A DNA stretch of 64,000 nt, taken from Ruegeria intermedia. GTDB taxonomy: Bacteria > Pseudomonadota > Alphaproteobacteria > Rhodobacterales > Rhodobacteraceae. The position numbers and the translations under genes were made by a program. Under the pieces are notes generated by a model. The model saw nothing but the letters and a program-made list of their open reading frames with translations, searched no databases and was not told the origin of the DNA. The number at the start of each line of letters is the position of its first letter. Positions within the stretch are counted from its first letter, which is position 1. The stretch covers positions 62,001-126,000 of the forward strand of contig NZ_FQVK01000010.1 in assembly GCF_900129345.1 (NCBI RefSeq). The letters are read 5' to 3'. Below, piece by piece: positions 1-64,000 of the stretch.

Positions 1-989
1 CGCAGAATGCGCTGGCCGCGCTGCCGGAAGTGGCACGCGCTGCCGGAATTGACGGGTATGAAACATGCCCACCCGGCGTGATCGAGGCAGAGCTCAAGGC
101 CGCAAAAGCCGCCAAAGCGCGGCTTTTGTGCCTTGGCTCGGCCGACTACCCCTCAATGTTGGCGGACCTGCCCGACGCGCCCCCCCTGCTTTGGGCGATT
201 GGGGATATGTCGATCCTGCGTCGGCAGATGATTGCCCTTGTCGGGGCTCGGAACTGTTCGTCACTGGGTACACGAATGGCCCGCGCGCTGGCGGAGGGGC
301 TGGGTGCAAAAGGCTATGTCGTGGTTTCGGGGTTGGCGCGGGGTATCGATACCGCCGCCCACAAGGCCGCTTTGGAATCCGGAACGGTCGCGGTGATGGC
401 CGGTGGTGTCGATGTGATCTACCCGGCCGAGAATACGGATTTGGCCCGCGATATCGCGATGCGGGGGCTGCGCCTGTCCGAACAACCCATGGGCGTCACC
501 CCGCAGGCCCGGCATTTTCCGCGCCGCAACCGGATCATCTCGGGCCTGGCGCAGGCGGTGGTGGTGGTCGAAGCGGCCGCCAAATCCGGCAGTCTGATCA
601 CTGCGCGCGACGCTCTGGACCAAGGGCGCGACGTACTGGCCGTGCCAGGCCACCCGTTCGACGCGCGCGCGGCGGGGTGCAACCTGCTGATCCGCGAAGG
701 CGCCACGCTGGTGCGGTCGGTCGACGACGTGATCGAAGCCCTGCCCCCTCAGACGCCCGACCTGTTCGACGCGCCGCCGCAGCCCGCCCCGGATCACGCG
801 CAGCCGGTTTCGACCGATGACTTGCAGGGCATGATCCTGTCGCGCCTCGGCCCTTCGCCGGTGGCCGAAGACCAACTGATCCGGGACGTGCAGGTTCCGG
901 CCAGCGCCGTCGGTCCGGTTCTGGTCGAGCTGGAACTGGCGGGGCGCATCCATAGACAGGCGGGCGGGTTGCTGTCGCTGGCCGTTTGA
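1..989 (+). CDS. dprA: DNA processing protein DprA (5' truncated)
   Basis: The reading frame is open from base 3, so the true start lies before the window; 328 residues are visible. The Rossmann-like DprA fold is clear: GARN, the SGLARGID loop, the PAEN motif, HFPRRNRIISGLA and a GSLITA motif near the middle. A winged-helix-like tail follows from about visible residue 265. In the family, DprA binds incoming single-stranded DNA and loads RecA during transformation, acting in the cytoplasm. It is followed 144 bp later by topA on the same strand, a common arrangement. Family assignment is firm; competence in this organism is not shown by this gene alone. Confidence 0.93.
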   Translation, partial: QNALAALPEVARAAGIDGYETCPPGVIEAELKAAKAAKARLLCLGSADYPSMLADLPDAPPLLWAIGDMSILRRQMIALVGARNCSSLGTRMARALAEGLGAKGYVVVSGLARGIDTAAHKAALESGTVAVMAGGVDVIYPAENTDLARDIAMRGLRLSEQPMGVTPQARHFPRRNRIISGLAQAVVVVEAAAKSGSLITARDALDQGRDVLAVPGHPFDARAAGCNLLIREGATLVRSVDDVIEALPPQTPDLFDAPPQPAPDHAQPVSTDDLQGMILSRLGPSPVAEDQLIRDVQVPASAVGPVLVELELAGRIHRQAGGLLSLAV

Positions 990-1133
990 CCCGGGTTCAT
1001 TTCGACGGCTCGCCGACCTGCGACACACCTGGATTCGGTCCGGCAATACAGTGCATTGACAAATCCGCCTTGCCCTCCACATCTTGCACGGCCATACATG
1101 CCGCCCAATCCGTCGAGCGAGGTTTCAGACTAA

Positions 1134-3749
1134 ATGCCTGTAGTTGTTGTAGAATCCCCGGCCAAGGCAAAAACGATCAACAAATATCTCGGCCCCGACT
1201 ACACGGTGCTGGCCTCGTACGGCCATGTTCGCGACCTGCCCCCGAAAGACGGGTCGGTAGATCCGGACCACGATTTTTCCATGAAATGGGAGGTCGCCGC
1301 CGACAGCCGCAAACACGTCAAGGCCATCGCCGACGCACTCAAGGACGACAACGCGCTGATCCTGGCAACCGACCCCGACCGCGAGGGCGAGGCGATCAGC
1401 TGGCACCTGCAGGAGGCGCTGACCAAACGCCGCTCGATCAAGAAGGACACCGAGGTTCGGCGCGTGACCTTCAACGCCATCACCAAGGATGCGGTGACCA
1501 AGGCGATGCAGAACCCGCGCGAGGTGGACATGCCTCTGGTCGAGGCGTATCTGGCCCGGCGCGCGCTGGACTATCTGGTCGGCTTCAACCTGTCGCCGGT
1601 TCTGTGGCGCAAGCTGCCCGGCGCGAAATCGGCCGGGCGCGTGCAATCGGTCTGCCTGCGCCTGATCGTCGAGCGCGAGATGGAGATCGAGGCGTTCAAG
1701 CCCGTCGAATACTGGTCGGTCAAGGCGCTGTTCGAAACGCCGCGCGGCCAGACCTATGAGGCGCGTCTGGTCACCTTGGCCGGCAAGAAGCTGGACAAGC
1801 ATGACATCGCCAACGCCACCCAGGCCGAACTGGCGGTACAGGCCATCACCAGCCGCGCGCTGAGCGTGACCTCGGTCGAAGCGAAGCCGGCCGCGCGCAA
1901 TCCCAGCGCTCCGTTCATGACCTCGACCCTGCAGCAGGAAGCCAGCCGCAAATTCGGTATGGGCGCGCGCCACACGATGCAGGTGGCCCAGCGTTTGTAC
2001 GAGGCCGGGCACATTACATATATGCGAACTGACGGCATCGACATGGCACCCGAGGCCGTCGCAGCCACGCGGGACGCGATCAAGGACCGGTTCGGTGCCG
2101 AATACGTGCCGGACAGCCCGCGCATTTACAAGAACAAGGCCAAGAACGCGCAAGAAGCGCACGAATGCATCCGGCCCACGGACATGACCAAGGACGCGGC
2201 AGCCCTGAAACTGTCGGATGACGATCAGCGCAAGCTGTACGATCTGATCTGGAAGCGCACGATCGCCTGCCAGATGGCTGCCGCGCGGCTGGAACGCACC
2301 ACCGTCGAAATCGGCAGCGATGACGGTCAGGTCGGCCTGCGCGCCACCGGTCAGGTCGTGCTATTCGACGGCTTCATGCGCGTCTACGAGGAAGGCCGCG
2401 ACGATGTCGAGGATGAGGATGACAAGCGCCTCCCCCAGATCATGCAGGGTGATCCGGCGCGCTTTGCCAGGACCACGCTGAAGGATCAGTTTGACAAGGC
2501 CACCGCCGACGGCGCGGACAAGAAGGCCATCCTTTCGGACAACCAGGCGGTTCTGGCGCTGCAACACCACACCCAGCCGCCGCCGCGCTATACCGAGGCG
2601 ACCCTGGTCAAACGGATGGAGGAGCTGGGCATCGGGCGACCCTCGACCTACGCCTCGATCGTCACCACGATTCAGGACCGCGGTTACGTCCGCAAGGACA
2701 AGAACCGCCTGATCCCCGAGGAAAAGGGCCGGATCGTCACGATTTTCCTGCTGAATTTCTTCCGCCAGTATGTGGGTTACGAATTCACCGCGAACCTCGA
2801 AGAGCAGCTGGACGAGGTGAGCGCCGGCGCCCGCGACTACAAGGACCTGCTGTCCAAGTTCTGGCGCGATTTCTCGGCCGCGATCGCCGAGACGTCCGAG
2901 CTGCGGATTTCGGAAGTGCTCGACAAGCTGGACGAGGCGCTGGCCCCGCAGCTGTACCCCCCGCGCGAAGATGGCTCCGACCCGCGCATCTGCCCCAAAT
3001 GCGGGGTCGGACGGCTGCACCTGAAAACCTCGCGGACCGGCGGATTCGTGGGCTGCGGGAACTATCCCGAATGCACCTATACCCGCCCCATCGCCGGCGA
3101 AGGCGCCCAGGGCGAGGAACGTCTGCTGGGCATGGATGGCAATGACGAGATCTGGCTGAAATCCGGACGCTTCGGCCCCTATGTCCAGCGCGGCGAGGCC
3201 ACGCCCGAGAACAAGAAACCGCCACGCGCGTCTTTGCCCAAGGGCTGGAACAAGGATGACATGGACCTCGAGAAGGCTCTGACCCTTCTGAGCCTGCCGC
3301 GCGAGATCGGCGAGCACCCCGAGGGCGGTATGATCAGCGCCAATTTCGGGCGTTTCGGCCCCTATATCATGCACCAGCTGCCGGATGAGGCAAAGCCGGT
3401 CTATGCAAACCTCAAGGATCCCAACGACGTGTTCGAGATCGGCATGAACCGGGCCGTCGAACTGTTGGCGGAGAAGCGCGCCAATCCCGGGCGGCGGGGA
3501 CGGGCTGCGGCCAAACCGCTGAAGGAACTGGGCGAGCATCCTGATGGCGGCGCGATCCAGGTTATGGACGGGCGCTATGGGCCTTACGTGAAGTGGGAAA
3601 AGATCAACGCGACCCTGCCCAAGGACATCAAGCCCGAAGACGTGACGCCCGAAATGGCGGTGGAACTGGTCAATGAGAAGGCCGCCAAGAAGGGCACCCG
3701 AAAAAAGACCGCGCCCAAGAAGAAAGCCACCAAGAAGAAAGCCGGCTGA
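1134..3749 (+). CDS. topA: DNA topoisomerase I
   Basis: This 871-residue type IA topoisomerase relaxes negative supercoils. The N-terminal Toprim domain opens with VVVESPAKAKTI, the DPDREGEAISWH motif lies near residue 83, and the catalytic tyrosine is Y296 in ITYMRTDG. A C4 zinc-finger module starts near residue 620 (CPKCG then CGNYPECTY). Three topoisomerase C-terminal repeats with FGPY or YGPY follow, and a lysine-rich tail after about residue 845 probably contacts DNA or RNA polymerase. Length and domain order match alphaproteobacterial TopA. The ATG is the first in frame with the conserved N-terminus. A GC-rich hairpin follows the stop codon. Confidence 0.97.
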   Translation: MPVVVVESPAKAKTINKYLGPDYTVLASYGHVRDLPPKDGSVDPDHDFSMKWEVAADSRKHVKAIADALKDDNALILATDPDREGEAISWHLQEALTKRRSIKKDTEVRRVTFNAITKDAVTKAMQNPREVDMPLVEAYLARRALDYLVGFNLSPVLWRKLPGAKSAGRVQSVCLRLIVEREMEIEAFKPVEYWSVKALFETPRGQTYEARLVTLAGKKLDKHDIANATQAELAVQAITSRALSVTSVEAKPAARNPSAPFMTSTLQQEASRKFGMGARHTMQVAQRLYEAGHITYMRTDGIDMAPEAVAATRDAIKDRFGAEYVPDSPRIYKNKAKNAQEAHECIRPTDMTKDAAALKLSDDDQRKLYDLIWKRTIACQMAAARLERTTVEIGSDDGQVGLRATGQVVLFDGFMRVYEEGRDDVEDEDDKRLPQIMQGDPARFARTTLKDQFDKATADGADKKAILSDNQAVLALQHHTQPPPRYTEATLVKRMEELGIGRPSTYASIVTTIQDRGYVRKDKNRLIPEEKGRIVTIFLLNFFRQYVGYEFTANLEEQLDEVSAGARDYKDLLSKFWRDFSAAIAETSELRISEVLDKLDEALAPQLYPPREDGSDPRICPKCGVGRLHLKTSRTGGFVGCGNYPECTYTRPIAGEGAQGEERLLGMDGNDEIWLKSGRFGPYVQRGEATPENKKPPRASLPKGWNKDDMDLEKALTLLSLPREIGEHPEGGMISANFGRFGPYIMHQLPDEAKPVYANLKDPNDVFEIGMNRAVELLAEKRANPGRRGRAAAKPLKELGEHPDGGAIQVMDGRYGPYVKWEKINATLPKDIKPEDVTPEMAVELVNEKAAKKGTRKKTAPKKKATKKKAG

Positions 3750-3760
3750 TCCCGGCCCCC

Positions 3761-3793
3761 GCGGGCGGTTAGGTAGAAATACCACCCGCCCGC
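3761..3793 (+). terminator. GC-rich hairpin after topA
   Basis: An 8-bp stem (3761-3768 with 3786-3793) begins 12 bp after the topA stop, with a 17-nt A/T-richer loop and then AGGTTTCATT. It could end the topA transcript, but the T-run is short. Confidence 0.4.
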
Positions 3794-3808
3794 AGGTTTC
3801 ATTGACTT

Positions 3809-3853
3809 CCCAATGACGTGGCGGCACAACCTGCCCATCACCATGTCATTGGG
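3809..3853. promoter_or_regulatory. Leader inverted repeat touching the scoA ribosome binding site
   Basis: CCCAATGAC (3809-3817) and GTCATTGGG (3845-3853) are a perfect 9-bp inverted repeat around a 27-nt loop. The right arm overlaps the start of the GGGGGAG Shine-Dalgarno of scoA (about 3851-3857; ATG at 3864). In RNA this stem would partly hide the ribosome binding site; as DNA it could be a repressor operator. Function is inferred. Confidence 0.45.
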
Positions 3854-3863
3854 GGAGTTTTCC

Positions 3864-4568
3864 ATGAAGAAAGTCTATGCCAATGCCACCGAGGCCCTCG
3901 ATGGGATACTTCGGGATGGCATGCTGATCGCGGCCGGCGGGTTCGGGCTGTGCGGCATTCCCGAATTGCTGCTGCAGGCGATCAAGGAGTCGGGCGTGAA
4001 GGACCTGACCTTTGCCTCGAACAACGCAGGCGTCGACGATTTCGGCATCGGCATCCTGCTGCAGACGCGGCAGGTCAAGAAGATGATCAGCTCGTATGTC
4101 GGCGAGAACGCCGAATTCATGCGCCAGTACCTGTCGGGTGAGCTTGAGCTGGAATTCACCCCGCAAGGCACCCTGGCCGAGCGCATGCGCGCCGGCGGCG
4201 CGGGCATCCCGGGCTTCTATACCAAGACCGGCGTCGGCACCGTGATCGCCGAGGGCAAGGAGCACAAGGAATTCAACGGCGAGACCTATATCCTCGAAGA
4301 AGGGATCTTTGCCGATCTGGCCATCGTCAAGGCATGGAAGGCCGACGACACCGGCAACCTGGTGTTCCGCAAGACCGCCCGCAACTTCAACGTGCCGGCG
4401 GCGACCTGCGGCAAGATCTGCGTGGCCGAGGTGGAAGAGATCGTGCCGCGCGGTTCGCTGGACCCCGACTGCATCCACCTGCCCGGCATCTATGTGCACC
4501 GGGTCATTCAAGGTCAGCACGAAAAGCGCATCGAACAGCGCACCACCCGCAAGAAGGAGGAAGCGTAA
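3864..4568 (+). CDS. scoA: 3-oxoacid CoA-transferase subunit A
   Basis: This 234-residue alpha subunit of succinyl-CoA:3-oxoacid (acetoacetate) CoA-transferase works with ScoB to move CoA between succinyl-CoA and 3-oxoacids in ketone-body or short-chain fatty acid use. Family marks include GGFGLCGIPE near residue 28, SNNAG, and GAGIPGFYT near residue 110. The start at 3864 is chosen because GGGGGAG lies just upstream and MKKVYANA begins the conserved N-terminus; an upstream in-frame ATG at 3813 would add non-conserved residues. Its stop overlaps the scoB start (TAATG). A leader inverted repeat overlaps the ribosome binding site. Confidence 0.94.
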   Translation: MKKVYANATEALDGILRDGMLIAAGGFGLCGIPELLLQAIKESGVKDLTFASNNAGVDDFGIGILLQTRQVKKMISSYVGENAEFMRQYLSGELELEFTPQGTLAERMRAGGAGIPGFYTKTGVGTVIAEGKEHKEFNGETYILEEGIFADLAIVKAWKADDTGNLVFRKTARNFNVPAATCGKICVAEVEEIVPRGSLDPDCIHLPGIYVHRVIQGQHEKRIEQRTTRKKEEA

Positions 4569-5194
4569 TGCCCTGGGACCGCAATCAGATGGCCGCGCGT
4601 GCGGCCGAGGAACTGGAAGACGGCATGTATGTGAACCTCGGCATCGGGATTCCGACGCTGGTGGCGAACTATGTGGGCGACAAGGACATCACCCTGCAAT
4701 CGGAAAACGGCATGCTGGGCATGGGTCCCTTCCCCTATGAGGGCGAAGAGGACCCCGACCTGATCAACGCCGGCAAGCAGACCATCACCGAACTGCCCCG
4801 CACCGCCTATTTCGACAGCGCCACGTCCTTTGCCATGATCCGCGGCGGCAAGATCGCGGCGGCGATCCTGGGCGCGATGGAGGTCGACGAGAAAGGCGAT
4901 CTGGCCAACTGGATGATCCCAGGCAAGTTGGTCAAGGGCATGGGCGGCGCGATGGACCTGGTGGCCGGGGTCGGACGGGTCATCGTGGTGATGGACCACA
5001 CCAACAAGCACGGCCAGTCCAAGGTGCTGAAGGAATGCACCCTGCCGCTGACCGGCAAGGGCGTGGTTGACCGCATCATCACCAATCTGGGCGTGCTGGA
5101 CGTGGTCGAAGGCGGCCTGAAGATCGTCGAACGGGCCGATGGCGTCACCGAAGAAGACATGCGCGCGGCGACCGAGGCGACCATTGTCGATTGA
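4568..5194 (+). CDS. scoB: 3-oxoacid CoA-transferase subunit B
   Basis: This 208-residue beta subunit of the CoA-transferase starts inside the scoA stop (TAATG), which implies translational coupling and equal amounts of both subunits. The NLGIGIPTLVANY segment and the QSENGMLGMG motif, carrying the family's catalytic glutamate that forms the CoA-thioester intermediate, lie at about residues 20-55. A glycine-rich KGMGGAMDL motif lies near residue 125. Length is normal for separate-subunit enzymes. No good T-run terminator directly follows; the next strong structure is a hairpin about 105 bp downstream. Confidence 0.95.
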   Translation: MPWDRNQMAARAAEELEDGMYVNLGIGIPTLVANYVGDKDITLQSENGMLGMGPFPYEGEEDPDLINAGKQTITELPRTAYFDSATSFAMIRGGKIAAAILGAMEVDEKGDLANWMIPGKLVKGMGGAMDLVAGVGRVIVVMDHTNKHGQSKVLKECTLPLTGKGVVDRIITNLGVLDVVEGGLKIVERADGVTEEDMRAATEATIVD

Positions 5195-6086
5195 CCCGCT
5201 TGGCGGCGTGAACTGAAAAGGTCCGCGATTGTGCGGCCGCTTGCCGTCTTGCAGCCTGTTCGTGAACTCTGCAGGAACAGCGGACGAAAATGCGATGCCT
5301 TGCAATGTGTTGGCGCATTGCAAGGTATTCACCCCGGAAACGCGACATGAGAAATTGCGCCCTTTGGGTGGGCTGCAGGCGAGACCTCCCCCTGTCTTTG
5401 TTGCAACTGCCTGGTAGCGCTGAGGAACGAGCGGTTTTCACCGGTGGACGGCGTGTCGAAGACCCGGCGACGGATATCGGTTGGGGGGCGCGGCTTCCGA
5501 CTAGGTGCGCGGAAGACGGGATCATCGCGGATCGAAGCCATTGGCCGCAGCCTGCCTCGGCGAAGCCCAGGAGATGGTGCTGAATGCCTTCGCGCAGGCG
5601 CTGTCTTTCCGTGCCGTGGATCACTGAAAATCCCAGGATCGTGGTGACCTGCGTCTCGCGCTCGGAGGAGCGCATCTTCCATCCCCGGATTCGGGCCTCC
5701 GCTAGCCCGCAGCCGCCTTTGCGACCCGCCGCGCCCAAGCCGCCCATTGCCGTTCCATCTGCCCGGCAAGTTCCATGGGAGGCGTGTCATCATGCCCCCC
5801 GCCCGCAGTTCGGACGGTGGGTCTCGGTAATGGCCGATGCCAAATATGACAACCGCGTTTCCGGACGACGCATCCCATCATGGAGCCATCGCCCAGGCGG
5901 GCAGCACGTCCTATCGGATCGCACACGGCAAACGCACAGAACCCCATGAAGATCGCGCGACACTCGGTGGGGCAAACTCAAAGGCCGAAACAGGGACAGT
6001 TTCGGACGATCATGGACCGACCCGGTTCCAGCGACATTTCAGCGGCCACGGTCAAGAAATCGGCAGGGCCAGTTCGCCGGCCTTTT
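5195..6086. other. Gene-poor stretch of about 890 bp
   Basis: I see no convincing gene here. Open frames on both strands are short, rich in Arg, Pro and Ser, lack recognisable motifs, and none has a good ribosome binding site. On the minus strand, short protein-like segments occur in different frames (for example MELAGQMERQWAAWARR in a frame ending near 5702), so a decayed gene is possible but not shown. The stretch lies between the ends of the converging scoB and the minus-strand transglycosylase and holds a strong hairpin at 5298-5325. Confidence 0.5.
5298..5325. repeat. Perfect 10-bp inverted repeat after scoAB
   Basis: CCTTGCAATG (5298-5307) pairs with CATTGCAAGG (5316-5325) around an 8-nt loop. 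No T-run follows on the plus strand, so it is not a classical terminator for scoAB. On the minus strand it is followed by CATTTTCG. Confidence 0.6.
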
Positions 6087-6953
6087 TCACTTCATGTTCT
6101 GAAACACGCAACCGTCGGAAATCAGATCGGGCGGCGTGGCGCACAAGGCGCGGGCGACCTGGAACGCCGCCAGCACCTTGGGAACATAGTCGCGGGTTTC
6201 AGCATAAGGCGGAACACCGTTGTGTTTGCGCACCGCACCTTCGCCCGCGTTGTAGCCGGCCAGCACGAGAATCGGATCGCTCCCGAACTCCTCCATCAAC
6301 CAGTCTAGATACTTCACGCCTCCGGCAATATTCTGCTCCGGCAGCATGCTGTCGGTCACCCCGAACCGCTTGGCGGTGGCCGGCATCAGCTGCATCAACC
6401 CCTGCGCCCCCGCCGAACTGACGGCCGTCGCGCGCCCGCCCGATTCCACCGACATCACCGCCAGCACCAGCGCGGGCGACACCTTGGTGCCCACGGTCGA
6501 GCGCAGAATATCCACGCCGCGCTGCTCGACGATGCGCTGCAGAGTTTGAAGCCGCGGCGAAGCGACCCCGACCGTTGCCAGCGCCTGAAGCGCCGGATCC
6601 AACCGCCCCGGACCGGCCTGGGCCATGTCCGGCGAAATCCTCTCCCAAAAGGCCTTGTACGCCCCTTCGGGCGTTTTCTCGGGCTGGATCTGCGGAAGGG
6701 TGGCCGAAGGTACTTTGGTGCGGGCAATGATGTCGGGCACGACAAGCGTGGCGCCCGTGCTGGGGGCCGATGGCGCCTTGGCGTGTTCCTCGGGCGAGAT
6801 TTGGACGGTTACTTGCGGGCGCGCACCCGGCTTGGGCGCCTTGATCCGTTTGTAGACGCCGCGTGGTTCGATATCGGTGGCCTGGGCCGGTGCGACGATA
6901 GCTGCCGCAAACGCCAAAACGCCGGCGCATGTCAGTACGCTCGGGATTCTCAT
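6087..6953 (-). CDS. Lytic transglycosylase (SLT domain), periplasmic
   Basis: This 288-residue protein has a Sec signal peptide (about residues 1-25, APAQA cleavage). A proline/lysine-rich linker follows, then a C-terminal family-1 lytic transglycosylase domain at roughly 155-270. The three motifs are visible: SVESGG with the catalytic glutamate near residue 167, GLMQLMPATA, and AGYNAGEGAV. The family cleaves the glycan strand of peptidoglycan with 1,6-anhydro-MurNAc formation. It stands alone, divergent from the flp/tad locus. A role in opening the wall for pilus assembly is possible from position but not shown. A C-terminal pair of cysteines could form a disulfide. Confidence 0.92.
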   Translation of the reverse strand: MRIPSVLTCAGVLAFAAAIVAPAQATDIEPRGVYKRIKAPKPGARPQVTVQISPEEHAKAPSAPSTGATLVVPDIIARTKVPSATLPQIQPEKTPEGAYKAFWERISPDMAQAGPGRLDPALQALATVGVASPRLQTLQRIVEQRGVDILRSTVGTKVSPALVLAVMSVESGGRATAVSSAGAQGLMQLMPATAKRFGVTDSMLPEQNIAGGVKYLDWLMEEFGSDPILVLAGYNAGEGAVRKHNGVPPYAETRDYVPKVLAAFQVARALCATPPDLISDGCVFQNMK

Positions 6954-7304
6954 CTTGCCTGCCTCATCTTCTTTTTCCGTTGATTTGTTACGCGAATCCG
7001 CGCTGCGGGCCAGAAAAACCGCGTGAATTGGGGCGTTTTTGCCTCATTTGCCGCAATTTTGCATCTTGCCTATCTGAACCGCGGCAGACGAAGAGATTTT
7101 TTCTTATTGTCTTTCCGCATGTTAGCTTATTGGTGACCAAAAAGTTAAACCTGAGGCAAAAAATTCGTTGTTTGGCCCAATTCCTGCCACGCACGAGGGG
7201 CAAACATAATGCCATACCGAGACGGTCATGAGCCGGTTGAGAGACAAAGCTCTGCAAGACCCCGAGGTTTTATTGACTTTTTGATCCTTTAGGAGGGACG
7301 CAAC
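6954..7304 (+). promoter_or_regulatory. Divergent upstream region of the pilin gene
   Basis: This 350-bp A/T-rich stretch separates the transglycosylase start from the first flp gene. It holds a perfect 11-bp inverted repeat, TTTTTGCCTCA at 7036-7046 and TGAGGCAAAAA at 7152-7162, with 105 bp between the arms. A short odd palindrome TTGGTGACCAA lies at 7130-7140. The ribosome binding site AGGAGGG is at 7291-7297. I cannot place the promoter with confidence. The distance would allow either DNA looping or a long leader stem. Confidence 0.45.
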
Positions 7305-7547
7305 ATGATCAAGTTCATCAAGAACTTCCGCAAAGACGAAGACGGCGCCGTGACTGTTGACTGGGTCGTTCTGACCGCAGCCGTCGTGGGCCTGGGCACC
7401 GTTGCCTACACGCAGATCTCGGGCGGCGCGACCGGCCTGGCAACCAACGTGAACAGCGCCCTGAGCGGTGCAACCGTTTCGACCGGCACCAACGCTGGCG
7501 CGGCCGGTGGTATCACCACCGCAGGTTCCGGCACCGGCGGCAGCTAA
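7305..7547 (+). CDS. flp: Flp-type pilin (major candidate)
   Basis: This 80-residue type IVb (Flp/Fap) prepilin has a short charged leader (MIKFIKNFRKDEDG). The processing site should be after the glycine, giving a mature N-terminus AVTVDWVVLT and a single hydrophobic segment at about residues 16-38. A Gly/Ser/Thr/Ala-rich tail follows. The usual Glu5-Tyr6 of Flp pilins is Asp-Trp here. AGGAGGG sits 7 bp before the ATG, and a strong terminator follows, so it is probably an abundant single-gene transcript. It should be cleaved by the CpaA-type peptidase encoded at 17746. Confidence 0.88.
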   Translation: MIKFIKNFRKDEDGAVTVDWVVLTAAVVGLGTVAYTQISGGATGLATNVNSALSGATVSTGTNAGAAGGITTAGSGTGGS

Positions 7548-7567
7548 GCCCCGAGCCATGCATTCCG

Positions 7568-7597
7568 GGCCGCGCCAAACTGGCGCGGCCTTTTTTT
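7568..7597 (+). terminator. Rho-independent terminator of the pilin gene
   Basis: A perfect 10-bp GC-rich stem (7568-7577 with 7581-7590) has a 3-nt loop and is followed directly by seven T. It begins 21 bp after the pilin stop codon. Confidence 0.92.
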
Positions 7598-7773
7598 AAC
7601 CAAAACTCAGGACTCCTAGTGTTGGAATAGGCATAGCCCCCTGCCTGGCCAACTTGCTGTCCGCCATGGACGGGCAGCCCGGTTGCACGAGGAGACTAAA
7701 GCAACGGTTTGGTCGGCACCTGCTGCGCAGTTCACGCAAGACACGGGACGCCGACGGGTAAGAGGTATACGCC

Positions 7774-8010
7774 ATGATTCGAGTTGCAAATGATTTCATT
7801 CGCGATGAAGACGGCGCTGTCACAATTGATTGGGTTGTCATTACCGCGCTGGTCGTGGGTCTGTCGATGGTGACCTATCTGGTCATCCAGACGGCGACAA
7901 CCAACATGGGCGGCAACGTTGATACGGCGTTGAGTCGCTCAACCGTCAGCACCGGCACCAGCGCCGGCGGGAACGGCGGCATCGCAACCGCGGGTACCAG
8001 CGGGAGCTGA
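7774..8010 (+). CDS. Second Flp-type pilin
   Basis: This 78-residue paralogue of the preceding pilin has a leader ending RDEDG, then AVTIDWVVIT and one hydrophobic segment. Its tail closely mirrors the first (VSTGTSAGGNGGIATAGT), while the middle differs (YLVIQTATTNMGGN). A ribosome binding site AGAGG lies before the ATG. The 226-bp gap and the terminator after the first gene mean it is probably transcribed separately or at a lower level, as expected for a minor pilin. Which of the two forms the filament cannot be told from sequence. Confidence 0.85.
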   Translation: MIRVANDFIRDEDGAVTIDWVVITALVVGLSMVTYLVIQTATTNMGGNVDTALSRSTVSTGTSAGGNGGIATAGTSGS

Positions 8011-8247
8011 CGCGGCGGAGCCCGAACCAACTTACCACAGGTCAGGCTTTTGCCCGACCAACGCAACCTGTATTTGCTCCGTGGTCTGCGCTTGTGCGGC
8101 GGCACTTTCGAGATTTCCTCAAACAACCCTGCTGAAAAGCTGGAATTTGTCCCACATTTCGACACAATTCGGATTTATCAAATACGCTGTTTCAATGTCT
8201 TGTTTGGGCCGATACACGTGCGACCAACAAAAGAATGAGGTGAACGC

Positions 8248-9129
8248 ATGCGAGCTGTTTTTGGACTTGTCCTGATCGTCGGGGTCGCCTTGGCAGGTGG
8301 CGCGGTGTACATGGCCCGAAATTACATTGCCGAGTATCAAAACGCACTGGCCCGGGAAAGACAGGCAGCCCAGGAGGCGCTTGCGAATGCCAAGGTCGAC
8401 GTGGTGCCGACCGTCGGCGTCATCGTCGCGAATCGCAAACTGAAATATGGTGAACCGCTGACCGCCGAGGATGTGCGCGTGGTCGAGTGGCCTGAAAATG
8501 CGATCCCCGAAGGCACGTTCACCGACATGACCGTTCTGTTCCCCGAAACGGGCGAGAACGAACGTTTCGTCCTGCGCGCGATGGAGAAGGACGAAGCCAT
8601 CATGACGGTGAAGATCACCGAACCGGGTGAACCAGCCGGCCTGACCTCGATGCTGGAAAAGGGCAAACGCGCCTTTGCCATCAGTGTGGACGTGGCCTCG
8701 GGCGTTTCGGGCTTCCTGCGTCCCGGGGACGTGGTCGATGTGTACTGGACCGGGTCGCTGCGGGGCGCGGTCGAGGGCGCGAACGGCGAAATCACGCGCC
8801 TGATCCAGCCGAATATCGAATTGATCGCGGTCGACCAGACGGCCGGGTCCGACGTGACCGGCACGACCATTGCGCGGACGGTGACGGTGGCCGCCACCCC
8901 CGAACAGATCGCAGCGCTGGCGCAGGCGCAGAACACCGGTCGGCTGTCCCTGGCCTTGGTGGGTGTTCAGGATGAAACCGTCGCAAGCGCAATCGAAATG
9001 GACCAGCGCAAGCTGTTGGGCATCAAGGAGAGCGCCCCCGCCCCGGTCAAAAAAGAAGAGAAGGTCTGCACCATTCGGACCCGCAGGGGCGATCAGATCG
9101 TCGAGACACCGATTCCCTGTACAAACTGA
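8248..9129 (+). CDS. cpaB: Flp pilus assembly protein CpaB (RcpC)
   Basis: This 293-residue inner-membrane-anchored periplasmic protein has a transmembrane segment at about 4-22 and a short coiled stretch. A SAF domain starts near residue 48 (VPTVGVIVANRKLKYGEPL), followed by the RcpC/CpaB domain with SVDVASGVSGFLRPGDVVDVYW near residue 150. In tad systems CpaB/RcpC supports the secretin in the periplasm. Two cysteines near the C-terminus could form a disulfide. The start follows GAGGTGA, 7-13 bp upstream. A terminator-like hairpin follows, which partly separates it from cpaC. Confidence 0.93.
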   Translation: MRAVFGLVLIVGVALAGGAVYMARNYIAEYQNALARERQAAQEALANAKVDVVPTVGVIVANRKLKYGEPLTAEDVRVVEWPENAIPEGTFTDMTVLFPETGENERFVLRAMEKDEAIMTVKITEPGEPAGLTSMLEKGKRAFAISVDVASGVSGFLRPGDVVDVYWTGSLRGAVEGANGEITRLIQPNIELIAVDQTAGSDVTGTTIARTVTVAATPEQIAALAQAQNTGRLSLALVGVQDETVASAIEMDQRKLLGIKESAPAPVKKEEKVCTIRTRRGDQIVETPIPCTN

Positions 9130-9164
9130 CGCTTGCTCAACAACTTGCCAGCAGAATTCGGAAC

Positions 9165-9198
9165 GAAGCCGCGCTTTTTGCGCGGCTTCTCTCGTTTT
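9165..9198 (+). terminator. Terminator-like hairpin after cpaB
   Basis: GAAGCCGCGC (9165-9174) pairs perfectly with 9180-9189 around a TTTTT loop. TCTCGTTTT follows. It lies 35 bp after the cpaB stop and suggests that cpaC has its own promoter. Confidence 0.75.
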
Positions 9199-9244
9199 GG
9201 TTGTTGCCCATTGTCCACATAAGGAAAATTCCGGAAACCCTTGA

Positions 9245-9256
9245 TTATTGCAATAA
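9245..9256. promoter_or_regulatory. 12-bp perfect palindrome upstream of cpaC
   Basis: TTATTGCAATAA is a perfect palindrome 80 bp before the cpaC ATG, just after the cpaB terminator. It is a candidate operator; no known consensus was matched with confidence. Confidence 0.4.
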
Positions 9257-9335
9257 AACCCGAATTCGCGCACAGTTCGCCATCATAGGGCAACAGACCC
9301 ACAAAAACTGAGTGGTGATCGGAGAGGCAGGTCAC

Positions 9336-10745
9336 ATGACATTTCGTTCCTGGATTGGCGCAACCCTTTTGGGGGTGGCGCTTGTTACGAGCCCGGCCGG
9401 CTTCGATGCCGCTTGGGCCGAAAATCTTCGCGTGGTCAAGAAAGGTACGGCGGAAACGCTGGATGTGCCGATCAACCGCGCCATCGTGGTTGAAAGCGAA
9501 ACACCCTTCGCCGAGCTCAGCATCGCGAATGCGGGCATCGCGGATATTTCGTCGCTTTCGGACCGCACCATTTAAGTGCTGGGCAAGGCGCCCGGCATGA
9601 CGACGCTGACCCTGTTCGATGGCGCCGGCAATCTGATCACCAATGTGCGCGTTCGGGTCGCCCCGGACGTGACCGAATTCAAAGAGCGTCTGAAGCAGAT
9701 TCTGCCAAACGAACCGATCGAGGTGCGCACGGCCAATGACGGGATCGTGCTGTCCGGCACGGTGTCCAGCTCGGCCAAGCTGGCGCGGGCTCTGGAACTG
9801 GCTGAACGCTATGCTCCCGAACGCGTGTCGAACCTGATGAATGTGGGCGGTGTGCAGCAGGTCATGCTGAAGGTCCGCTTTGCAGAGATGAACCGCACGG
9901 TCGCCAAGAACCTGTCGGCCTCACTGGGCTTTGGCGGCGGTGACGTGACCGGCGGCATCAACACTCTGAACAACCAGGGCGCCCTGACCAACGCCCTGGC
10001 CAACAATATTCCGGTGACCCAGTCCAACACGGGCGCCATCCTGTTCGGCTTCGGCGCCGGGTCGACCCAGGTTCGCCTGCTGCTCGAAGCGCTGGAGGCC
10101 AAGGGCCTGGCCCGCAGCCTGGCCGAGCCGAACCTGTCGGCCCTGTCCGGCCAGGAGGCGACATTCCTCGCCGGTGGCGAGGTTCCGATTCCGGTACCGC
10201 AGGATGACGGCGTGGTTGCCATCGAATACAAGGCCTTCGGCGTCGAGATCGACTTCGTGCCACGGGTCGTCGACGGCGACCTGATCAACCTCGAGATGGC
10301 CGCCTCGGTGTCCAGCATCGACACCAGCTCGAACTTCACCATCAACGGCGACAGCGTTCCCAGCTTCATCACGCGCCAGACCAGCACGACGGTCGAACTG
10401 CGCGACGGGGAAAGCTTTGCGATCGCGGGCCTGATCCAGGACGATTTTACCGACCTGAGCAATCAGATCCCCTGGCTGGGCGACGTTCCGGTGCTGGGCG
10501 CGCTGTTCCGCAGCGCCGAATACCAGCGCGAGCAGAGCGAACTGGTGATCATCATCACCGCGCATCTCGTGTCGCCGACGCGGGGTGAGGCTCTGGCCCT
10601 GCCCACGGACCGGGTCAAACCGCCAAGCGAATTCGACCTTTTCGTCAATGGTCGTGTGGCCCGCACCGAACGCACGGGCAACGGCGCGGCGTCGGAAGTC
10701 GCCAAACAGGATTTCGGCAGCTCTTACGGCTATGTCCTGGACTGA
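9336..10745 (+). pseudogene. cpaC: Secretin CpaC/RcpA, interrupted by an in-frame stop
   Basis: The frame encodes an outer-membrane secretin of the tad system of about 469 residues: signal peptide (about 1-27, ending AAWA), pilus secretin N-terminal domain, a BON-like stretch near 105-165, and the secretin domain from about 170 (EPNLSALSGQEATFLAGG, FGVEIDFVPRV). Codon 80 is TAA (9573-9575) where a tyrosine is expected between DRTI and VLGKAPG. Homology runs on in the same frame, so a single base change is enough. GTG directly follows the stop and could restart translation, but that product would lack the signal peptide and N-domain. GGAGAGG precedes the ATG. Real mutation, readthrough or sequence error cannot be told apart here. 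Confidence 0.88.
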
Positions 10746-10761
10746 TAGGGAGGACAGACCA

Positions 10762-11391
10762 ATGCAGAAGTGGATGATCACACTGGGTCTTGCAGTCGCG
10801 GTTGCCAACTGCACCCGCGAAGCCGGCTACGAGATCGACCAAGGCGCCTTCGGCAACGCGACCCTGAACAACGTTCAGGTCATGAACGGCGAGTTGTCTT
10901 ATGGCCAAATCCTGGCTCAGCGATTCGCGGCCGAGGTCCCGACCCAGATCAACTTTGCCTTCGACAGCGCCCAGCTGGACGACTCGGCACGCCGGATCCT
11001 CTTGCAGCAGGCCAACTGGATCAAACAGTTCCCCGAGGCCCGGTTCCGCGTCTATGGCCACACGGATGCGGTTGGGTCCCAAGGCTACAACTACAACCTG
11101 GGTCTGCGCCGGGCCAATGCGGCGGTGAATTTCCTGGTTCAGCAGGGGATCTCGCGTTCGCGTCTCGAAGCAGTGGCGTCGTTCGGCAAGACCAAGCCGT
11201 TGGTGGCGACACCGAATCGCGATCGTCGCAACCGACGCACCGTGACTGAGGTATCCGGCCTTGTGGACCGCCACCCCAACATCTTGGACGGGAAATACGC
11301 CGATGTCATCTACCGCGAGTATGTCGAAAGCGCGACCTACCCGAGCAAGTTGAGCCGCGAGACGGCGCTGGGCGAGACCAGCGAACAATAA
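10762..11391 (+). CDS. OmpA-family protein of the tad locus
   Basis: This 209-residue envelope protein has a hydrophobic N-terminus and a cysteine at position 17 (VANC). That is a weak lipobox because Asn precedes the Cys. A C-terminal OmpA domain covers about residues 65-165, with INFAFDSAQLDDSAR and YGHTDAVGSQGYN, the peptidoglycan-binding signature. It starts 16 bp after cpaC, preceded by GGGAGG. In similar loci an OmpA-like protein sits between cpaC and cpaE, and it may tether the secretin to the wall (inference). The last 40 residues lie beyond the OmpA domain and are unrecognised. Confidence 0.87.
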   Translation: MQKWMITLGLAVAVANCTREAGYEIDQGAFGNATLNNVQVMNGELSYGQILAQRFAAEVPTQINFAFDSAQLDDSARRILLQQANWIKQFPEARFRVYGHTDAVGSQGYNYNLGLRRANAAVNFLVQQGISRSRLEAVASFGKTKPLVATPNRDRRNRRTVTEVSGLVDRHPNILDGKYADVIYREYVESATYPSKLSRETALGETSEQ

Positions 11392-11393
11392 TT

Positions 11394-11440
11394 GGAAATC
11401 GGGCGGCATCGTCGCCCGTTTCCCTACAATTGGTTTTTTT
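11394..11440 (+). terminator. Probable terminator after the ompA-like gene
   Basis: A stem of 11 bp with one bulged T (11394-11405 with 11413-11423) lies 3 bp after the stop. Seven T follow at 11434-11440, 10 bp further on. The gap between stem and T-run weakens the call. Confidence 0.5.
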
Positions 11441-11470
11441 GCGCCCCATTCTTGCCCCAGTTCCAAGCGA

Positions 11471-11511
11471 CATTGTGAACAATTGGGTGACCTGCGGCCA
11501 AAATTGGCCGC
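11471..11511. promoter_or_regulatory. Inverted repeats upstream of cpaE
   Basis: Two inverted repeats lie 80-120 bp before the cpaE ATG: ATTGT-GA-ACAAT at about 11472-11483 and GCGGCCAA-AA-TTGGCCGC at 11494-11511. They follow the terminator of the ompA-like gene, so cpaE and the genes after it may be separately controlled. Binding protein unknown. Confidence 0.4.
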
Positions 11512-11589
11512 AACAGGGCGACAGCAAACCGACACACGATTCTCGACCGTATCGACGTTTGCTGCGCTCTTACGACGAGGATTGTGTTA

Positions 11590-12825
11590 ATGACGAGCGC
11601 CACGCCGCAAAACGATGACACCGCCATTCTGGCTTGTACGATCAGCCGGGACGTTCAGAACTTCGACCTGTTGATCGAGGACATGGAAACCGCCTTGGGT
11701 GAACGCTGGGGCGATCTTGGTTTTGCCGAAGCGCTGGCCTTTTTCAACCAACCCGAGGCCGAAACCCTTCAATTCGTCGCCCTGGCCATCGATGGAGAGG
11801 ATGAAGACGATCTGACGTTGATGGGCGAGATCATCACCAAGGCCAAGGAAAAGAACATCAAGGTCGTTCTGATCGCCGAAGACGTCACGCCGGCGGCATT
11901 GCACCAACTGCTGCGCAAGGGGGCCGACGAGTTCGTCCCCTACCCTCTGCCGGAAAACGAGCTGCAGGAAGCCATCGAGCGGATGAACCAGCCCGATCCC
12001 GAACCGGTGCCGCAACCGACAGCGGTACCATTGGCGGCCGGGACATCCAAGGAAGGCGCGCTTTTGGTGGTTCACGGATTGGCCGGCGGTGTCGGCGCCA
12101 CGACCATGGCGGTGAACCTCGCCTGGGAACTGGCAACCGTTTCGGGCAAGGATGCCCCTCGGGTCTGCCTGATCGATCTGGATCTTCAGTACGGGACCGT
12201 ATCGACCTATCTGGATCTTCCCCGCCGCGAAGCCGTGTTCGAGATGCTGTCGGACACAGCCGCCATGGATGATGACGTGTTCGCACAGGCGCTGCAGAAA
12301 TTCGATGACAAGCTCGACGTGCTGACGGCCCCGTCGGACATGGTGCCGCTTGACCTGCTCACGCCCGAAGACATTCAGCGCGTGATCGACATGGCCCGCA
12401 AACACTATGACTACGTTCTGATCGACATGCCCAAGACACTGGTGCATTGGTCCGAAACGGTATTGCAGGCCGCGCATGTGTATTTCGCCCTGATCGAACT
12501 CGACATGCGCTCGGCCCAGAACGCGCTGCGTCTCAAGCGGGCGCTGCAGGCCGAGGAACTGCCCTTCAACAAGTTGCGGTTCGCATTGAACCGCGCTCCG
12601 AAATTCACCGATCTCAACGGCAAGAGCCGGGTCAAGCGCATGGGCGAGAGCCTGGGCATTTCGATCGACCTGCGACTGCCGGATGGTGGCAAGCCGGTTC
12701 TTCAGGCCGGCGATCACGGATTGCCGCTGGCCAATTCCGCCGCCAAGAATCCGCTGCGTCGGGAAATCGCCAAACTTGCTCAGTCATTGCACAACCTCGG
12801 CAGCAACAGCGCCGAGGCCGCATAA
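11590..12825 (+). CDS. cpaE: Pilus assembly ATPase CpaE (TadZ)
   Basis: This 411-residue protein has an N-terminal receiver-like domain (about 10-130) and a MinD/ParA-type ATPase domain from about 150. A deviant Walker A lies near 163-175 (GGVGATTMAVNLA) and LIDLDLQYGT follows. The lysine expected in the Walker A is Ala-Thr here, as seen in several TadZ proteins. In tad systems this protein places the apparatus at the pole. The ATG at 11590 is preceded by GAGG at 9 bp; a GTG six bases earlier is less likely. It starts the run cpaE-cpaF-tadB-tadC. Confidence 0.93.
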   Translation: MTSATPQNDDTAILACTISRDVQNFDLLIEDMETALGERWGDLGFAEALAFFNQPEAETLQFVALAIDGEDEDDLTLMGEIITKAKEKNIKVVLIAEDVTPAALHQLLRKGADEFVPYPLPENELQEAIERMNQPDPEPVPQPTAVPLAAGTSKEGALLVVHGLAGGVGATTMAVNLAWELATVSGKDAPRVCLIDLDLQYGTVSTYLDLPRREAVFEMLSDTAAMDDDVFAQALQKFDDKLDVLTAPSDMVPLDLLTPEDIQRVIDMARKHYDYVLIDMPKTLVHWSETVLQAAHVYFALIELDMRSAQNALRLKRALQAEELPFNKLRFALNRAPKFTDLNGKSRVKRMGESLGISIDLRLPDGGKPVLQAGDHGLPLANSAAKNPLRREIAKLAQSLHNLGSNSAEAA

Positions 12826-12852
12826 TCACAGCCCCCAAGGGGAGGAGCCGCC

Positions 12853-14301
<1,449 letters not shown>

Positions 14302-14312
14302 GAGAGCCGGAC

Positions 14313-15281
14313 ATGCAACTGCCTACCGAGGCGCTTATCTATGTCGCGATCTTCGTCGGGGTTCTGGCGCTGGTCGAGGGCATCTATCTGGTGGCTTTCG
14401 GCAAGTCCATCAGCCTGAACAGCAAGGTCAACCGCCGTCTGGACATGCTGGACAAGGGTGTCGGCCGCGAACAGGTTCTGGAACAGCTGCGCAAGGAAAT
14501 GCAGCAGCACATGAAATCCCAGAGCATCCCGCTCTATTCGCTGCTGGCCGACAAGGCGCAGAAGGCGGCAATCGCCTTCAGCCCGCGCCAGTTGATCATG
14601 ATGATGGCCCTGCTGTCGATCGTCGCCTTCATGGGGCTGAGCATCGGCACCCGCACCGAGACACTTTTGCGGGTCGCGCTGTCGGTGGCGATCGGGGTCG
14701 GCGCGGTCTATGCATGGGTGAACAACAAGGCCAAAAAGCGGATGGCCATGCTGGAGGAGCAACTGCCGGATGCGGTCGAACTTATGGTGCGATCCTTGCG
14801 GGTGGGCAACCCCTTCGTATCGTCCGTCCAGATCGTCGCCAACGAGGTCGAAGACCCGTTGGGCACCGAATTCGGCGTGATCGCCGACGAATGCGCCTAT
14901 GGCCGCGACGTGGGCGAAGCGCTCAAGGACATGGCCGAGCGTCTGGGCATGCAGGACCTTCGCTTCTTGGCCGTTGCGGTGGGCATTCAACAGCAGTCCG
15001 GCGGCAACCTGGCCGAAATCCTTGCCGGTCTTGCCAAGGTGATCCGGGCCCGCTTCCGTCTGTTCCGGCGCGTCAAGGCCATCACAGCCGAGGCGCAATG
15101 GTCAGGCAAGTTCCTTTCAGGGTTCCCTCTCGGCTGCCTGCTGTTCATCCTGGTGAAGGACCCCAATTATTATGACTCGGTCCTTGATCACCCGTGGTTC
15201 ATCCCGGCCTGTTTCGTTGTCGGCATCATGCTGACCCTTAACCTGATCGTGATGCGCATCCTCACCAACATCAAGGTCTGA
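14313..15281 (+). CDS. tadB: Tad platform protein TadB
   Basis: This 322-residue inner-membrane platform protein has one N-terminal transmembrane helix (about 7-28), a pair near 90-130, and two at the C-terminus. A T2SSF domain between them (LPDAVELMVRSLRVGNPF near 150; ADECAYGRDVGEAL) is typical of GspF relatives. With TadC it forms the base on which CpaF acts. AGGAG precedes the ATG, and the gene lies 11 bp after cpaF and 10 bp before tadC. Confidence 0.95.
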   Translation: MQLPTEALIYVAIFVGVLALVEGIYLVAFGKSISLNSKVNRRLDMLDKGVGREQVLEQLRKEMQQHMKSQSIPLYSLLADKAQKAAIAFSPRQLIMMMALLSIVAFMGLSIGTRTETLLRVALSVAIGVGAVYAWVNNKAKKRMAMLEEQLPDAVELMVRSLRVGNPFVSSVQIVANEVEDPLGTEFGVIADECAYGRDVGEALKDMAERLGMQDLRFLAVAVGIQQQSGGNLAEILAGLAKVIRARFRLFRRVKAITAEAQWSGKFLSGFPLGCLLFILVKDPNYYDSVLDHPWFIPACFVVGIMLTLNLIVMRILTNIKV

Positions 15282-15291
15282 TGGGGCAAGC

Positions 15292-16275
15292 ATGGAAATC
15301 CTGAACCAGATCAATGAATTTCTGACCCAGCAGCTGGGAGAGTTCGGGCCGCTGATCGTCGTGGGTGTGCTGGGCCTGTTCATGATCCTGATCACCATCC
15401 CCATTCTGCTGAACCAGCCCGAGGACCCCCTGAAGAAGCTGCAGCGCGCCAACGCCGCGCCCAATCGCGAAAAGAAGGGCAAAAAGGATAAGCTGCGCAA
15501 TTCCAGCCGCAACGAACAGCTGGAGAAATTCGCCACCTTTCTCGAGCCGCAGAACCAGGAAGAATATTCCGCCATGGAGCTCAAGCTGCGCCAGGCCGGT
15601 TACCGGTCGAAGGACGCGGTTCGTTTCTTCCACTTTGCGCAGTTCGCTTTGGGAATTTTCGGTATCATCATCGGGGTGTTGCTGGTCACCGTGTTCAGCA
15701 ACGGGCAGGAATTCACCGGCCAGCAGATGATGATCCGCGTTCTGGTGCCCGGTGCCATCGGATACTATCTTCCCAAATACTGGATCACGCGCCGCATCGA
15801 AGAACGGAAGGAGGCCATCACCGCCGGCTTCCCCGATACGCTCGACCTGATGCTGGTCTGCGTGGAAGCGGGTCAGTCGCTGGACCAGGCCATCGTTCGC
15901 GTGGCGTCCGAGATGAAGGCTTCGTATCCGGACATTGCGCAGGAATTCGAAACCGTCGCGTACGAGATGAAGGCCGGCAAGGACAAGGACACGGTTCTGC
16001 GCGACTTCGGCACCCGCTGCGGCGTGCAGGACGTCAGTTCGTTCGTGACCGTGATGATCCAATCGGCGACTTTCGGCACCTCGATCGCCGATGCATTGCG
16101 GGTCTATGCGGGCGAGATGCGTGACAAGCGGGTTATGCGCGCGGAAGAGGCCGCAAACAAGTTGCCAACCAAAATGACGCTTGCCACAATGATGCTGACG
16201 GTCCCGCCACTGCTGATCATTCTGATCGGGCCGTCGGCCAAAGGGATCATGGACTTTACGAACATGAGCAAATAG
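15292..16275 (+). CDS. tadC: Tad platform protein TadC
   Basis: This 327-residue second T2SSF-domain protein has helices near 18-38, 115-145 and at the C-terminus. The GFPDTLDLMLVCVEAGQSLDQA segment near residue 180 is characteristic of TadC. It is thought to form a heteromeric platform with TadB in the inner membrane. It is preceded by GGGGCAAGC and ends 4 bp before the next gene, so the following TPR lipoprotein is probably translationally linked. Confidence 0.95.
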   Translation: MEILNQINEFLTQQLGEFGPLIVVGVLGLFMILITIPILLNQPEDPLKKLQRANAAPNREKKGKKDKLRNSSRNEQLEKFATFLEPQNQEEYSAMELKLRQAGYRSKDAVRFFHFAQFALGIFGIIIGVLLVTVFSNGQEFTGQQMMIRVLVPGAIGYYLPKYWITRRIEERKEAITAGFPDTLDLMLVCVEAGQSLDQAIVRVASEMKASYPDIAQEFETVAYEMKAGKDKDTVLRDFGTRCGVQDVSSFVTVMIQSATFGTSIADALRVYAGEMRDKRVMRAEEAANKLPTKMTLATMMLTVPPLLIILIGPSAKGIMDFTNMSK

Positions 16276-16279
16276 CCGG

Positions 16280-16861
16280 ATGCAGACAACGCTGCTTCGC
16301 GTCACGAGAACGGGGATTTTCATCCTGACAACCACCGCGGCCGCATCCGCGGTGGTTTCGTGTACCGAGACCGGCCTGACCCAAGGCCCCTACCCCCCGG
16401 GGATCGACCCCAAGGGCGGCCCGGTCGACGAAGTCGCCGTGGGCAACCGCCTGATGGCTGCCGGAGAATACGAACTGGCGCTGGAGTCTTTCACCCGCGC
16501 GGCGCTGGCCGAAGGGATGACCGCCGAAATCCTGACCTCGATCGGAACCGCCAATCTTGGGCTCAGGCGTCTTGGCCAGGCGGAACCGCTATTGCGCGAA
16601 GCCGTGGAAAAAGACCCGGAATGGCCGATCGCCTGGAACAATCTGGGCGTGTTGCTGATGGAAACCGGTGAATATGCCGAAGCCTCGCATGTGTTCCGAC
16701 GGGCCTATGCGCTGGACAATGGCGAAAGTGACGCAATCCGGGACAATCTGCGCTTGGCACTCGCAAAAATGGAAAATCCTGTTAATATTACCACGCAAGA
16801 ACAAGAATTCCGGCTTGAGCAACAAGGGGATGGGGCATTCCTGTTGCGCAGGAACCGGTAA
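16280..16861 (+). CDS. tadD: TPR lipoprotein of the tad locus (TadD-like)
   Basis: This 193-residue protein has a signal peptide with a lipobox VVSC at about residue 28. At least three TPR-like repeats lie at about 55-155 (GEYELALESFTRAA; WPIAWNNLGVLLMETGEYAEA). TadD proteins are outer-membrane or periplasmic lipoproteins needed for Flp pilus assembly, perhaps as secretin pilotins. It starts 4 bp after tadC. A second, longer TPR lipoprotein follows 29 bp downstream, so the TadD role may be shared or divided. Confidence 0.86.
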   Translation: MQTTLLRVTRTGIFILTTTAAASAVVSCTETGLTQGPYPPGIDPKGGPVDEVAVGNRLMAAGEYELALESFTRAALAEGMTAEILTSIGTANLGLRRLGQAEPLLREAVEKDPEWPIAWNNLGVLLMETGEYAEASHVFRRAYALDNGESDAIRDNLRLALAKMENPVNITTQEQEFRLEQQGDGAFLLRRNR

Positions 16862-16890
16862 CAGAGGCACGAGCAGCAAGGGACGCAAAA

Positions 16891-17742
16891 ATGCGCCACA
16901 GCTTTCTGATTCCCACAGTCGCGGCATGCGGGCTGATCTTGACGGCCTGCGCCAAGGAAACCGAGCAGGAAAAGGTCGAACGCACGTTCCAGGAAGTGAA
17001 CGTCATCGACGAGACCAACCTGAACGACGTGATGTTGAATGCGTCGAACCCGAACGAGGCCGTCACCTATTTCCAGGGTGCCGCCAGCAAGAACCCCGAT
17101 CGGATCGACCTGCAGCGTGGGCTGGCCATTTCGCTGGTTCGCGCCAAACGCAGCACCGAGGCCGCGGTGGCGTGGAAACGTGTGACCACGATGCCCGGCG
17201 CCACCAGCGCCGACCGGGTGGAATATGCGGATGCGCTGGTCCGCAGCGGAAACTGGAAAGAGGCCAAGGCGGTCCTTGATTCCGTGCCGCCGACGCACGA
17301 GACCTTCAAGCGATACCGTCTCGAAGCGTTGGTCGCCGATGCCAACAAGGATTGGAAACGCGCCGATCATTTCTATGAGACCGCCGTGGGCCTGACGACC
17401 CGACCGGCCGGTGTCATGAACAATTGGGGGTATTCCAAGCTGAGCCGCGGCCAGTATGCCGAAGCCGAGCGGCTGTTCACCGAGGCCATCCGCCAGGACA
17501 AAAACCTGTTCACAGCCAAGAACAATCTGGTCCTGGCGCGGGCCGCACAGGGCAACTATTCCATGCCCGTGATTCCCATGACCCAGGCCGAACGGGCCGA
17601 GTTGCTGAACACGATGGCGATCTCGGCCGTCAAGCGCGGCGACGTGAACCTGGCCAAGAACCTGTTCCGCGAGGCCATCGCGACGCACCCGCAGCATTTC
17701 GACGCGGCGGTGCGATCGTTGCGCGCATTCGAGGACGCCTGA
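16891..17742 (+). CDS. Second TPR lipoprotein of the tad locus
   Basis: This 283-residue protein has a clear lipoprotein signal (LTAC, Cys20) followed by an acidic/basic linker. TPR repeats run from about residue 50 to 270 (AVTYFQGAASKNPDRIDLQRG; MNNWGYSKLSRGQYAEAERL; LAKNLFREAIATHPQHF). It has more and longer repeats than the preceding gene and is not simply a duplicate. The likely role is as a periplasmic scaffold for the pilus machine. It lies between the first TPR gene and cpaA, with only 3 bp to the latter. Confidence 0.85.
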   Translation: MRHSFLIPTVAACGLILTACAKETEQEKVERTFQEVNVIDETNLNDVMLNASNPNEAVTYFQGAASKNPDRIDLQRGLAISLVRAKRSTEAAVAWKRVTTMPGATSADRVEYADALVRSGNWKEAKAVLDSVPPTHETFKRYRLEALVADANKDWKRADHFYETAVGLTTRPAGVMNNWGYSKLSRGQYAEAERLFTEAIRQDKNLFTAKNNLVLARAAQGNYSMPVIPMTQAERAELLNTMAISAVKRGDVNLAKNLFREAIATHPQHFDAAVRSLRAFEDA

Positions 17743-17745
17743 TAG

Positions 17746-18291
17746 ATGACCATCCCGTCTGCCGCGGCGCTGTGGTTCCTGCCCTTTGTGCTGCCCATCT
17801 GCCTGTATGTCGCCTTCACCGACATGCGTGAAATGCGCATCAAGAACCACGCGGTCGTTGCCTTGGCGGCCGTGTTCGTGGTGGTCGGCCTGGTCGCGGT
17901 TCCGCCCTGGTCGGGCGACTGGCTGCCCGGAACGCTCGGCCCGCTGTCCTTTTCGCTGCCGGTCTACGCCTGGCAGTTGCATCACCTGATCGTGGTCCTG
18001 ATACTTGGCATCCTGCTGAACGCCGCGGGTGTCATGGGGGCCGGGGACGCCAAATTCTGCGCCGCCGCCGCCCCCTATGTTTGGTTGGGCGACCTTCTGT
18101 CGGTTGCCGCCATCCTGATGGCCACGGTCCTGGCGGCGTTCACGACCCACCGACTGGCGAAACACACCGGCCTGCGCCGGTTCGCGCCGGAATGGAAAAG
18201 CTGGGAGCAGGGCAAGAAGTTCCCCATGGGTCTGGCGCTTGCCGGGGCTCTGGCCATCTACCTGATTCTCGGCGCCGTTTACGGTTCGTAA
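17746..18291 (+). CDS. cpaA: Prepilin peptidase CpaA (TadV)
   Basis: This 181-residue A24-family aspartic peptidase lacks the methylase domain of PilD. The two catalytic aspartates are visible in FTDMREMRIKN (about residue 26) and in GAGDAK (about residue 97, the GxGD motif). About five hydrophobic helices are expected. It would cleave the two Flp prepilins at 7305 and 7774 after their leader glycine. It sits at the end of the cpaE-to-cpaA run, 3 bp after the TPR gene. Confidence 0.93.
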   Translation: MTIPSAAALWFLPFVLPICLYVAFTDMREMRIKNHAVVALAAVFVVVGLVAVPPWSGDWLPGTLGPLSFSLPVYAWQLHHLIVVLILGILLNAAGVMGAGDAKFCAAAAPYVWLGDLLSVAAILMATVLAAFTTHRLAKHTGLRRFAPEWKSWEQGKKFPMGLALAGALAIYLILGAVYGS

Positions 18292-18413
18292 ACCATCTTT
18301 CCTGCGCCGCGCCCTCGCCATGGTACTGCCACAAAGCTGCGCCAGATTTTCCACATCCGCCCCTTACCCGAGGGGGCGACCGTGTGACATTTTTTGATGG
18401 ACGAGCAGCGCTC

Positions 18414-19721
18414 ATGAATATGCAGACCACTTCCGTGATGGCCCCCCCTTCCCCCAAAGGGCTGAAGGAAATGCAGCTTCCGCTGGTGATGATGCGGGAC
18501 ATCCTTCTCAAGACCATCTTCCGCAAGAACGTCGACACGGTCACCCAGATTTCCCAGGCGATCTGCCTGCCGGCGTCGGTCACGCAGGAGCTGGTGGACA
18601 TCGCCCGCGAACAAAAGCTGCTCGAGGCGACCGGCACGCTGAACGCCAACAGCGGCAACGAGATGGGCTATCAACTGACCGATGCCGGCAAGGCGCGAGC
18701 GCTGGATGCGCTGAGCCAGTCCGAATATTTCGGCGCGATGCCTGTGCCGCTGGAAGTCTACCGCGAACAGGTCAAACGCCAGTCGATCCGCAACATCCAG
18801 GTCACGCGCGAGCAACTGACCAGCGCCATGGGTCATCTTGTCCTTCCCGACAGCCTGCTGGACCATCTGGGGCCTGCGGTCAGCGCCGGCCGGTCGATCC
18901 TGATGTATGGTCCGCCGGGCAACGGCAAATCCTCGATCTCGAACGGGATTCGCGATGCGTTGGGCGACAATGTCTATGTGCCCCGCGCCATCGAATATGC
19001 CGGCCAGGTGATCACCGTCTATGACCCGATCGTGCACAACGCGATCGAGGACGAACCCGACGACGCCAACAGCCTGCGCCGCCGCAAACGGTTCGATACG
19101 CGCTATGTCAAATGTGAACGCCCCACGGTGATCACCGGCGGCGAACTGTCGCTGAGCATGCTGGACCTGGTCTACAACCCCACGGCGCGCACCTATCAGG
19201 CGCCGCTGCAGCTGAAATCGACCGGCGGCATCTTCATCGTGGACGACCTTGGCCGCCAGGCCGAGCCGCCGCAGGCCCTGATCAACCGGTGGATCGTTCC
19301 GCTGGAAGAGGGCAAGGACATTCTGGGCCTGCAGTCGGGCGAAAAGTTCGAGGTGCCCTTCGACACGCTGGTGATCTTTTCGACCAACTTCCACCCCAAC
19401 GAGATCTTCGACCAGGCCGCGCTGCGCCGGATCTTCTTCAAGATCAAGATCGACGGCCCGAACCAGGAAAACTTCCTGAAGATTTTCGCCATGGTCGCCC
19501 GCAAGCGCGGCATGCCGCTGGACGAGGCCGCGCTGGTGCATCTGCTGAAGGTCAAGTATCCGACCATCAACAATGTCTATGCGAACTATCAACCGATCTT
19601 CCTGATCGACCAGATGATCTCGATCTGCGAGTTCGAGGGCATCCCCTATCAGATGAGCCCCGAATTGATCGACCGCGCCTGGGCGAACATGTTCGTCAAG
19701 GACGAGAAGATCGTGAAATAG
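18414..19721 (+). CDS. AAA family ATPase linked to the tad locus
   Basis: This 435-residue protein has an N-terminal winged-helix-like region at about 25-110 (TQISQAICLPASVTQELVDIA, then GYQLTDAGKARAL). The AAA ATPase domain carries Walker A GPPGNGKSS near 166, Walker B IFIVDDLG near 272, and a sensor-1-like FSTNFHP. A C-terminal helical lid follows. No signal or membrane segment is seen, so it is cytoplasmic. A related ATPase is often found beside tad genes in this group; its task is not established. Start: ATG at 18414, a second ATG at 18420 is possible. The 122-bp gap after cpaA has a weak hairpin (18358-18378) and a T6 run. Confidence 0.8.
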   Translation: MNMQTTSVMAPPSPKGLKEMQLPLVMMRDILLKTIFRKNVDTVTQISQAICLPASVTQELVDIAREQKLLEATGTLNANSGNEMGYQLTDAGKARALDALSQSEYFGAMPVPLEVYREQVKRQSIRNIQVTREQLTSAMGHLVLPDSLLDHLGPAVSAGRSILMYGPPGNGKSSISNGIRDALGDNVYVPRAIEYAGQVITVYDPIVHNAIEDEPDDANSLRRRKRFDTRYVKCERPTVITGGELSLSMLDLVYNPTARTYQAPLQLKSTGGIFIVDDLGRQAEPPQALINRWIVPLEEGKDILGLQSGEKFEVPFDTLVIFSTNFHPNEIFDQAALRRIFFKIKIDGPNQENFLKIFAMVARKRGMPLDEAALVHLLKVKYPTINNVYANYQPIFLIDQMISICEFEGIPYQMSPELIDRAWANMFVKDEKIVK

Positions 19722-19740
19722 GGCACGGCCTGGTACGCTC

Positions 19741-20220
19741 CTACTGCGTGAAGAGAGCGTCGACAATCTGCATCTGCCTGCCGCGGTCACCGTCGGTCAG
19801 GTCGCTGATCCGGGTTCCCGGCTCGGCGTGGAATCCGGCCTGTTCCAGCCGTTGCAATCCGGTTTCCAGATCCAGCCCGCTCAGTTGAATGACCACAGCC
19901 GCATCCGCGTCGTTGATCGCCCGGAAAACGGCCAGCATCGGGTTTCCGCCGCCCCCAATGGGCAGGAAAGACAGGGCCAGCAGCCCTGCGCACCCCGCGA
20001 TGATCGCCAGGGCCGCGGGGCGCTTGAAATAGACAGTGAAGGGCCGCCAGTTCAATATCAAATGTGCCGCAACCCCGATCATCATCGCCCAACCCGCCCA
20101 TTCATGGATCGACTTGTTGAAGCCGCTGTTCAAATGAAAGAACATGAGGCTTCCCGTCGTTCCCATGATCAGGAAACTGCCGATGGTCAAAGGTGTCGCC
20201 CAGCTGCGCAGATTGGACAT
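19741..20220 (-). CDS. DUF4405 small membrane protein
   Basis: This 159-residue protein has transmembrane helices near 10-30 and 40-60 and a third near 70-90. Conserved histidines (FFHLNSGFNKSIHEWAGW; AAHLILNWRPF) resemble the cytochrome b561-like DUF4405 family, where histidines may bind haem. The last 65 residues form a soluble tail with LQRLEQAGFHAEPGT. The ATG is preceded by GGAGAGA. It is convergent with the AAA ATPase and divergent from the helicase. Substrate and redox partner are unknown. Confidence 0.78.
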   Translation of the reverse strand: MSNLRSWATPLTIGSFLIMGTTGSLMFFHLNSGFNKSIHEWAGWAMMIGVAAHLILNWRPFTVYFKRPAALAIIAGCAGLLALSFLPIGGGGNPMLAVFRAINDADAAVVIQLSGLDLETGLQRLEQAGFHAEPGTRISDLTDGDRGRQMQIVDALFTQ

Positions 20221-20331
20221 AGTTCTCTCCAGGATTCGTAGTGCCGAAAGTGACACGTTCACGGCACTGCGATCCGTCGCGGTTTTTCGATCTATTTCCG
20301 CGCGGGCGACCACGACCACCCGGTCCGCTAC

Positions 20332-22743
20332 ATGATCAGGCCACCTGACCGGATAGACGCCTGGTTTTCCGCACGCGGCTGGTCCCTGCACCCGCATCAA
20401 CAGGCCATGATCGACCGGGCGCAGGCCCCGGCAACGCTGTTGATCGCGCCCACGGGCGGCGGCAAGACGATGGCCGGGTTCCTGCCCTCGCTGATCGAAC
20501 TGGCCGATGGGCGGCACGCGGGGCTGCACACGATCTATGTCTCGCCTCTCAAAGCGCTGGCCGCCGACATCAAGCGCAACCTGCGCGGCCCGGCCGACGA
20601 GATGGGCTTGCCGATCCGGATCGAGGACCGCACCGGTGACACCACCCCCACCCAGAAAAAGCGCCAGCGCGTGGACCCGCCGCATATCCTGCTGACGACC
20701 CCGGAAAGCCTGGCGCTGCTGACGTCCTACGAGGATGCGCCGCGCATGTTCCAAGGCGTCCAGCGCGTGATCGTTGACGAAATACATGCGCTGGCCGACA
20801 GCAAGCGGGGCGATCAGTTGATGCTGGCCCTGGCCCGGCTTCAGACCCTGTGCCCCGATCTGCGGCGTGTGGGCCTGTCGGCGACGGTCGAGGACCCGGA
20901 CGCCATCGCGCGCTTTCTGGCCCGTCACCCCGACCCTTGCGACATCGTTCTGGCCGACCCCGGCCCCGACCCCGATATCGCCATGTTGCAGACGGCCGAA
21001 ATGCCGCCCTGGGCCGGGGGCGGCGCGGCCTATGCCATTCCGGCGGTGCTGGAGCAGGTCCGGCAGCACAAGACGACGCTGATCTTCCACAACACCCGCG
21101 CCCAGGCCGAGATCTTCTTTCACAACCTGTGGCTGGCCAATGACGAAGGCCTGCCCATCGGCATCCACCACGGCAGCCTCGACCGGCAACAGCGCGAACG
21201 GGTCGAGGCGGCGATGGTCCGTGGAGACCTGCGCGCCATCGTCTGCACCGGCAGCCTCGATCTGGGGATCGATTGGGGCGACGTGGACCTTGTGATCCAG
21301 ATCGGCGCCCCCAAGAACGTCAAGCGCCTGGTCCAGCGGATCGGGCGGGCCAACCACCGCTACAACGCGCCGTCCAAGGCCCTGCTGGTGCCTGCCAACC
21401 GGTTCGAGGTGGTCGAATGCGTTGCCGCGCTGGAGGCCGCGCGCGAACACGATCTGGACGGCGAGCCGCGCGGCCCCGGACCGCGTGACGTCTTGTGCCA
21501 ACACATCCTGATCGCGGCCTGCGCCGGGCCGTTCGATGCCGACGCCCTGTATGCCGAGGTCACCTCGGCCGGTCCCTATGCCGATCTGTCCCGCACCGCC
21601 TTCGATGCCTGTCTGGAGTTCTGCGCAACTGGTGGCTATGCGCTGCGGGCCTATGACCGCTGGCAACGCCTGCAACAGCGCCCCGACGGGTTGTGGCAGC
21701 TGCGCGACCCGCGCGCGGCGCAACGCATCCGCATGAACCTGGGCACGATCCAGGACAGCGATACCCTGAAGGTCCGGCTGAAACGCAACCGGGGCGGCAA
21801 ACCCCTGGGCGAGGTCGAAGAGTCCTTTGCCGCATCACTGACCCCCGGCGACACCTTCCTGATCGGCGGTCAGATCGTGCGCTATGAAGGGCTGCGCGAA
21901 ATGGTTGTCGAGGTCACGCGCCGTGCGGACAAAAAGCCCAAGATCGCCACCTTCTCGGGCACCAAGTTCGCCACTTCGACCCAACTGAGCGACCGCATCC
22001 TGCGGATGTTCGCACAGCCCGACTGGCCGCAACTGCCCGAACATACGGGTGAATGGCTGGACCTGCAGCGCCGGATGTCGCGGCTGCCCGGGCGTGACCG
22101 GCTGTTGATCGAGAGCTTTCCCAATGACGGCCGCGAAAACCTGTGCGTCTACGGCTTTGCCGGACGCAACGCGCAACAGACGCTGGGCCTGCTGCTGACC
22201 AAACGGATGGAGGAAACCGGACTTGCGCCGCTGGGCTTTGTCGCGACCGACTATGCCACGCTGATCTGGGGACTGGACGCGGTGACCGACCCCAGCCCCC
22301 TGTTCCAGATCGAGGCCCTGCGCGACGGGCTGGACAACTGGCTGGCAGGCAACGCGGTGATGAAACGGACCTTCCGCGCCTCGGCCACCATCGCCGGGCT
22401 GATCGAGCGCAACTCGGGCGGCCAACGCAAAAGCGGGCGGCAGGCGACCTTTTCGTCGGACATCCTGTACGACACGCTGCTGAAATACGACCCCGACCAC
22501 CTGCTGATGCAGATCACCCGCGAAGAAGCCATGCGCGGGCTGGTCGATTTCGGACGGATCGAGGCGATGATCGCGCGCATCGGCGACCGGATCGACCTGA
22601 TCCGGCTGGACCGGGTGTCACCGCTGGCGGCGCCGTTGCTGCTCGAGGTGGGAAAGGTCCCGGTCAAGGGCGCGGCCGAAGAGCGGCTGCTGGCCGAGGA
22701 AAGCGCCCGCCTGCTGGCGGCTGCAGGTCTGTCGCCGGACTGA
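20332..22743 (+). CDS. Ligase-associated DNA damage response DEXH-box helicase
   Basis: This 803-residue SF2 helicase is related to Lhr. Walker A APTGGGKT is near residue 40, the DEXH box VDEIHALADSKRG near 148, motif III GLSATVEDP near 185, and motif VI QRIGRANHR near 340. The Lhr-type winged-helix and C-terminal domain follow from about 430 on. In bacteria this family is usually grouped with an ATP-dependent DNA ligase, an exonuclease and the PdeM phosphoesterase. Here only pdeM follows, 43 bp downstream. It starts at the ATG at 20332, 111 bp from the divergent DUF4405 gene. Confidence 0.9.
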   Translation: MIRPPDRIDAWFSARGWSLHPHQQAMIDRAQAPATLLIAPTGGGKTMAGFLPSLIELADGRHAGLHTIYVSPLKALAADIKRNLRGPADEMGLPIRIEDRTGDTTPTQKKRQRVDPPHILLTTPESLALLTSYEDAPRMFQGVQRVIVDEIHALADSKRGDQLMLALARLQTLCPDLRRVGLSATVEDPDAIARFLARHPDPCDIVLADPGPDPDIAMLQTAEMPPWAGGGAAYAIPAVLEQVRQHKTTLIFHNTRAQAEIFFHNLWLANDEGLPIGIHHGSLDRQQRERVEAAMVRGDLRAIVCTGSLDLGIDWGDVDLVIQIGAPKNVKRLVQRIGRANHRYNAPSKALLVPANRFEVVECVAALEAAREHDLDGEPRGPGPRDVLCQHILIAACAGPFDADALYAEVTSAGPYADLSRTAFDACLEFCATGGYALRAYDRWQRLQQRPDGLWQLRDPRAAQRIRMNLGTIQDSDTLKVRLKRNRGGKPLGEVEESFAASLTPGDTFLIGGQIVRYEGLREMVVEVTRRADKKPKIATFSGTKFATSTQLSDRILRMFAQPDWPQLPEHTGEWLDLQRRMSRLPGRDRLLIESFPNDGRENLCVYGFAGRNAQQTLGLLLTKRMEETGLAPLGFVATDYATLIWGLDAVTDPSPLFQIEALRDGLDNWLAGNAVMKRTFRASATIAGLIERNSGGQRKSGRQATFSSDILYDTLLKYDPDHLLMQITREEAMRGLVDFGRIEAMIARIGDRIDLIRLDRVSPLAAPLLLEVGKVPVKGAAEERLLAEESARLLAAAGLSPD

Positions 22744-22786
22744 GAATCAGGTTGAAACTACGCGCGGATCAGGCAAGGACCGGACC

Positions 22787-23449
22787 ATGAACAGCCTCGC
22801 GTTCTCGTTTTCCGGTGTGCGCCTGCACGCCCTTGGCTCGGGCGCCCTGTGGTGGCCCGATCACGACCTGTTGTGCGTGTCGGACCTGCATCTCGGAAAA
22901 TCGGCCCGCATGGCCCGGCGGGGCGCCCCCGCCCTGCCCCCGTATGAAACCCGCGACACGCTTGCGCGTCTTGCCGCGGACCTGAAGCGGACCGGGGCCA
23001 AGACCGTGATCTGCCTCGGAGACAGCTTCGACGACATCGAGGCCGCTGATACGCTACACGAAACTGATCGACTGCAAATCCCGGCTCTGCAGGCCGGTCG
23101 GATGTGGATCTGGATCGAAGGGAATCACGATCCCGGACCCGTTTCCCTGGGTGGGACTCATCTGGCCGAGTGGCGCCGCGCGCCGCTGGTATTCCGCCAC
23201 ATCGCCCAAAACGATGCGCGGGGCGAGGTCTCGGGTCACTATCACCCGAAGGTGCGGCTGCAGGCCCGGGGCCGTTCGATCACACGACCTGCGTTTCTCT
23301 TCGACGACCGGCGCCTGATTCTTCCGGCCTACGGCACCTATACCGGCGGGCTGCGCAGCAGTGACACCGCGTTGTCCGGCTTGATGGGGCCCGACGCGCG
23401 CGCGATCCTGACCGGGGAACAGCCGCGCCTCACCGCCATGCCGCGGTGA
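22787..23449 (+). CDS. pdeM: Ligase-associated endonuclease/phosphoesterase PdeM
   Basis: This 220-residue calcineurin-like metallophosphoesterase carries the metal-binding motifs in order: SDLHLGKSA near 35, GDSFDDIEA near 83, GNHDPGP near 110, and GHYHPKV near 150. PdeM is the nuclease partner of the Lhr-type helicase in a predicted DNA repair module. It is 43 bp after the helicase on the same strand. No ligase or exonuclease gene is present within the window on either side. Confidence 0.9.
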   Translation: MNSLAFSFSGVRLHALGSGALWWPDHDLLCVSDLHLGKSARMARRGAPALPPYETRDTLARLAADLKRTGAKTVICLGDSFDDIEAADTLHETDRLQIPALQAGRMWIWIEGNHDPGPVSLGGTHLAEWRRAPLVFRHIAQNDARGEVSGHYHPKVRLQARGRSITRPAFLFDDRRLILPAYGTYTGGLRSSDTALSGLMGPDARAILTGEQPRLTAMPR

Positions 23450-23453
23450 CCGG

Positions 23454-24197
23454 TCAGACCAGACCGGCTGCTTCCAGATCCGGCTTGTATTTCCGGCTGA
23501 CCGGAACAAGATCGCCATTGCAAAGGCGCAGGAACAGCTTGCCACCGGCTTTCTCGACACCCTCGACCGCCGCTTCGGCCACCCAATGAGACCTGTGCGC
23601 ACAATGACCGACGACGGGATCCATTTCGACGACGGCATCGCTCAGGCGAAGACGCACGGTGAAGACCCCTTGGGTCGTCACGACGTCGACATGATGACCC
23701 CGAGCGCTGAGCCGAAGGATGTCGCCCGAAAACCCCTCGGGCAAGCGCCGAACCAGACGCGCGGATTCCGTGGGGCGCTGCTCGGCAGAGTCACTCCTGA
23801 TGCTTTTGGACACCAGAACAAGGCCTGTTCCCAACAGCACCCCATAGGCACCGACCGCGCTGAATCCCGGAGACCGGTAGCCGCAAGCCGTGAAAAGAAG
23901 AACGGTAAAGACCCAGAACACAGGCGTAAAGAACGCCATGATCATCAGCGCGACGGCATAGTTGCGCGCCGTCATTCCCAAATGGCCAAAGCGCTGCAGG
24001 GCGAATTTTCGCCCGCTCCAGACCGCCAGAACCGCCAGCGCCATGAGCCCGGTCCAAAACGACAACCGCAGCGGGTAGGACAAATCCAGCTCGTTGAACG
24101 GATTGATCGTATAGGCCAACAACGGAACAAAGACAAAACCAGCCACAAGCCGTTGCGGCGTGCACTCGGCCCTGATTGAGCGCAACATCGACGTCAT
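23454..24197 (-). CDS. Membrane-bound LytTR-domain transcription regulator
   Basis: This 247-residue protein has four hydrophobic helices at about residues 15-135 and a cytoplasmic LytTR DNA-binding domain at about 150-245 (GHHVDVVTTQGVFTVRLRLSDAV; VGHCAHRSHWVA; GDLVPVSRKYKP). The layout, four helices then LytTR with no receiver, is common in alphaproteobacteria, where the membrane part probably senses a signal. It converges with pdeM (4-bp gap). Three TTATCA/TGATAA elements lie just upstream of its ATG and may be its own binding sites. Target genes are unknown. Confidence 0.85.
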   Translation of the reverse strand: MTSMLRSIRAECTPQRLVAGFVFVPLLAYTINPFNELDLSYPLRLSFWTGLMALAVLAVWSGRKFALQRFGHLGMTARNYAVALMIMAFFTPVFWVFTVLLFTACGYRSPGFSAVGAYGVLLGTGLVLVSKSIRSDSAEQRPTESARLVRRLPEGFSGDILRLSARGHHVDVVTTQGVFTVRLRLSDAVVEMDPVVGHCAHRSHWVAEAAVEGVEKAGGKLFLRLCNGDLVPVSRKYKPDLEAAGLV

Positions 24198-24203
24198 TCC
24201 AAC

Positions 24204-24290
24204 TTATCACTCCGCCCCGATCCGACGCCGTGCAGGCCAGGACTGCCGGGCACCTTCACCTTTCAACACTCTGATAAGATGGAATTATCA
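24204..24290 (-). promoter_or_regulatory. Repeated TTATCA elements upstream of the LytTR gene
   Basis: TTATCAC lies at 24204-24210, only 6 bp from the LytTR start codon. TGATAA at 24272-24277 and TTATCA at 24285-24290 form a perfect 6-7-6 inverted repeat. They are candidate operator sites for autoregulation; this is inference. Confidence 0.4.
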
Positions 24291-24360
24291 CGAAAGCGAC
24301 CGGCATCCAATACGATCGGTCGCCGGTAAACTTTTCGTGTGCATTCCTAATAGTCCGGCA

Positions 24361-24403
24361 GACCGGCCGGTCGCCAGGCTGCGGCCATGCGCTGGCCGCA
24401 GCC
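24361..24403 (-). terminator. Tandem hairpins downstream of folD
   Basis: A perfect 11-bp stem (24377-24387 with 24393-24403, loop TGCGC) lies 5 bp after the folD stop. It is followed by a 12-bp palindrome GACCGGCCGGTC (24361-24372). There is no T-run on the folD strand, so termination may be Rho-dependent or the hairpins may protect the 3' end. Confidence 0.5.
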
Positions 24404-24408
24404 TGTGG

Positions 24409-25299
24409 TCATGCGGTCAGACCTTCGGGCTCGGGCAGACCATTTGCCCGGCAGCAGGCGGTCAGGGTATTTGCCAGCAGGCAGGCGATGGTCATCGGTC
24501 CGACACCGCCTGGAACGGGGGTAATCGCACCTGCCCGTTCGGCCGCGCTTGCATAATCCACATCCCCGACCAGCCTGGTCTTGCCATCGCGTTCGATCCG
24601 GTTGATGCCCACGTCGATCACGGTGGCGCCCTCCTTTATCCAGTCGCCCGGCACCATCTCGGGGCGGCCCACGGCGGCCACGACGATATCTGCACGGCGC
24701 ACCACGTCGGGCAGGTTCCTGGTACGGCTGTGCGCGATGGTCACGGTGCAGCTGTCGCCCAGCAGCAGTTGCGCCATCGGCTTGCCCACGATGTTCGACC
24801 GGCCGATCACCACCGCATCCATGCCGGACAACGAGCCATGTTGATCCCGCAGCATCATCAGGCAGCCCAGCGGGGTGCAGGGCACCATGGCCTTCTGCCC
24901 GGTGGCCAGCAGACCCACGTTCGATATATGGAACCCATCCACGTCCTTGGCGGGGTTGATCGCATTGATCACCAGGTCTTCATTCAGATGTTTGGGCAAC
25001 GGCAACTGCACCAGGATGCCATGCACCGCCGGGTCGTTGTTCAGCTTGTCGATCAGCGCCAGCAGGTCCTGTTCCGAGGTTTCGGCATCCAGCTTGTGCT
25101 CGTACGAGTTCATGCCGACCTCGACGGTCTGCTTGCCCTTCGAGCGGACATAGACCTGGCTGGCCGGGTCCTCGCCCACCAGCACCACGGCCAGACCGGG
25201 CGTGATGCCGTGTTCCTCTTTCAGCTTCGCGACCTTGTCGGCCACCTGTGCGCGCACCTTTGCTGCAAACGCCTTGCCGTCGATAACCTGGGCTACCAT
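24409..25299 (-). CDS. folD: Bifunctional methylene-THF dehydrogenase/cyclohydrolase
   Basis: This 296-residue enzyme interconverts 5,10-methylene-, methenyl- and 10-formyl-tetrahydrofolate in the cytoplasm. Visible marks are [13 protein letters not shown] with the catalytic lysine near 55, [16 protein letters not shown], and the Rossmann segment [14 protein letters not shown] near 165. [11 protein letters not shown] lies near 270. The ATG at 25299 begins the conserved MVAQVIDG. It follows chorismate mutase on the minus strand with a 55-bp gap holding a hairpin, and fhs lies upstream, so the two folate genes flank the mutase. Confidence 0.96.
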
Positions 25300-25328
25300 C
25301 GCTCGATCCCTTCTGTTCAAACACCAGG

Positions 25329-25349
25329 CCGGGCGCATGCGGCGCCCGG
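25329..25349 (-). terminator. GC-rich hairpin between chorismate mutase and folD
   Basis: A perfect 8-bp stem (25329-25336 with 25342-25349) with a 5-nt loop lies 5 bp after the chorismate mutase stop. There is no T-run, so it may only attenuate readthrough into folD. Confidence 0.35.
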
Positions 25350-25354
25350 TTCGT

Positions 25355-25660
25355 TCAACTCGGGCCGAGCACACGCTCCTCGCGCGCGATCGACCAATCT
25401 ATCAGGATGCGCCACAGTCGTTCGGCAAGATCGGGGTCCAGGCCCAGATCGACCGAGTTCGAACGCACCTTTTGCACCACGTCTTCGACACGCTCAGGGA
25501 TTCGGGCCGGAAGGCCCTCGCCCGGCTTCAGCTCGGACGCGCGGTCGATATAGGTTGCGCGCGTCACCAGCAACTCGATCAGCTGGCGGTCCAGCTTGTC
25601 GATCTGTTTCCGCAGTTCCTGCATGGTTCCACAGCCCTGCGGCGGTGTCAGAGTGGGCAT
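25355..25660 (-). CDS. Chorismate mutase, AroQ type
   Basis: This 101-residue all-helical chorismate mutase converts chorismate to prephenate for Phe and Tyr synthesis. The conserved arginines and lysine sit in [19 protein letters not shown] and [11 protein letters not shown], followed by the C-terminal helix [15 protein letters not shown]. No fused dehydrogenase or dehydratase is present. The ATG has AGGAG upstream on the minus strand. It lies between fhs (57 bp) and folD. Why an aromatic amino acid enzyme sits between one-carbon genes is not explained by the sequence; p-aminobenzoate also comes from chorismate, so a folate link is possible but speculative. Confidence 0.9.
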
Positions 25661-25717
25661 CGCAATCTCCTCATGGCCCGGGGATTCCCCGGACCACGAG
25701 ATGTCTTATTCGGCGGC

Positions 25718-27394
25718 TCAGAACAAGCCCTCGATCTGGCCTGCGTCATTGAGTCGGATCGTCTCGGCCGCCGGTTTGCGGGGCAGGCCGGGCATGGTCA
25801 TGATCTCGCCGCAGACCACAACGATGAAGCCGGCGCCGGCACTCAGGCGTACTTCGCGCACCGGAACCGAGTGGCCGGTGGGCGCGCCGCGCAGCGACGG
25901 GTCGGTCGAGAAGGAATACTGGGTCTTGGCCATGCAGACCGGCAGGTTTCCGTATCCGGCGGCTTCCCAGTCCTTCAGCTGGTTGCGGGTCTTGGCATCG
26001 GCCAGCACTTCGTCGGCGCGATAGATGCGCTTGGCGATGGTCTCGATCTTTTCGAACAGCGGCATCTCGTCGGGGTAGATCGGCGCAAAGTTCGCGGTGC
26101 CGGCATCAGCCAGTTCCACGACCTTGCGGGCCAGATCCTCGGACCCTTCCGAACCCAGCTCCCAATGGCGCGACAGAACCGCCTCGACCCCATGCTCGGC
26201 GCAGTAGTCCTTGACCGCCTGAACCTCGGCGTCGGTATCGGTGACGAAGTGGTTGATCGCCACGACGACCGGCACGCCGAAGGATTTCACGTTCTCGATG
26301 TGGCGGCCCAGGTTGGCACAGCCCGACTGCACGGCCGCGACGTTTTCGGCGCCCAGATCGGCCTTGGCCACGCCGCCATTCATCTTCATCGCGCGCACCG
26401 TGGCCACGATCACCACCGCCGACGGCGCGATGCCCGCCTTGCGGCACTTGATGTTCATGAACTTCTCGGCGCCCAGATCGGCCCCGAAACCGGCTTCGGT
26501 CACGACATAGTCGGCGACTTTCAGAGCGGTCTTGGTCGCGATGACCGAGTTGCAGCCATGCGCGATGTTGGCAAACGGGCCGCCATGCACGAAGGCCGGG
26601 TTGTTTTCCAGCGTCTGCACCAAGTTGGGCTGCATCGCGTCCTTCAGCAGAACGGTCATTGCGCCCTCGGCCTTGATGTCGCGGCAATAGACCGGCGACT
26701 TGTCGCGGCGATAGGCCACGATGATGTCACCCAGACGCTTTTCCAGATCCTTCAGGTCGTTGGCCAGGCACAGGATCGCCATCACCTCGGAGGCCACGGT
26801 GATGTCGAACCCGGCTTCGCGCGGGAAGCCATTGGCCACGCCCCCCAACGAACAGGTGATCTGGCGCAGGGCGCGGTCGTTCATGTCGACCACGCGGCGC
26901 CAGGCAACGCGCCGCACGTCGATTTCCTGCTCGTTGCCCCAATAGATGTGGTTGTCGATCATCGCCGACAGCAGCGAGTGCGCCGAGGTGATCGCGTGGA
27001 AGTCGCCCGTGAAGTGCAGGTTCATCTCTTCCATCGGAACGACCTGCGCATAGCCGCCGCCCGCGGCGCCGCCCTTCATGCCGAAGTTCGGGCCCAGCGA
27101 GGCCTCGCGGATGCAGATCATCGCATTCTTGCCGATGCGGTTCAGGCCGTCGCCCAGACCGACGGTGGTGGTGGTCTTGCCCTCGCCCGCCGGGGTCGGG
27201 TTGATCGCGGTCACCAGGATCAGCTTGCCGTCCTCGCGGTCCTGAACCGAGTTGATGAAGCTCTGGCTGACCTTTGCCTTGTCGTGGCCGTAGGGCAGCA
27301 GATCGTCGCTGGAGATGCCCAGCTTGGCCCCGATCTCCTGGATCGGCAGCTTTTTCGCCTCTCGCGCGATTTCAATGTCGGATTTGTAGCTCAT
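25718..27394 (-). CDS. fhs: Formate-tetrahydrofolate ligase
   Basis: This 558-residue 10-formyl-THF synthetase uses ATP to activate formate onto tetrahydrofolate. The P-loop segment [19 protein letters not shown] lies near residues 66-84, [13 protein letters not shown] near 106, and [13 protein letters not shown] near 300. Length is normal for the family. With FolD it links formate to the one-carbon pool; in marine Rhodobacteraceae both often serve methylated-compound and formate metabolism (established for the pathway, inferred here). The gene begins a minus-strand run with chorismate mutase and folD. Confidence 0.97.
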
Positions 27395-27559
27395 TGGGCA
27401 AGGTCCCTGATTGAATTCCGTGCAAAACCGACGCCAGGCGCCGATGCTGCGTAACCCATACCGTCGTGTACCGTTCGGGTGGATGTGGATTCCGACATTT
27501 TCCGGCCGCGAAACGGCGTTGTCACCGTTCAGCGGTTTCGAATGGGAAACGCCTGCACG

Positions 27560-28135
27560 TCAGGGCAACCAGGGACGCTGATCGGGAACGAACAGGGTCA
27601 GGGTGTCGCCCACCGCCACCGCGCTCGGTCGTTCGACCCAGGCCGTCACCCCACGCCGCCCTTGTGCGGCCGGCTTGAACGCAGCGCCATGGCCCGGCGC
27701 GTCAGCCTCGATCTCGCGGCCCGGCAGCACGCAGGGGCGGTTCTCCATGTCGACGGTCAGCGTCATCCCGCCGCTGGCCTGCAGGCGAGAGGATGGCGGG
27801 ACATGGGTGAAATCCGGGATGCCCTGCACCACGATGCTGGCCCCCAGCAGGCCCGGGTCCAGACTGTCGAGACCCATTTCGGCGGCGATATCGGTCAGTT
27901 CTTCGGCCGACAGGATCGTCAGCTGGCGCACGTTGCGGATCTCGGTGCCCCGCGGATACAGATTGCTGACCCGCACGCAGGAAGGGCGGTTCAGCCCTTC
28001 GTGGCGCGCACCGCCGTCGCCCGCGAAATCAAGGTCCAGCCGGTCTACCGACCGGGCACGCAGAGAGTCCCCGGCCGGGACATGCCCCAGCCAGACGACC
28101 GTGGCCTTGAAATCGGTTTCGCGCAAAACGGGCAT
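27560..28135 (-). CDS. MOSC-domain protein
   Basis: This 191-residue protein resembles the C-terminal MOSC domain of molybdenum-cofactor sulfurases: VWLGHVPAGDSLRARSV near the start, DGGARHEGLNRPS near 40, and ENRPCVLPG near 130 with the conserved cysteine. The family is thought to carry sulfur or bind Mo-cofactor, and many members are uncharacterised. The ATG at 28135 begins the conserved segment. It is isolated by the ftsH terminator upstream and 165 bp to fhs downstream. No known Mo-enzyme gene is nearby. Confidence 0.75.
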   Translation of the reverse strand: MPVLRETDFKATVVWLGHVPAGDSLRARSVDRLDLDFAGDGGARHEGLNRPSCVRVSNLYPRGTEIRNVRQLTILSAEELTDIAAEMGLDSLDPGLLGASIVVQGIPDFTHVPPSSRLQASGGMTLTVDMENRPCVLPGREIEADAPGHGAAFKPAAQGRRGVTAWVERPSAVAVGDTLTLFVPDQRPWLP

Positions 28136-28196
28136 GGGAGTTTCCTTGTCTGACGATCCATCCGTCGCAGCCTGTGTCCCATTGCAGGAAAGGCAA

Positions 28197-28227
28197 GAAA
28201 AACCCGGCGCTTGGGCCGGGTTTTTTT
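28197..28227. terminator. Bidirectional terminator after ftsH
   Basis: AACCCGGC (28201-28208) pairs with GCCGGGTT (28215-28222). Seven T from 28221 lie on the plus side, and an A-run on the other side gives TTTTTCTT on the minus strand. It ends the long ruv-tol-ftsH series 4 bp after the ftsH stop. Confidence 0.88.
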
Positions 28228-28230
28228 GCG

Positions 28231-30168
<1,938 letters not shown>

Positions 30169-30198
30169 CGGCAGATGAGGCGCTGCCGGGTTGCCTCT

Positions 30199-30227
30199 TA
30201 AAATAGAGATGATTGAAGCAGGTTCAA
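30199..30227 (-). promoter_or_regulatory. Possible ftsH promoter
   Basis: On the minus strand TTGAAC (30227-30222) and ATTTTA (30204-30199) are 17 bp apart, in the short A/T-rich gap before ftsH. The -35-like box overlaps the tilS stop codon. This is a consensus match by eye only. Confidence 0.35.
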
Positions 30228-31477
30228 TGCGATAAAAAAGAAGCCGAAAACTCGGGGAATTTCGGGTTCATTTCAAACGTCCATCCGTTCGAAAAACCGG
30301 CAAATGGCGCGGACACGATTTGGTCGCTTTGCCAAACGGCGGGCGTGGCCATCAGCACCATGCGCGGCACCCCCGTCGCGCGCCAGTCGGGTACTTGTGG
30401 CAACCCGGTCTCGCCAAGCGCACGGATCTGCGCTCCGGGCGTGTCCGGTCCTGTCGCGATCCAACGCCCGTCCCAGAGTTCATCCGGTCGGGCCACACAT
30501 GCCGAAACAGCGATCAGCTCTCTGCAAAACCACGAACTATTCCCGTCCGTCAGGATTTGACAACCGCTCAGCGTCGACGAACGTCCCGCAATAACGGCCT
30601 GTACGACCTGCTCGACTTTGCTTTGCCGCGGCGGGTACCCCGGACCGGAAATCCGCTGGAGGATACCGGCCACAAGCCGGCGCTGCATTTCTTCAGGCAG
30701 CGCGGCAAAACCGGCGCGATCCACACGCACCGCACAGGCTTTCTCTTTCGCAAATCGGCGGGCGGATTCCTGCGCAAAATGCTCAAGCGCCCGGTTCGCA
30801 CGCCCGAGGTTCGCGGCAACCCGGGACAATGTTTGAGCCGTAATCCCCAAGCCGGACAGGTGGCCCAACGCCTCGCGGGCCTTGATCCGGTCGAAGCGCA
30901 GGTCCTGATTCGAAGGGTCTTCGATCCATTGCACCCCCTCAGCCTGCAAGTAGCCCCGCAAAACCGTGCGCGTTTCGCCCAGCAAAGGTCGCCAAAGCGT
31001 GACACCGTCAAGATCCCGCGCGAAAGACATGGCCGACAATCCGCGCACGCCAGCCGCGCGCCCAAGACGCATCAACACGGTTTCCGCCTGATCATCTGCG
31101 GTATGGCCCACGGCGACCGCAGGAATGTCCTTCGACACCGCCCAGTCCCGCAGCAGGCCGTAACGTGCCCGCCGCGCTTGATCCTGCAGGTTTCCCGATC
31201 GGTCCCATCCCGTCCATTTCAGAGTGACATGGGGCACGCCCAGATGCGTGCACATCTCGGAGACACGGGCGGCCTCGGCGGTCGCATCCGGCCTCAGACC
31301 GTGGTCCACGGTGGCCGCAAACAGCCGAACGTCTTCGTCCCGTGCGATCCGGACCAAAAGATGCAGCAATGCAAGCGAGTCGCTTCCGCCGGACACGGCC
31401 ACGCCCAGCCGTGACGGAAGCTTTTCAGGCAGAAGCGCCCTGACGCGCTCGGGAAGGGTGTCGGCCGGTGAGTTCAA
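30224..31477 (-). CDS. tilS: tRNA(Ile)-lysidine synthase
   Basis: This 417-residue enzyme attaches lysine to C34 of tRNA-Ile2 so that it reads AUA codons. The PP-loop [12 protein letters not shown] lies about 27 residues from the start. VDHGLRPDA and [15 protein letters not shown] follow, then the C-terminal substrate-binding domain. I chose a TTG start at 31477, which overlaps the cpoB stop (TTGA); no ATG or GTG fits just upstream of the P-loop. Longer starts reading into cpoB are possible but not conserved-looking. It belongs to the pal-cpoB-tilS-ftsH string. Confidence 0.9.
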
Positions 31478-32298
31478 GAACAGCTCAGCGACGCCATTTC
31501 CTCGGTTGCCGTGGCCACAAAGGCCGACGACGGGAACCGGACGCCGACTTCTCCCAGCGTGATACAAGCCTGGTCAACCTGGCCCAGCCGACCCAATGCC
31601 GCCCCAAGCTCGTACAATGCCTCGGGGGCCACGGGGCCTTCGGAATCGGCGGTGAAACTCGCTAGAAACGCCCGCGCGGCTTCACGCGTGTCCCCCAGCC
31701 CTTCCAGCGCCTGACCGCGGCGCAGATTGGCCTCGGCAGCCAGTGGGCTGCCGGGATACTTGGCGTCGAATTGCGCCAGCAGATCAGCCGCCGTCCGAAA
31801 ATCGCCATCGGCCAGGGCCTGCGCGGCCTCGTCGAAATCGGCCTGCTCGCCGACGGCAAGCTCGACCTGGCCTGCACCCTCTGCGATGTCCGGCGCCGGT
31901 GGGGTTACGATCGCCGCGGCGTCCTCGCCGCCAAGGGGCACGGTCGGCTCGCCGCTGAACTCGCAGCCCGGCTCAAGCTCGCAAAGCCTGAATTCCAGGT
32001 CACCGATCCGGTTGGTTCCGTCGCTCACGATGTTCTGGATGCGCTGGTTCAACTGCTCGGTCTGGCGGGTCAGCCGCTGCAATTCGGCCTCGATCGCATC
32101 GACCCGTTCCAGGATCGAGCTGCCGGACAGGTTCGGCGCAGGCGCGCCTGTGGTCGAGAATTCGCGCTTGAGCCGCTGGATTTCGACATGCAGCACGGTC
32201 AGCTCCTGCCGGATATCCGCCAGGGTCTGCTGATCCTGCGCCTGCGCCCCGGTGGCGACGGTCAGGACCGCCGCCAGCACCAAACCTGCAACCTTCAT
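31474..32298 (-). CDS. cpoB: Cell division coordinator CpoB (YbgF)
   Basis: This 274-residue periplasmic protein has a signal peptide (about 1-20, AQA), a coiled-coil region with leucine heptads near 22-105 (IRQELTVLHVEIQRLKREF; ELQRLTRQTEQL), and C-terminal TPR-type repeats from about 150. CpoB joins Tol-Pal to peptidoglycan synthesis during constriction. Two cysteines in CELEPGC near 108 may form a disulfide. It sits 4 bp after pal, in the usual tol-pal order, and its stop overlaps the tilS start. Confidence 0.92.
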   Translation of the reverse strand: MKVAGLVLAAVLTVATGAQAQDQQTLADIRQELTVLHVEIQRLKREFSTTGAPAPNLSGSSILERVDAIEAELQRLTRQTEQLNQRIQNIVSDGTNRIGDLEFRLCELEPGCEFSGEPTVPLGGEDAAAIVTPPAPDIAEGAGQVELAVGEQADFDEAAQALADGDFRTAADLLAQFDAKYPGSPLAAEANLRRGQALEGLGDTREAARAFLASFTADSEGPVAPEALYELGAALGRLGQVDQACITLGEVGVRFPSSAFVATATEEMASLSCS

Positions 32299-32302
32299 GC
32301 CG

Positions 32303-32803
32303 TCACCCCGCGGTCGAACCGGTCAGCACCGTCACCGCACGGCGGTTCTTGGAGTAGCATTCCTCGGTGCTGCAAATCTCGATCGGGCGCTCTTTGCCAT
32401 AGCTGACGGTCTGCAGGCGGTTCCCGGCCACCCCGCGCGAAATCAGGAACTCGCGCGCCGCATTGGCCCGGCGGGCGCCCAGCGCCAGGTTGTATTCCCG
32501 CGTGCCCTGTTCGTCGGCATGGCCTTCGATGGTGGCGGTATAGTCGGTATTGGCCAGCAGCCAGTCGGCCTGCCCCTGCAGAATGGTCTGCGCCTCGGGC
32601 GACAGCGTGGACTGGTCGACCGCGAACAGAACCCGGTCACCGACCGCCTGCTGGAAATAGGCCGGCGAGCGCGGATCACTGGCCGAACCCGGCACCAGCG
32701 CCCCGGCCCCACCTGCCCCGCCCAGAGCCGAAGGATCATTGTTGGTACAGGCGGTCACCAGCGCCAGCGCGCCCAGTGCCGCGATCTTGCTCAATACGTT
32801 CAT
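32303..32803 (-). CDS. pal: Peptidoglycan-associated lipoprotein Pal
   Basis: This 166-residue outer-membrane lipoprotein has lipobox LVTAC (Cys19) and a Gly/Ala/Ser-rich linker. The OmpA-like peptidoglycan-binding domain covers about 60-160, with EGHADEQGTREYNLALGARR, the meso-DAP-binding signature. Pal is the outer-membrane end of the Tol-Pal bridge. The start at 32803 gives a proper lipoprotein signal; in-frame codons further upstream do not. It lies 89 bp after tolB and 4 bp before cpoB. Confidence 0.95.
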   Translation of the reverse strand: MNVLSKIAALGALALVTACTNNDPSALGGAGGAGALVPGSASDPRSPAYFQQAVGDRVLFAVDQSTLSPEAQTILQGQADWLLANTDYTATIEGHADEQGTREYNLALGARRANAAREFLISRGVAGNRLQTVSYGKERPIEICSTEECYSKNRRAVTVLTGSTAG

Positions 32804-32892
32804 TTCAATCGCCTCTGGTTCCATTTTGTTGTTTGACGCCTGTCTATCACAGCCAAGGTACCTTGTGAACGTCGGCACCATTGACAATCCGT

Positions 32893-34212
32893 TCAATTCA
32901 ACAGCGGCCCCCAGGATGGATCGCTGCCCCCATCCGGTGTACGGACCGGGCGCAGGTTGCGCCCCGAGATGTCGACCGAATACAGCGAGGACCGCCCGCT
33001 GGCGCCCTGCGTCTCGCGGGTAAACATGATGACCCGGCCATTGGGCGACCAGGTCGGGCCTTCATCCAGGAACGAGGCGGTCAGCAGGCGCTCTTCGCTG
33101 CCATCCACGCGCATCACGCCGATGTGGAACCGGCCCTTGTTCTGCTTGGTGAAGGCGATCAGGTCGCCCCGCGGTGACCAGACCGGCGTGCCATAGCGGC
33201 CCTGGCCAAAGCTGATGCGGGTTGCCTCGCCGCCATTGGCGGGCATGACGTACAGCTGAGGCTGGCCCGACCGGTCGCTTTCAAAGACGATCCGCGACCC
33301 GTCCGGCGAATAGCTTGGCGCGGTTTCGATGGCGGGCGTATTGGTCAGGCGCACGCTTTGCCCCGAGGCCAGATCCATCTTCCACAGGTCGGTATTGCCG
33401 CCCTGCGTCAGCGAATAGACGATCGAGCGGCCGTCGGGCGAGAACCGCGGCGAAAAGCTCATGGTGCCGTCCTGCGTTTTCAATTCCTGCTTTCTGACCC
33501 GGCCCACATCCAGCAGATAGATGCGCGGGCGGCCGCTTTCATAGCTGGTGTACAGCAGCCGGTCGCCCGCCGGAGAAAAGCGCGGCGCCAGAACGATGGC
33601 GGCACTGTCGGTCAGGTACTGCACATTGGCGCCGTCGTAGTCCATGATGGCCAACCGCTTGCGCCGCTGGTCCTTGGGACCGCTTTCCGACACGAAGGCG
33701 ACGCGGCTGTCGAAATAACCGCCCTCGCCGGTGATGCGGCCATAGACCTGATCGGCCACCTTGTGCGCCATCCGCCGCCATCCATCGGTCGGGCCCGAAA
33801 ACTGCAACCCGTTGCCCAGTTCCTGCCCCGAAAACACATCCCACACCCGGAACCGCACCGTCAGCGTATTGCCCGAAAGGTTCACCGCGCCGGTCAACAG
33901 CGCGTCGGCGTTGATCGCCTTCCAGTCGGCGAACTGAATCGGGGCCTCGAAACTGTTGACCCGGCTGATGAAGGCCTCGGGCGCGATTTCGCGGAACAGG
34001 CCGGTGCCGGTCAGATCGGCGGCGATCACGCGGCTGATGTCGGCGGCATATTGCGCGGCCGCCGGGGTATCGGGCACGAAATTCGGCACGGCGAACGGCA
34101 TCGGTTCGATGATGCCTTGATCCAGCTCCAGCCTCAGCGGCCCTGTCTGGGCAGAAGCGGGGGCCGACAGCAAGGTCAGGCCGACTAGGAGGCTGGTCAG
34201 AAGTTTCATCAT
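32893..34212 (-). CDS. tolB: Tol-Pal system beta-propeller protein TolB
   Basis: This 439-residue periplasmic protein has a signal peptide (about 1-21, ASA), the TolB N-terminal domain (about 25-165), and a six-bladed propeller with WD40-like repeats ([74 protein letters not shown]). TolB binds Pal and is released by TolA. Its ATG overlaps the tolA stop by 4 bp (a second ATG immediately follows), which indicates coupling. Confidence 0.96.
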
Positions 34213-35300
34213 TTGATCCGCATCCTCTCGGGATTGAAGGTGATCTCAATATCCTTCCAATGCGCGTATTTGTCAGCAGGAAGGTCGTATCCTTTGGCGC
34301 CACAGCGCAAAATCGCGCGTCGGGCGGCCTCGTATGCCTGTTTCGCGGCGCCCGCCGACCCGCCCGAGCTGTCCAGCATCCGCAGGCTGCCCGCCACGAT
34401 CGTGCCGTCGCGGTTCAGCGAAAAGCCGACCACCACGATGGTTTGCAGGGCGTCGGTCGAGAGGGACCCCACGTTCCAGCACCGCGAAACGGCCAAACGC
34501 ATCGCGTCCTTCTCGCCGCCTGTCAGGGGCGGACCGGCCGGTTCCTCGGCGACGCCCAACGCCTCGGCCAGGGCATCGTTGATGGCGGCCTGATCCTGCG
34601 GCGCCGGCTTGGATGGCGTATCGGTCTCGGCCACCTCGGGCCGCGCGGTCGGCTGCGGCCGGCTGGGCCGGGCCCGCGGGCGTGGTGACCGCTGGGGCGA
34701 CAGGTCCTTGCCTTGTTCCGCCTCGGTCACGATCTGGTCGGTCGCCTCCTTGGGGGCAGTCTGATCCTGTTGTTCCCGCTGGGTCTCGGCGCCCTCATCC
34801 AATGACACGGCCGGTGTTTCGATGTCGTCGGGCTTGGCATCCGGTGGTGGCGGCGCGATGGGTTCCGGCGCGATCTTGTCGGCGGGGCGCGGCTGAGATT
34901 CGGGCAAGGCGGGCAAAACGGCCACCTCGGGTTCGGGTTCCGCCAGAACCGGGGGCTGCTCGATGACGTCCGGCTCGGGCGGCGCCTCGATCGGGGCGGG
35001 CTGCGGCTCGGGGTCTGGTTCCGGCGGTGTCACGGTGTCGGGTCGCGGCGGTTCCTCATCAACCGGCTCGGGGAGCTGTGGCGCCGGGGGGGGCGCGTCC
35101 GGAGCTTCAAGCCCACCGGGCGCAACCGCCACAGCCGGAGCCTCCCGCTGTGCGGTCAGCGCCGCGAATTCCTCGGCCGAGATCACCGAGACCTCCTGCA
35201 CCGCCATCGGCAAAGGCTCGGACCGGAAGGTGCCACCGAACAAGGCCCAGCCGATCAGGGTGACGTGGGCAATCGCCGAAATCTTGGTGCCGGTATCCAC
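34209..35300 (-). CDS. tolA: TolA-like periplasm-spanning protein
   Basis: This 363-residue protein has one N-terminal transmembrane helix at about 6-24. A long Pro/Glu-rich then Gln/Ala/Lys-rich stretch to about 265 would span the periplasm, and a C-terminal TolA/TonB-like domain at about 270-360 includes [10 protein letters not shown]-like and SLNRDGTI segments. TolA transmits proton-motive force from TolQR to Pal/TolB. The central region is proline-rich rather than the Ala/Lys helix of enterobacteria, typical in alphaproteobacteria. It lies between tolR (9-bp gap) and tolB (4-bp overlap). Confidence 0.9.
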
Positions 35301-35309
35301 CGCGCGGCC

Positions 35310-35786
35310 TCACTCTTGGCCTTGGTCCAGCGTCGGTCCGCCAGTATCCGTGACCAGACCCACATTGGAAAAGCCACCCGCGTTCAACGCGCCCATGACC
35401 TGCATGACCTGCGCATAGGGGATCGCGCCGTCGGCCCGCAGGAACACGCGATCGCTGCTGCGCTCGGCCGCGATGGCGCGCAGTTTGCCGACCAGATCGT
35501 CACGCGCCACGTCGGTGGTCTGAATCTGCACCCGTCCATCGGCCGTCAGGGTCACGGTCAGCGGTTCCTCGTTGTCGCCGGGCAAGGCGCTGGCCGCCGT
35601 CTTGGGCAGGTCCACCGGAACACCCACCGTCATCAGCGGAGCCGCAACCATGAAGATGATCAGCAGCACCAGCATCACGTCCACGAAGGGGGTGACGTTG
35701 ATCTCGGCCATCGGCTGGGCACGGCCGCGGCGACGTCCGCGCCGACGCCCGTTGCCGCCCGACGATTGCTGAATCGCCGCACCCAT
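35310..35786 (-). CDS. tolR: TolR, ExbD-type proton channel subunit
   Basis: This 158-residue protein has an Arg-rich cytoplasmic N-terminus, then MAEINVTPFVDVMLVLLIIF with the conserved aspartate in the single membrane helix near residue 36. A periplasmic ExbD/TolR domain follows. With TolQ it converts proton flow to work on TolA. The ATG at 35786 is 2 bp from the end of tolQ. The cluster of arginines before the helix (GRRRGRRRGR) is longer than in E. coli. Confidence 0.93.
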   Translation of the reverse strand: MGAAIQQSSGGNGRRRGRRRGRAQPMAEINVTPFVDVMLVLLIIFMVAAPLMTVGVPVDLPKTAASALPGDNEEPLTVTLTADGRVQIQTTDVARDDLVGKLRAIAAERSSDRVFLRADGAIPYAQVMQVMGALNAGGFSNVGLVTDTGGPTLDQGQE

Positions 35787-35787
35787 G

Positions 35788-36483
35788 TCAGCTGTCCAAC
35801 TGGCGTGACAGGATGGTCGCGAATTCGTCGGCAAAGGCCTCGTACCCGCCGACGATGTGGTCGCTGTCCGCGCTCAGCTTGTTGTAGAAGATCACTGCCG
35901 GAATGGCCGCCAGCAGGCCCAGCCCGGTGGCCAGCAGCGCCTCGGCGATGCCCGGCGCCACGACGGCCAAGTTGGTGTTCTGCTGCTCGGCGATTTCGAT
36001 GAAGGCGTTCATGATGCCCCAGACCGTGCCGAACAGCCCGATGAAGGGCGCGGTGGACCCCACCGTGGCCAGGATCGGCAGGCCCTTGTTCAGCTTTTCC
36101 GCCTCTTTGGCGATGGCCACGTCCATCGACCGGTCGATCCGCGCGGTGGCCCCCGCGATCAGCCCGCCGTCGTTGCGATGCGACCTGCGCCATTCGATCA
36201 TGCCGGCCGCGAAGATCTTTTCCGATGCGCCGCCGGGCTGCGGTCCGATCTGTTCGAACAGCTCGTCCAGCGGGTTGCCCGACCAGAAGGCCTGATCGAA
36301 TGCCTCCGCCTCGCGCCGGGCCGCGCGATAGTTGATCAGCCGTTGAATGATGATCGACCACGACCAGAAGGACGCGACGACCAGTATCAGCATCACGACC
36401 TTGACGATGAATGTCGCGCGGGCAAACAGCCCCCACATGGAGAAATCGATCCCCTGCGCAAGCGCCAGCGTTTCAGCTTCCAT
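35788..36483 (-). CDS. tolQ: TolQ, MotA/ExbB-type proton channel subunit
   Basis: This 231-residue inner-membrane protein has three helices, near 20-42, 135-158 and 170-192. The MotA/TolQ/ExbB family motif region covers GLFGTVWGIMNAFIEIA and GIAEALLATGLGLLAAIPAV. It forms the channel with TolR. It starts 108 bp after ybgC; that gap contains two near-identical 15-bp direct repeats, possibly a control site for tol expression inside the longer string. Confidence 0.95.
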   Translation of the reverse strand: MEAETLALAQGIDFSMWGLFARATFIVKVVMLILVVASFWSWSIIIQRLINYRAARREAEAFDQAFWSGNPLDELFEQIGPQPGGASEKIFAAGMIEWRRSHRNDGGLIAGATARIDRSMDVAIAKEAEKLNKGLPILATVGSTAPFIGLFGTVWGIMNAFIEIAEQQNTNLAVVAPGIAEALLATGLGLLAAIPAVIFYNKLSADSDHIVGGYEAFADEFATILSRQLDS

Positions 36484-36494
36484 GAACCTGCTCT

Positions 36495-36548
36495 TTGTTT
36501 TGCCTGACGACCGTTGTTCGGCCTTGTTTTGCCAGACGCTAGCGCAGT
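36495..36548 (-). repeat. 15-bp direct repeats upstream of tolQ
   Basis: TTGTTTTGCCTGACG (36495-36509) and TTGTTTTGCCAGACG (36534-36548) differ at one base and are 39 bp apart start to start, between ybgC and tolQ. They lie 12-65 bp before the tolQ start codon, a position fit for a regulator site or a duplicated promoter element. Confidence 0.5.
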
Positions 36549-36591
36549 TGCGGGCAAAATGCCAACAGAACCACAGGGCCTGAGGAAATTG

Positions 36592-36975
36592 TTACATCAA
36601 TGCGCGAATCTCTGCCGGCAGCCGGATCGGCCTGCCGTCGCGGTTGATGCAGACGGCGGTGACGGTGGCACGGAAGATCTCGGTGTCACCCCGGCGGATC
36701 AGCTGGGCCATGGTCAGACGCACGCCCGAGATCGCGACGACCTCGGTCTCGACGAGCAACTCGTCGTCGAACCTGGCCGAGGCCAGATAATCCGCCTCGA
36801 CCCGCCGCACGACCCAGACGATACCCGCCTCTCGCATGGCGTTCTGGTCGTTGCCCAGATTGCGCACCCAATCCGACCGGGCGCGCTCGATATAGCGCAG
36901 GTAATTGGCGTGATAGACGACGCCCCCCATGTCGGTGTCCTCGTAATAGACGCGAATGGGAAAGACGTGTTTCAT
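36592..36975 (-). CDS. ybgC: YbgC-type acyl-CoA thioesterase
   Basis: This 127-residue hot-dog fold thioesterase has the family motif RVYYEDTDMGGVVYHANYLRY split over residues 7-27 (Asp-Thr-Asp and His-Ala-Asn-Tyr), with RARSDWVRNLG after it. YbgC hydrolyses acyl-CoA or acyl-ACP and is regularly encoded just before tolQ. Its start overlaps the preceding unknown gene by 4 bp. A link to phospholipid synthesis at the Tol complex has been proposed for the family. Confidence 0.93.
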   Translation of the reverse strand: MKHVFPIRVYYEDTDMGGVVYHANYLRYIERARSDWVRNLGNDQNAMREAGIVWVVRRVEADYLASARFDDELLVETEVVAISGVRLTMAQLIRRGDTEIFRATVTAVCINRDGRPIRLPAEIRALM

Positions 36976-37661
36976 TGCGGACGCTCCATCCGGGCAAACA
37001 GGCGCAGCGCGTGCGAAGGGTCCTGCGCCACCGCCGGCAGAACCGGATCATAGGCGGCGCGGATCAGCCCGGCAATGTCAGGCCGCAGGATCGTCGTGTC
37101 GCCCGCCATGGCCAGGGGTGAACGGTCGCGGAACGCCGTGTCGGACCACAGCAGAACGGTCTGAACGACCTGCGACAGGGCCAGGGTTTCAGCCGGCACC
37201 TTCGACAACTCGCGATCCATCCGCAGAAAGACGAACGCCGCCCGGATCGCGCCGTTTTCGTCGAACCGGAAAACCCGGTACTGGTTCGCATCGGCGTCTT
37301 CCAGCCGAGCAACCAGCGGGACAAGATCGGGAATCAGACGATCCAGGTCGGGCACGTCCGGCAACTCGCTCCACTCGCGAAAGAAGAACACCATGCAGTT
37401 GGCGCCCAGTTCGGGGTCGGTCTCGGCCATCTTGTGATCGGCCAGCGCAACCACCGCCTCGAACGCGCCCTTGACCGTGGCCAGGGTTTCATCCGCGACC
37501 CCGAACACGATCGGCACGATCGGTCGGCCCCAGCGCGCAAACAGGAACGCGCCATCGGATCGGGTAAACAACGCCTGGATCTCTTCGGGTGTCACGCCCT
37601 GCCCTTCGTCTTTTGAAAACTCTCTCGCCCCAGCCTTAAGGTCTGAGACCCGCGGCTTCAA
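36972..37661 (-). CDS. Conserved protein of unknown function between ruvB and ybgC
   Basis: This 229-residue soluble protein has no signal, helix bundle or catalytic motif that I recognise. It looks globular: [17 protein letters not shown] near 40, [17 protein letters not shown] near 95, and a helical C-terminus. It overlaps ruvB by 4 bp at its start and ybgC by 4 bp at its end, so it is tightly coupled to both. The position argues that it is a real, expressed gene. Function cannot be given from sequence. Confidence 0.8.
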
Positions 37662-38677
37662 CCAAACAGGTCGCTCTGTCCCTTGGGCGCGGCCATGCCC
37701 AGATGCGTCCAGGCCTTCTGCGCCAGCATCCGGCCGCGCGGCGTGCGTTGGATCAGGCCCTGTTGCAGCAGGTAGGGCTCGATCACTTCCTCCAGCGAGT
37801 CGCGGCTTTCGGACAGGGCGGCCGACAAGGTCTCGATCCCCACCGGGCCGCCGCCATAGTTCTCGGCGATCAGTTTCAGATAGCGGCGGTCGGCCCCGTC
37901 CAAGCCCAGATTGTCCACGCCCAACCGTGTCAGCGCCCCATCGGCCAGTTCGCGCGTGATGCGTCCGTCGCCCTCGACGATGGCGAAATCCACGACCCGC
38001 CGCAGCAGCCGCCCGGCGATACGGGGGGTGCCCCGCGACCGGCGCGCGATCTCGCGCGCACCGTCGTCATCGGCCGGCGCGCCCAGCTTGCGGGCGTTGC
38101 GGGTGACGATCTCGTGCAGTTCGTCCACGGTGTAGAATTGCAGCCGGGTGGGAATGCCGAACCGGTCGCGCAGCGGCGTGGTCAGCAGGCCCATCCGCGT
38201 GGTCGCCCCGACCAGGGTAAAGGGCTGCAGCTCGATCCGTACGGTACGGGCCGCGGGCCCCTCGCCGATCACCAGATCCAGCTCGAAATCCTCCATCGCC
38301 GGGTACAGCACCTCTTCCACCGCCGGGTTCAGGCGGTGGATCTCGTCGATGAACAGCACGTCGCGCTCTTCAAGGTTGGTCAGGATGGCCGCCAGATCCC
38401 CAGCCTTGGCCAGAACCGGCCCCGAGGTCATGCGGAAGTTCACCCCAAGCTCGCGCGCCATGATCTGCGCCAGCGTCGTCTTGCCCAAGCCCGGCGGGCC
38501 GTGGAACAGCGTGTGGTCCATCGCCTCGTTCCGCTGGCGGGCCGACTGGATGAAGATGCGCAGATTGGCCCGCGCCTCGGCCTGGCCGATGAATTCGTCC
38601 AGCCCCTGCGGGCGCAAGGCGCGGTCGTTGTCCTCGGGCAGAGGCTGCGGGCGCAGGGTCGGGTCGGCATCAACCAT
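37658..38677 (-). CDS. ruvB: Holliday junction branch migration helicase RuvB
   Basis: This 339-residue AAA+ motor drives branch migration with Ruv[12 protein letters not shown] lies near 25, Walker [13 protein letters not shown] near 60, Walker [10 protein letters not shown] near 108, sensor [10 protein letters not shown] near 155, the Arg finger region [15 protein letters not shown] near 215, and the C-terminal winged helix with TPRGRM near 315. It lies 4 bp after ruvA and overlaps the next gene by 4 bp. Confidence 0.97.
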
Positions 38678-38681
38678 TCAT

Positions 38682-39353
38682 TCAGCCTTTCGAAGCCAGC
38701 AGTTTCAACGCCGCGCGGATCAATTCGGCCTCGCCGGCATCGGGCAGGTTGGCGGAGGCCTCGGCCACGGCCGAGGCGGCCTCGGACGGGCCATAGCCCA
38801 GGTTCGACAGCGCCGACAATGCACCTGCCGACGCCGCGCCCGCGCCGGGTTTCGGGGCCCTTACCGGGGCCGGCTTCGGGTCTGCGGGTTCAACCACCTC
38901 GGCCACGGGGCCGTCCATCGCCTCGGTCACCGTGCCGCCCATCGCCATGACGCCGGGCGCCTTGTCTTTCAGGTCCAGCACGATGCGCTGCGCGGTCTTG
39001 GGACCTACGCCCTTGGCCGCCTTCACCGCACCCCAATCGCCCAGCGCGATGGCCCGGCTGACCCCGTCCGGCCCCAGCGCCCCCAGAATGGCCAGCGACA
39101 CCTTGGCCCCCACCCCCTGAACCGAGCAGAGCAGCCGGTGCCATTCTTTCTCGACCAGCGACAGAAAGCCGTAAAGCTGCATCAGGTCCTCGCGCACCAC
39201 CAGATCGGTGTACAGCGAGACCGCCTCGCCCACCCCGGGCAGGGCCGCCATGGTCCGGTCCGAGCAATAGACGATGTAGCCGACCCCGCGAACGTCGATC
39301 AGAAGGTGATCCGCCGCGCGGTAGTCGATGCGTCCGGTCAGCTTGCCGATCAT
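38682..39353 (-). CDS. ruvA: Holliday junction protein RuvA
   Basis: This 223-residue junction-binding protein has an OB-fold N-terminus ([21 protein letters not shown]), helix-hairpin-helix motifs near 72-130 ([32 protein letters not shown]), and an Ala/Pro-rich linker. The C-terminal domain III that contacts RuvB lies near 170-220. The linker is somewhat longer than in E. coli (203 residues total). Its start overlaps ruvC by 4 bp, and it ends 4 bp before ruvB. Confidence 0.96.
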
Positions 39354-39847
39354 GTGGCCACCTGCTTGATGCGCGCCTGCGGCGTCGCCCCGTAGAACGC
39401 ATGGCAGATCGCGATCGCCAACGCATCCGCTGCGTCGGCCCCCTTGGGCTGGCATCCCGGCAGTTGAAGTTTGACCATGTGCAGAATCTGTTCCTTCTCG
39501 GCGTGCCCCACGCCCACCACGGTTTTCTTGACCCGGTTGGGCGCATATTCGCCCACCGGCAACCCGGCCTGCGCCAAGGTCAGCAACGCCACTCCGCGCG
39601 CCTGACCCAGCTTAAGCGTCCCGGCGCCGTCCTTGTTCACAAAGGTCTGTTCGATGGCTGCCTGGTCGGGTTGATGTTCGGCGATCACCTCGACGATCTG
39701 GTTGTGCAGCGACAAAAGCCTCTCGCCCAGATCATCCCCGTCGGATTTGCACAGGCCGTTGGCAACATGGCTCAGCCGGCTGCCATGTGATTCGATGACG
39801 CCCCATCCCAGGGTGCGCAGCCCCGGATCAATGCCCAGAATTCGCAT
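39350..39847 (-). CDS. ruvC: Holliday junction resolvase RuvC
   Basis: This 165-residue RNase H-fold endonuclease cuts Holliday junctions. The acidic residues are visible in [14 protein letters not shown] (Asp7), [11 protein letters not shown] (Glu about 69), and [14 protein letters not shown] (Asp about 138 and 141). The ATG at 39847 begins the conserved MRILGIDPG. It is the first gene of the long minus-strand series down to ftsH; its promoter should be in 39848-40174. Confidence 0.96.
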
Positions 39848-40174
39848 GTCGTGCCTCGGCCTGCTCGGGTTTTCGTGATCTTTTTCATCGATTAGCACGA
39901 AGCGTGAACATTTTCCAAGCGAATTGACATCACATCCAAAAACGACACCGCTGTTTCACTCGCGACATTGCGGCCTGAATCCGACGCCGAAAGGCCTGAA
40001 ATCGACATGGTTCGGGGGTCGTATTTCACCTTTTTTTCATTGCTTTTTCAGACTTCTGGACCCTTGCAAAAACTGCATGGGACACATGCAATTTTGTGCC
40101 TTGCTCGGGCGCATCTTCGTCATTAGCTGCCGCGCATCATTTGGAACGAAGCACCAACCAGAAGGAAGCAGGAT
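39848..40174. promoter_or_regulatory. Divergent region between ruvC and the DUF1127 gene
   Basis: This 327-bp stretch carries two opposed transcription starts. It holds a direct repeat GGCCTGAA at 39972-39979 and 39993-40000, exactly 21 bp apart and continued by similar bases. It also holds a perfect inverted repeat TGCATG-N5-CATGCA at 40074-40090, about 85 bp before the DUF1127 ATG, and T-rich runs near 40031 and 40043. No gene or RNA structure was recognised in it. Confidence 0.45.
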
Positions 40175-40387
40175 ATGGCTGCACTGGAACCCACCCGCGC
40201 CGCGATTGGCTCGATCGGCCTTGCAGGCCGTATCGGCGCATTTCTGGCCTCGGTCGTGAATGCCGTCGTCGAATGGAACGATGCTCGCATCACCCGCAAG
40301 ACGCTGAACGGCCTGAGCGATCGTGAATTGGAAGACATCGGCCTGTGCCGGGGCGACATCGACGCGGTCGCCGAAGGCCGCCGCTGA
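40175..40387 (+). CDS. DUF1127 small protein
   Basis: This 70-residue protein has the Arg/Leu-rich DUF1127 (YjiS-like) motif at the C-terminus: NDARITRKTLNGLSDRELEDIGLCRGDID. The N-terminal half is Ala/Gly-rich and weakly amphipathic. Related short proteins are often highly expressed and, in some alphaproteobacteria, influence RNA turnover and phosphate or stress responses; that cannot be read from this sequence. GAAGGA lies 8-13 bp before the ATG. A hairpin terminator follows. Confidence 0.88.
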   Translation: MAALEPTRAAIGSIGLAGRIGAFLASVVNAVVEWNDARITRKTLNGLSDRELEDIGLCRGDIDAVAEGRR

Positions 40388-40443
40388 ACGAAGCCCACCA
40401 CTCACTCACCCCAGTCTTCCGCGCGAAGGCGGGGCAACAAACG

Positions 40444-40473
40444 AACACCGCGGACCGGAGGGTGCGCGGTGTT
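40444..40473. terminator. Hairpin between converging genes
   Basis: AACACCGCG (40444-40452) pairs perfectly with CGCGGTGTT (40465-40473) around a 12-nt loop, between the ends of the DUF1127 gene and the converging small membrane protein gene. T-runs are short on both strands. Confidence 0.6.
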
Positions 40474-40478
40474 TGCGT

Positions 40479-40832
40479 TCAGGAAAGCTTGTAGATGATC
40501 GCCTTGAACTGATCGGACACGAACTGGGTCACCGGGTCGATCTGCATGACCCATGCGCCAGCCTGTTCGATCGCAGTCCCGCCGTTCAGCACGTCAAGCC
40601 GGCTTTGATACCCGGACGGTCCCAGGCTGGACAGCAGGAAGGCCTTGAACGCAAACAGCCCGACCAGACACATGACAAGAACCTTCAGCGGCACGGCCGA
40701 GCGCACCCGCTGGGGTTTCATGACCACCAGACCATCCTTGCGCATTGTCGCGCGATAGCCGCGGCTCATCTTGTTGTGTTTCTTTGTCAGCCGGTGAACG
40801 CGCTGATCGAATTCAAGTTGTTTTCCAGTCAT
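40479..40832 (-). CDS. Small single-pass membrane protein, unknown function
   Basis: This 117-residue protein has a basic N-terminus (KLTKKHNKMSRGYRA-like, about 15-30) and one hydrophobic helix near 50-72 (VLVMCLVGLFAFKAFLL). A C-terminal domain of about 45 residues follows, probably periplasmic by the positive-inside rule. GGAGG lies 5 bp before the ATG at 40832. A TTG 12 bases earlier is less likely because it lies in the ribosome binding site. I do not recognise a family. It stands between the DUF1127 gene and prmA. Confidence 0.75.
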   Translation of the reverse strand: MTGKQLEFDQRVHRLTKKHNKMSRGYRATMRKDGLVVMKPQRVRSAVPLKVLVMCLVGLFAFKAFLLSSLGPSGYQSRLDVLNGGTAIEQAGAWVMQIDPVTQFVSDQFKAIIYKLS

Positions 40833-40929
40833 GGCAGCCTCCAAAAACCGCCCCCAAATTCATTGGATGACGGTAGAAAGAGAATGCGTCAAAACCGTGG
40901 CGAAAATCCACAAAACTCCCGCAAATGGC

Positions 40930-41808
40930 CTAATTTGCGCCCTGTTTGGTTAAGACCAGCGTCGTCCATTCACCAATCATTGATCGATCAGCGGTATTGA
41001 ACCCGTTTCGCGCATAAACCGATTCCACCTCGTCGGCTTGCTCGTTGAGGATTCCCGACAGGATCGCGTGTCCGCCTGCGCGCAGGTTCTGCGCAATTTC
41101 AGGCGCATGGGCCACCAGAGGTCCCTTCAGAATGTTGGCAAAAATCAGATCGTAAGGCGCCGCCGCCTGAAGGTCGGGATGATCAAATCCGGCGGCCTCG
41201 ACACAGCGGACGGCCCCGGCCATGCCGTTGGCCTTCAGGTTGGCCTCGGCCACTTCCACGGCGACCTCGTCGATGTCGCTGGCCAGAATCTCGCCCGACC
41301 AGACCCGCGCCGCCGCCATCGCCAGCACCGCCGTACCGCAGCCGATATCGGCGACCTTGCCGGCCTCGAACCCGTTCTCGATCAGCTTGTCCAGCGCCTT
41401 CAGACATCCCAACGTCGTTCCGTGATGCCCGGTGCCGAAGGCCATCGCCGCCTCGATCAGCAGCGGAATGCGGCCCTCGGGCAGCTTGTCGGCATCGTGG
41501 CTGCCATAGACGAAAAACCGCCCGGCCTCGACCGGGGCCAGCTCGCGCCGGACATGGGCGACCCAGTCGGTTTCCGGCAATTCCGACACCACGAAGGGCT
41601 TGGCCTCGAAAGCCGCCGCCAGCAGGGCCAGGGCGGCCTCGTCGGGGTTTTCGGTGAAATAGCCGCCGACTTCCCACAGGCCCGAGCCGTCCTCGACCTC
41701 GAAGACGCCCACGCCCGTGGGTTCGGGATCCAGACGCTCCATCGCTTCGCCCAGGCTTTCGGCCGCGGCTTTGCCTTTCAGGGTGGTCAGGGCGGTGAAT
41801 GTGGGCAT
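40930..41808 (-). CDS. prmA: Ribosomal protein L11 methyltransferase
   Basis: This 292-residue SAM-dependent methyltransferase would methylate ribosomal protein L11. The PrmA-specific AFGTGHHGTTLGCL segment lies near 125, the SAM-binding motif DIGCGTAVLAMAAA near 155, and NPPYD-like position FANILKGPL near 230. The N-terminal substrate-binding domain occupies about 1-95. Length is near the usual 290-300. AGGAGG precedes the ATG on the minus strand. Confidence 0.93.
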   Translation of the reverse strand: MPTFTALTTLKGKAAAESLGEAMERLDPEPTGVGVFEVEDGSGLWEVGGYFTENPDEAALALLAAAFEAKPFVVSELPETDWVAHVRRELAPVEAGRFFVYGSHDADKLPEGRIPLLIEAAMAFGTGHHGTTLGCLKALDKLIENGFEAGKVADIGCGTAVLAMAAARVWSGEILASDIDEVAVEVAEANLKANGMAGAVRCVEAAGFDHPDLQAAAPYDLIFANILKGPLVAHAPEIAQNLRAGGHAILSGILNEQADEVESVYARNGFNTADRSMIGEWTTLVLTKQGAN

Positions 41809-41876
41809 GGGAACCTCCTGCAGAAACCGCCCTTGCGCCTAGGGCCGTCGGCCGCCGAGGTCAAGCGTCCCGCGCG

Positions 41877-43109
41877 TCATTCGGCCGGCGCTGGCGCGTA
41901 TTTCGAAAAGATGGTCTCGTTTCCTGGCTCGGGGTGACGCGGGATCAGCAGCGACAGCGCCAGAGAGATCAGCGCCATGCCCGCCGCCAGGCCGAACACC
42001 GCCCCGGGCGACACGACCCACAGCAGCCCCAGAAGCGCCGGCAGGAACACCGCCGCAATATGGTTGATGGTAAAGGCCACCGCCGCGGTTGGGGCAATAT
42101 CGGCCGGATCGGCGATTTTCTGGAAATAGGTCTTGAGCGCCAGAGCCAGCGCGAACAGCACGTGGTCGATGACATAGAGAATGGCCGCCAGCAGCACACC
42201 CCAACCGAACCAGTAGATGCCGCCATAGGCCGCGAACACGATGGCAAGGCCCAGATATTCGAAGATCAGCGTACGCCGCTCGCCAAACACCGCGACGGCC
42301 TTGCCCAGCAAGGGGGCGGCGGCCATGTTTACGATAAGGTTGATGAGGTACAGGCTGGTCAGGTGATGCACTTCGAAGCCGAAGCGCTCGACCATCATGA
42401 ACCCCGCGAACACGACGAAGATCTGCCGCCGCGCGCCTGCCATGAACTGCAGTGCATAATACAGCCAGTAGCGGCGGCGCAGCACGATTTTCTTGGTCTG
42501 CGGTGTCGGCGCATCGAATTGCGGATAGGCGATCAGGCAGAACAGCGCCAGCACCGCTGTCAGCCCACCAGCCGCCATGAAGACCGTGTTGTAGGACAGA
42601 TCGAACCGCTCCCAGGTCAGCACGATCAGCCCATAGATCACCAGCGTCGCGGCCGAGCCCATCGCCACCAGCCAGCCCAGCACCTGCGGGGCGCGGTCCT
42701 TGGGCAGCCATTGCAACTGAAGCGACTGGTTCACCGTCTCATAGTAGTGAAACCCGATCGAGCTGAACAAGGTCACGAACAGCAGCCCGCCGAGGCTGGG
42801 AAACCACGCCGTCACCGCCGTGGCCACGCCCAGCAGCATCAGCGAAATCATGGCCAGCACCTGCTCGCGCACGAGCAGGATCACCGCGATCACGCCGACG
42901 GCTAGAAAGCCCGGGATTTCACGCACCGTGTGCAGCAAGCCGATGTCTGCCCCGTCGAAATTTGCCACCTCGATGACGAAATTGTTCAACAGCGCGTTCC
43001 AGGTGTTGAAGGCGATCGGCATGGTCAGCGCCATCACGAACAGCAACGTGACGGGGCGGCGCCAGAACGGCAGGTTCTGCGCCTCGGACAAGGGCACCGG
43101 TTTCAGCAT
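41877..43109 (-). CDS. MFS transporter
   Basis: This 410-residue polytopic protein has about twelve predicted helices. Hydrophobic segments start at about 17 (VTLLFVMALTMPIAFN) and run in two groups of six with a cytoplasmic loop near 195-215 (PTPQTKKIVLRRRY). MFS-like signatures such as LLGKAVAVFGERRT near 270 are present. Substrate cannot be inferred and no pathway genes are adjacent. It lies between priA and prmA, 68 bp from the latter. Confidence 0.85.
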   Translation of the reverse strand: MLKPVPLSEAQNLPFWRRPVTLLFVMALTMPIAFNTWNALLNNFVIEVANFDGADIGLLHTVREIPGFLAVGVIAVILLVREQVLAMISLMLLGVATAVTAWFPSLGGLLFVTLFSSIGFHYYETVNQSLQLQWLPKDRAPQVLGWLVAMGSAATLVIYGLIVLTWERFDLSYNTVFMAAGGLTAVLALFCLIAYPQFDAPTPQTKKIVLRRRYWLYYALQFMAGARRQIFVVFAGFMMVERFGFEVHHLTSLYLINLIVNMAAAPLLGKAVAVFGERRTLIFEYLGLAIVFAAYGGIYWFGWGVLLAAILYVIDHVLFALALALKTYFQKIADPADIAPTAAVAFTINHIAAVFLPALLGLLWVVSPGAVFGLAAGMALISLALSLLIPRHPEPGNETIFSKYAPAPAE

Positions 43110-43186
43110 GAGAGTGATCTACGCCCATTCCACGCCCTTGGCGAGGGGAAATCGCAGCCGCACATCGGGTCTGCGCTGATGCAGGG

Positions 43187-45382
43187 TCAGTAGAAGCTCT
43201 GCGGGTCGATATCGACGGTCAGGCGGATGTCACCCTTCAGGCGCAGCGGTGCGATCCAGCGGGCGATGGCGTCCTGGATCGGCGCCCCCTTGGGCGCCTT
43301 GACCAGCAGCCTTACCCGGTGCCGCCCGCGGATACGGGCAATCGGCGCCGGGGCAGGGCCAAAGACCTGTGCCCCGATCTGTCGCAGCGGCGCGTCATTG
43401 CGCGCCAATACGTTGCCGACGTCAAAGACGGGCCCGACCTCGGGGCCGGACAGCACGATCCCCGCCATCCGGCCATAGGGCGGCACACCGGCCGCCTGCC
43501 GCCCGGCGGCCTCGGCCCGCCAGAACCCTTCCTCGTCCCCCGACAGGATCGCGCGGATCACCGGGTGTTCGGGCTGAAAAGTCTGCAGCAGCGCCGTCCC
43601 CGGCTTGTCGGCCCGCCCGGCCCGGCCTGCCACCTGCCGCATCAATTGAAAAGTCCGCTCGGCCGCGCGCAGGTCGGACCCGTGCAGGCCCAGATCCGAG
43701 TCGATCACCCCGACCAGCGTCAGGTTCGGGAAATTGTGCCCCTTGGCCACCAGCTGCGTGCCGATGACGATATCGGCGTCGCCCTCGGCGATCTCTTCGA
43801 TCTTGGCCTTCAGCGCCCGGGCCGAGCCGAACAGGTCGGAACTGAGCATGGCGATGCGGGTGTCGGGAAAGGTCGCCTCGGCCTCTTCGGCCAGACGTTC
43901 GATGCCGGGGCCGACCGGAGCCAGCTTGCCCTCGACCCCGCAGGCGGGGCAGGCCTCGGGCATGGGCTTGGTCTCGCCGCACTGATGGCACATCAGACGT
44001 TTGAGGAACCGGTGCTCGACCATGCGCGCATCGCAGTGGTCGCAGGCGATCTGTTCGCCGCAGGCTCGGCACAGCGTCACCGGTGCATATCCCCGGCGGT
44101 TGATGAACAGCAGCGACTGTTCGCCCTTCTCGATCCGCGCCTGCACCGCCTGGCGCAGGCTGGGGGAAATCCAGGTGCCCGGCTGCATCTTCTCGGCGCG
44201 CATGTCGATGGTCTTCATGTCCGGCAGCACCGCCGCCCCAAAGCGCGAGGTCAGGTCCAGCCGGTCGTACTTGCCGGCCTCGGCATTGGCCCAGCTTTCC
44301 AGCGAGGGCGTGGCACTGGCCAGGATCACGCGCGCACCGCAGATCGCCGCCCGCAGCACCGCCATGTCGCGCGCGTTGTAATGCACGCCGTCGTCCTGCT
44401 TGTACGAGGTGTCGTGTTCCTCATCCACCACGATCAGGCCCAGATCGCGAAACGGCAGGAACAGCGCCGACCGCGCGCCCACCACCATCTGCGCATCGCC
44501 CTGCCCGACCATGCGCCAGACCCGACGGCGCTCAGTCATCGTGGCACCGGAATGCCATTCGGCCGGGCGCGCACCGAACCGCTCCTCGACCCGTGTCAGA
44601 AACTCGGCGGTCAGGGCAATCTCGGGCAGCAGCACCAGCGCCTGCCGGCCCATGCGCAGTGCTTCGGCCACCGCTTCAAGGTAAACCTCGGTCTTGCCCG
44701 ACCCGGTCACGCCCTTTAGCAGCGTGGTGCCGTAGGTTCCGCTGCGCAGCGCGGCCCGCAACGTGTCTGCGGCTGCGGTCTGATCGGGGGTCAGCGCCTT
44801 GCCGGGCCGGTCCGGGTCCAGATGCGGATAAGGCAGGTCGCGGGGGCTGTCCTCCTCGCGCACGGTGCCCTGCTTGACCAGCCCTTTGACGACCGACGAG
44901 GTGACCCCGGCCATCTCGGCCAACTCCTTCAGGGTAAAGGCCAGCCCGCCATAGTCACGCAGCACCTCCAGCACTCGGGCCCGGGCATCGGTCATGCGGT
45001 CGGGCATGCCGCTGCCCAGCCGATAGATCTTGCGCATCGACAGCGGATCGCCCAGCCCGGGCGCGCGGGTGGCCAGCCGCAGCATGGCCGGCATCGGCGT
45101 CAGCGTGTAATCGGCCGCGCGCTGCAGGAACAGGCGCATCTCTTCGCGCATGGGCGCCACGTCCAGCACCCGGATGACCGAGCGGATCTTGCTGCGGTCG
45201 AAATCACCGCGCCCCGCGCCCCAGACCACACCCAGAACCTTGCGCGGGCCCAGCGGCACCTCGACGAAGGCCCCCAGGAAACACCCCCCCTCGGGCGCCT
45301 TGTAATCCAACGTCCGGTCCAGCGGCTGGGTCGTCAGAACCGCCACCAGCTCACCTTGGTCGAAATGCACCGGGTCGCTCAA
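43187..45382 (-). CDS. priA: Primosomal replication restart helicase PriA
   Basis: This 731-residue 3'-to-5' helicase restarts stalled forks. The N-terminal 3'-DNA-binding domain covers about 1-100. Walker A is GVTGSGKTEVYL near 226, the DEEH box VVDEEHDTSYKQ near 320, and the cysteine-rich zinc domain is near 430-480 (CRACGEQIACDHC; CHQCGE; CPACG). The C-terminal helicase motifs include GTQLVAKGHNFP and VAGRAGR. It is divergent from the fsa-type gene with 91 bp between starts. Confidence 0.96.
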   Translation of the reverse strand: MSDPVHFDQGELVAVLTTQPLDRTLDYKAPEGGCFLGAFVEVPLGPRKVLGVVWGAGRGDFDRSKIRSVIRVLDVAPMREEMRLFLQRAADYTLTPMPAMLRLATRAPGLGDPLSMRKIYRLGSGMPDRMTDARARVLEVLRDYGGLAFTLKELAEMAGVTSSVVKGLVKQGTVREEDSPRDLPYPHLDPDRPGKALTPDQTAAADTLRAALRSGTYGTTLLKGVTGSGKTEVYLEAVAEALRMGRQALVLLPEIALTAEFLTRVEERFGARPAEWHSGATMTERRRVWRMVGQGDAQMVVGARSALFLPFRDLGLIVVDEEHDTSYKQDDGVHYNARDMAVLRAAICGARVILASATPSLESWANAEAGKYDRLDLTSRFGAAVLPDMKTIDMRAEKMQPGTWISPSLRQAVQARIEKGEQSLLFINRRGYAPVTLCRACGEQIACDHCDARMVEHRFLKRLMCHQCGETKPMPEACPACGVEGKLAPVGPGIERLAEEAEATFPDTRIAMLSSDLFGSARALKAKIEEIAEGDADIVIGTQLVAKGHNFPNLTLVGVIDSDLGLHGSDLRAAERTFQLMRQVAGRAGRADKPGTALLQTFQPEHPVIRAILSGDEEGFWRAEAAGRQAAGVPPYGRMAGIVLSGPEVGPVFDVGNVLARNDAPLRQIGAQVFGPAPAPIARIRGRHRVRLLVKAPKGAPIQDAIARWIAPLRLKGDIRLTVDIDPQSFY

Positions 45383-45473
45383 TGCGCGCCTTTCTTCAGC
45401 AGGGGTTTCAGCACGGGTCTCTTTGAGGTAAAGGCATCCGCGAGCAAGGCCAACCCATCAAAGGACTGCCCCG

Positions 45474-46127
45474 ATGAAATTCTTCGTAGACACAGCCGAA
45501 ATCGACGCCATCGCCGAATTGAACGACCTGGGCATGGTGGACGGTGTCACCACCAACCCCTCGCTGATCCTGAAATCGGGTCGCGACATTCTGGAAGTGA
45601 CCAAGGAAATCTGCGACCTGGTCGATGGCCCGGTTTCCGCCGAAGTCGTCGCCACCGAAGCCGAGGACATGATCGCCGAAGGCCGCAAGCTGGCGCAGAT
45701 CGCACCGAACATCGCCGTCAAGGTGCCGCTGACCTGGGCCGGCCTGAAGACCTGCAAGACGCTCAGCGAAGAGGGCCAGATGGTCAACGTCACCCTGTGC
45801 TTCTCGGTCAACCAGGCGATTCTGGCGGCCAAGGCGGGCGCGACCTTCATTTCGCCCTTCATCGGACGTCTGGACGACATCAATCTCGACGGCATGGACC
45901 TGATCGCCGACATTCGTCAGGTCTATGACAATTACGGGTTCGAAACCGAAATCCTCGCCGCCTCGATCCGCAGCGTGAACCATGTGGCCGACAGCGCCCG
46001 CATCGGCGCCGACGTGATCACCGCCCCGCCCGCCGTGATCAAGAAGCTGGCCGACCACCCGCTGACCGACAAGGGGCTCGAGGCCTTCCTGTCGGATTGG
46101 GCCAAGACCGGTCAGAAGATTCTGTGA
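45474..46127 (+). CDS. fsa: Transaldolase/fructose-6-phosphate aldolase family protein
   Basis: This 217-residue short transaldolase (TalC/FSA type) forms a TIM barrel. The signature [13 protein letters not shown] lies near 24 and [15 protein letters not shown] near 80 with the Schiff-base lysine; [10 protein letters not shown] follows near 124. These enzymes act in the pentose phosphate pathway or split fructose 6-phosphate; sequence alone does not settle which. The gene is single, preceded by CAAAGGACTG and followed by a run of palindromes. Confidence 0.92.
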
Positions 46128-46149
46128 TCCGCTGATCCCACGCACCACC

Positions 46150-46220
46150 GCGCGGCCCCGTCCGGGGCCGCGCCCGGCCCAACTGCACGGGCCTGATCAA
46201 CGATCAGGCGCCTGCAGGCG
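46150..46220. repeat. Three consecutive palindromes after the fsa gene
   Basis: The stretch has a perfect 10-bp stem with 4-nt loop (46150-46173), an 8-bp stem GCCTGATC with a 3-nt loop (46191-46209), and a 12-bp palindrome CGCCTGCAGGCG (46209-46220). None has a T-run. The first may end fsa transcription; the others are unexplained. Confidence 0.55.
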
Positions 46221-46331
46221 GGAGCGCCCTCCCCACATCGCCCGGCAAATCCACCTAAGCGTGCATTTTTTCCAAGGCATTTCCGGCAGCCCGTGCTATA
46301 ACGCCGGCAACCAAAAAAACCCGGACAGGAC

Positions 46332-47039
46332 ATGAGCAGCAACCCCAAACTCGAGGACAACCTCCGAGCCGCGATTCTGGCCAAACCGGACGCCGTTCTG
46401 GACGACAAGGACCTGATGCAGGCCCTGGTCGCCGCGAACGAACGCGCGCGCGGAGACAACATCATCGATCTGCGCGGCATCGCCATGCAGCGGCTCGAGG
46501 CGCGGCTGGATCGGCTGGAGGACACGCACCGCTCGGTCATCGCCGCCGCGTATGAGAACCTGGCCGGCACCAACCAGGTGCACCGCGCCATCCTGCGTCT
46601 TCTCGAACCGGCGGAGTTCGAGGATTTCCTGCGCACCCTGGGCACCGACGTCGCCGACATCCTGCGGGTCGACCGGATCACTCTGGTTCTGGAAACCACG
46701 GCCGCGCAACGCGATCCAGGCATCGCCGGGCTGGACGGCATTCTGGCCGTGGCCGAACCCGGCTTCATCGACCGCTACCTGAGCCATGACCGGGGCGGCC
46801 CCGCCCGCGACGTCGTGCTGCGCGAGATTCACCAGCCCAACCGATTGGTGCACGGAGATCAGGCCGGCGAACTGCAATCCGAGGCCTGCATGCTGCTGGA
46901 CCTGGGCACGGGCCGCCTGCCGGGCATGATCGTGATGGGCGCGCGCGACCCGCGGCATTTCTCTCCGCAACTGGGCACCGATCTGCTGGCGTTTTTCGCC
47001 GGCGTGTTCGAACGGTCGATGCGCCACTGGCTGTCATGA
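46332..47039 (+). CDS. DUF484 family protein (YigA-like)
   Basis: This 235-residue GAF-like DUF484 protein has an N-terminal helix with LEDNLRAAILAKPDAVLDDKD-like start, a coiled stretch near 45-75 (MQRLEARLDRLED), and a C-terminal GAF-type domain ending LGTDLLAFFAGVFERSMRHWL. In many proteobacteria a DUF484 gene directly precedes xerC, as here with a 4-bp overlap. Its function is unknown. A TATAAC box with a weak upstream element lies about 35 bp before the ATG. Confidence 0.86.
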   Translation: MSSNPKLEDNLRAAILAKPDAVLDDKDLMQALVAANERARGDNIIDLRGIAMQRLEARLDRLEDTHRSVIAAAYENLAGTNQVHRAILRLLEPAEFEDFLRTLGTDVADILRVDRITLVLETTAAQRDPGIAGLDGILAVAEPGFIDRYLSHDRGGPARDVVLREIHQPNRLVHGDQAGELQSEACMLLDLGTGRLPGMIVMGARDPRHFSPQLGTDLLAFFAGVFERSMRHWLS

Positions 47040-47956
47040 GCCTGATCTCTCCGGCCTGCCGCGATGCGCTGCAAGTGTGGCTGGAGAGTCTCTCGGCGCT
47101 GGCCGGCCGGTCGGAAAACACCACCAACGCCTATCGACGGGATGTCGCCGATTTCCTGGCCTTCATGACCCTGCATCACAGCGAACGTCAGGGGTTGGCC
47201 GCGCTGGAACGGATCAGCGTGTCGGACATGCGGGCCTGGATGGCGCAACAGCGCGATTCCGGCGTCGGTGCCCGATCTCTGGCGCGCAAGCTGTCAGCGG
47301 TGAAAAGCTTCTACCGTTGGCTGGCCGAGCGCGAGGGGTTCGAGCCCACCGCCGTTCTGTCGACCCGCGCCCCGAAATTCACCAAAAAGCTGCCCCGCCC
47401 CCTGGCCGAAGACGCCGCCCGCGCCATGATCGAAACGGTCGAGCTGCAATCCAGTTCGGATTGGGTCGCGGCCCGCGACGTGGCCGTGGTAACCCTGCTC
47501 TATGGCTGCGGGCTGCGCATTTCCGAGGCCCTCTCGCTGAACGGCGCCGACGCGCCCCTGCCGGAAACGCTCAGGATCGTCGGCAAGGGCAACAAGGAGC
47601 GAATCGTTCCGGTCATCCCGGCCGCGCGTCAGGCGGTGGACCGGTATCTGGAGTTGTGCCCGCACCCGCAAAGTGCAACCGCCCCGCTGTTCCGGGGCGT
47701 GCGGGGCAAGGCGCTGAATCCACGGGCGATCCAGGGCGTCATGGCAAAGGCGCGCATGCAGTTGGGCCTGCCGGCAACGGCCACGCCCCATGCCATGCGC
47801 CACAGCTTTGCCACGCATCTTCTGGCGGCAGGTGGCGACCTGCGCGCCATTCAGGAACTGTTGGGGCACGCGTCTCTGTCCACCACGCAGGCCTATACCG
47901 CCGTCGATACCGCGCGGCTGATGGAGGTCTACAACCGCACCCACCCCAAGGCCTGA
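47036..47956 (+). CDS. xerC: Tyrosine recombinase XerC
   Basis: This 306-residue site-specific recombinase resolves chromosome dimers at dif with XerD. The N-terminal core-binding domain has NTTNAYRRDVADF and SARKLSAVKSFYRW-like segments. In the catalytic domain the R-K-H-R-H-Y set is visible: GLRISEALSL (Arg about 161), TPHAMRHSFATHLL, LGHASLSTTQAYT (Tyr about 291). It overlaps the DUF484 gene by 4 bp. No integrase-specific att site or other mobile genes lie nearby, so it is the housekeeping recombinase. Confidence 0.93.
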   Translation: MSLISPACRDALQVWLESLSALAGRSENTTNAYRRDVADFLAFMTLHHSERQGLAALERISVSDMRAWMAQQRDSGVGARSLARKLSAVKSFYRWLAEREGFEPTAVLSTRAPKFTKKLPRPLAEDAARAMIETVELQSSSDWVAARDVAVVTLLYGCGLRISEALSLNGADAPLPETLRIVGKGNKERIVPVIPAARQAVDRYLELCPHPQSATAPLFRGVRGKALNPRAIQGVMAKARMQLGLPATATPHAMRHSFATHLLAAGGDLRAIQELLGHASLSTTQAYTAVDTARLMEVYNRTHPKA

Positions 47957-48035
47957 ACGCAACGGAATCGACACGGCCGCCTGCATAGACCGTTCGAGGC
48001 GGGATTTTGCTTTGCATCTGGGGCATGTATCGTCC

Positions 48036-48743
48036 ATGACACGGGGCATGACACTCAGATTCAAAGCCCTTGCCGTTCATCTGTTCACCGCGACCGGTGC
48101 CGTTTTCGCCATGCTGGCCATGCTGGCGGCGGTCGAGGAAAAATGGAGCCTGATGTTCCTGTGGCTGGTGGTGTCTTTCATCGTCGACGGAATCGACGGC
48201 CCCTTGGCGCGGCACTATCACGTCAAAAAGAACGCACCCGAGTTCGACGGGGTGCTGCTGGACCTGATCATCGATTATCTGACCTACGTGTTCATCCCGG
48301 CCTATGCGCTGTTCAAATCCGGTCTGATGGACGGCTGGACCGGCTGGTTCGCGATCATCGTCATCACCTTCGCCAGCGCGATGTATTTCGCCGACACGCG
48401 AATGAAGACCAAGGACAATTCCTTTTCCGGCTTCCCGGGCTGCTGGAACATGGTCGTGGTGGTGATCTTCGCGCTGAAGCCCGATTTCTGGTTCAGCCTG
48501 ATCCTCGTGGCGCTGCTGGCCGTCGCGATGTTCCTGCCGCTGAAATTCATCCACCCCGTGCGTACGGAACGCTGGCGCAACCTGTCCCTGCCCATGGCCT
48601 TTGCCTGGACGTTTTTCGCCGGATGGGCCGCCTGGGTCGATTTCCACCCGCAAAGCTGGGCGCATTGGGGACTTGTCGTCACCAGCCTGTACCTGGTGTT
48701 CGCCGGCATTGCCCAGCAACTGATCCCGCAAAGGACCGGATGA
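48036..48743 (+). CDS. pcs: Phosphatidylcholine synthase
   Basis: This roughly 235-residue CDP-alcohol phosphatidyltransferase of the Pcs type makes phosphatidylcholine from CDP-diacylglycerol and choline in the inner membrane. The active-site motif DG-x2-AR-x8-DG-x3-D-x3-D is present near 50-80 (DGPLARHYHVKK, DGVLLDLIIDY). About eight hydrophobic helices are seen. The start is uncertain: ATG at 48036 or 48048. Pcs is common in alphaproteobacteria associated with eukaryotes or choline-rich waters. It converges with the GreA-like gene. Confidence 0.9.
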   Translation: MTRGMTLRFKALAVHLFTATGAVFAMLAMLAAVEEKWSLMFLWLVVSFIVDGIDGPLARHYHVKKNAPEFDGVLLDLIIDYLTYVFIPAYALFKSGLMDGWTGWFAIIVITFASAMYFADTRMKTKDNSFSGFPGCWNMVVVVIFALKPDFWFSLILVALLAVAMFLPLKFIHPVRTERWRNLSLPMAFAWTFFAGWAAWVDFHPQSWAHWGLVVTSLYLVFAGIAQQLIPQRTG

Positions 48744-48770
48744 CCCCGCCGCGCAGGGCGGGGCCGAAGC

Positions 48771-49238
48771 TCACAGGATTTCCTGGATTTCGAATTCGGT
48801 TCCGTTGTGGGTGAACACGTCGCCCGTCTGCAAACCGGCCATCGCCAGGTAGATCGGGCTTTGGGGCGAAATCCCCATATAGGTGTCGCCGTCAACGTCA
48901 AAGCGCGTGGTCGAGACACAGACCACGAAATGCCGGTCATTCAGCTTGACCACCGCACCCGGCTCGACCGTCTGTTTCGGACCGAAATCGGTGTTTTCGA
49001 TCACGTCGATCTTGGCATGATGCGCATGCACCGGCCCGTCGAAAGCCGCCGCCAGATCTGCGCTCTCGCGCGAGGCGGCGATGTCGTCCTTGTCATGCAC
49101 CTCGCGATCGTCCAGCTGCGACTCTTTCAAAAAGGCCTCGTGATGGGCCTGCGCGGCTTCAAGCTCCTGGGCTTCCAGGGCCATCAGGCGGTCGATAATG
49201 GCTTTCTTGCGGGCGGCCGGGTCTGTCTGAGCGGTCAT
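48771..49238 (-). CDS. GreA/GreB-like transcription elongation factor
   Basis: This 155-residue protein has a charged helical N-terminal half (about 1-75; KKAIIDRLMALEAQELEAA, then DDREVHDKDDIAASRESA) and a C-terminal FKBP-like Gre domain. The latter is marked by VVKLNDRHFVVCVS near 97 and the strong ISPQSPIYLAMAGLQTGD near 125. Gre factors bind the RNA polymerase secondary channel and rescue backtracked complexes. The coiled-coil tip differs from canonical GreA but keeps acidic residues. The ATG at 49238 is chosen over an upstream in-frame codon. It may be a Gre-like competitor rather than a true GreA. Confidence 0.78.
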   Translation of the reverse strand: MTAQTDPAARKKAIIDRLMALEAQELEAAQAHHEAFLKESQLDDREVHDKDDIAASRESADLAAAFDGPVHAHHAKIDVIENTDFGPKQTVEPGAVVKLNDRHFVVCVSTTRFDVDGDTYMGISPQSPIYLAMAGLQTGDVFTHNGTEFEIQEIL

Positions 49239-49314
49239 GCAATGCGGTCCTTCACGTTCGAATTCCGTCTCAGGTTGGGACGCTTTGCGGGGGAATGCAA
49301 CTGGATTCAACGGA

Positions 49315-49770
49315 TCAGATCAGCAGGCTGGCCGCGCCTTCGTGGCGCAGCAGGGCCACCTTGCTCTCGATCCCGCCCTGGCCGGAAAACCCGCCCAGCC
49401 CATTCGCGGACAACACCCGGTGGCAGGGGATGATCACCGGAATCGGATTGGCCCCGCAGGCCTGCCCAACAGCCTGTGCGGGATGCCCCAATTCGCGCGC
49501 AATGTCGCCATAGGTGCGGGTGTCACCGAAGGGAATTGCTGACATCGCCGCGCAGACCGCACGCTGGAACTCGGACCCGCCAACCCGCAGCGGCAGGTCG
49601 AAGCGGCGCAGGCGGCCTTCGGCATAGGCCGTCAACTGCGAGGCGGCTTCGGCAAGCAACGGCGTCCTATCGCCCTCGGTCCGGCCGTGCCAGACCAGCC
49701 GAGTGATGGCACCGTCCTGCTCCTCGATCCCGAGGCATCCGAATTGGGTTTTCACTGCAATCATCGGCAT
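49315..49770 (-). CDS. ogt: Methylated-DNA-protein cysteine methyltransferase
   Basis: This 151-residue suicide repair enzyme removes alkyl groups from O6-methylguanine. The C-terminal domain has FQRAVCAAMSAIPFGDTRTYG near 68, the active site IPCHRV near 115, and the GGFSGQGGIESKVALL loop after it. The N-terminal domain is short. It lies downstream of ileS but is separated from it by a strong terminator, so its own promoter is expected in the short gap 49771-49814. Confidence 0.93.
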   Translation of the reverse strand: MPMIAVKTQFGCLGIEEQDGAITRLVWHGRTEGDRTPLLAEAASQLTAYAEGRLRRFDLPLRVGGSEFQRAVCAAMSAIPFGDTRTYGDIARELGHPAQAVGQACGANPIPVIIPCHRVLSANGLGGFSGQGGIESKVALLRHEGAASLLI

Positions 49771-49814
49771 GGGCGCAGGGTTTCAGATCGGCACGCCGCC
49801 CGCAAGCCGCAACA

Positions 49815-49842
49815 AAAACCCCCGCGCGATGGCGGGGGTTTT
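49815..49842. terminator. Strong terminator after ileS
   Basis: A perfect 11-bp stem (49815-49825 with 49832-49842; AAAACCCCCGC and its complement) has a 6-nt loop. The A-rich left arm gives a T-run (TTTTTGTTG) on the minus strand. It begins 14 bp after the ileS stop. Confidence 0.93.
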
Positions 49843-49856
49843 CAGGGGGGTTACGT

Positions 49857-52775
49857 TCAGCCCAGGGCCGTATCGCAGCGACCGCAGACGCCGGGATGAG
49901 CGTGGCGCCCCACATCCGGCAGGATCTTCCAGCAACGCTGGCACTTGGCCCCTTCGGCCTTTTCGAACACGACACCGACGCCCTCGATCTCGGGCAGGCG
50001 GAACGCCTCGGCCGGGGCCGGGTCGGCGGTGACGGTCAGGCCCGAGGTGATGCACAGGTCATCGACATCGAATGTGGCCAGCAGGTCGCGGGTTTCGGCG
50101 TCCTCGACATGCACGACCGGCGCGGCTTCGAGGCTGGAGCCGATGACCTTGTCGCGGCGCTGCACTTCCAGTGCGGCGGTCACCGCACGGCGCACACGGC
50201 GGATCTTGGCCATGTTCGCCTCGAGCGCGGGATCGCGCCAATCGGCAGGCGTGTCGGGGAAGTCGACCAGATGCACCGAACTGTCCTCGCCCGGGAACCG
50301 CTCGAGCCAGACCTCTTCCATCGTAAACGGCAGGATCGGCGCCAGCCAGGTGGTCAGGCGATGGTACAGGATGTCCAGCACCGTGCGCGCGGCCCGGCGG
50401 CGCGGGGTGTCGCCATCGCAATACAGCGCGTCCTTGCGCACATCGAAATAGAAGGCCGACAGGTCAACGGTGGCAAAGTTGAACACCGCGCTGAACACGC
50501 CCTGGAAGTCAAACGCGGCATAGCCCTTGCGGACCTGCTCGTCCAACTCGGCCAGGCGGCTGAGCACCCAGCGTTCCAGACGCGGCATCTCGGCCGGGTC
50601 GATCCGGTCGGCCTCGGTGAAATCGGCCAGCGAACCCAGCATGAAGCGCATCGTGTTGCGCAGCCGGCGATAGCTGTCGGCGACCCCTTTCAGGATTTCC
50701 GGCCCGATCCGCTGATCGGCGGTATAGTCGGTCTGGGCCACCCACAGGCGCAGGATGTCGGCACCGTATTGCCTGATGACCTCTTCCGGCACTATGGTAT
50801 TGCCGAGCGATTTGGACATCTTGTTGCCCTTCTCGTCCAGCGTGAACCCGTGCGTGACCACGTTTCGATACGGCGCGCGGCCGATCGTGCCACAGGCCTG
50901 CAGCATCGAGGAATGGAACCATCCGCGGTGCTGGTCGGTGCCCTCCATGTAGACATCGGCGATGCCGTCGGGCGCGCCATCCTCGCGGTCGCGCAGCACG
51001 AATGCATGGGTCGAGCCCGAGTCGAACCACACGTCCAGAACGTCGAACACCTGGTCATACTCGTCGGGGTTCACGATGCCGTCCAGCACCTGCTGTTTGA
51101 ACCCGTCGGTGTACCAGACATCGGCGCCGTGTTCCTCGAACGCGGCCTTGATGCGGGCGTTCACTTCCGGGTTGCGCAACAGATAGTCCGGGTCGGTAGG
51201 CAGAGCCCCCTTCTTGGTGAAGCAGGTAAGCGGCACACCCCAGGCACGCTGGCGCGACAGAACCCAGTCGGGGCGCGCCTCGATCATCGAATACAGGCGG
51301 TTGCGGCCCGAGGGCGGCGTCCATTTCACCAGCTCGTCGATCGACCGCAAGGCGCGTTCGCGGATGGTGTCGCCCATCTGGTTCATGCCATCGTCCAGCT
51401 TGCGGTCAACGGACACGAACCATTGCGGCGTGTTGCGATAGATGATCGGCGCCTTGGACCGCCACGAATGCGGATAGCTGTGCTTGATCTTGCCACGCGC
51501 CAGCAACCCGCCGACCTCGGCCAGCTTGTCGATCACGGCCTTGTTCGCGTCGCCCTCGCCGCCCTTGCGCGACAGGATGTACTTGCCGCCGAAGAACGGC
51601 ATGTCGGCGCGGAAGCTGCCGTCGTCCATCACGTTGTAGGTGATGACCTGTTCCAGCATGCCCAGATCGCGGTACAGCTCGAACTCCTCCATCCCGTGCG
51701 AGGGCGCGCAATGAACGAAGCCGGTGCCCTCGGTATCGGTCACGAAATCGGCCGCGCGGAAATCGCGAATGTCGTCCCATTCGCCGTTGGACCCTTCGGC
51801 CCCTGCCAGCGGGTGCTGCAGCTGGATCTTGGCCAGATCGTCCTGCGTGACGTCGCACAGGCGGCGGTACATGGTGTCGTCCAGCCGCGCGCGGGCGAAC
51901 ACGTCGGTGGCCAGGTTGTCGGCCAGCAGGTACCGGTCACCGATCCGGGCCCAGCATTCCTCGGGGCGGCCGGTCACTTCGTACAGCCCGTACGAGATGT
52001 CCTTGCCGTATACCACGGCCTTGTTCGACGGCATGGTCCAGGGCGTCGTGGTCCAGATCACCACGTGGGCGTTGTCCAGCGTGGTGTCGCCGGTGTTCAC
52101 CACCTTAAACTTCACCCAGATGGTGAAGCTTTCCTTGTCGTGATACTCGACCTCGGCCTCGGCCAGGGCAGTCTTCTCGATCGGCGACCACATCACCGGT
52201 TTCGAGCCCTGATACAGCGTACCGTTCATCAGGAACTTCATGAACTCGTCCGCGATCACCGCCTCGGCGTGATAGTCCATGGTGACGTAGGGATCGGCCC
52301 AGTTGCCGGTGATGCCCAGGCGCTTGAACTCCTCGCGCTGGATATCGATCCAACCTTCGGCGAACTTGCGGCATTCCTGGCGGAAGTCGATGACCGGAAC
52401 CTCGTCCTTGTTCTTGCCCTTCTTGCGGTACTGTTCCTCGATCTTCCATTCGATCGGCAGGCCGTGACAGTCCCAGCCGGGCACATAGCGCGCGTCAAAG
52501 CCCATCATCTGGTGGCTGCGCACGATCATGTCCTTGATCGTCTTGTTCAGCGCGTGGCCGATATGCAGGTGGCCGTTGGCATAGGGCGGGCCATCATGCA
52601 GGATGAATGGCTTGCGCCCCGGCTTTTCGCGCAGGCGGTCATAGACGCCGATCTTCTCCCAGCGGTCCAGCCATGCGGGCTCGCGCTTGGGCAGGCCGGC
52701 GCGCATGGGGAAATCGGTCCGGGGCAGGTTCAGCGTGTCTTTGTAGTCGGGTGTCTGGGTCGTGTCGGCGCACAT
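49857..52775 (-). CDS. ileS: Isoleucyl-tRNA synthetase
   Basis: This 972-residue class Ia synthetase carries the HIGH motif as GHLHIGHAL near 70 and the KMSKS motif near 652. The editing (CP1) domain between them has WTTTPWTMPSNKA near 235. An anticodon-binding domain and a C-terminal zinc site CQRCWKILP then CGRCD follow near 945-965. Size and domain order fit the bacterial type with the zinc-binding tail. The ATG lies 166 bp from the end of the DUF2339 gene. Confidence 0.97.
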   Translation of the reverse strand: MCADTTQTPDYKDTLNLPRTDFPMRAGLPKREPAWLDRWEKIGVYDRLREKPGRKPFILHDGPPYANGHLHIGHALNKTIKDMIVRSHQMMGFDARYVPGWDCHGLPIEWKIEEQYRKKGKNKDEVPVIDFRQECRKFAEGWIDIQREEFKRLGITGNWADPYVTMDYHAEAVIADEFMKFLMNGTLYQGSKPVMWSPIEKTALAEAEVEYHDKESFTIWVKFKVVNTGDTTLDNAHVVIWTTTPWTMPSNKAVVYGKDISYGLYEVTGRPEECWARIGDRYLLADNLATDVFARARLDDTMYRRLCDVTQDDLAKIQLQHPLAGAEGSNGEWDDIRDFRAADFVTDTEGTGFVHCAPSHGMEEFELYRDLGMLEQVITYNVMDDGSFRADMPFFGGKYILSRKGGEGDANKAVIDKLAEVGGLLARGKIKHSYPHSWRSKAPIIYRNTPQWFVSVDRKLDDGMNQMGDTIRERALRSIDELVKWTPPSGRNRLYSMIEARPDWVLSRQRAWGVPLTCFTKKGALPTDPDYLLRNPEVNARIKAAFEEHGADVWYTDGFKQQVLDGIVNPDEYDQVFDVLDVWFDSGSTHAFVLRDREDGAPDGIADVYMEGTDQHRGWFHSSMLQACGTIGRAPYRNVVTHGFTLDEKGNKMSKSLGNTIVPEEVIRQYGADILRLWVAQTDYTADQRIGPEILKGVADSYRRLRNTMRFMLGSLADFTEADRIDPAEMPRLERWVLSRLAELDEQVRKGYAAFDFQGVFSAVFNFATVDLSAFYFDVRKDALYCDGDTPRRRAARTVLDILYHRLTTWLAPILPFTMEEVWLERFPGEDSSVHLVDFPDTPADWRDPALEANMAKIRRVRRAVTAALEVQRRDKVIGSSLEAAPVVHVEDAETRDLLATFDVDDLCITSGLTVTADPAPAEAFRLPEIEGVGVVFEKAEGAKCQRCWKILPDVGRHAHPGVCGRCDTALG

Positions 52776-52941
52776 GGAGAGGCGTCCCTTGGATGATCTT
52801 GGCGTGTTTGGATCGAAGCGGTCGGTGCGATGAACTCAAGCACCTTTGCCCGGCGTCTCGGAAACTCAGAGCGCCGGGGAAATAATTCGAATGATAATGG
52901 CCAGAACGTCTTGCATGGCCGGGCTTATAGGCCGGTTGCGC

Positions 52942-55668
52942 CTATTGGTCCAGAGCTTCCGGCCCCTGCGGCGATTGGCGCAGCTTGGCCCAGCGGTTCA
53001 GCCATGCCAGACCCGCCAGCGCCAGCCCCAGCGCCAGCAGCGAAAACACACGGATCAGACCACCCAGCCCCGAGATGTCGATCAGGAACACCTTGGCCAC
53101 CGCCAGCCCGATCACCGCCAGCCCGGCCTTGCGCATCACGTCCGACCGACGCGCCAGCGACTGATAGAACAGCGCCGCGCCGATCACCAGCAGTACGAGC
53201 GTGTAGGTATAAAGCTCGGGCTGGGACACGCCGTTGCCTTCATACATCCCTGCCGCACCCTGCCAGAAATGCCGGATGGTCAGGCCCAGCCACAAGGCGC
53301 CCAGCGCAATGGACACCCCCTGACAGGCCAGCCGCAACTGCGCCGGCATCTTGGGGATCCGCCACGCGGACAGGCCGATGACAAGGGCCGGCGGCAGATA
53401 AGCAATGGCAAGCGTGTTAACCACCGGAGGCCCCAGAACAGGATCTGCCCCAAACCGCAAAACAGGGTTGGCCACTGTCGCAGCCAGCGCCAGCCACAAC
53501 AGGCCATGCGCAGCAAAGAACACGCCCAATGCGACCCGAACCCAGTTCAGCCGCCCGCCCAGCGCAAACCGCTGCACCTGCGCAAAGGCCAGCAGCAGCC
53601 AAATGGCCGACAGCAGGCCCAGCCCCCAATGGCTGTCGTCGGCACCGCCCTCGCCCAGCCCCTCCAGCGAGCGCAACAGCAGCAGAGACACCAGAACGCC
53701 ACCCGTCGCCCACGCTGCGCTGTCCAGCATGACATTGGCGACCGGGCGGTCCAATGGGCGCAGCATCCACCATGCGGCGACATAGCCTGCAACCGCAGTT
53801 CCATAGACCAAAGCCATTTCCGCAACCGGTGCTTCCAGCGCCCAGTCCAGACCCGGGTTCAGGATCAGCCGGAACGTGACGGTGGCAACGCCGGCCCAGA
53901 TGAACCAGCTCATCGGCGGCAGATTGAACCGCCGGTCCAGTGCCGCCGCCGCGATGATCGTGACCACGAAAGCGATGGTCAGCGCCGCCGAGCTGAGCAC
54001 GATCACGCAGCCGAAGGTCAAGCAGGACAGGGCCGACAGCGTGGCCAAAGCCGGACGCATCCGGGCCTCGCCATCCACACGCGCAAAGCGCTCGGCCAGG
54101 ACCACCATCAGCGCCGCGAGCGCGACCGCATGCAGGGCCCAGGGGTAGGCTCCGATCACGCTGGCCGGGCGCCAGCCAAGCTCAAGCGCGATGGCCAGCG
54201 CCGGGGCGTACAGCGCGGCAGCACCCGCCCAGACAAGCGGGTACCGCCCACCCCGAAACGACCGCCATGCCGCCAGAAGAGAAATCACCGCGCCCAGCGC
54301 AACCAGCCAGGTCACGGCCAACGGAAAATCGGCCTCGGGCGTTTCGGAATAGGTCTGCCAGAACCCACGCGCCACCGCGCCGCCATCAAACCCGTGCGTG
54401 AACACGAAACCACCCAGCCCCAGAGCGGGAAACGCGCTCATATCCTGCAGGGCCGGCGCGTCCTTTGCCCAGATCAGCAGGGCGAAAGTCAGGCCCGCCA
54501 GCAGGATCACAGCCAGCCAGAACTCACCGCGCGTATCCGCCCATTGCAGCGCCAGAATGGCCGAGCTTGCCAGCACCGCCCCAAAGGCCAGGCGCGTCGG
54601 AAATTCGGGCCTCGGACCGCCGGCTTTTCTGACAACGAATTCACTGAACATCGCCCCGTCGTGATCGGGCCAGATCCGGCGCACGGGAATGGCAATGGCG
54701 ATCACGACAACGGCGGCCACGTAAACGAGGAAAGCCGGTTCCGTGATCGGCGAACCCGTCACCAGCAAAAGGCCCGCCAGATAGGCGCCAAACAGCGACA
54801 GCACCGACACCCAAGCCCAGCGCCGCACCGTGTCGATCCCAAGCCCCAGCCCGGTGATCACGAAGAAATATCCGTACAGCCAGGATGGGTCAGCCGATTC
54901 GCCACCCACGACGAAAGGCGCGGCAAAGGCGCCGATCAACCCGATCGCCGCCAGCAGCGGGCCGTGGAACCAGCCCAGAACCAGCCCGACAAGCGCGATG
55001 GCGATCATGCCTGCCAAGGCCGCCTCGGGGCCGATCAGGTCATAGAGCTGGCGCGCCGCCAGAACGCCGCCGAACAACGTGACCAGCCCTGCGCCGGAGA
55101 ACACCGACGGCAGATAGGCGGTGGCCGACGACTCGTCATCGCCGTATCGACGCCGCACAACTTCACCCGCCACGATCAGCAGCGCGCCGAAACCCAAGGC
55201 CGCCAGCACGCGCGCAGTGGGCGGCAGCAATCCGTTCTCGACCCCGTATTGCACGAGGAAAATCCCCGCCAGCGCCAGCGACAGAGCGGATACGGCATAG
55301 AACCAATTCTCGCGCAGCCACGCGCTCAGATCGTCGAACCGATCGGCGCGGAACACAACCGCGGCCGGAGGCGATGCGGTCTCGGCCACTGTTGCCGGCT
55401 TTTCAGGCTCGGGCTGTTGGTCCGGTGAGGGTGGGATCGCCTGTTTCGGCGGGCCCCAAGGGGCCGGTCGGGGTTTTGGCTTTGCCACCTCTGCTGGCGC
55501 GGGCGGCGTCTGCGCGGGCCGTGCCATGTCGGGTTGCGGCTCGACACCCAACCTGATCTCCAACTGTTCGACCCGCCGCCGCAGTCGGGCATGGCCGACC
55601 AGCAAAACGACAATTGATACCGGCATTGCCAGAATGGCCAGGCCAACAAGAACAAGCAGAGATTCCAA
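52942..55668 (-). CDS. DUF2339 multi-pass membrane protein
   Basis: This 908-residue protein has an N-terminal membrane helix (residues 1-24), a basic/helical stretch (LRRRVEQLEIRL) and a Pro-rich linker to about 120. Then come more than twenty hydrophobic helices to the C-terminus, the pattern of the DUF2339 family, whose function is not known. The start is taken as TTG at 55668 with CGGAGG 6-11 bp upstream, giving (M)ESLLVLVGLAILA. A GTG 30 bases earlier lies before the ribosome binding site and is less likely. It forms a single-gene unit between ileS and the VIT gene. Confidence 0.87.
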   Translation of the reverse strand: MESLLVLVGLAILAMPVSIVVLLVGHARLRRRVEQLEIRLGVEPQPDMARPAQTPPAPAEVAKPKPRPAPWGPPKQAIPPSPDQQPEPEKPATVAETASPPAAVVFRADRFDDLSAWLRENWFYAVSALSLALAGIFLVQYGVENGLLPPTARVLAALGFGALLIVAGEVVRRRYGDDESSATAYLPSVFSGAGLVTLFGGVLAARQLYDLIGPEAALAGMIAIALVGLVLGWFHGPLLAAIGLIGAFAAPFVVGGESADPSWLYGYFFVITGLGLGIDTVRRWAWVSVLSLFGAYLAGLLLVTGSPITEPAFLVYVAAVVVIAIAIPVRRIWPDHDGAMFSEFVVRKAGGPRPEFPTRLAFGAVLASSAILALQWADTRGEFWLAVILLAGLTFALLIWAKDAPALQDMSAFPALGLGGFVFTHGFDGGAVARGFWQTYSETPEADFPLAVTWLVALGAVISLLAAWRSFRGGRYPLVWAGAAALYAPALAIALELGWRPASVIGAYPWALHAVALAALMVVLAERFARVDGEARMRPALATLSALSCLTFGCVIVLSSAALTIAFVVTIIAAAALDRRFNLPPMSWFIWAGVATVTFRLILNPGLDWALEAPVAEMALVYGTAVAGYVAAWWMLRPLDRPVANVMLDSAAWATGGVLVSLLLLRSLEGLGEGGADDSHWGLGLLSAIWLLLAFAQVQRFALGGRLNWVRVALGVFFAAHGLLWLALAATVANPVLRFGADPVLGPPVVNTLAIAYLPPALVIGLSAWRIPKMPAQLRLACQGVSIALGALWLGLTIRHFWQGAAGMYEGNGVSQPELYTYTLVLLVIGAALFYQSLARRSDVMRKAGLAVIGLAVAKVFLIDISGLGGLIRVFSLLALGLALAGLAWLNRWAKLRQSPQGPEALDQ

Positions 55669-55775
55669 ATCGCACCTCCGGGCAAATCTGCAGTTCACGC
55701 TACCCTGTGCAGGCGCGGCAAGACAGTCGGGAAATCCCGAATAGTTTCAGCCTGTTGCGATCTGGCGCCAGTCGT

Positions 55776-56486
55776 CTAGGGATGGAACATGGACCCGACG
55801 ACATAGGCAATTGCCGCCGCCGCTCCACCTATCGCCAGCGTCTCAAGCCCCGAGTGCCACCAAGGCGCCAGCGACCACCGGCTTTTCATCGCGCCGATGG
55901 CAAAGAACACGCCCAGCGTCATCAGGACCGAGGCCGCAAACGCGCCCTGAACCCCCAACAGGAACGGCACGAGCGGAACCATGCCGGCCACGACAAAGGC
56001 CGCGAAGGTGGCCGCAGCGGCCTTGAGCGGATGCGGATCGACGCTGCCCAGCCCGTATTCGCCCTCGATCATCAGGTTGATCCAGGTGTCCCGATCGGCG
56101 GTGATCGCATCGGTTGCCTGTTCCAGCACCCGGCCCGACAGGCCCTTGCGGGACAGGATCTCCAGCACCTCGCCGCGTTCGCCGTCGGGGTAGAGGCGAA
56201 TGTGGCGCTCTTCGATGGCGCGGATCCGTCGGATATTGTCCAACTCGGCCTTGGTCCCCGAGTAGTTGCCCGCCGCCATCGAGAATCCGTCGGCCAGCAC
56301 GTTGGCCAGGCCCAGGGCCACGATGACAAAGGACGAAAGCCCGGCCCCGGCCACGCCTGCCACGATGGCCAGCGTGGTCACCGATCCGTCGATCCCGCCA
56401 TAGACCACGTCGCGCAGGAACCCGCGCCCGGGTGGGGCGTCGATCCGGTCTGCGATTTCCAGTTGGCTGTGGCCGTGATCCGCCAA
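55776..56486 (-). CDS. VIT1/CCC1-family metal transporter
   Basis: This 236-residue membrane protein of the VIT family has a soluble N-terminus, helix 1 with DVVYGGIDGSVTTLAIVAGVAG near 25, and helix 2 with GLANVLADGFSMAAGNY. A cytoplasmic acidic/His loop (IEERHIRLYPDGERGEV) may bind metal, and three helices follow after about 155. Family members move iron or manganese; the substrate here is inferred only by family. It lies 60 bp from the end of the YcjF-like gene, probably downstream in the same transcript. Confidence 0.87.
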   Translation of the reverse strand: MADHGHSQLEIADRIDAPPGRGFLRDVVYGGIDGSVTTLAIVAGVAGAGLSSFVIVALGLANVLADGFSMAAGNYSGTKAELDNIRRIRAIEERHIRLYPDGERGEVLEILSRKGLSGRVLEQATDAITADRDTWINLMIEGEYGLGSVDPHPLKAAAATFAAFVVAGMVPLVPFLLGVQGAFAASVLMTLGVFFAIGAMKSRWSLAPWWHSGLETLAIGGAAAAIAYVVGSMFHP

Positions 56487-56546
56487 GGCTGGTCTCCCTT
56501 CCGGAAGATTGTGCCCCGCGCGGCGGCCCGATGGCTTTGCGGCAGA

Positions 56547-57536
56547 TCAACCCTTGGAAAACAGCCCGCCCAGCGCGCGCGAGACCATGCCGCGGGTCGA
56601 CGGCCTGTGCCGGTCCGAGAAGGGCAGCGGACGGCAGACCTCCATCGCGGCCACGCCGACGCGGGCGCTGAGGGCGCCGTTGACCAGCCCTTCGCCAAAG
56701 CGGCGCGACAGCTTGCTGAGGACCGACCCGCCCAGAACCGGTTCGAGCAGGTCGTCACCCACGGCCACCGCACCGGTGGCCACCAGGTGAACGAACACCG
56801 CTCGGGTCAATCGCCAGCCCCCCAGAAACCCGGCCCGCCCGCCATAGATTTCGGCAATCCGGCGGATCATCCGCAACGAGGCCAGCAGCGCCGTCGCCAC
56901 ATCGGCCAGCGCCAGCGGCACCAGAGCCGTCACCGTCGCGACCTGGCGCGCGGCGGCCTCGACCTCGCGGCTGGCGGCGGCGTCCAGCGGGGCCAGCAAT
57001 TCGTCCTCGACCAGCCCAAGCAGGCCCGAGGCGTCGAACTGGTCCTCGATCCGGTCGGCCAGACGGTCGCGGCCCCAGCGCGTATCCTCGCGCCCGCGAT
57101 AGAACGCGATCAGGCGCTGCGTCACGGCCCGGGCCTGCGCCAGATCGGCATCGGCCAGCGCGGCATCGGCGGCACGGCGCATCCCGTCCACCCGCGACAG
57201 CCGGCCCAGCGCGGCCAGTTCGCGCAGCGCGATCAGCAGGGCCACCAGCACCAGCGCACAGATCAGGCCGGTCACGATCCAGCCCAGCACCGGCACACTG
57301 GCGATCAGCGAGGTGGCAAAATTCCACGCGGCGACGGACACCGCCGCCCCCACGACCGCAACCGCCAGCCCCCAGAACCACCGGCCCAGAACCGACGGCT
57401 TGCGCGCGGCCAGACGGGCCGCGGCCTGCATCGCCTGCCCTTGGGGTGGCGCGATATCCGGCACCGGCGCGGCCTTCGCCACGTCGGCGGCCGGGGCATC
57501 CTCGTCAAGCTCGATCAGAACCGGACCCTTGGCCAT
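56547..57536 (-). CDS. YcjF-like DUF697/TIGR01620 membrane protein
   Basis: This 329-residue protein has an acidic/proline N-terminus. Two membrane helices lie near 50-72 and 80-105 (GWIVTGLICALVLVALLIAL). A C-terminal DUF697 domain (about 190-310) contains VTALVPLALADVATALLASLRMIRRIAEIYG. It pairs with YcjX-type NTPases in many proteobacteria and is linked to envelope stress in E. coli. Here a GNAT gene lies between the two, 3 bp upstream. Its mechanism is unknown. Confidence 0.85.
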   Translation of the reverse strand: MAKGPVLIELDEDAPAADVAKAAPVPDIAPPQGQAMQAAARLAARKPSVLGRWFWGLAVAVVGAAVSVAAWNFATSLIASVPVLGWIVTGLICALVLVALLIALRELAALGRLSRVDGMRRAADAALADADLAQARAVTQRLIAFYRGREDTRWGRDRLADRIEDQFDASGLLGLVEDELLAPLDAAASREVEAAARQVATVTALVPLALADVATALLASLRMIRRIAEIYGGRAGFLGGWRLTRAVFVHLVATGAVAVGDDLLEPVLGGSVLSKLSRRFGEGLVNGALSARVGVAAMEVCRPLPFSDRHRPSTRGMVSRALGGLFSKG

Positions 57537-57539
57537 GCG

Positions 57540-57983
57540 TCACTCCTCCTGTTGCCAGACGAACCGAATGTCCGGCAGCTGTTCATCATTGTCGGCCCCG
57601 TCGCTGCGGGCCACTTCGACAAAACCGTGCCGTTCGTAGAACCGGCGCGCGCCCGTGTTGGCCTGAAACGCATACAGAGCCAGTTCACGACGGCCCGCCT
57701 TGGCGCTGTCCAGCAATTGTGCGCCGATCCCCTGATTTCGCGCGGCGGGGCTGAGGTACAGGCAATGAACCTCGGTTCCGTTCACGGCCAGAAAGCCTGC
57801 GACCTTGCCGCCCTGTTCGGCAACCGTGACCCATCCATTGTCGATCATCCGCCCGCAAAAGGCGATGGCTTCGGCCCCCGAATGCAGCTCGGGCATCCAG
57901 TCGTTTTCGCGTGCAAAGCCGTGCAGAATCTCTCCGACCGCCCCGGCGTCGAGGCTGCGCGCGGGCCTGAGGGTGACGGTCAC
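57540..57983 (-). CDS. GNAT-family N-acetyltransferase
   Basis: This 147-residue protein has the GNAT fold: N-terminal VTLRPARSLDAGAV, the acetyl-CoA-binding AARNQGIGAQLLDSAKA near 83-100 (Q/R-x-x-G-x-G/A form), and the C-terminal RRFYERHGFVEVARS. Substrate is unknown. It overlaps the ycjX gene by 4 bp at its start and ends 3 bp before the ycjF-like gene, so it is part of that operon and may modify a component of it (inference from position only). Confidence 0.88.
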   Translation of the reverse strand: MTVTLRPARSLDAGAVGEILHGFARENDWMPELHSGAEAIAFCGRMIDNGWVTVAEQGGKVAGFLAVNGTEVHCLYLSPAARNQGIGAQLLDSAKAGRRELALYAFQANTGARRFYERHGFVEVARSDGADNDEQLPDIRFVWQQEE

Positions 57984-59407
57984 AGCCGGTCTCCGATCAG
58001 GAACTGCGCGGCGCGGTCCAGCCGGATATGCGGCGGGCCGTCACCGGGGCGCAGCGACATATGCGCCGGGGCAAAGGTCATGAACCCGTACTCTTCGCCC
58101 AGCCAGGTGTCGGCCCCCTTGCGCGCAGGGTTAAGCAGATGGGCGGGGTCTTCGGGCAGCTCTCCGGGGAAGAAGGCCGCCTGTTTTCCATTCTCCAGAG
58201 TACCGCGCACGCAAGGCAGTTCGACGCCGTCATGGGTGCGGATTTCTTCGGTCGTCACGCGCAGCGCGGCGATGGACATGGCGGCGGTTTCGGCCCCGGC
58301 GAACTTGGCGCGGTCGCGCGCCTCGCGGGTCAGGGCCTCCATGATCGCGGTCAGGCGCGGGTGTTGCAGGTGGTGCAGGTGATCGGCCTTGGTGGCCGCG
58401 AACAGGATGCGTTCGACCCGCTTGCCCAGCAGCATCTGGCTGAGCCACGCATTGCGGCCGGGCCGGAAGGCCGACAGGATGTCGCCCATGGCGCGGCGCA
58501 TGTCCTCGACCGCCTGCGGCCCCTTGTGGATCGCGCCCAGCGCGTCCACCAGCACTACCTGCCGGTCGATCCGGGCGAAATGATCCCGGAAAAAGGGCTT
58601 CACCACCTGCGCCTTGTAGGCCTCGAACCGGCGCTCCATCTCGCGGTGCAGGCTGCGGCGGCGCGAGGCGCCGTCGATCGGCAACGGCGCAAAGGTCAGC
58701 ACCGGCGACCCGGCCAGATCACCCGGCAGCAGGAACCGGCCCGGCGTGCAGTCGTAAAACCCCGCATCCCGCGCGGCGGTCAGATAGTCGGCAAAGCCCC
58801 GCGCCAGGGCCTGCGCGGTGGGTTCATCATGGGGGTCGGCCGGATCAACGGCTTTGATCTGAGCCAGGAAATCGGCCGCGGCCGGACGCTGCGCGATCCG
58901 CTCCAGCGTTTCGCGCGACCAGTCGTCATAGGATTTATCAAGCAGCGCCAGATCCAGCAGCCACTCGCCGGGATAGTCGACGATGTCCAGATGCACGGTG
59001 CGCGGCCCCTGCAGGCCGGCCAGCAGCCCGGCGGGGCGGACCTTGAACGACAGGCGCAGCTCGGACACGGCGCGGGTGCTGTCGGGCCAATGGGGCTGAG
59101 GCCCGGTCAGGGCCGACAAGTGCGATTCATAGTCGAACCGGGGCACGGTGTCGTCGGGCTGCGGCTGCAGGTAGGCGGCGTTGATGCGGCCCTCCTGCTG
59201 GGCGACCAGGCCCGGCATCCGCCCCCGATCCAGCAGGTTGGCCACCAGCGAGGTGATGAACACCGTCTTGCCCGACCGCGCCAGCCCGGTGACGCCCAGC
59301 CGCACGACCGGTTCGAAAAACGTCTCGGACACGCGGTCACCGACGGATTCGACGCCGCGCACAAGACTGTCTGCCAGTGATGAGATGACCAAACCGCCGC
59401 CTCGCAT
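57980..59407 (-). CDS. ycjX: YcjX-family GTPase-like protein (DUF463)
   Basis: This 475-residue P-loop NTPase has Walker A GLARSGKTVFITSLVANLL near 38-56, DIVDYPGEWLLDLALL (switch II-like DxxG region) near 140, and the family segment FYDCTPGRFLLPGDL near 215. VLVDALGAIHKG lies near 300. The ATG at 59407 is used; a TTG 15 bases later is possible. YcjX proteins are grouped with YcjF-type membrane partners and phage-shock genes in other species. It is divergent from truA, with 97 bp between starts. Confidence 0.9.
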   Translation of the reverse strand: MRGGGLVISSLADSLVRGVESVGDRVSETFFEPVVRLGVTGLARSGKTVFITSLVANLLDRGRMPGLVAQQEGRINAAYLQPQPDDTVPRFDYESHLSALTGPQPHWPDSTRAVSELRLSFKVRPAGLLAGLQGPRTVHLDIVDYPGEWLLDLALLDKSYDDWSRETLERIAQRPAAADFLAQIKAVDPADPHDEPTAQALARGFADYLTAARDAGFYDCTPGRFLLPGDLAGSPVLTFAPLPIDGASRRRSLHREMERRFEAYKAQVVKPFFRDHFARIDRQVVLVDALGAIHKGPQAVEDMRRAMGDILSAFRPGRNAWLSQMLLGKRVERILFAATKADHLHHLQHPRLTAIMEALTREARDRAKFAGAETAAMSIAALRVTTEEIRTHDGVELPCVRGTLENGKQAAFFPGELPEDPAHLLNPARKGADTWLGEEYGFMTFAPAHMSLRPGDGPPHIRLDRAAQFLIGDRL

Positions 59408-59504
59408 TTCTTGTTTGTCCCAAGATAGGTAGCCGCTGCCCCGGTTGCCAGCGCTTTTGCCGCCTGCCCTTGCCCGGACGCCTCCGGCAGGGTACCAGCA
59501 GGCC

Positions 59505-60272
59505 ATGCCCAGATACGCGTTGAAAGTCGAATACCAAGGTGAACCGTTTGCCGGATGGCAGCGGCAGAAAGAACTGCCCTCGGTCCAGGGCGCCATCGAG
59601 GCAGCCCTGTCGAAACTGCAGCCCGGTGCGCACACGATCGCGGCCGCCGGGCGCACGGATGCGGGCGTTCATGCGCTGGGGCAAGTGGCCCATTGCGACC
59701 TTGAAAAAGATTGGGACCCGTTCCGCCTGTCCGAGGCGCTGAACTATCACCTCAAGCCGTTGCCGGTGGCGATTCTCCAGGCCGCGCGGGTGGCGGATGA
59801 CTGGCACGCGCGGTTCTCGGCCATCGAGCGGCAATACCTGTTCCGCATCCTGATCCGCCGTGCGCCCGCGACCCATGACAAGGGCCAAGTCTGGCAGATC
59901 GGACACCCGCTGGATGTCGCCGCGATGCAGGCTGGGGCCGACATGCTGATCGGGCGGCACGATTTCACCACTTTCCGGTCCTCGATCTGCCAGGCGGCCA
60001 GCCCGGTCAAGACGCTGGACGAACTGCGCGTCGAGCAGGTGCAACGCTTTTCCGGCCCCGAGGTGCATTTCCACGTCCGCGCCCGGTCCTTCCTGCACAA
60101 CCAGGTCCGCAGTTTCGTCGGCACGCTGGAACGGGTCGGCGCGGGCGCCTGGACACCGCAGGACGTGCGCGATGCGCTCGAGGCCGCCGACCGCGCGGCC
60201 TGCGGGCCGGTCTGTCCGCCGCAGGGTTTGTACCTGGCGCGGGTCGGCTACCCCGATCCCGTTTTCGACTGA
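59505..60272 (+). CDS. truA: tRNA pseudouridine(38-40) synthase TruA
   Basis: This 255-residue enzyme isomerises uridine at positions 38-40 of the tRNA anticodon arm. The catalytic aspartate is in [15 protein letters not shown] (Asp52). [20 protein letters not shown] near 190-210 is the second family signature. The ATG at 59505 begins the conserved [12 protein letters not shown]. It converges with the Ni/Co exporter-like gene, 2 bp apart, so a shared 3' region is likely. Confidence 0.96.
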
Positions 60273-60274
60273 CG

Positions 60275-61195
60275 TCAGAGCGCGCGCAGCAGCAATCCGC
60301 CCGCGATCACCGCGATCAGCAGTCCGGCCACCAGTTCGATCGTGGGCGCCAGCACGGCCGCAAACCGCGTGGCCGAGGCCGAGGCCAGCAAGCCGCCCCG
60401 CAACCCGAACGACGTCCAGCCAACCAGGGTGGTGACGGTCGCAGTGCCCAGCGCCATGGCAAAGGCCCCGGCGATACCGACCATCGCGATGCCCATCTGC
60501 CAGGTCAGGATCAGCACGAACAAGGCCCCGGTACAGGGTCGCGCGGCGATGCCGGCAATCAGAACAGCCGCCTCGCGCAATGTGCCGACCTGGGCCACCT
60601 CTTCGGCGGTGGGGCCGTGACGGTGCCCGCAATCGGAACAGACCTCGCCGTCGTGGTGATGGTGTGCGTGATCATGGTGATGCTGGGCGTTGTCTGCCCG
60701 GCCGCGCCGGGCGAAACTGCGCAGCGACCGCAGAACCAGCCACAGCCCGATGGCCGCGATCGCGCCATAGCTGACCGGAGCCATGATCTGCTCGGTGGTG
60801 CCGACCAGGCTTTCCCGCGACATCTGGAACACCAGAACGCCTGCATAAACCAGAACAATCGCCGTCACGGCCTGCCCCAGCGAGGACAGTACGCTGATCG
60901 CCGACAGGCGCAGAAAGGCGACATTGCGGCCCAGCCCGTACCCTCCGATCAGCACCTTGCCATGGCCCGGCCCCACCGCATGGAAGAACCCATAGGCAAA
61001 ACAGACGGCCAGCAGCGTGGCCACGGCCTCGGGCTGTTCGGCCCGCGCGGCCCGCAGGGCTCGGGCGATCTGGTTCTGGAATTCCCGCTGCTCGCCCGCA
61101 GCCCAGGACGCGAGGCTGTCAAAACCTCCGCTGCCCCAGAACCACAGCAGCAGCGCAATCGCCAGGCCGACCGGTAGGATCAGGTAGCGGGACAT
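60275..61195 (-). CDS. Nickel/cobalt transporter (RcnA/NicO-like)
   Basis: This 306-residue membrane protein has about six helices. A His/Cys-rich cytoplasmic or periplasmic loop sits near 170-195 (QHHHDHAHHHHDGEVCSDCGHRH, 14 metal-type ligands). The family motif GFFHAVGPGHGKVLIGGY lies near 75, with a second in RPCTGALFVLILT. NicO/RcnA proteins export or import Ni and Co. It overlaps the DUF1007 gene by 16 bp, a known pairing, which suggests the periplasmic partner hands over or senses metal (inference). Confidence 0.88.
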   Translation of the reverse strand: MSRYLILPVGLAIALLLWFWGSGGFDSLASWAAGEQREFQNQIARALRAARAEQPEAVATLLAVCFAYGFFHAVGPGHGKVLIGGYGLGRNVAFLRLSAISVLSSLGQAVTAIVLVYAGVLVFQMSRESLVGTTEQIMAPVSYGAIAAIGLWLVLRSLRSFARRGRADNAQHHHDHAHHHHDGEVCSDCGHRHGPTAEEVAQVGTLREAAVLIAGIAARPCTGALFVLILTWQMGIAMVGIAGAFAMALGTATVTTLVGWTSFGLRGGLLASASATRFAAVLAPTIELVAGLLIAVIAGGLLLRAL

Positions 61196-61827
61196 GAAAC
61201 GCGGATCTCGGTGGCAAAGCGTTCACCGACCAGAGGGATGTCGTTCTCCTCGAGGTCATAGTCGGCGTCCAGCGTCAGCAGAAAGGCCTGCATCTGGGCC
61301 AGCTCGCCGTCGATATCCGGCTCGAACCTGTCGATCCGGCAGGTTTCAGGCCCAGTGACGGTGACCGGGCGCGTCACCTCGTAGGCGGTATAGAATGTCT
61401 CGTCAAAAGGTTTGGCCGACAGAGCCTGCGCGGGTACCGGCTCGCCCTCGACCTTGCGCAGATGGGTGGTCACGATGCGGCCATCCTCGGTCGTGGCGCG
61501 CGGCTCCAGCGGACCGGACAAGGCAACCGGCTGATCGGCGGCCAGGATGACCAGATCGCCGTTGTATCCTTCGACCCACTGCGCGTCGAAACCGGCGAGG
61601 CGCTGCTCTTCCGCCTCGGACAGCACGCCGTCGCCGTCCTGATCCAACCTCATGTCTTCAAGCACCAGCAGCGAGTAGAACTCGTCATAGGCCCAGGTGA
61701 CGCGGACATGGGTCAGGTTGCCCGACTCGTCCACGATGAATTCCAACCCGGTGTCGATGAAGACATGCGGGTGCGCCACCGCGGAAAACGGCAGGCAATA
61801 GGCGATCAAGGCGGGTATCCAACGCAT
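61180..61827 (-). CDS. DUF1007 periplasmic protein with EF-hand loop
   Basis: This 215-residue protein has a signal peptide (about 1-18, AVA) followed at once by HPHVF, a mature N-terminus typical of DUF1007 that may bind metal. An EF-hand-type loop DQDGDGVLSEAE lies near 61-72 with all ligand positions filled, including the Glu at position 12. Acidic residues follow and two cysteines lie in the C-terminal half. It is translationally linked to the following NicO-like transporter by a 16-bp overlap. Probably a metal-binding partner; calcium use is inferred from the loop only. Confidence 0.84.
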   Translation of the reverse strand: MRWIPALIAYCLPFSAVAHPHVFIDTGLEFIVDESGNLTHVRVTWAYDEFYSLLVLEDMRLDQDGDGVLSEAEEQRLAGFDAQWVEGYNGDLVILAADQPVALSGPLEPRATTEDGRIVTTHLRKVEGEPVPAQALSAKPFDETFYTAYEVTRPVTVTGPETCRIDRFEPDIDGELAQMQAFLLTLDADYDLEENDIPLVGERFATEIRVSCPAT

Positions 61828-61895
61828 GAACGCGAAGATAGGGTGCCCGACTGGCGCTGGCAACGCGGTTCGGCGACGGGCCGGGATTTTGCCGC

Positions 61896-62711
61896 TCATT
61901 TCGGCGGAAACAGGACCAGCGTCTGCAGCGCCGTGCCGATCGGGCCTTGAGTATCGTACAGAACCGACTGCGACATCCCGATGCCGCTGGGCTGCCAGTG
62001 CGACACGGAATCCGAGGCGAGCCAGTCCGACACTGGCTCGCGGTGGATCTGCACCGTCAGGTCGGTGTTCATGAACCCCATTTCCGAAGTCGGCGCATTC
62101 CAGGAAATGCCGTTGCCGCAATCGGCCAGCGGGCACAGCGACTGGATCGGAGAGGGGATTTCACCCTCGAGCAGAGGCGGGGTGCGCATCCAGATGGTTT
62201 TCGGCCCCGCCCCTTGGTTGCCGCCTTTGGGATAGGCCACCTCGGAATGATGGGCAAAGCCGGGCAGGTCATGCCGCATTTCACCGATGGGAAACGGGCC
62301 GTCTTCGATCTGCGACAGGTCGGGACCTTGTATCGCGACATTCGGCACCCGCCCCAGATCCCGGCGCGCCAGATGCATCGTGGTGGCGGTGGCGCACAGC
62401 GTGTCGTCCAGGTCATGCACCGTGACGCGCGTGGTGGCCAGCGTCTTGGTGTGGCGCACGGTCTCGGCGGCCACGCGAAGACCGGACAGCGGCAGCGGGC
62501 GCAGCAGATCGACCGTCAGGCGGGTCAGCATCTTGTCGGGGCCGACCTCGATCTCGGCCGCGCGCACGATCAGGCCCGCAACCGGGCCGGCATGACAGTG
62601 GTCGGCCGACCACGGCCCGCGCGCCGGGTCATTTCCGACAAAGGCCCCGTCGGGCGCGACCCGGAAATAGGCGGTCTCACCCACCACTGGCTGTATCGCC
62701 GCGTCCTGCAT
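61896..62711 (-). CDS. Acyl-CoA thioesterase-like protein (double hot-dog)
   Basis: This 271-residue protein resembles the TesB-like thioesterase superfamily. The first hot-dog has GNDPARGPWSADHCHAGPVAGLIVRA near 27-52 and LTVDLLRPLPLSGL near 70; the second domain has MGFMNTDLTVQIHREPVSDWLA near 215. Substrate is unknown. It lies one base after the acyl-CoA dehydrogenase gene, in one transcript with it. Together they suggest breakdown of a specific acyl-CoA. Confidence 0.8.
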   Translation of the reverse strand: MQDAAIQPVVGETAYFRVAPDGAFVGNDPARGPWSADHCHAGPVAGLIVRAAEIEVGPDKMLTRLTVDLLRPLPLSGLRVAAETVRHTKTLATTRVTVHDLDDTLCATATTMHLARRDLGRVPNVAIQGPDLSQIEDGPFPIGEMRHDLPGFAHHSEVAYPKGGNQGAGPKTIWMRTPPLLEGEIPSPIQSLCPLADCGNGISWNAPTSEMGFMNTDLTVQIHREPVSDWLASDSVSHWQPSGIGMSQSVLYDTQGPIGTALQTLVLFPPK

Positions 62712-62712
62712 G

Positions 62713-63948
62713 TCAGATCTTTTCCTGAGTATGCTTTTTCAGTTCGGCCCGCGCCACTTGACGGCGATGCACCGCATCCGGGCCATCGGCCAGCCGCAGC
62801 GTGCGCACATGCGTCCAGGCGGTGGCCAGCGGCGTATCCTGGCTGACGCCCTGCCCGCCGAACATCTGCACCGCCTCGTCAATGACCTTCAGCGCAACGC
62901 GCGGAGCCACGACCTTGATCTGGCTGATCCACGGGGCCGCCGCGCGCGCATCGCCCTGATCCATGTACCACGCGGCCTTCAGACACAGCAGGCGGGCCAT
63001 CTCGATCTCCATCCGGCACTCGGCGATGATATCGAAATTGGCACCCAGCTGCGCCAGCTTCTTGCCGAAGGCTTCGCGCTGCAGGGCACGTTTGCACATC
63101 TGCTCCAGCGCCATCTCGGCCTGGCCGATCGCGCGCATGCAGTGATGGATGCGACCGGGCCCGAGGCGCCCCTGCGCGATTTCGAACCCGCGGCCCTCGC
63201 CCAGCAGAATGTTCTCGGCCGGCACCCGGACATCGGTGAACCGGATATGCATGTGCCCGTGCGGTGCGTCGTCATGGCCGTACACTTCCATCGGGCGCAG
63301 GATCTCGATCCCCGGCGTGTCGGCCGGCACCACGATCATCGACTGGCGCTTGTGCTTGGGCAGGTCGTCGCCGCCGGTCTTGACCATCACGATGTAGACC
63401 TTGCAGCGCGGATCGCCCGCGCCGGACGACCACCATTTCTCGCCATTCAGAACATAGTCATCCCCGTCCCGCACGCAGGACATGGAAATGTTGGTGGCAT
63501 CCGACGAGGCCACATCCGGTTCGGTCATCAGATAGGCCGAGCGGATCTCGCCCTCGAGCAGCGGCTTGAGCCACTGTTCCTTCATCTTCTCGGTGCCGTA
63601 GCGCTCGAACACCTCCATGTTGCCGGTGTCGGGGGCGGAACAGTTGAACACCTCGGCGCCCAGCGGGGTCTTGCCCATCTCTTCGGCGAAATAGGCGTAT
63701 TCGACCGTAGTCAGGCCGAACCCCTTGTCGCTGTCGGTCAGCCAGAAATTCCACAGACCGGCCGCCTTGGCCTTGGCTTTCAACCCTTCCAGGATCTCGG
63801 CCTGGCGGTCGGTGTACTGCCAGCGATCGCCCTTGTTGATCTCGGCCTGGTATTCCTCTTCCAGGGGCATGATTTCGTTGCGGATCATGTCGCGGACCCG
63901 CTCAAGCAGCGCCCGGTTCTCCTCGCGCAAGACGAATGACATGTTCAT
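62713..63948 (-). CDS. Acyl-CoA dehydrogenase (ACAD10/11-like)
   Basis: This 411-residue flavoprotein dehydrogenates acyl-CoA to enoyl-CoA. The FAD/substrate segment [17 protein letters not shown] lies near 137-153, [16 protein letters not shown] near 170, and [23 protein letters not shown] near 355-377. The C-terminal [13 protein letters not shown] is common in the ACAD10/11 group, which often handles hydroxylated or unusual acyl chains. Start is ATG at 63948 or 63942. The thioesterase follows directly. No further gene is visible from 63949 to the window end. Confidence 0.92.
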
Positions 63949-64000
63949 GGATGGTCCCTCCCTCGATCCGCACCCGGTGGGTTGCCTCGGGCCGAGGATG

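Follow-up and report, generated by a model that had tools for sequence, protein, structure and literature searches.

The window, a 64,000-nucleotide stretch of the Ruegeria intermedia genome at C10:62001-126000, carries a tad cluster at 7305..18291, with all of its genes on the plus strand. A flp-like pilin gene (7305-7547), which has no Pfam match and was named by its position and look, is followed by cpaB (8248-9129), by cpaC, the gene for the Tad/Flp pilus secretin of the RcpA/CpaC family (9336..10745), and by a cpaD/OmpA-like gene (10762-11391), cpaE (11584-12825), cpaF (12853-14301), tadB (14313-15281), tadC (15292-16275), two genes for tadD-like TPR proteins (16280-16861 and 16891-17742) and a gene for a tadV-like peptidase (17746-18291). 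The company of cpaB, cpaE, cpaF, tadB and tadC supports the assignment of the secretin gene to CpaC/RcpA. Apart from cpaC, every gene of the cluster is free of internal stops, in agreement with the sequence-only reading that the other tad genes are intact.

The cpaC frame runs from an ATG at 9336 through 469 codons to a TGA at 10743-10745, and is open except for codon 80, which is TAA (9573-9575). The local codons, GAC CGC ACC ATT TAA GTG CTG GGC, are in frame with the ATG, and re-reading the sequence showed that the coordinates and codon number first given for the stop, and the open frame on both sides of it, were right. A protein search of the R. intermedia genome recovered the same TAA at C10:71336-72742, but this is the same assembly sequence and hence no independent confirmation. 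As assembled, the gene has no continuous frame for a full CpaC.

When the TAA is read through, the 469-residue product has the domains of a Tad secretin. Pfam places T2SS-T3SS_pil_N (PF13629) at residues 39-109, a BON domain at 115-171 with a score of 27.8 bits, barely above the 27-bit cut-off, and Secretin (PF00263) at 252-412 (E 1.9e-43). The protein also matches the sequence of RcpA, the Tad secretin of P. aeruginosa (PDB 8odn), at E 9.2e-49. Because pil_N spans residues 39-109, the stop lies inside that domain, and the expected product of ordinary translation (codons 1-79, 9336..9572) consists of an N-terminal signal-like stretch and 41 of the 71 residues matched to pil_N. Residues 1-28 look like a Sec signal peptide, judging by their appearance alone. 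The gene is present in a single copy: the protein search returned one CpaC match in the genome, and the only match to the Pfam secretin family is the same cpaC gene, so that no paralogue able to compensate for its loss was found. Plasmids searched for near matches yielded none.

To place the stop in its evolutionary context, we compared cpaC with its homologs in other genomes. The nearest relatives used were Silicibacter lacuscaerulensis ITI-1157 (G021), a strain catalogued as Ruegeria arenilitoris HKCCA0515 (G001) and a MAG (G047), whose CpaC proteins each share about 94% identity with the read-through CpaC of the window. All 54 Ruegeria genomes searched, R. intermedia included, contain cpaC, and none of the other 53 has a stop in it. 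In a draw of genomes at the family level, 329 of 394 gave a cpaC match at E 1e-60, and among the matches listed the stop again occurs in R. intermedia alone. The codon aligned with the stop is TAT at 79 of 110 loci, TAC at 30 and TAA only at the locus described here; every one of the 109 other loci, a count that includes repeats, thus has a tyrosine codon at the position; they comprise 80 loci plus 29 genus loci that largely repeat genomes among the 80. The stop is more than a chance feature because the frame is open and under purifying selection on both sides of it and because tyrosine is found at all 109 loci. TAC is the codon in all three nearest relatives, and a single C-to-A change (TAC to TAA) is therefore the simplest origin. 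The earlier proposals of a family tyrosine at codon 80 and of a one-base origin for the stop were therefore borne out.

The gene was under constraint until the recent past. Whole-cpaC dN/dS is 0.051 against ITI-1157, 0.052 against HKCCA0515 and 0.035 against the MAG; for codons 81-469 the values are 0.043, 0.038 and 0.031, at or below the level of most other tad genes (range 0.037-0.331), while codons 1-79 have higher values (0.117, 0.177 and 0.066). Over 173 codons on which the three relatives agree, the window differs by 32 synonymous changes, three amino-acid changes and the stop; the amino-acid changes, at codons 3, 14 and 46, all lie upstream of the stop, and none follows it. The baseline ratio among the relatives is 11 amino-acid to 123 synonymous changes. 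If evolution was neutral once the stop had arisen, and under a simple model of substitution, the unconstrained share of the gene's own branch has a 95% upper bound of 0.048-0.066, varying with the assumed transition bias. A share of at most about 5-7%, together with the low dN/dS against three relatives, indicates that the stop is very recent, as had been suggested from the sequence, or absent in reality. The stop is missing from the relatives, the remainder of the gene is constrained and the genome holds no intact paralogue, a combination that characterizes a recent nonsense pseudogene.

The tad cluster is itself more divergent than its surroundings. In the region 6079-23759 of the window, the DNA identity of the cluster to ITI-1157 is 84-85%, compared with 96% before and 93% after it, and a similar dip over the cluster is seen between ITI-1157 and HKCCA0515. 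For most tad genes dS to ITI-1157 is about 0.8-1.4, and it is 0.31 and 0.16 in the two genes that come next; cpaF has a dS of 0.33 and looks mosaic. Exchange of alleles between lineages is a possible source of the dip. The tadD-like gene at 16280-16861 has evolved more quickly than most other genes of the cluster, with 65-77% identity to the three relatives and dN/dS of 0.16-0.19, and has 193 codons in the window and in HKCCA0515 versus 185 in ITI-1157.

We infer that the TAA is probably real in the strain, and that it represents a very recent nonsense mutation that would be expected to abolish Tad pili. The principal rival, an intact cpaC in the strain and a TAA that arose by error in base calling or assembly, is less probable but deserves serious weight, since a base-call error looks exactly like a mutation that has had no time to leave a trace. 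The change is an isolated single base, cpaC has no sign of decay, the remaining tad genes are intact, and the genome is a 3.86 Mb draft in 86 contigs, 99.99% complete, all of which is compatible with an error. Against this, a stop is produced by just 87 of the 4212 possible single-base changes of cpaC, and a survey of conserved genes turned up neither a second convincing in-frame stop nor a convincing frameshift. The survey compared ITI-1157 with R. intermedia over the window and four further stretches, about 214 kb of R. intermedia sequence, and was limited to ORFs of at least 100 aa that showed 8 or more synonymous differences and a dN/dS under 0.25, so that fast-evolving and nearly identical genes fell outside it; 140 ITI-1157 ORFs (48 + 16 + 24 + 28 + 24), comprising 48,587 codons, passed this filter.

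Six of the 140 ORFs were flagged as interrupted in R. intermedia, and after inspection only cpaC was convincing (two stops were counted for it, one of which is located upstream of the true start). Two of the others are ITI-1157 ORFs with over-extended starts. In an aldehyde dehydrogenase ORF the stop falls at alignment position 26, far ahead of the domain, which begins at residue 388; in an ORF of the C3 stretch a one-base indel sits between two divergent open genes; and in the ORF at 40482-40892 of the window the stop is at alignment position 10 of 136, and the HKCCA0515 version is open in the window. An apparent second lesion at 45411-46540 of the window was also rejected, the compared frames being antisense to the apparent real coding strand; the one-base indel there lies outside the part beginning ATGAAATTC. 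The reverse comparison flagged eight R. intermedia ORFs in ITI-1157, one of them explained by the intergenic indel of the C3 stretch. A 558-codon ORF at 57980-59656 of the window is uninterrupted there and in HKCCA0515 and is split into two frames in ITI-1157, by a frameshift or by an error in the ITI-1157 sequence. Since the five other flags dissolve, cpaC is the sole convincing lesion in the sample, and the clean consensus of the sampled sequence speaks against an assembly that is rich in errors throughout. Because the sample is clean, and because Tad pili can be dispensed with in culture, we judge a real mutation to be likelier than an error.

Full-length CpaC could still be made if the UAA were decoded by a suppressor tRNA, reassigned as a codon or passed by programmed readthrough. 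The constraint downstream of the stop and the preserved frame are what this would predict. UAA, however, is an efficient stop recognized by both release factors, and signs of recoding were not seen elsewhere: the 140 sampled ORFs contain no second convincing in-frame stop, and cpaC is free of stops in the 53 other genomes of the genus. An Rfam scan of the R. intermedia genome located 40 tRNAs above the cut-off, none of which has the anticodon TTA when typed by ARAGORN; four weaker Rfam matches lie below the cut-off, outside this set of 40. Patterns that combine a UUA anticodon loop with a standard T-loop matched tRNA-Lys, tRNA-Leu(TAG) and six further places, at which ARAGORN predicted no tRNA. 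The scan is incomplete because it missed tRNA-Tyr itself: neither the Rfam scan nor the patterns located tRNA-Tyr, tRNA-Ser(GCT) or tRNA-Ile(GAT) in the genome, probably because the scan or the draft falls short. An unlocated tRNA-Tyr leaves room for an altered copy, but tRNA-Tyr-directed patterns found nothing in ITI-1157 either, so that its absence is a gap in the scan and not evidence. On balance, readthrough, which the sequence-only reading had offered as an explanation, is very improbable. More improbable still is the elaboration that decoding of the UAA, by an ochre-suppressing tRNA or by condition-dependent readthrough, preserves the Tad pili and turns the amount of secretin into a translational switch that governs attachment.

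Translation might instead restart behind the stop, where two start-like codons lie in frame on the plus strand: a GTG immediately after it (9576..9578), which the sequence-only reading had put forward as a possible rescue, and an ATG at codon 88 (9597..9599). Their predicted anti-Shine-Dalgarno pairing energies are -3.2 and -4.2 kcal/mol, respectively, compared with -7.5 kcal/mol at the cpaC ATG at 9336. Among 188 internal start-like codons of the tad genes the median is -3.2 and the 25% quantile is -4.0 kcal/mol, which puts the GTG exactly at the median and the ATG in the better quarter, slightly beyond the quantile; some annotated starts are hardly stronger, that of tadC having -4.7 kcal/mol, and by pairing energy a restart at the ATG is conceivable. 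With pairing of this strength, a product that would be deprived of the N-terminal signal-like stretch and would by inference stay in the cytoplasm, and over half of the pil_N domain gone, it is scarcely credible that a restart at either codon supplies a protein that is exported by another route or has a cytoplasmic role.

The recent nonsense mutation would act in a simple way. A single TAC-to-TAA substitution would replace a conserved tyrosine in the N-terminal periplasmic domain of the cpaC product, ordinary translation would halt after 79 residues, and no secretin would be made. Loss of Tad pili is to be expected because cpaC is the sole secretin gene found in the genome, leaving the pili with no other secretin for export. 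Polarity on cpaD and the later genes is possible. The mutation would have arisen in the sequenced strain or in its immediate ancestry, perhaps in culture with no need for Tad pili or under attack by a pilus-dependent phage.

Published accounts are consistent with a requirement for the secretin. In Caulobacter, CpaC has been assigned as the secretin that forms the pilus pore, and Tad machines are gone when cpaD, which encodes its predicted partner, is deleted (PMC13170226); in P. aeruginosa the secretin channel is formed by RcpA (PMC10499894). Proteomics has revealed CpaC in three strains of Ruegeria (PMC13313319), and the gene is therefore expressed in the genus. Where a phage that depends on pili was used for selection, the authors anticipated that pilus production would be defective in most of the resistant mutants (PMC12607857). 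The tad genes of Rhodobacterales have been linked to colonization of phytoplankton, and some members of the order are described as having none (PMC8383342). Without the pili, attachment need not simply disappear: in Bradyrhizobium, deletion of Tad is reported to raise adhesion (as cited in PMC13313319). A search of the literature produced no paper that combines cpaC with a premature stop and no direct precedent for loss of Flp pili in the laboratory.

A real mutation and a sequence error are both biologically ordinary, and general understanding is unchanged by either. The practical consequences differ. If the base is real, the strain is expected to be without Tad pili, and experiments with it on attachment or host colonization would give a misleading picture of the species; in the case of an error, the secretin would be wrongly called broken by automatic annotation.

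Compared with CpaC of Caulobacter and RcpA of P. aeruginosa (8odn), the gene in the window is alike in its secretin and pil_N domains, in its sequence match and in its tad neighborhood, but as assembled, with a stop at codon 80, it differs from them in that it cannot yield the full protein by ordinary translation. In combining a single-base stop with an otherwise constrained gene for a surface structure and intact neighbors, it resembles the recent nonsense alleles, and the losses of surface structures acquired in the laboratory, that are familiar from other bacteria.
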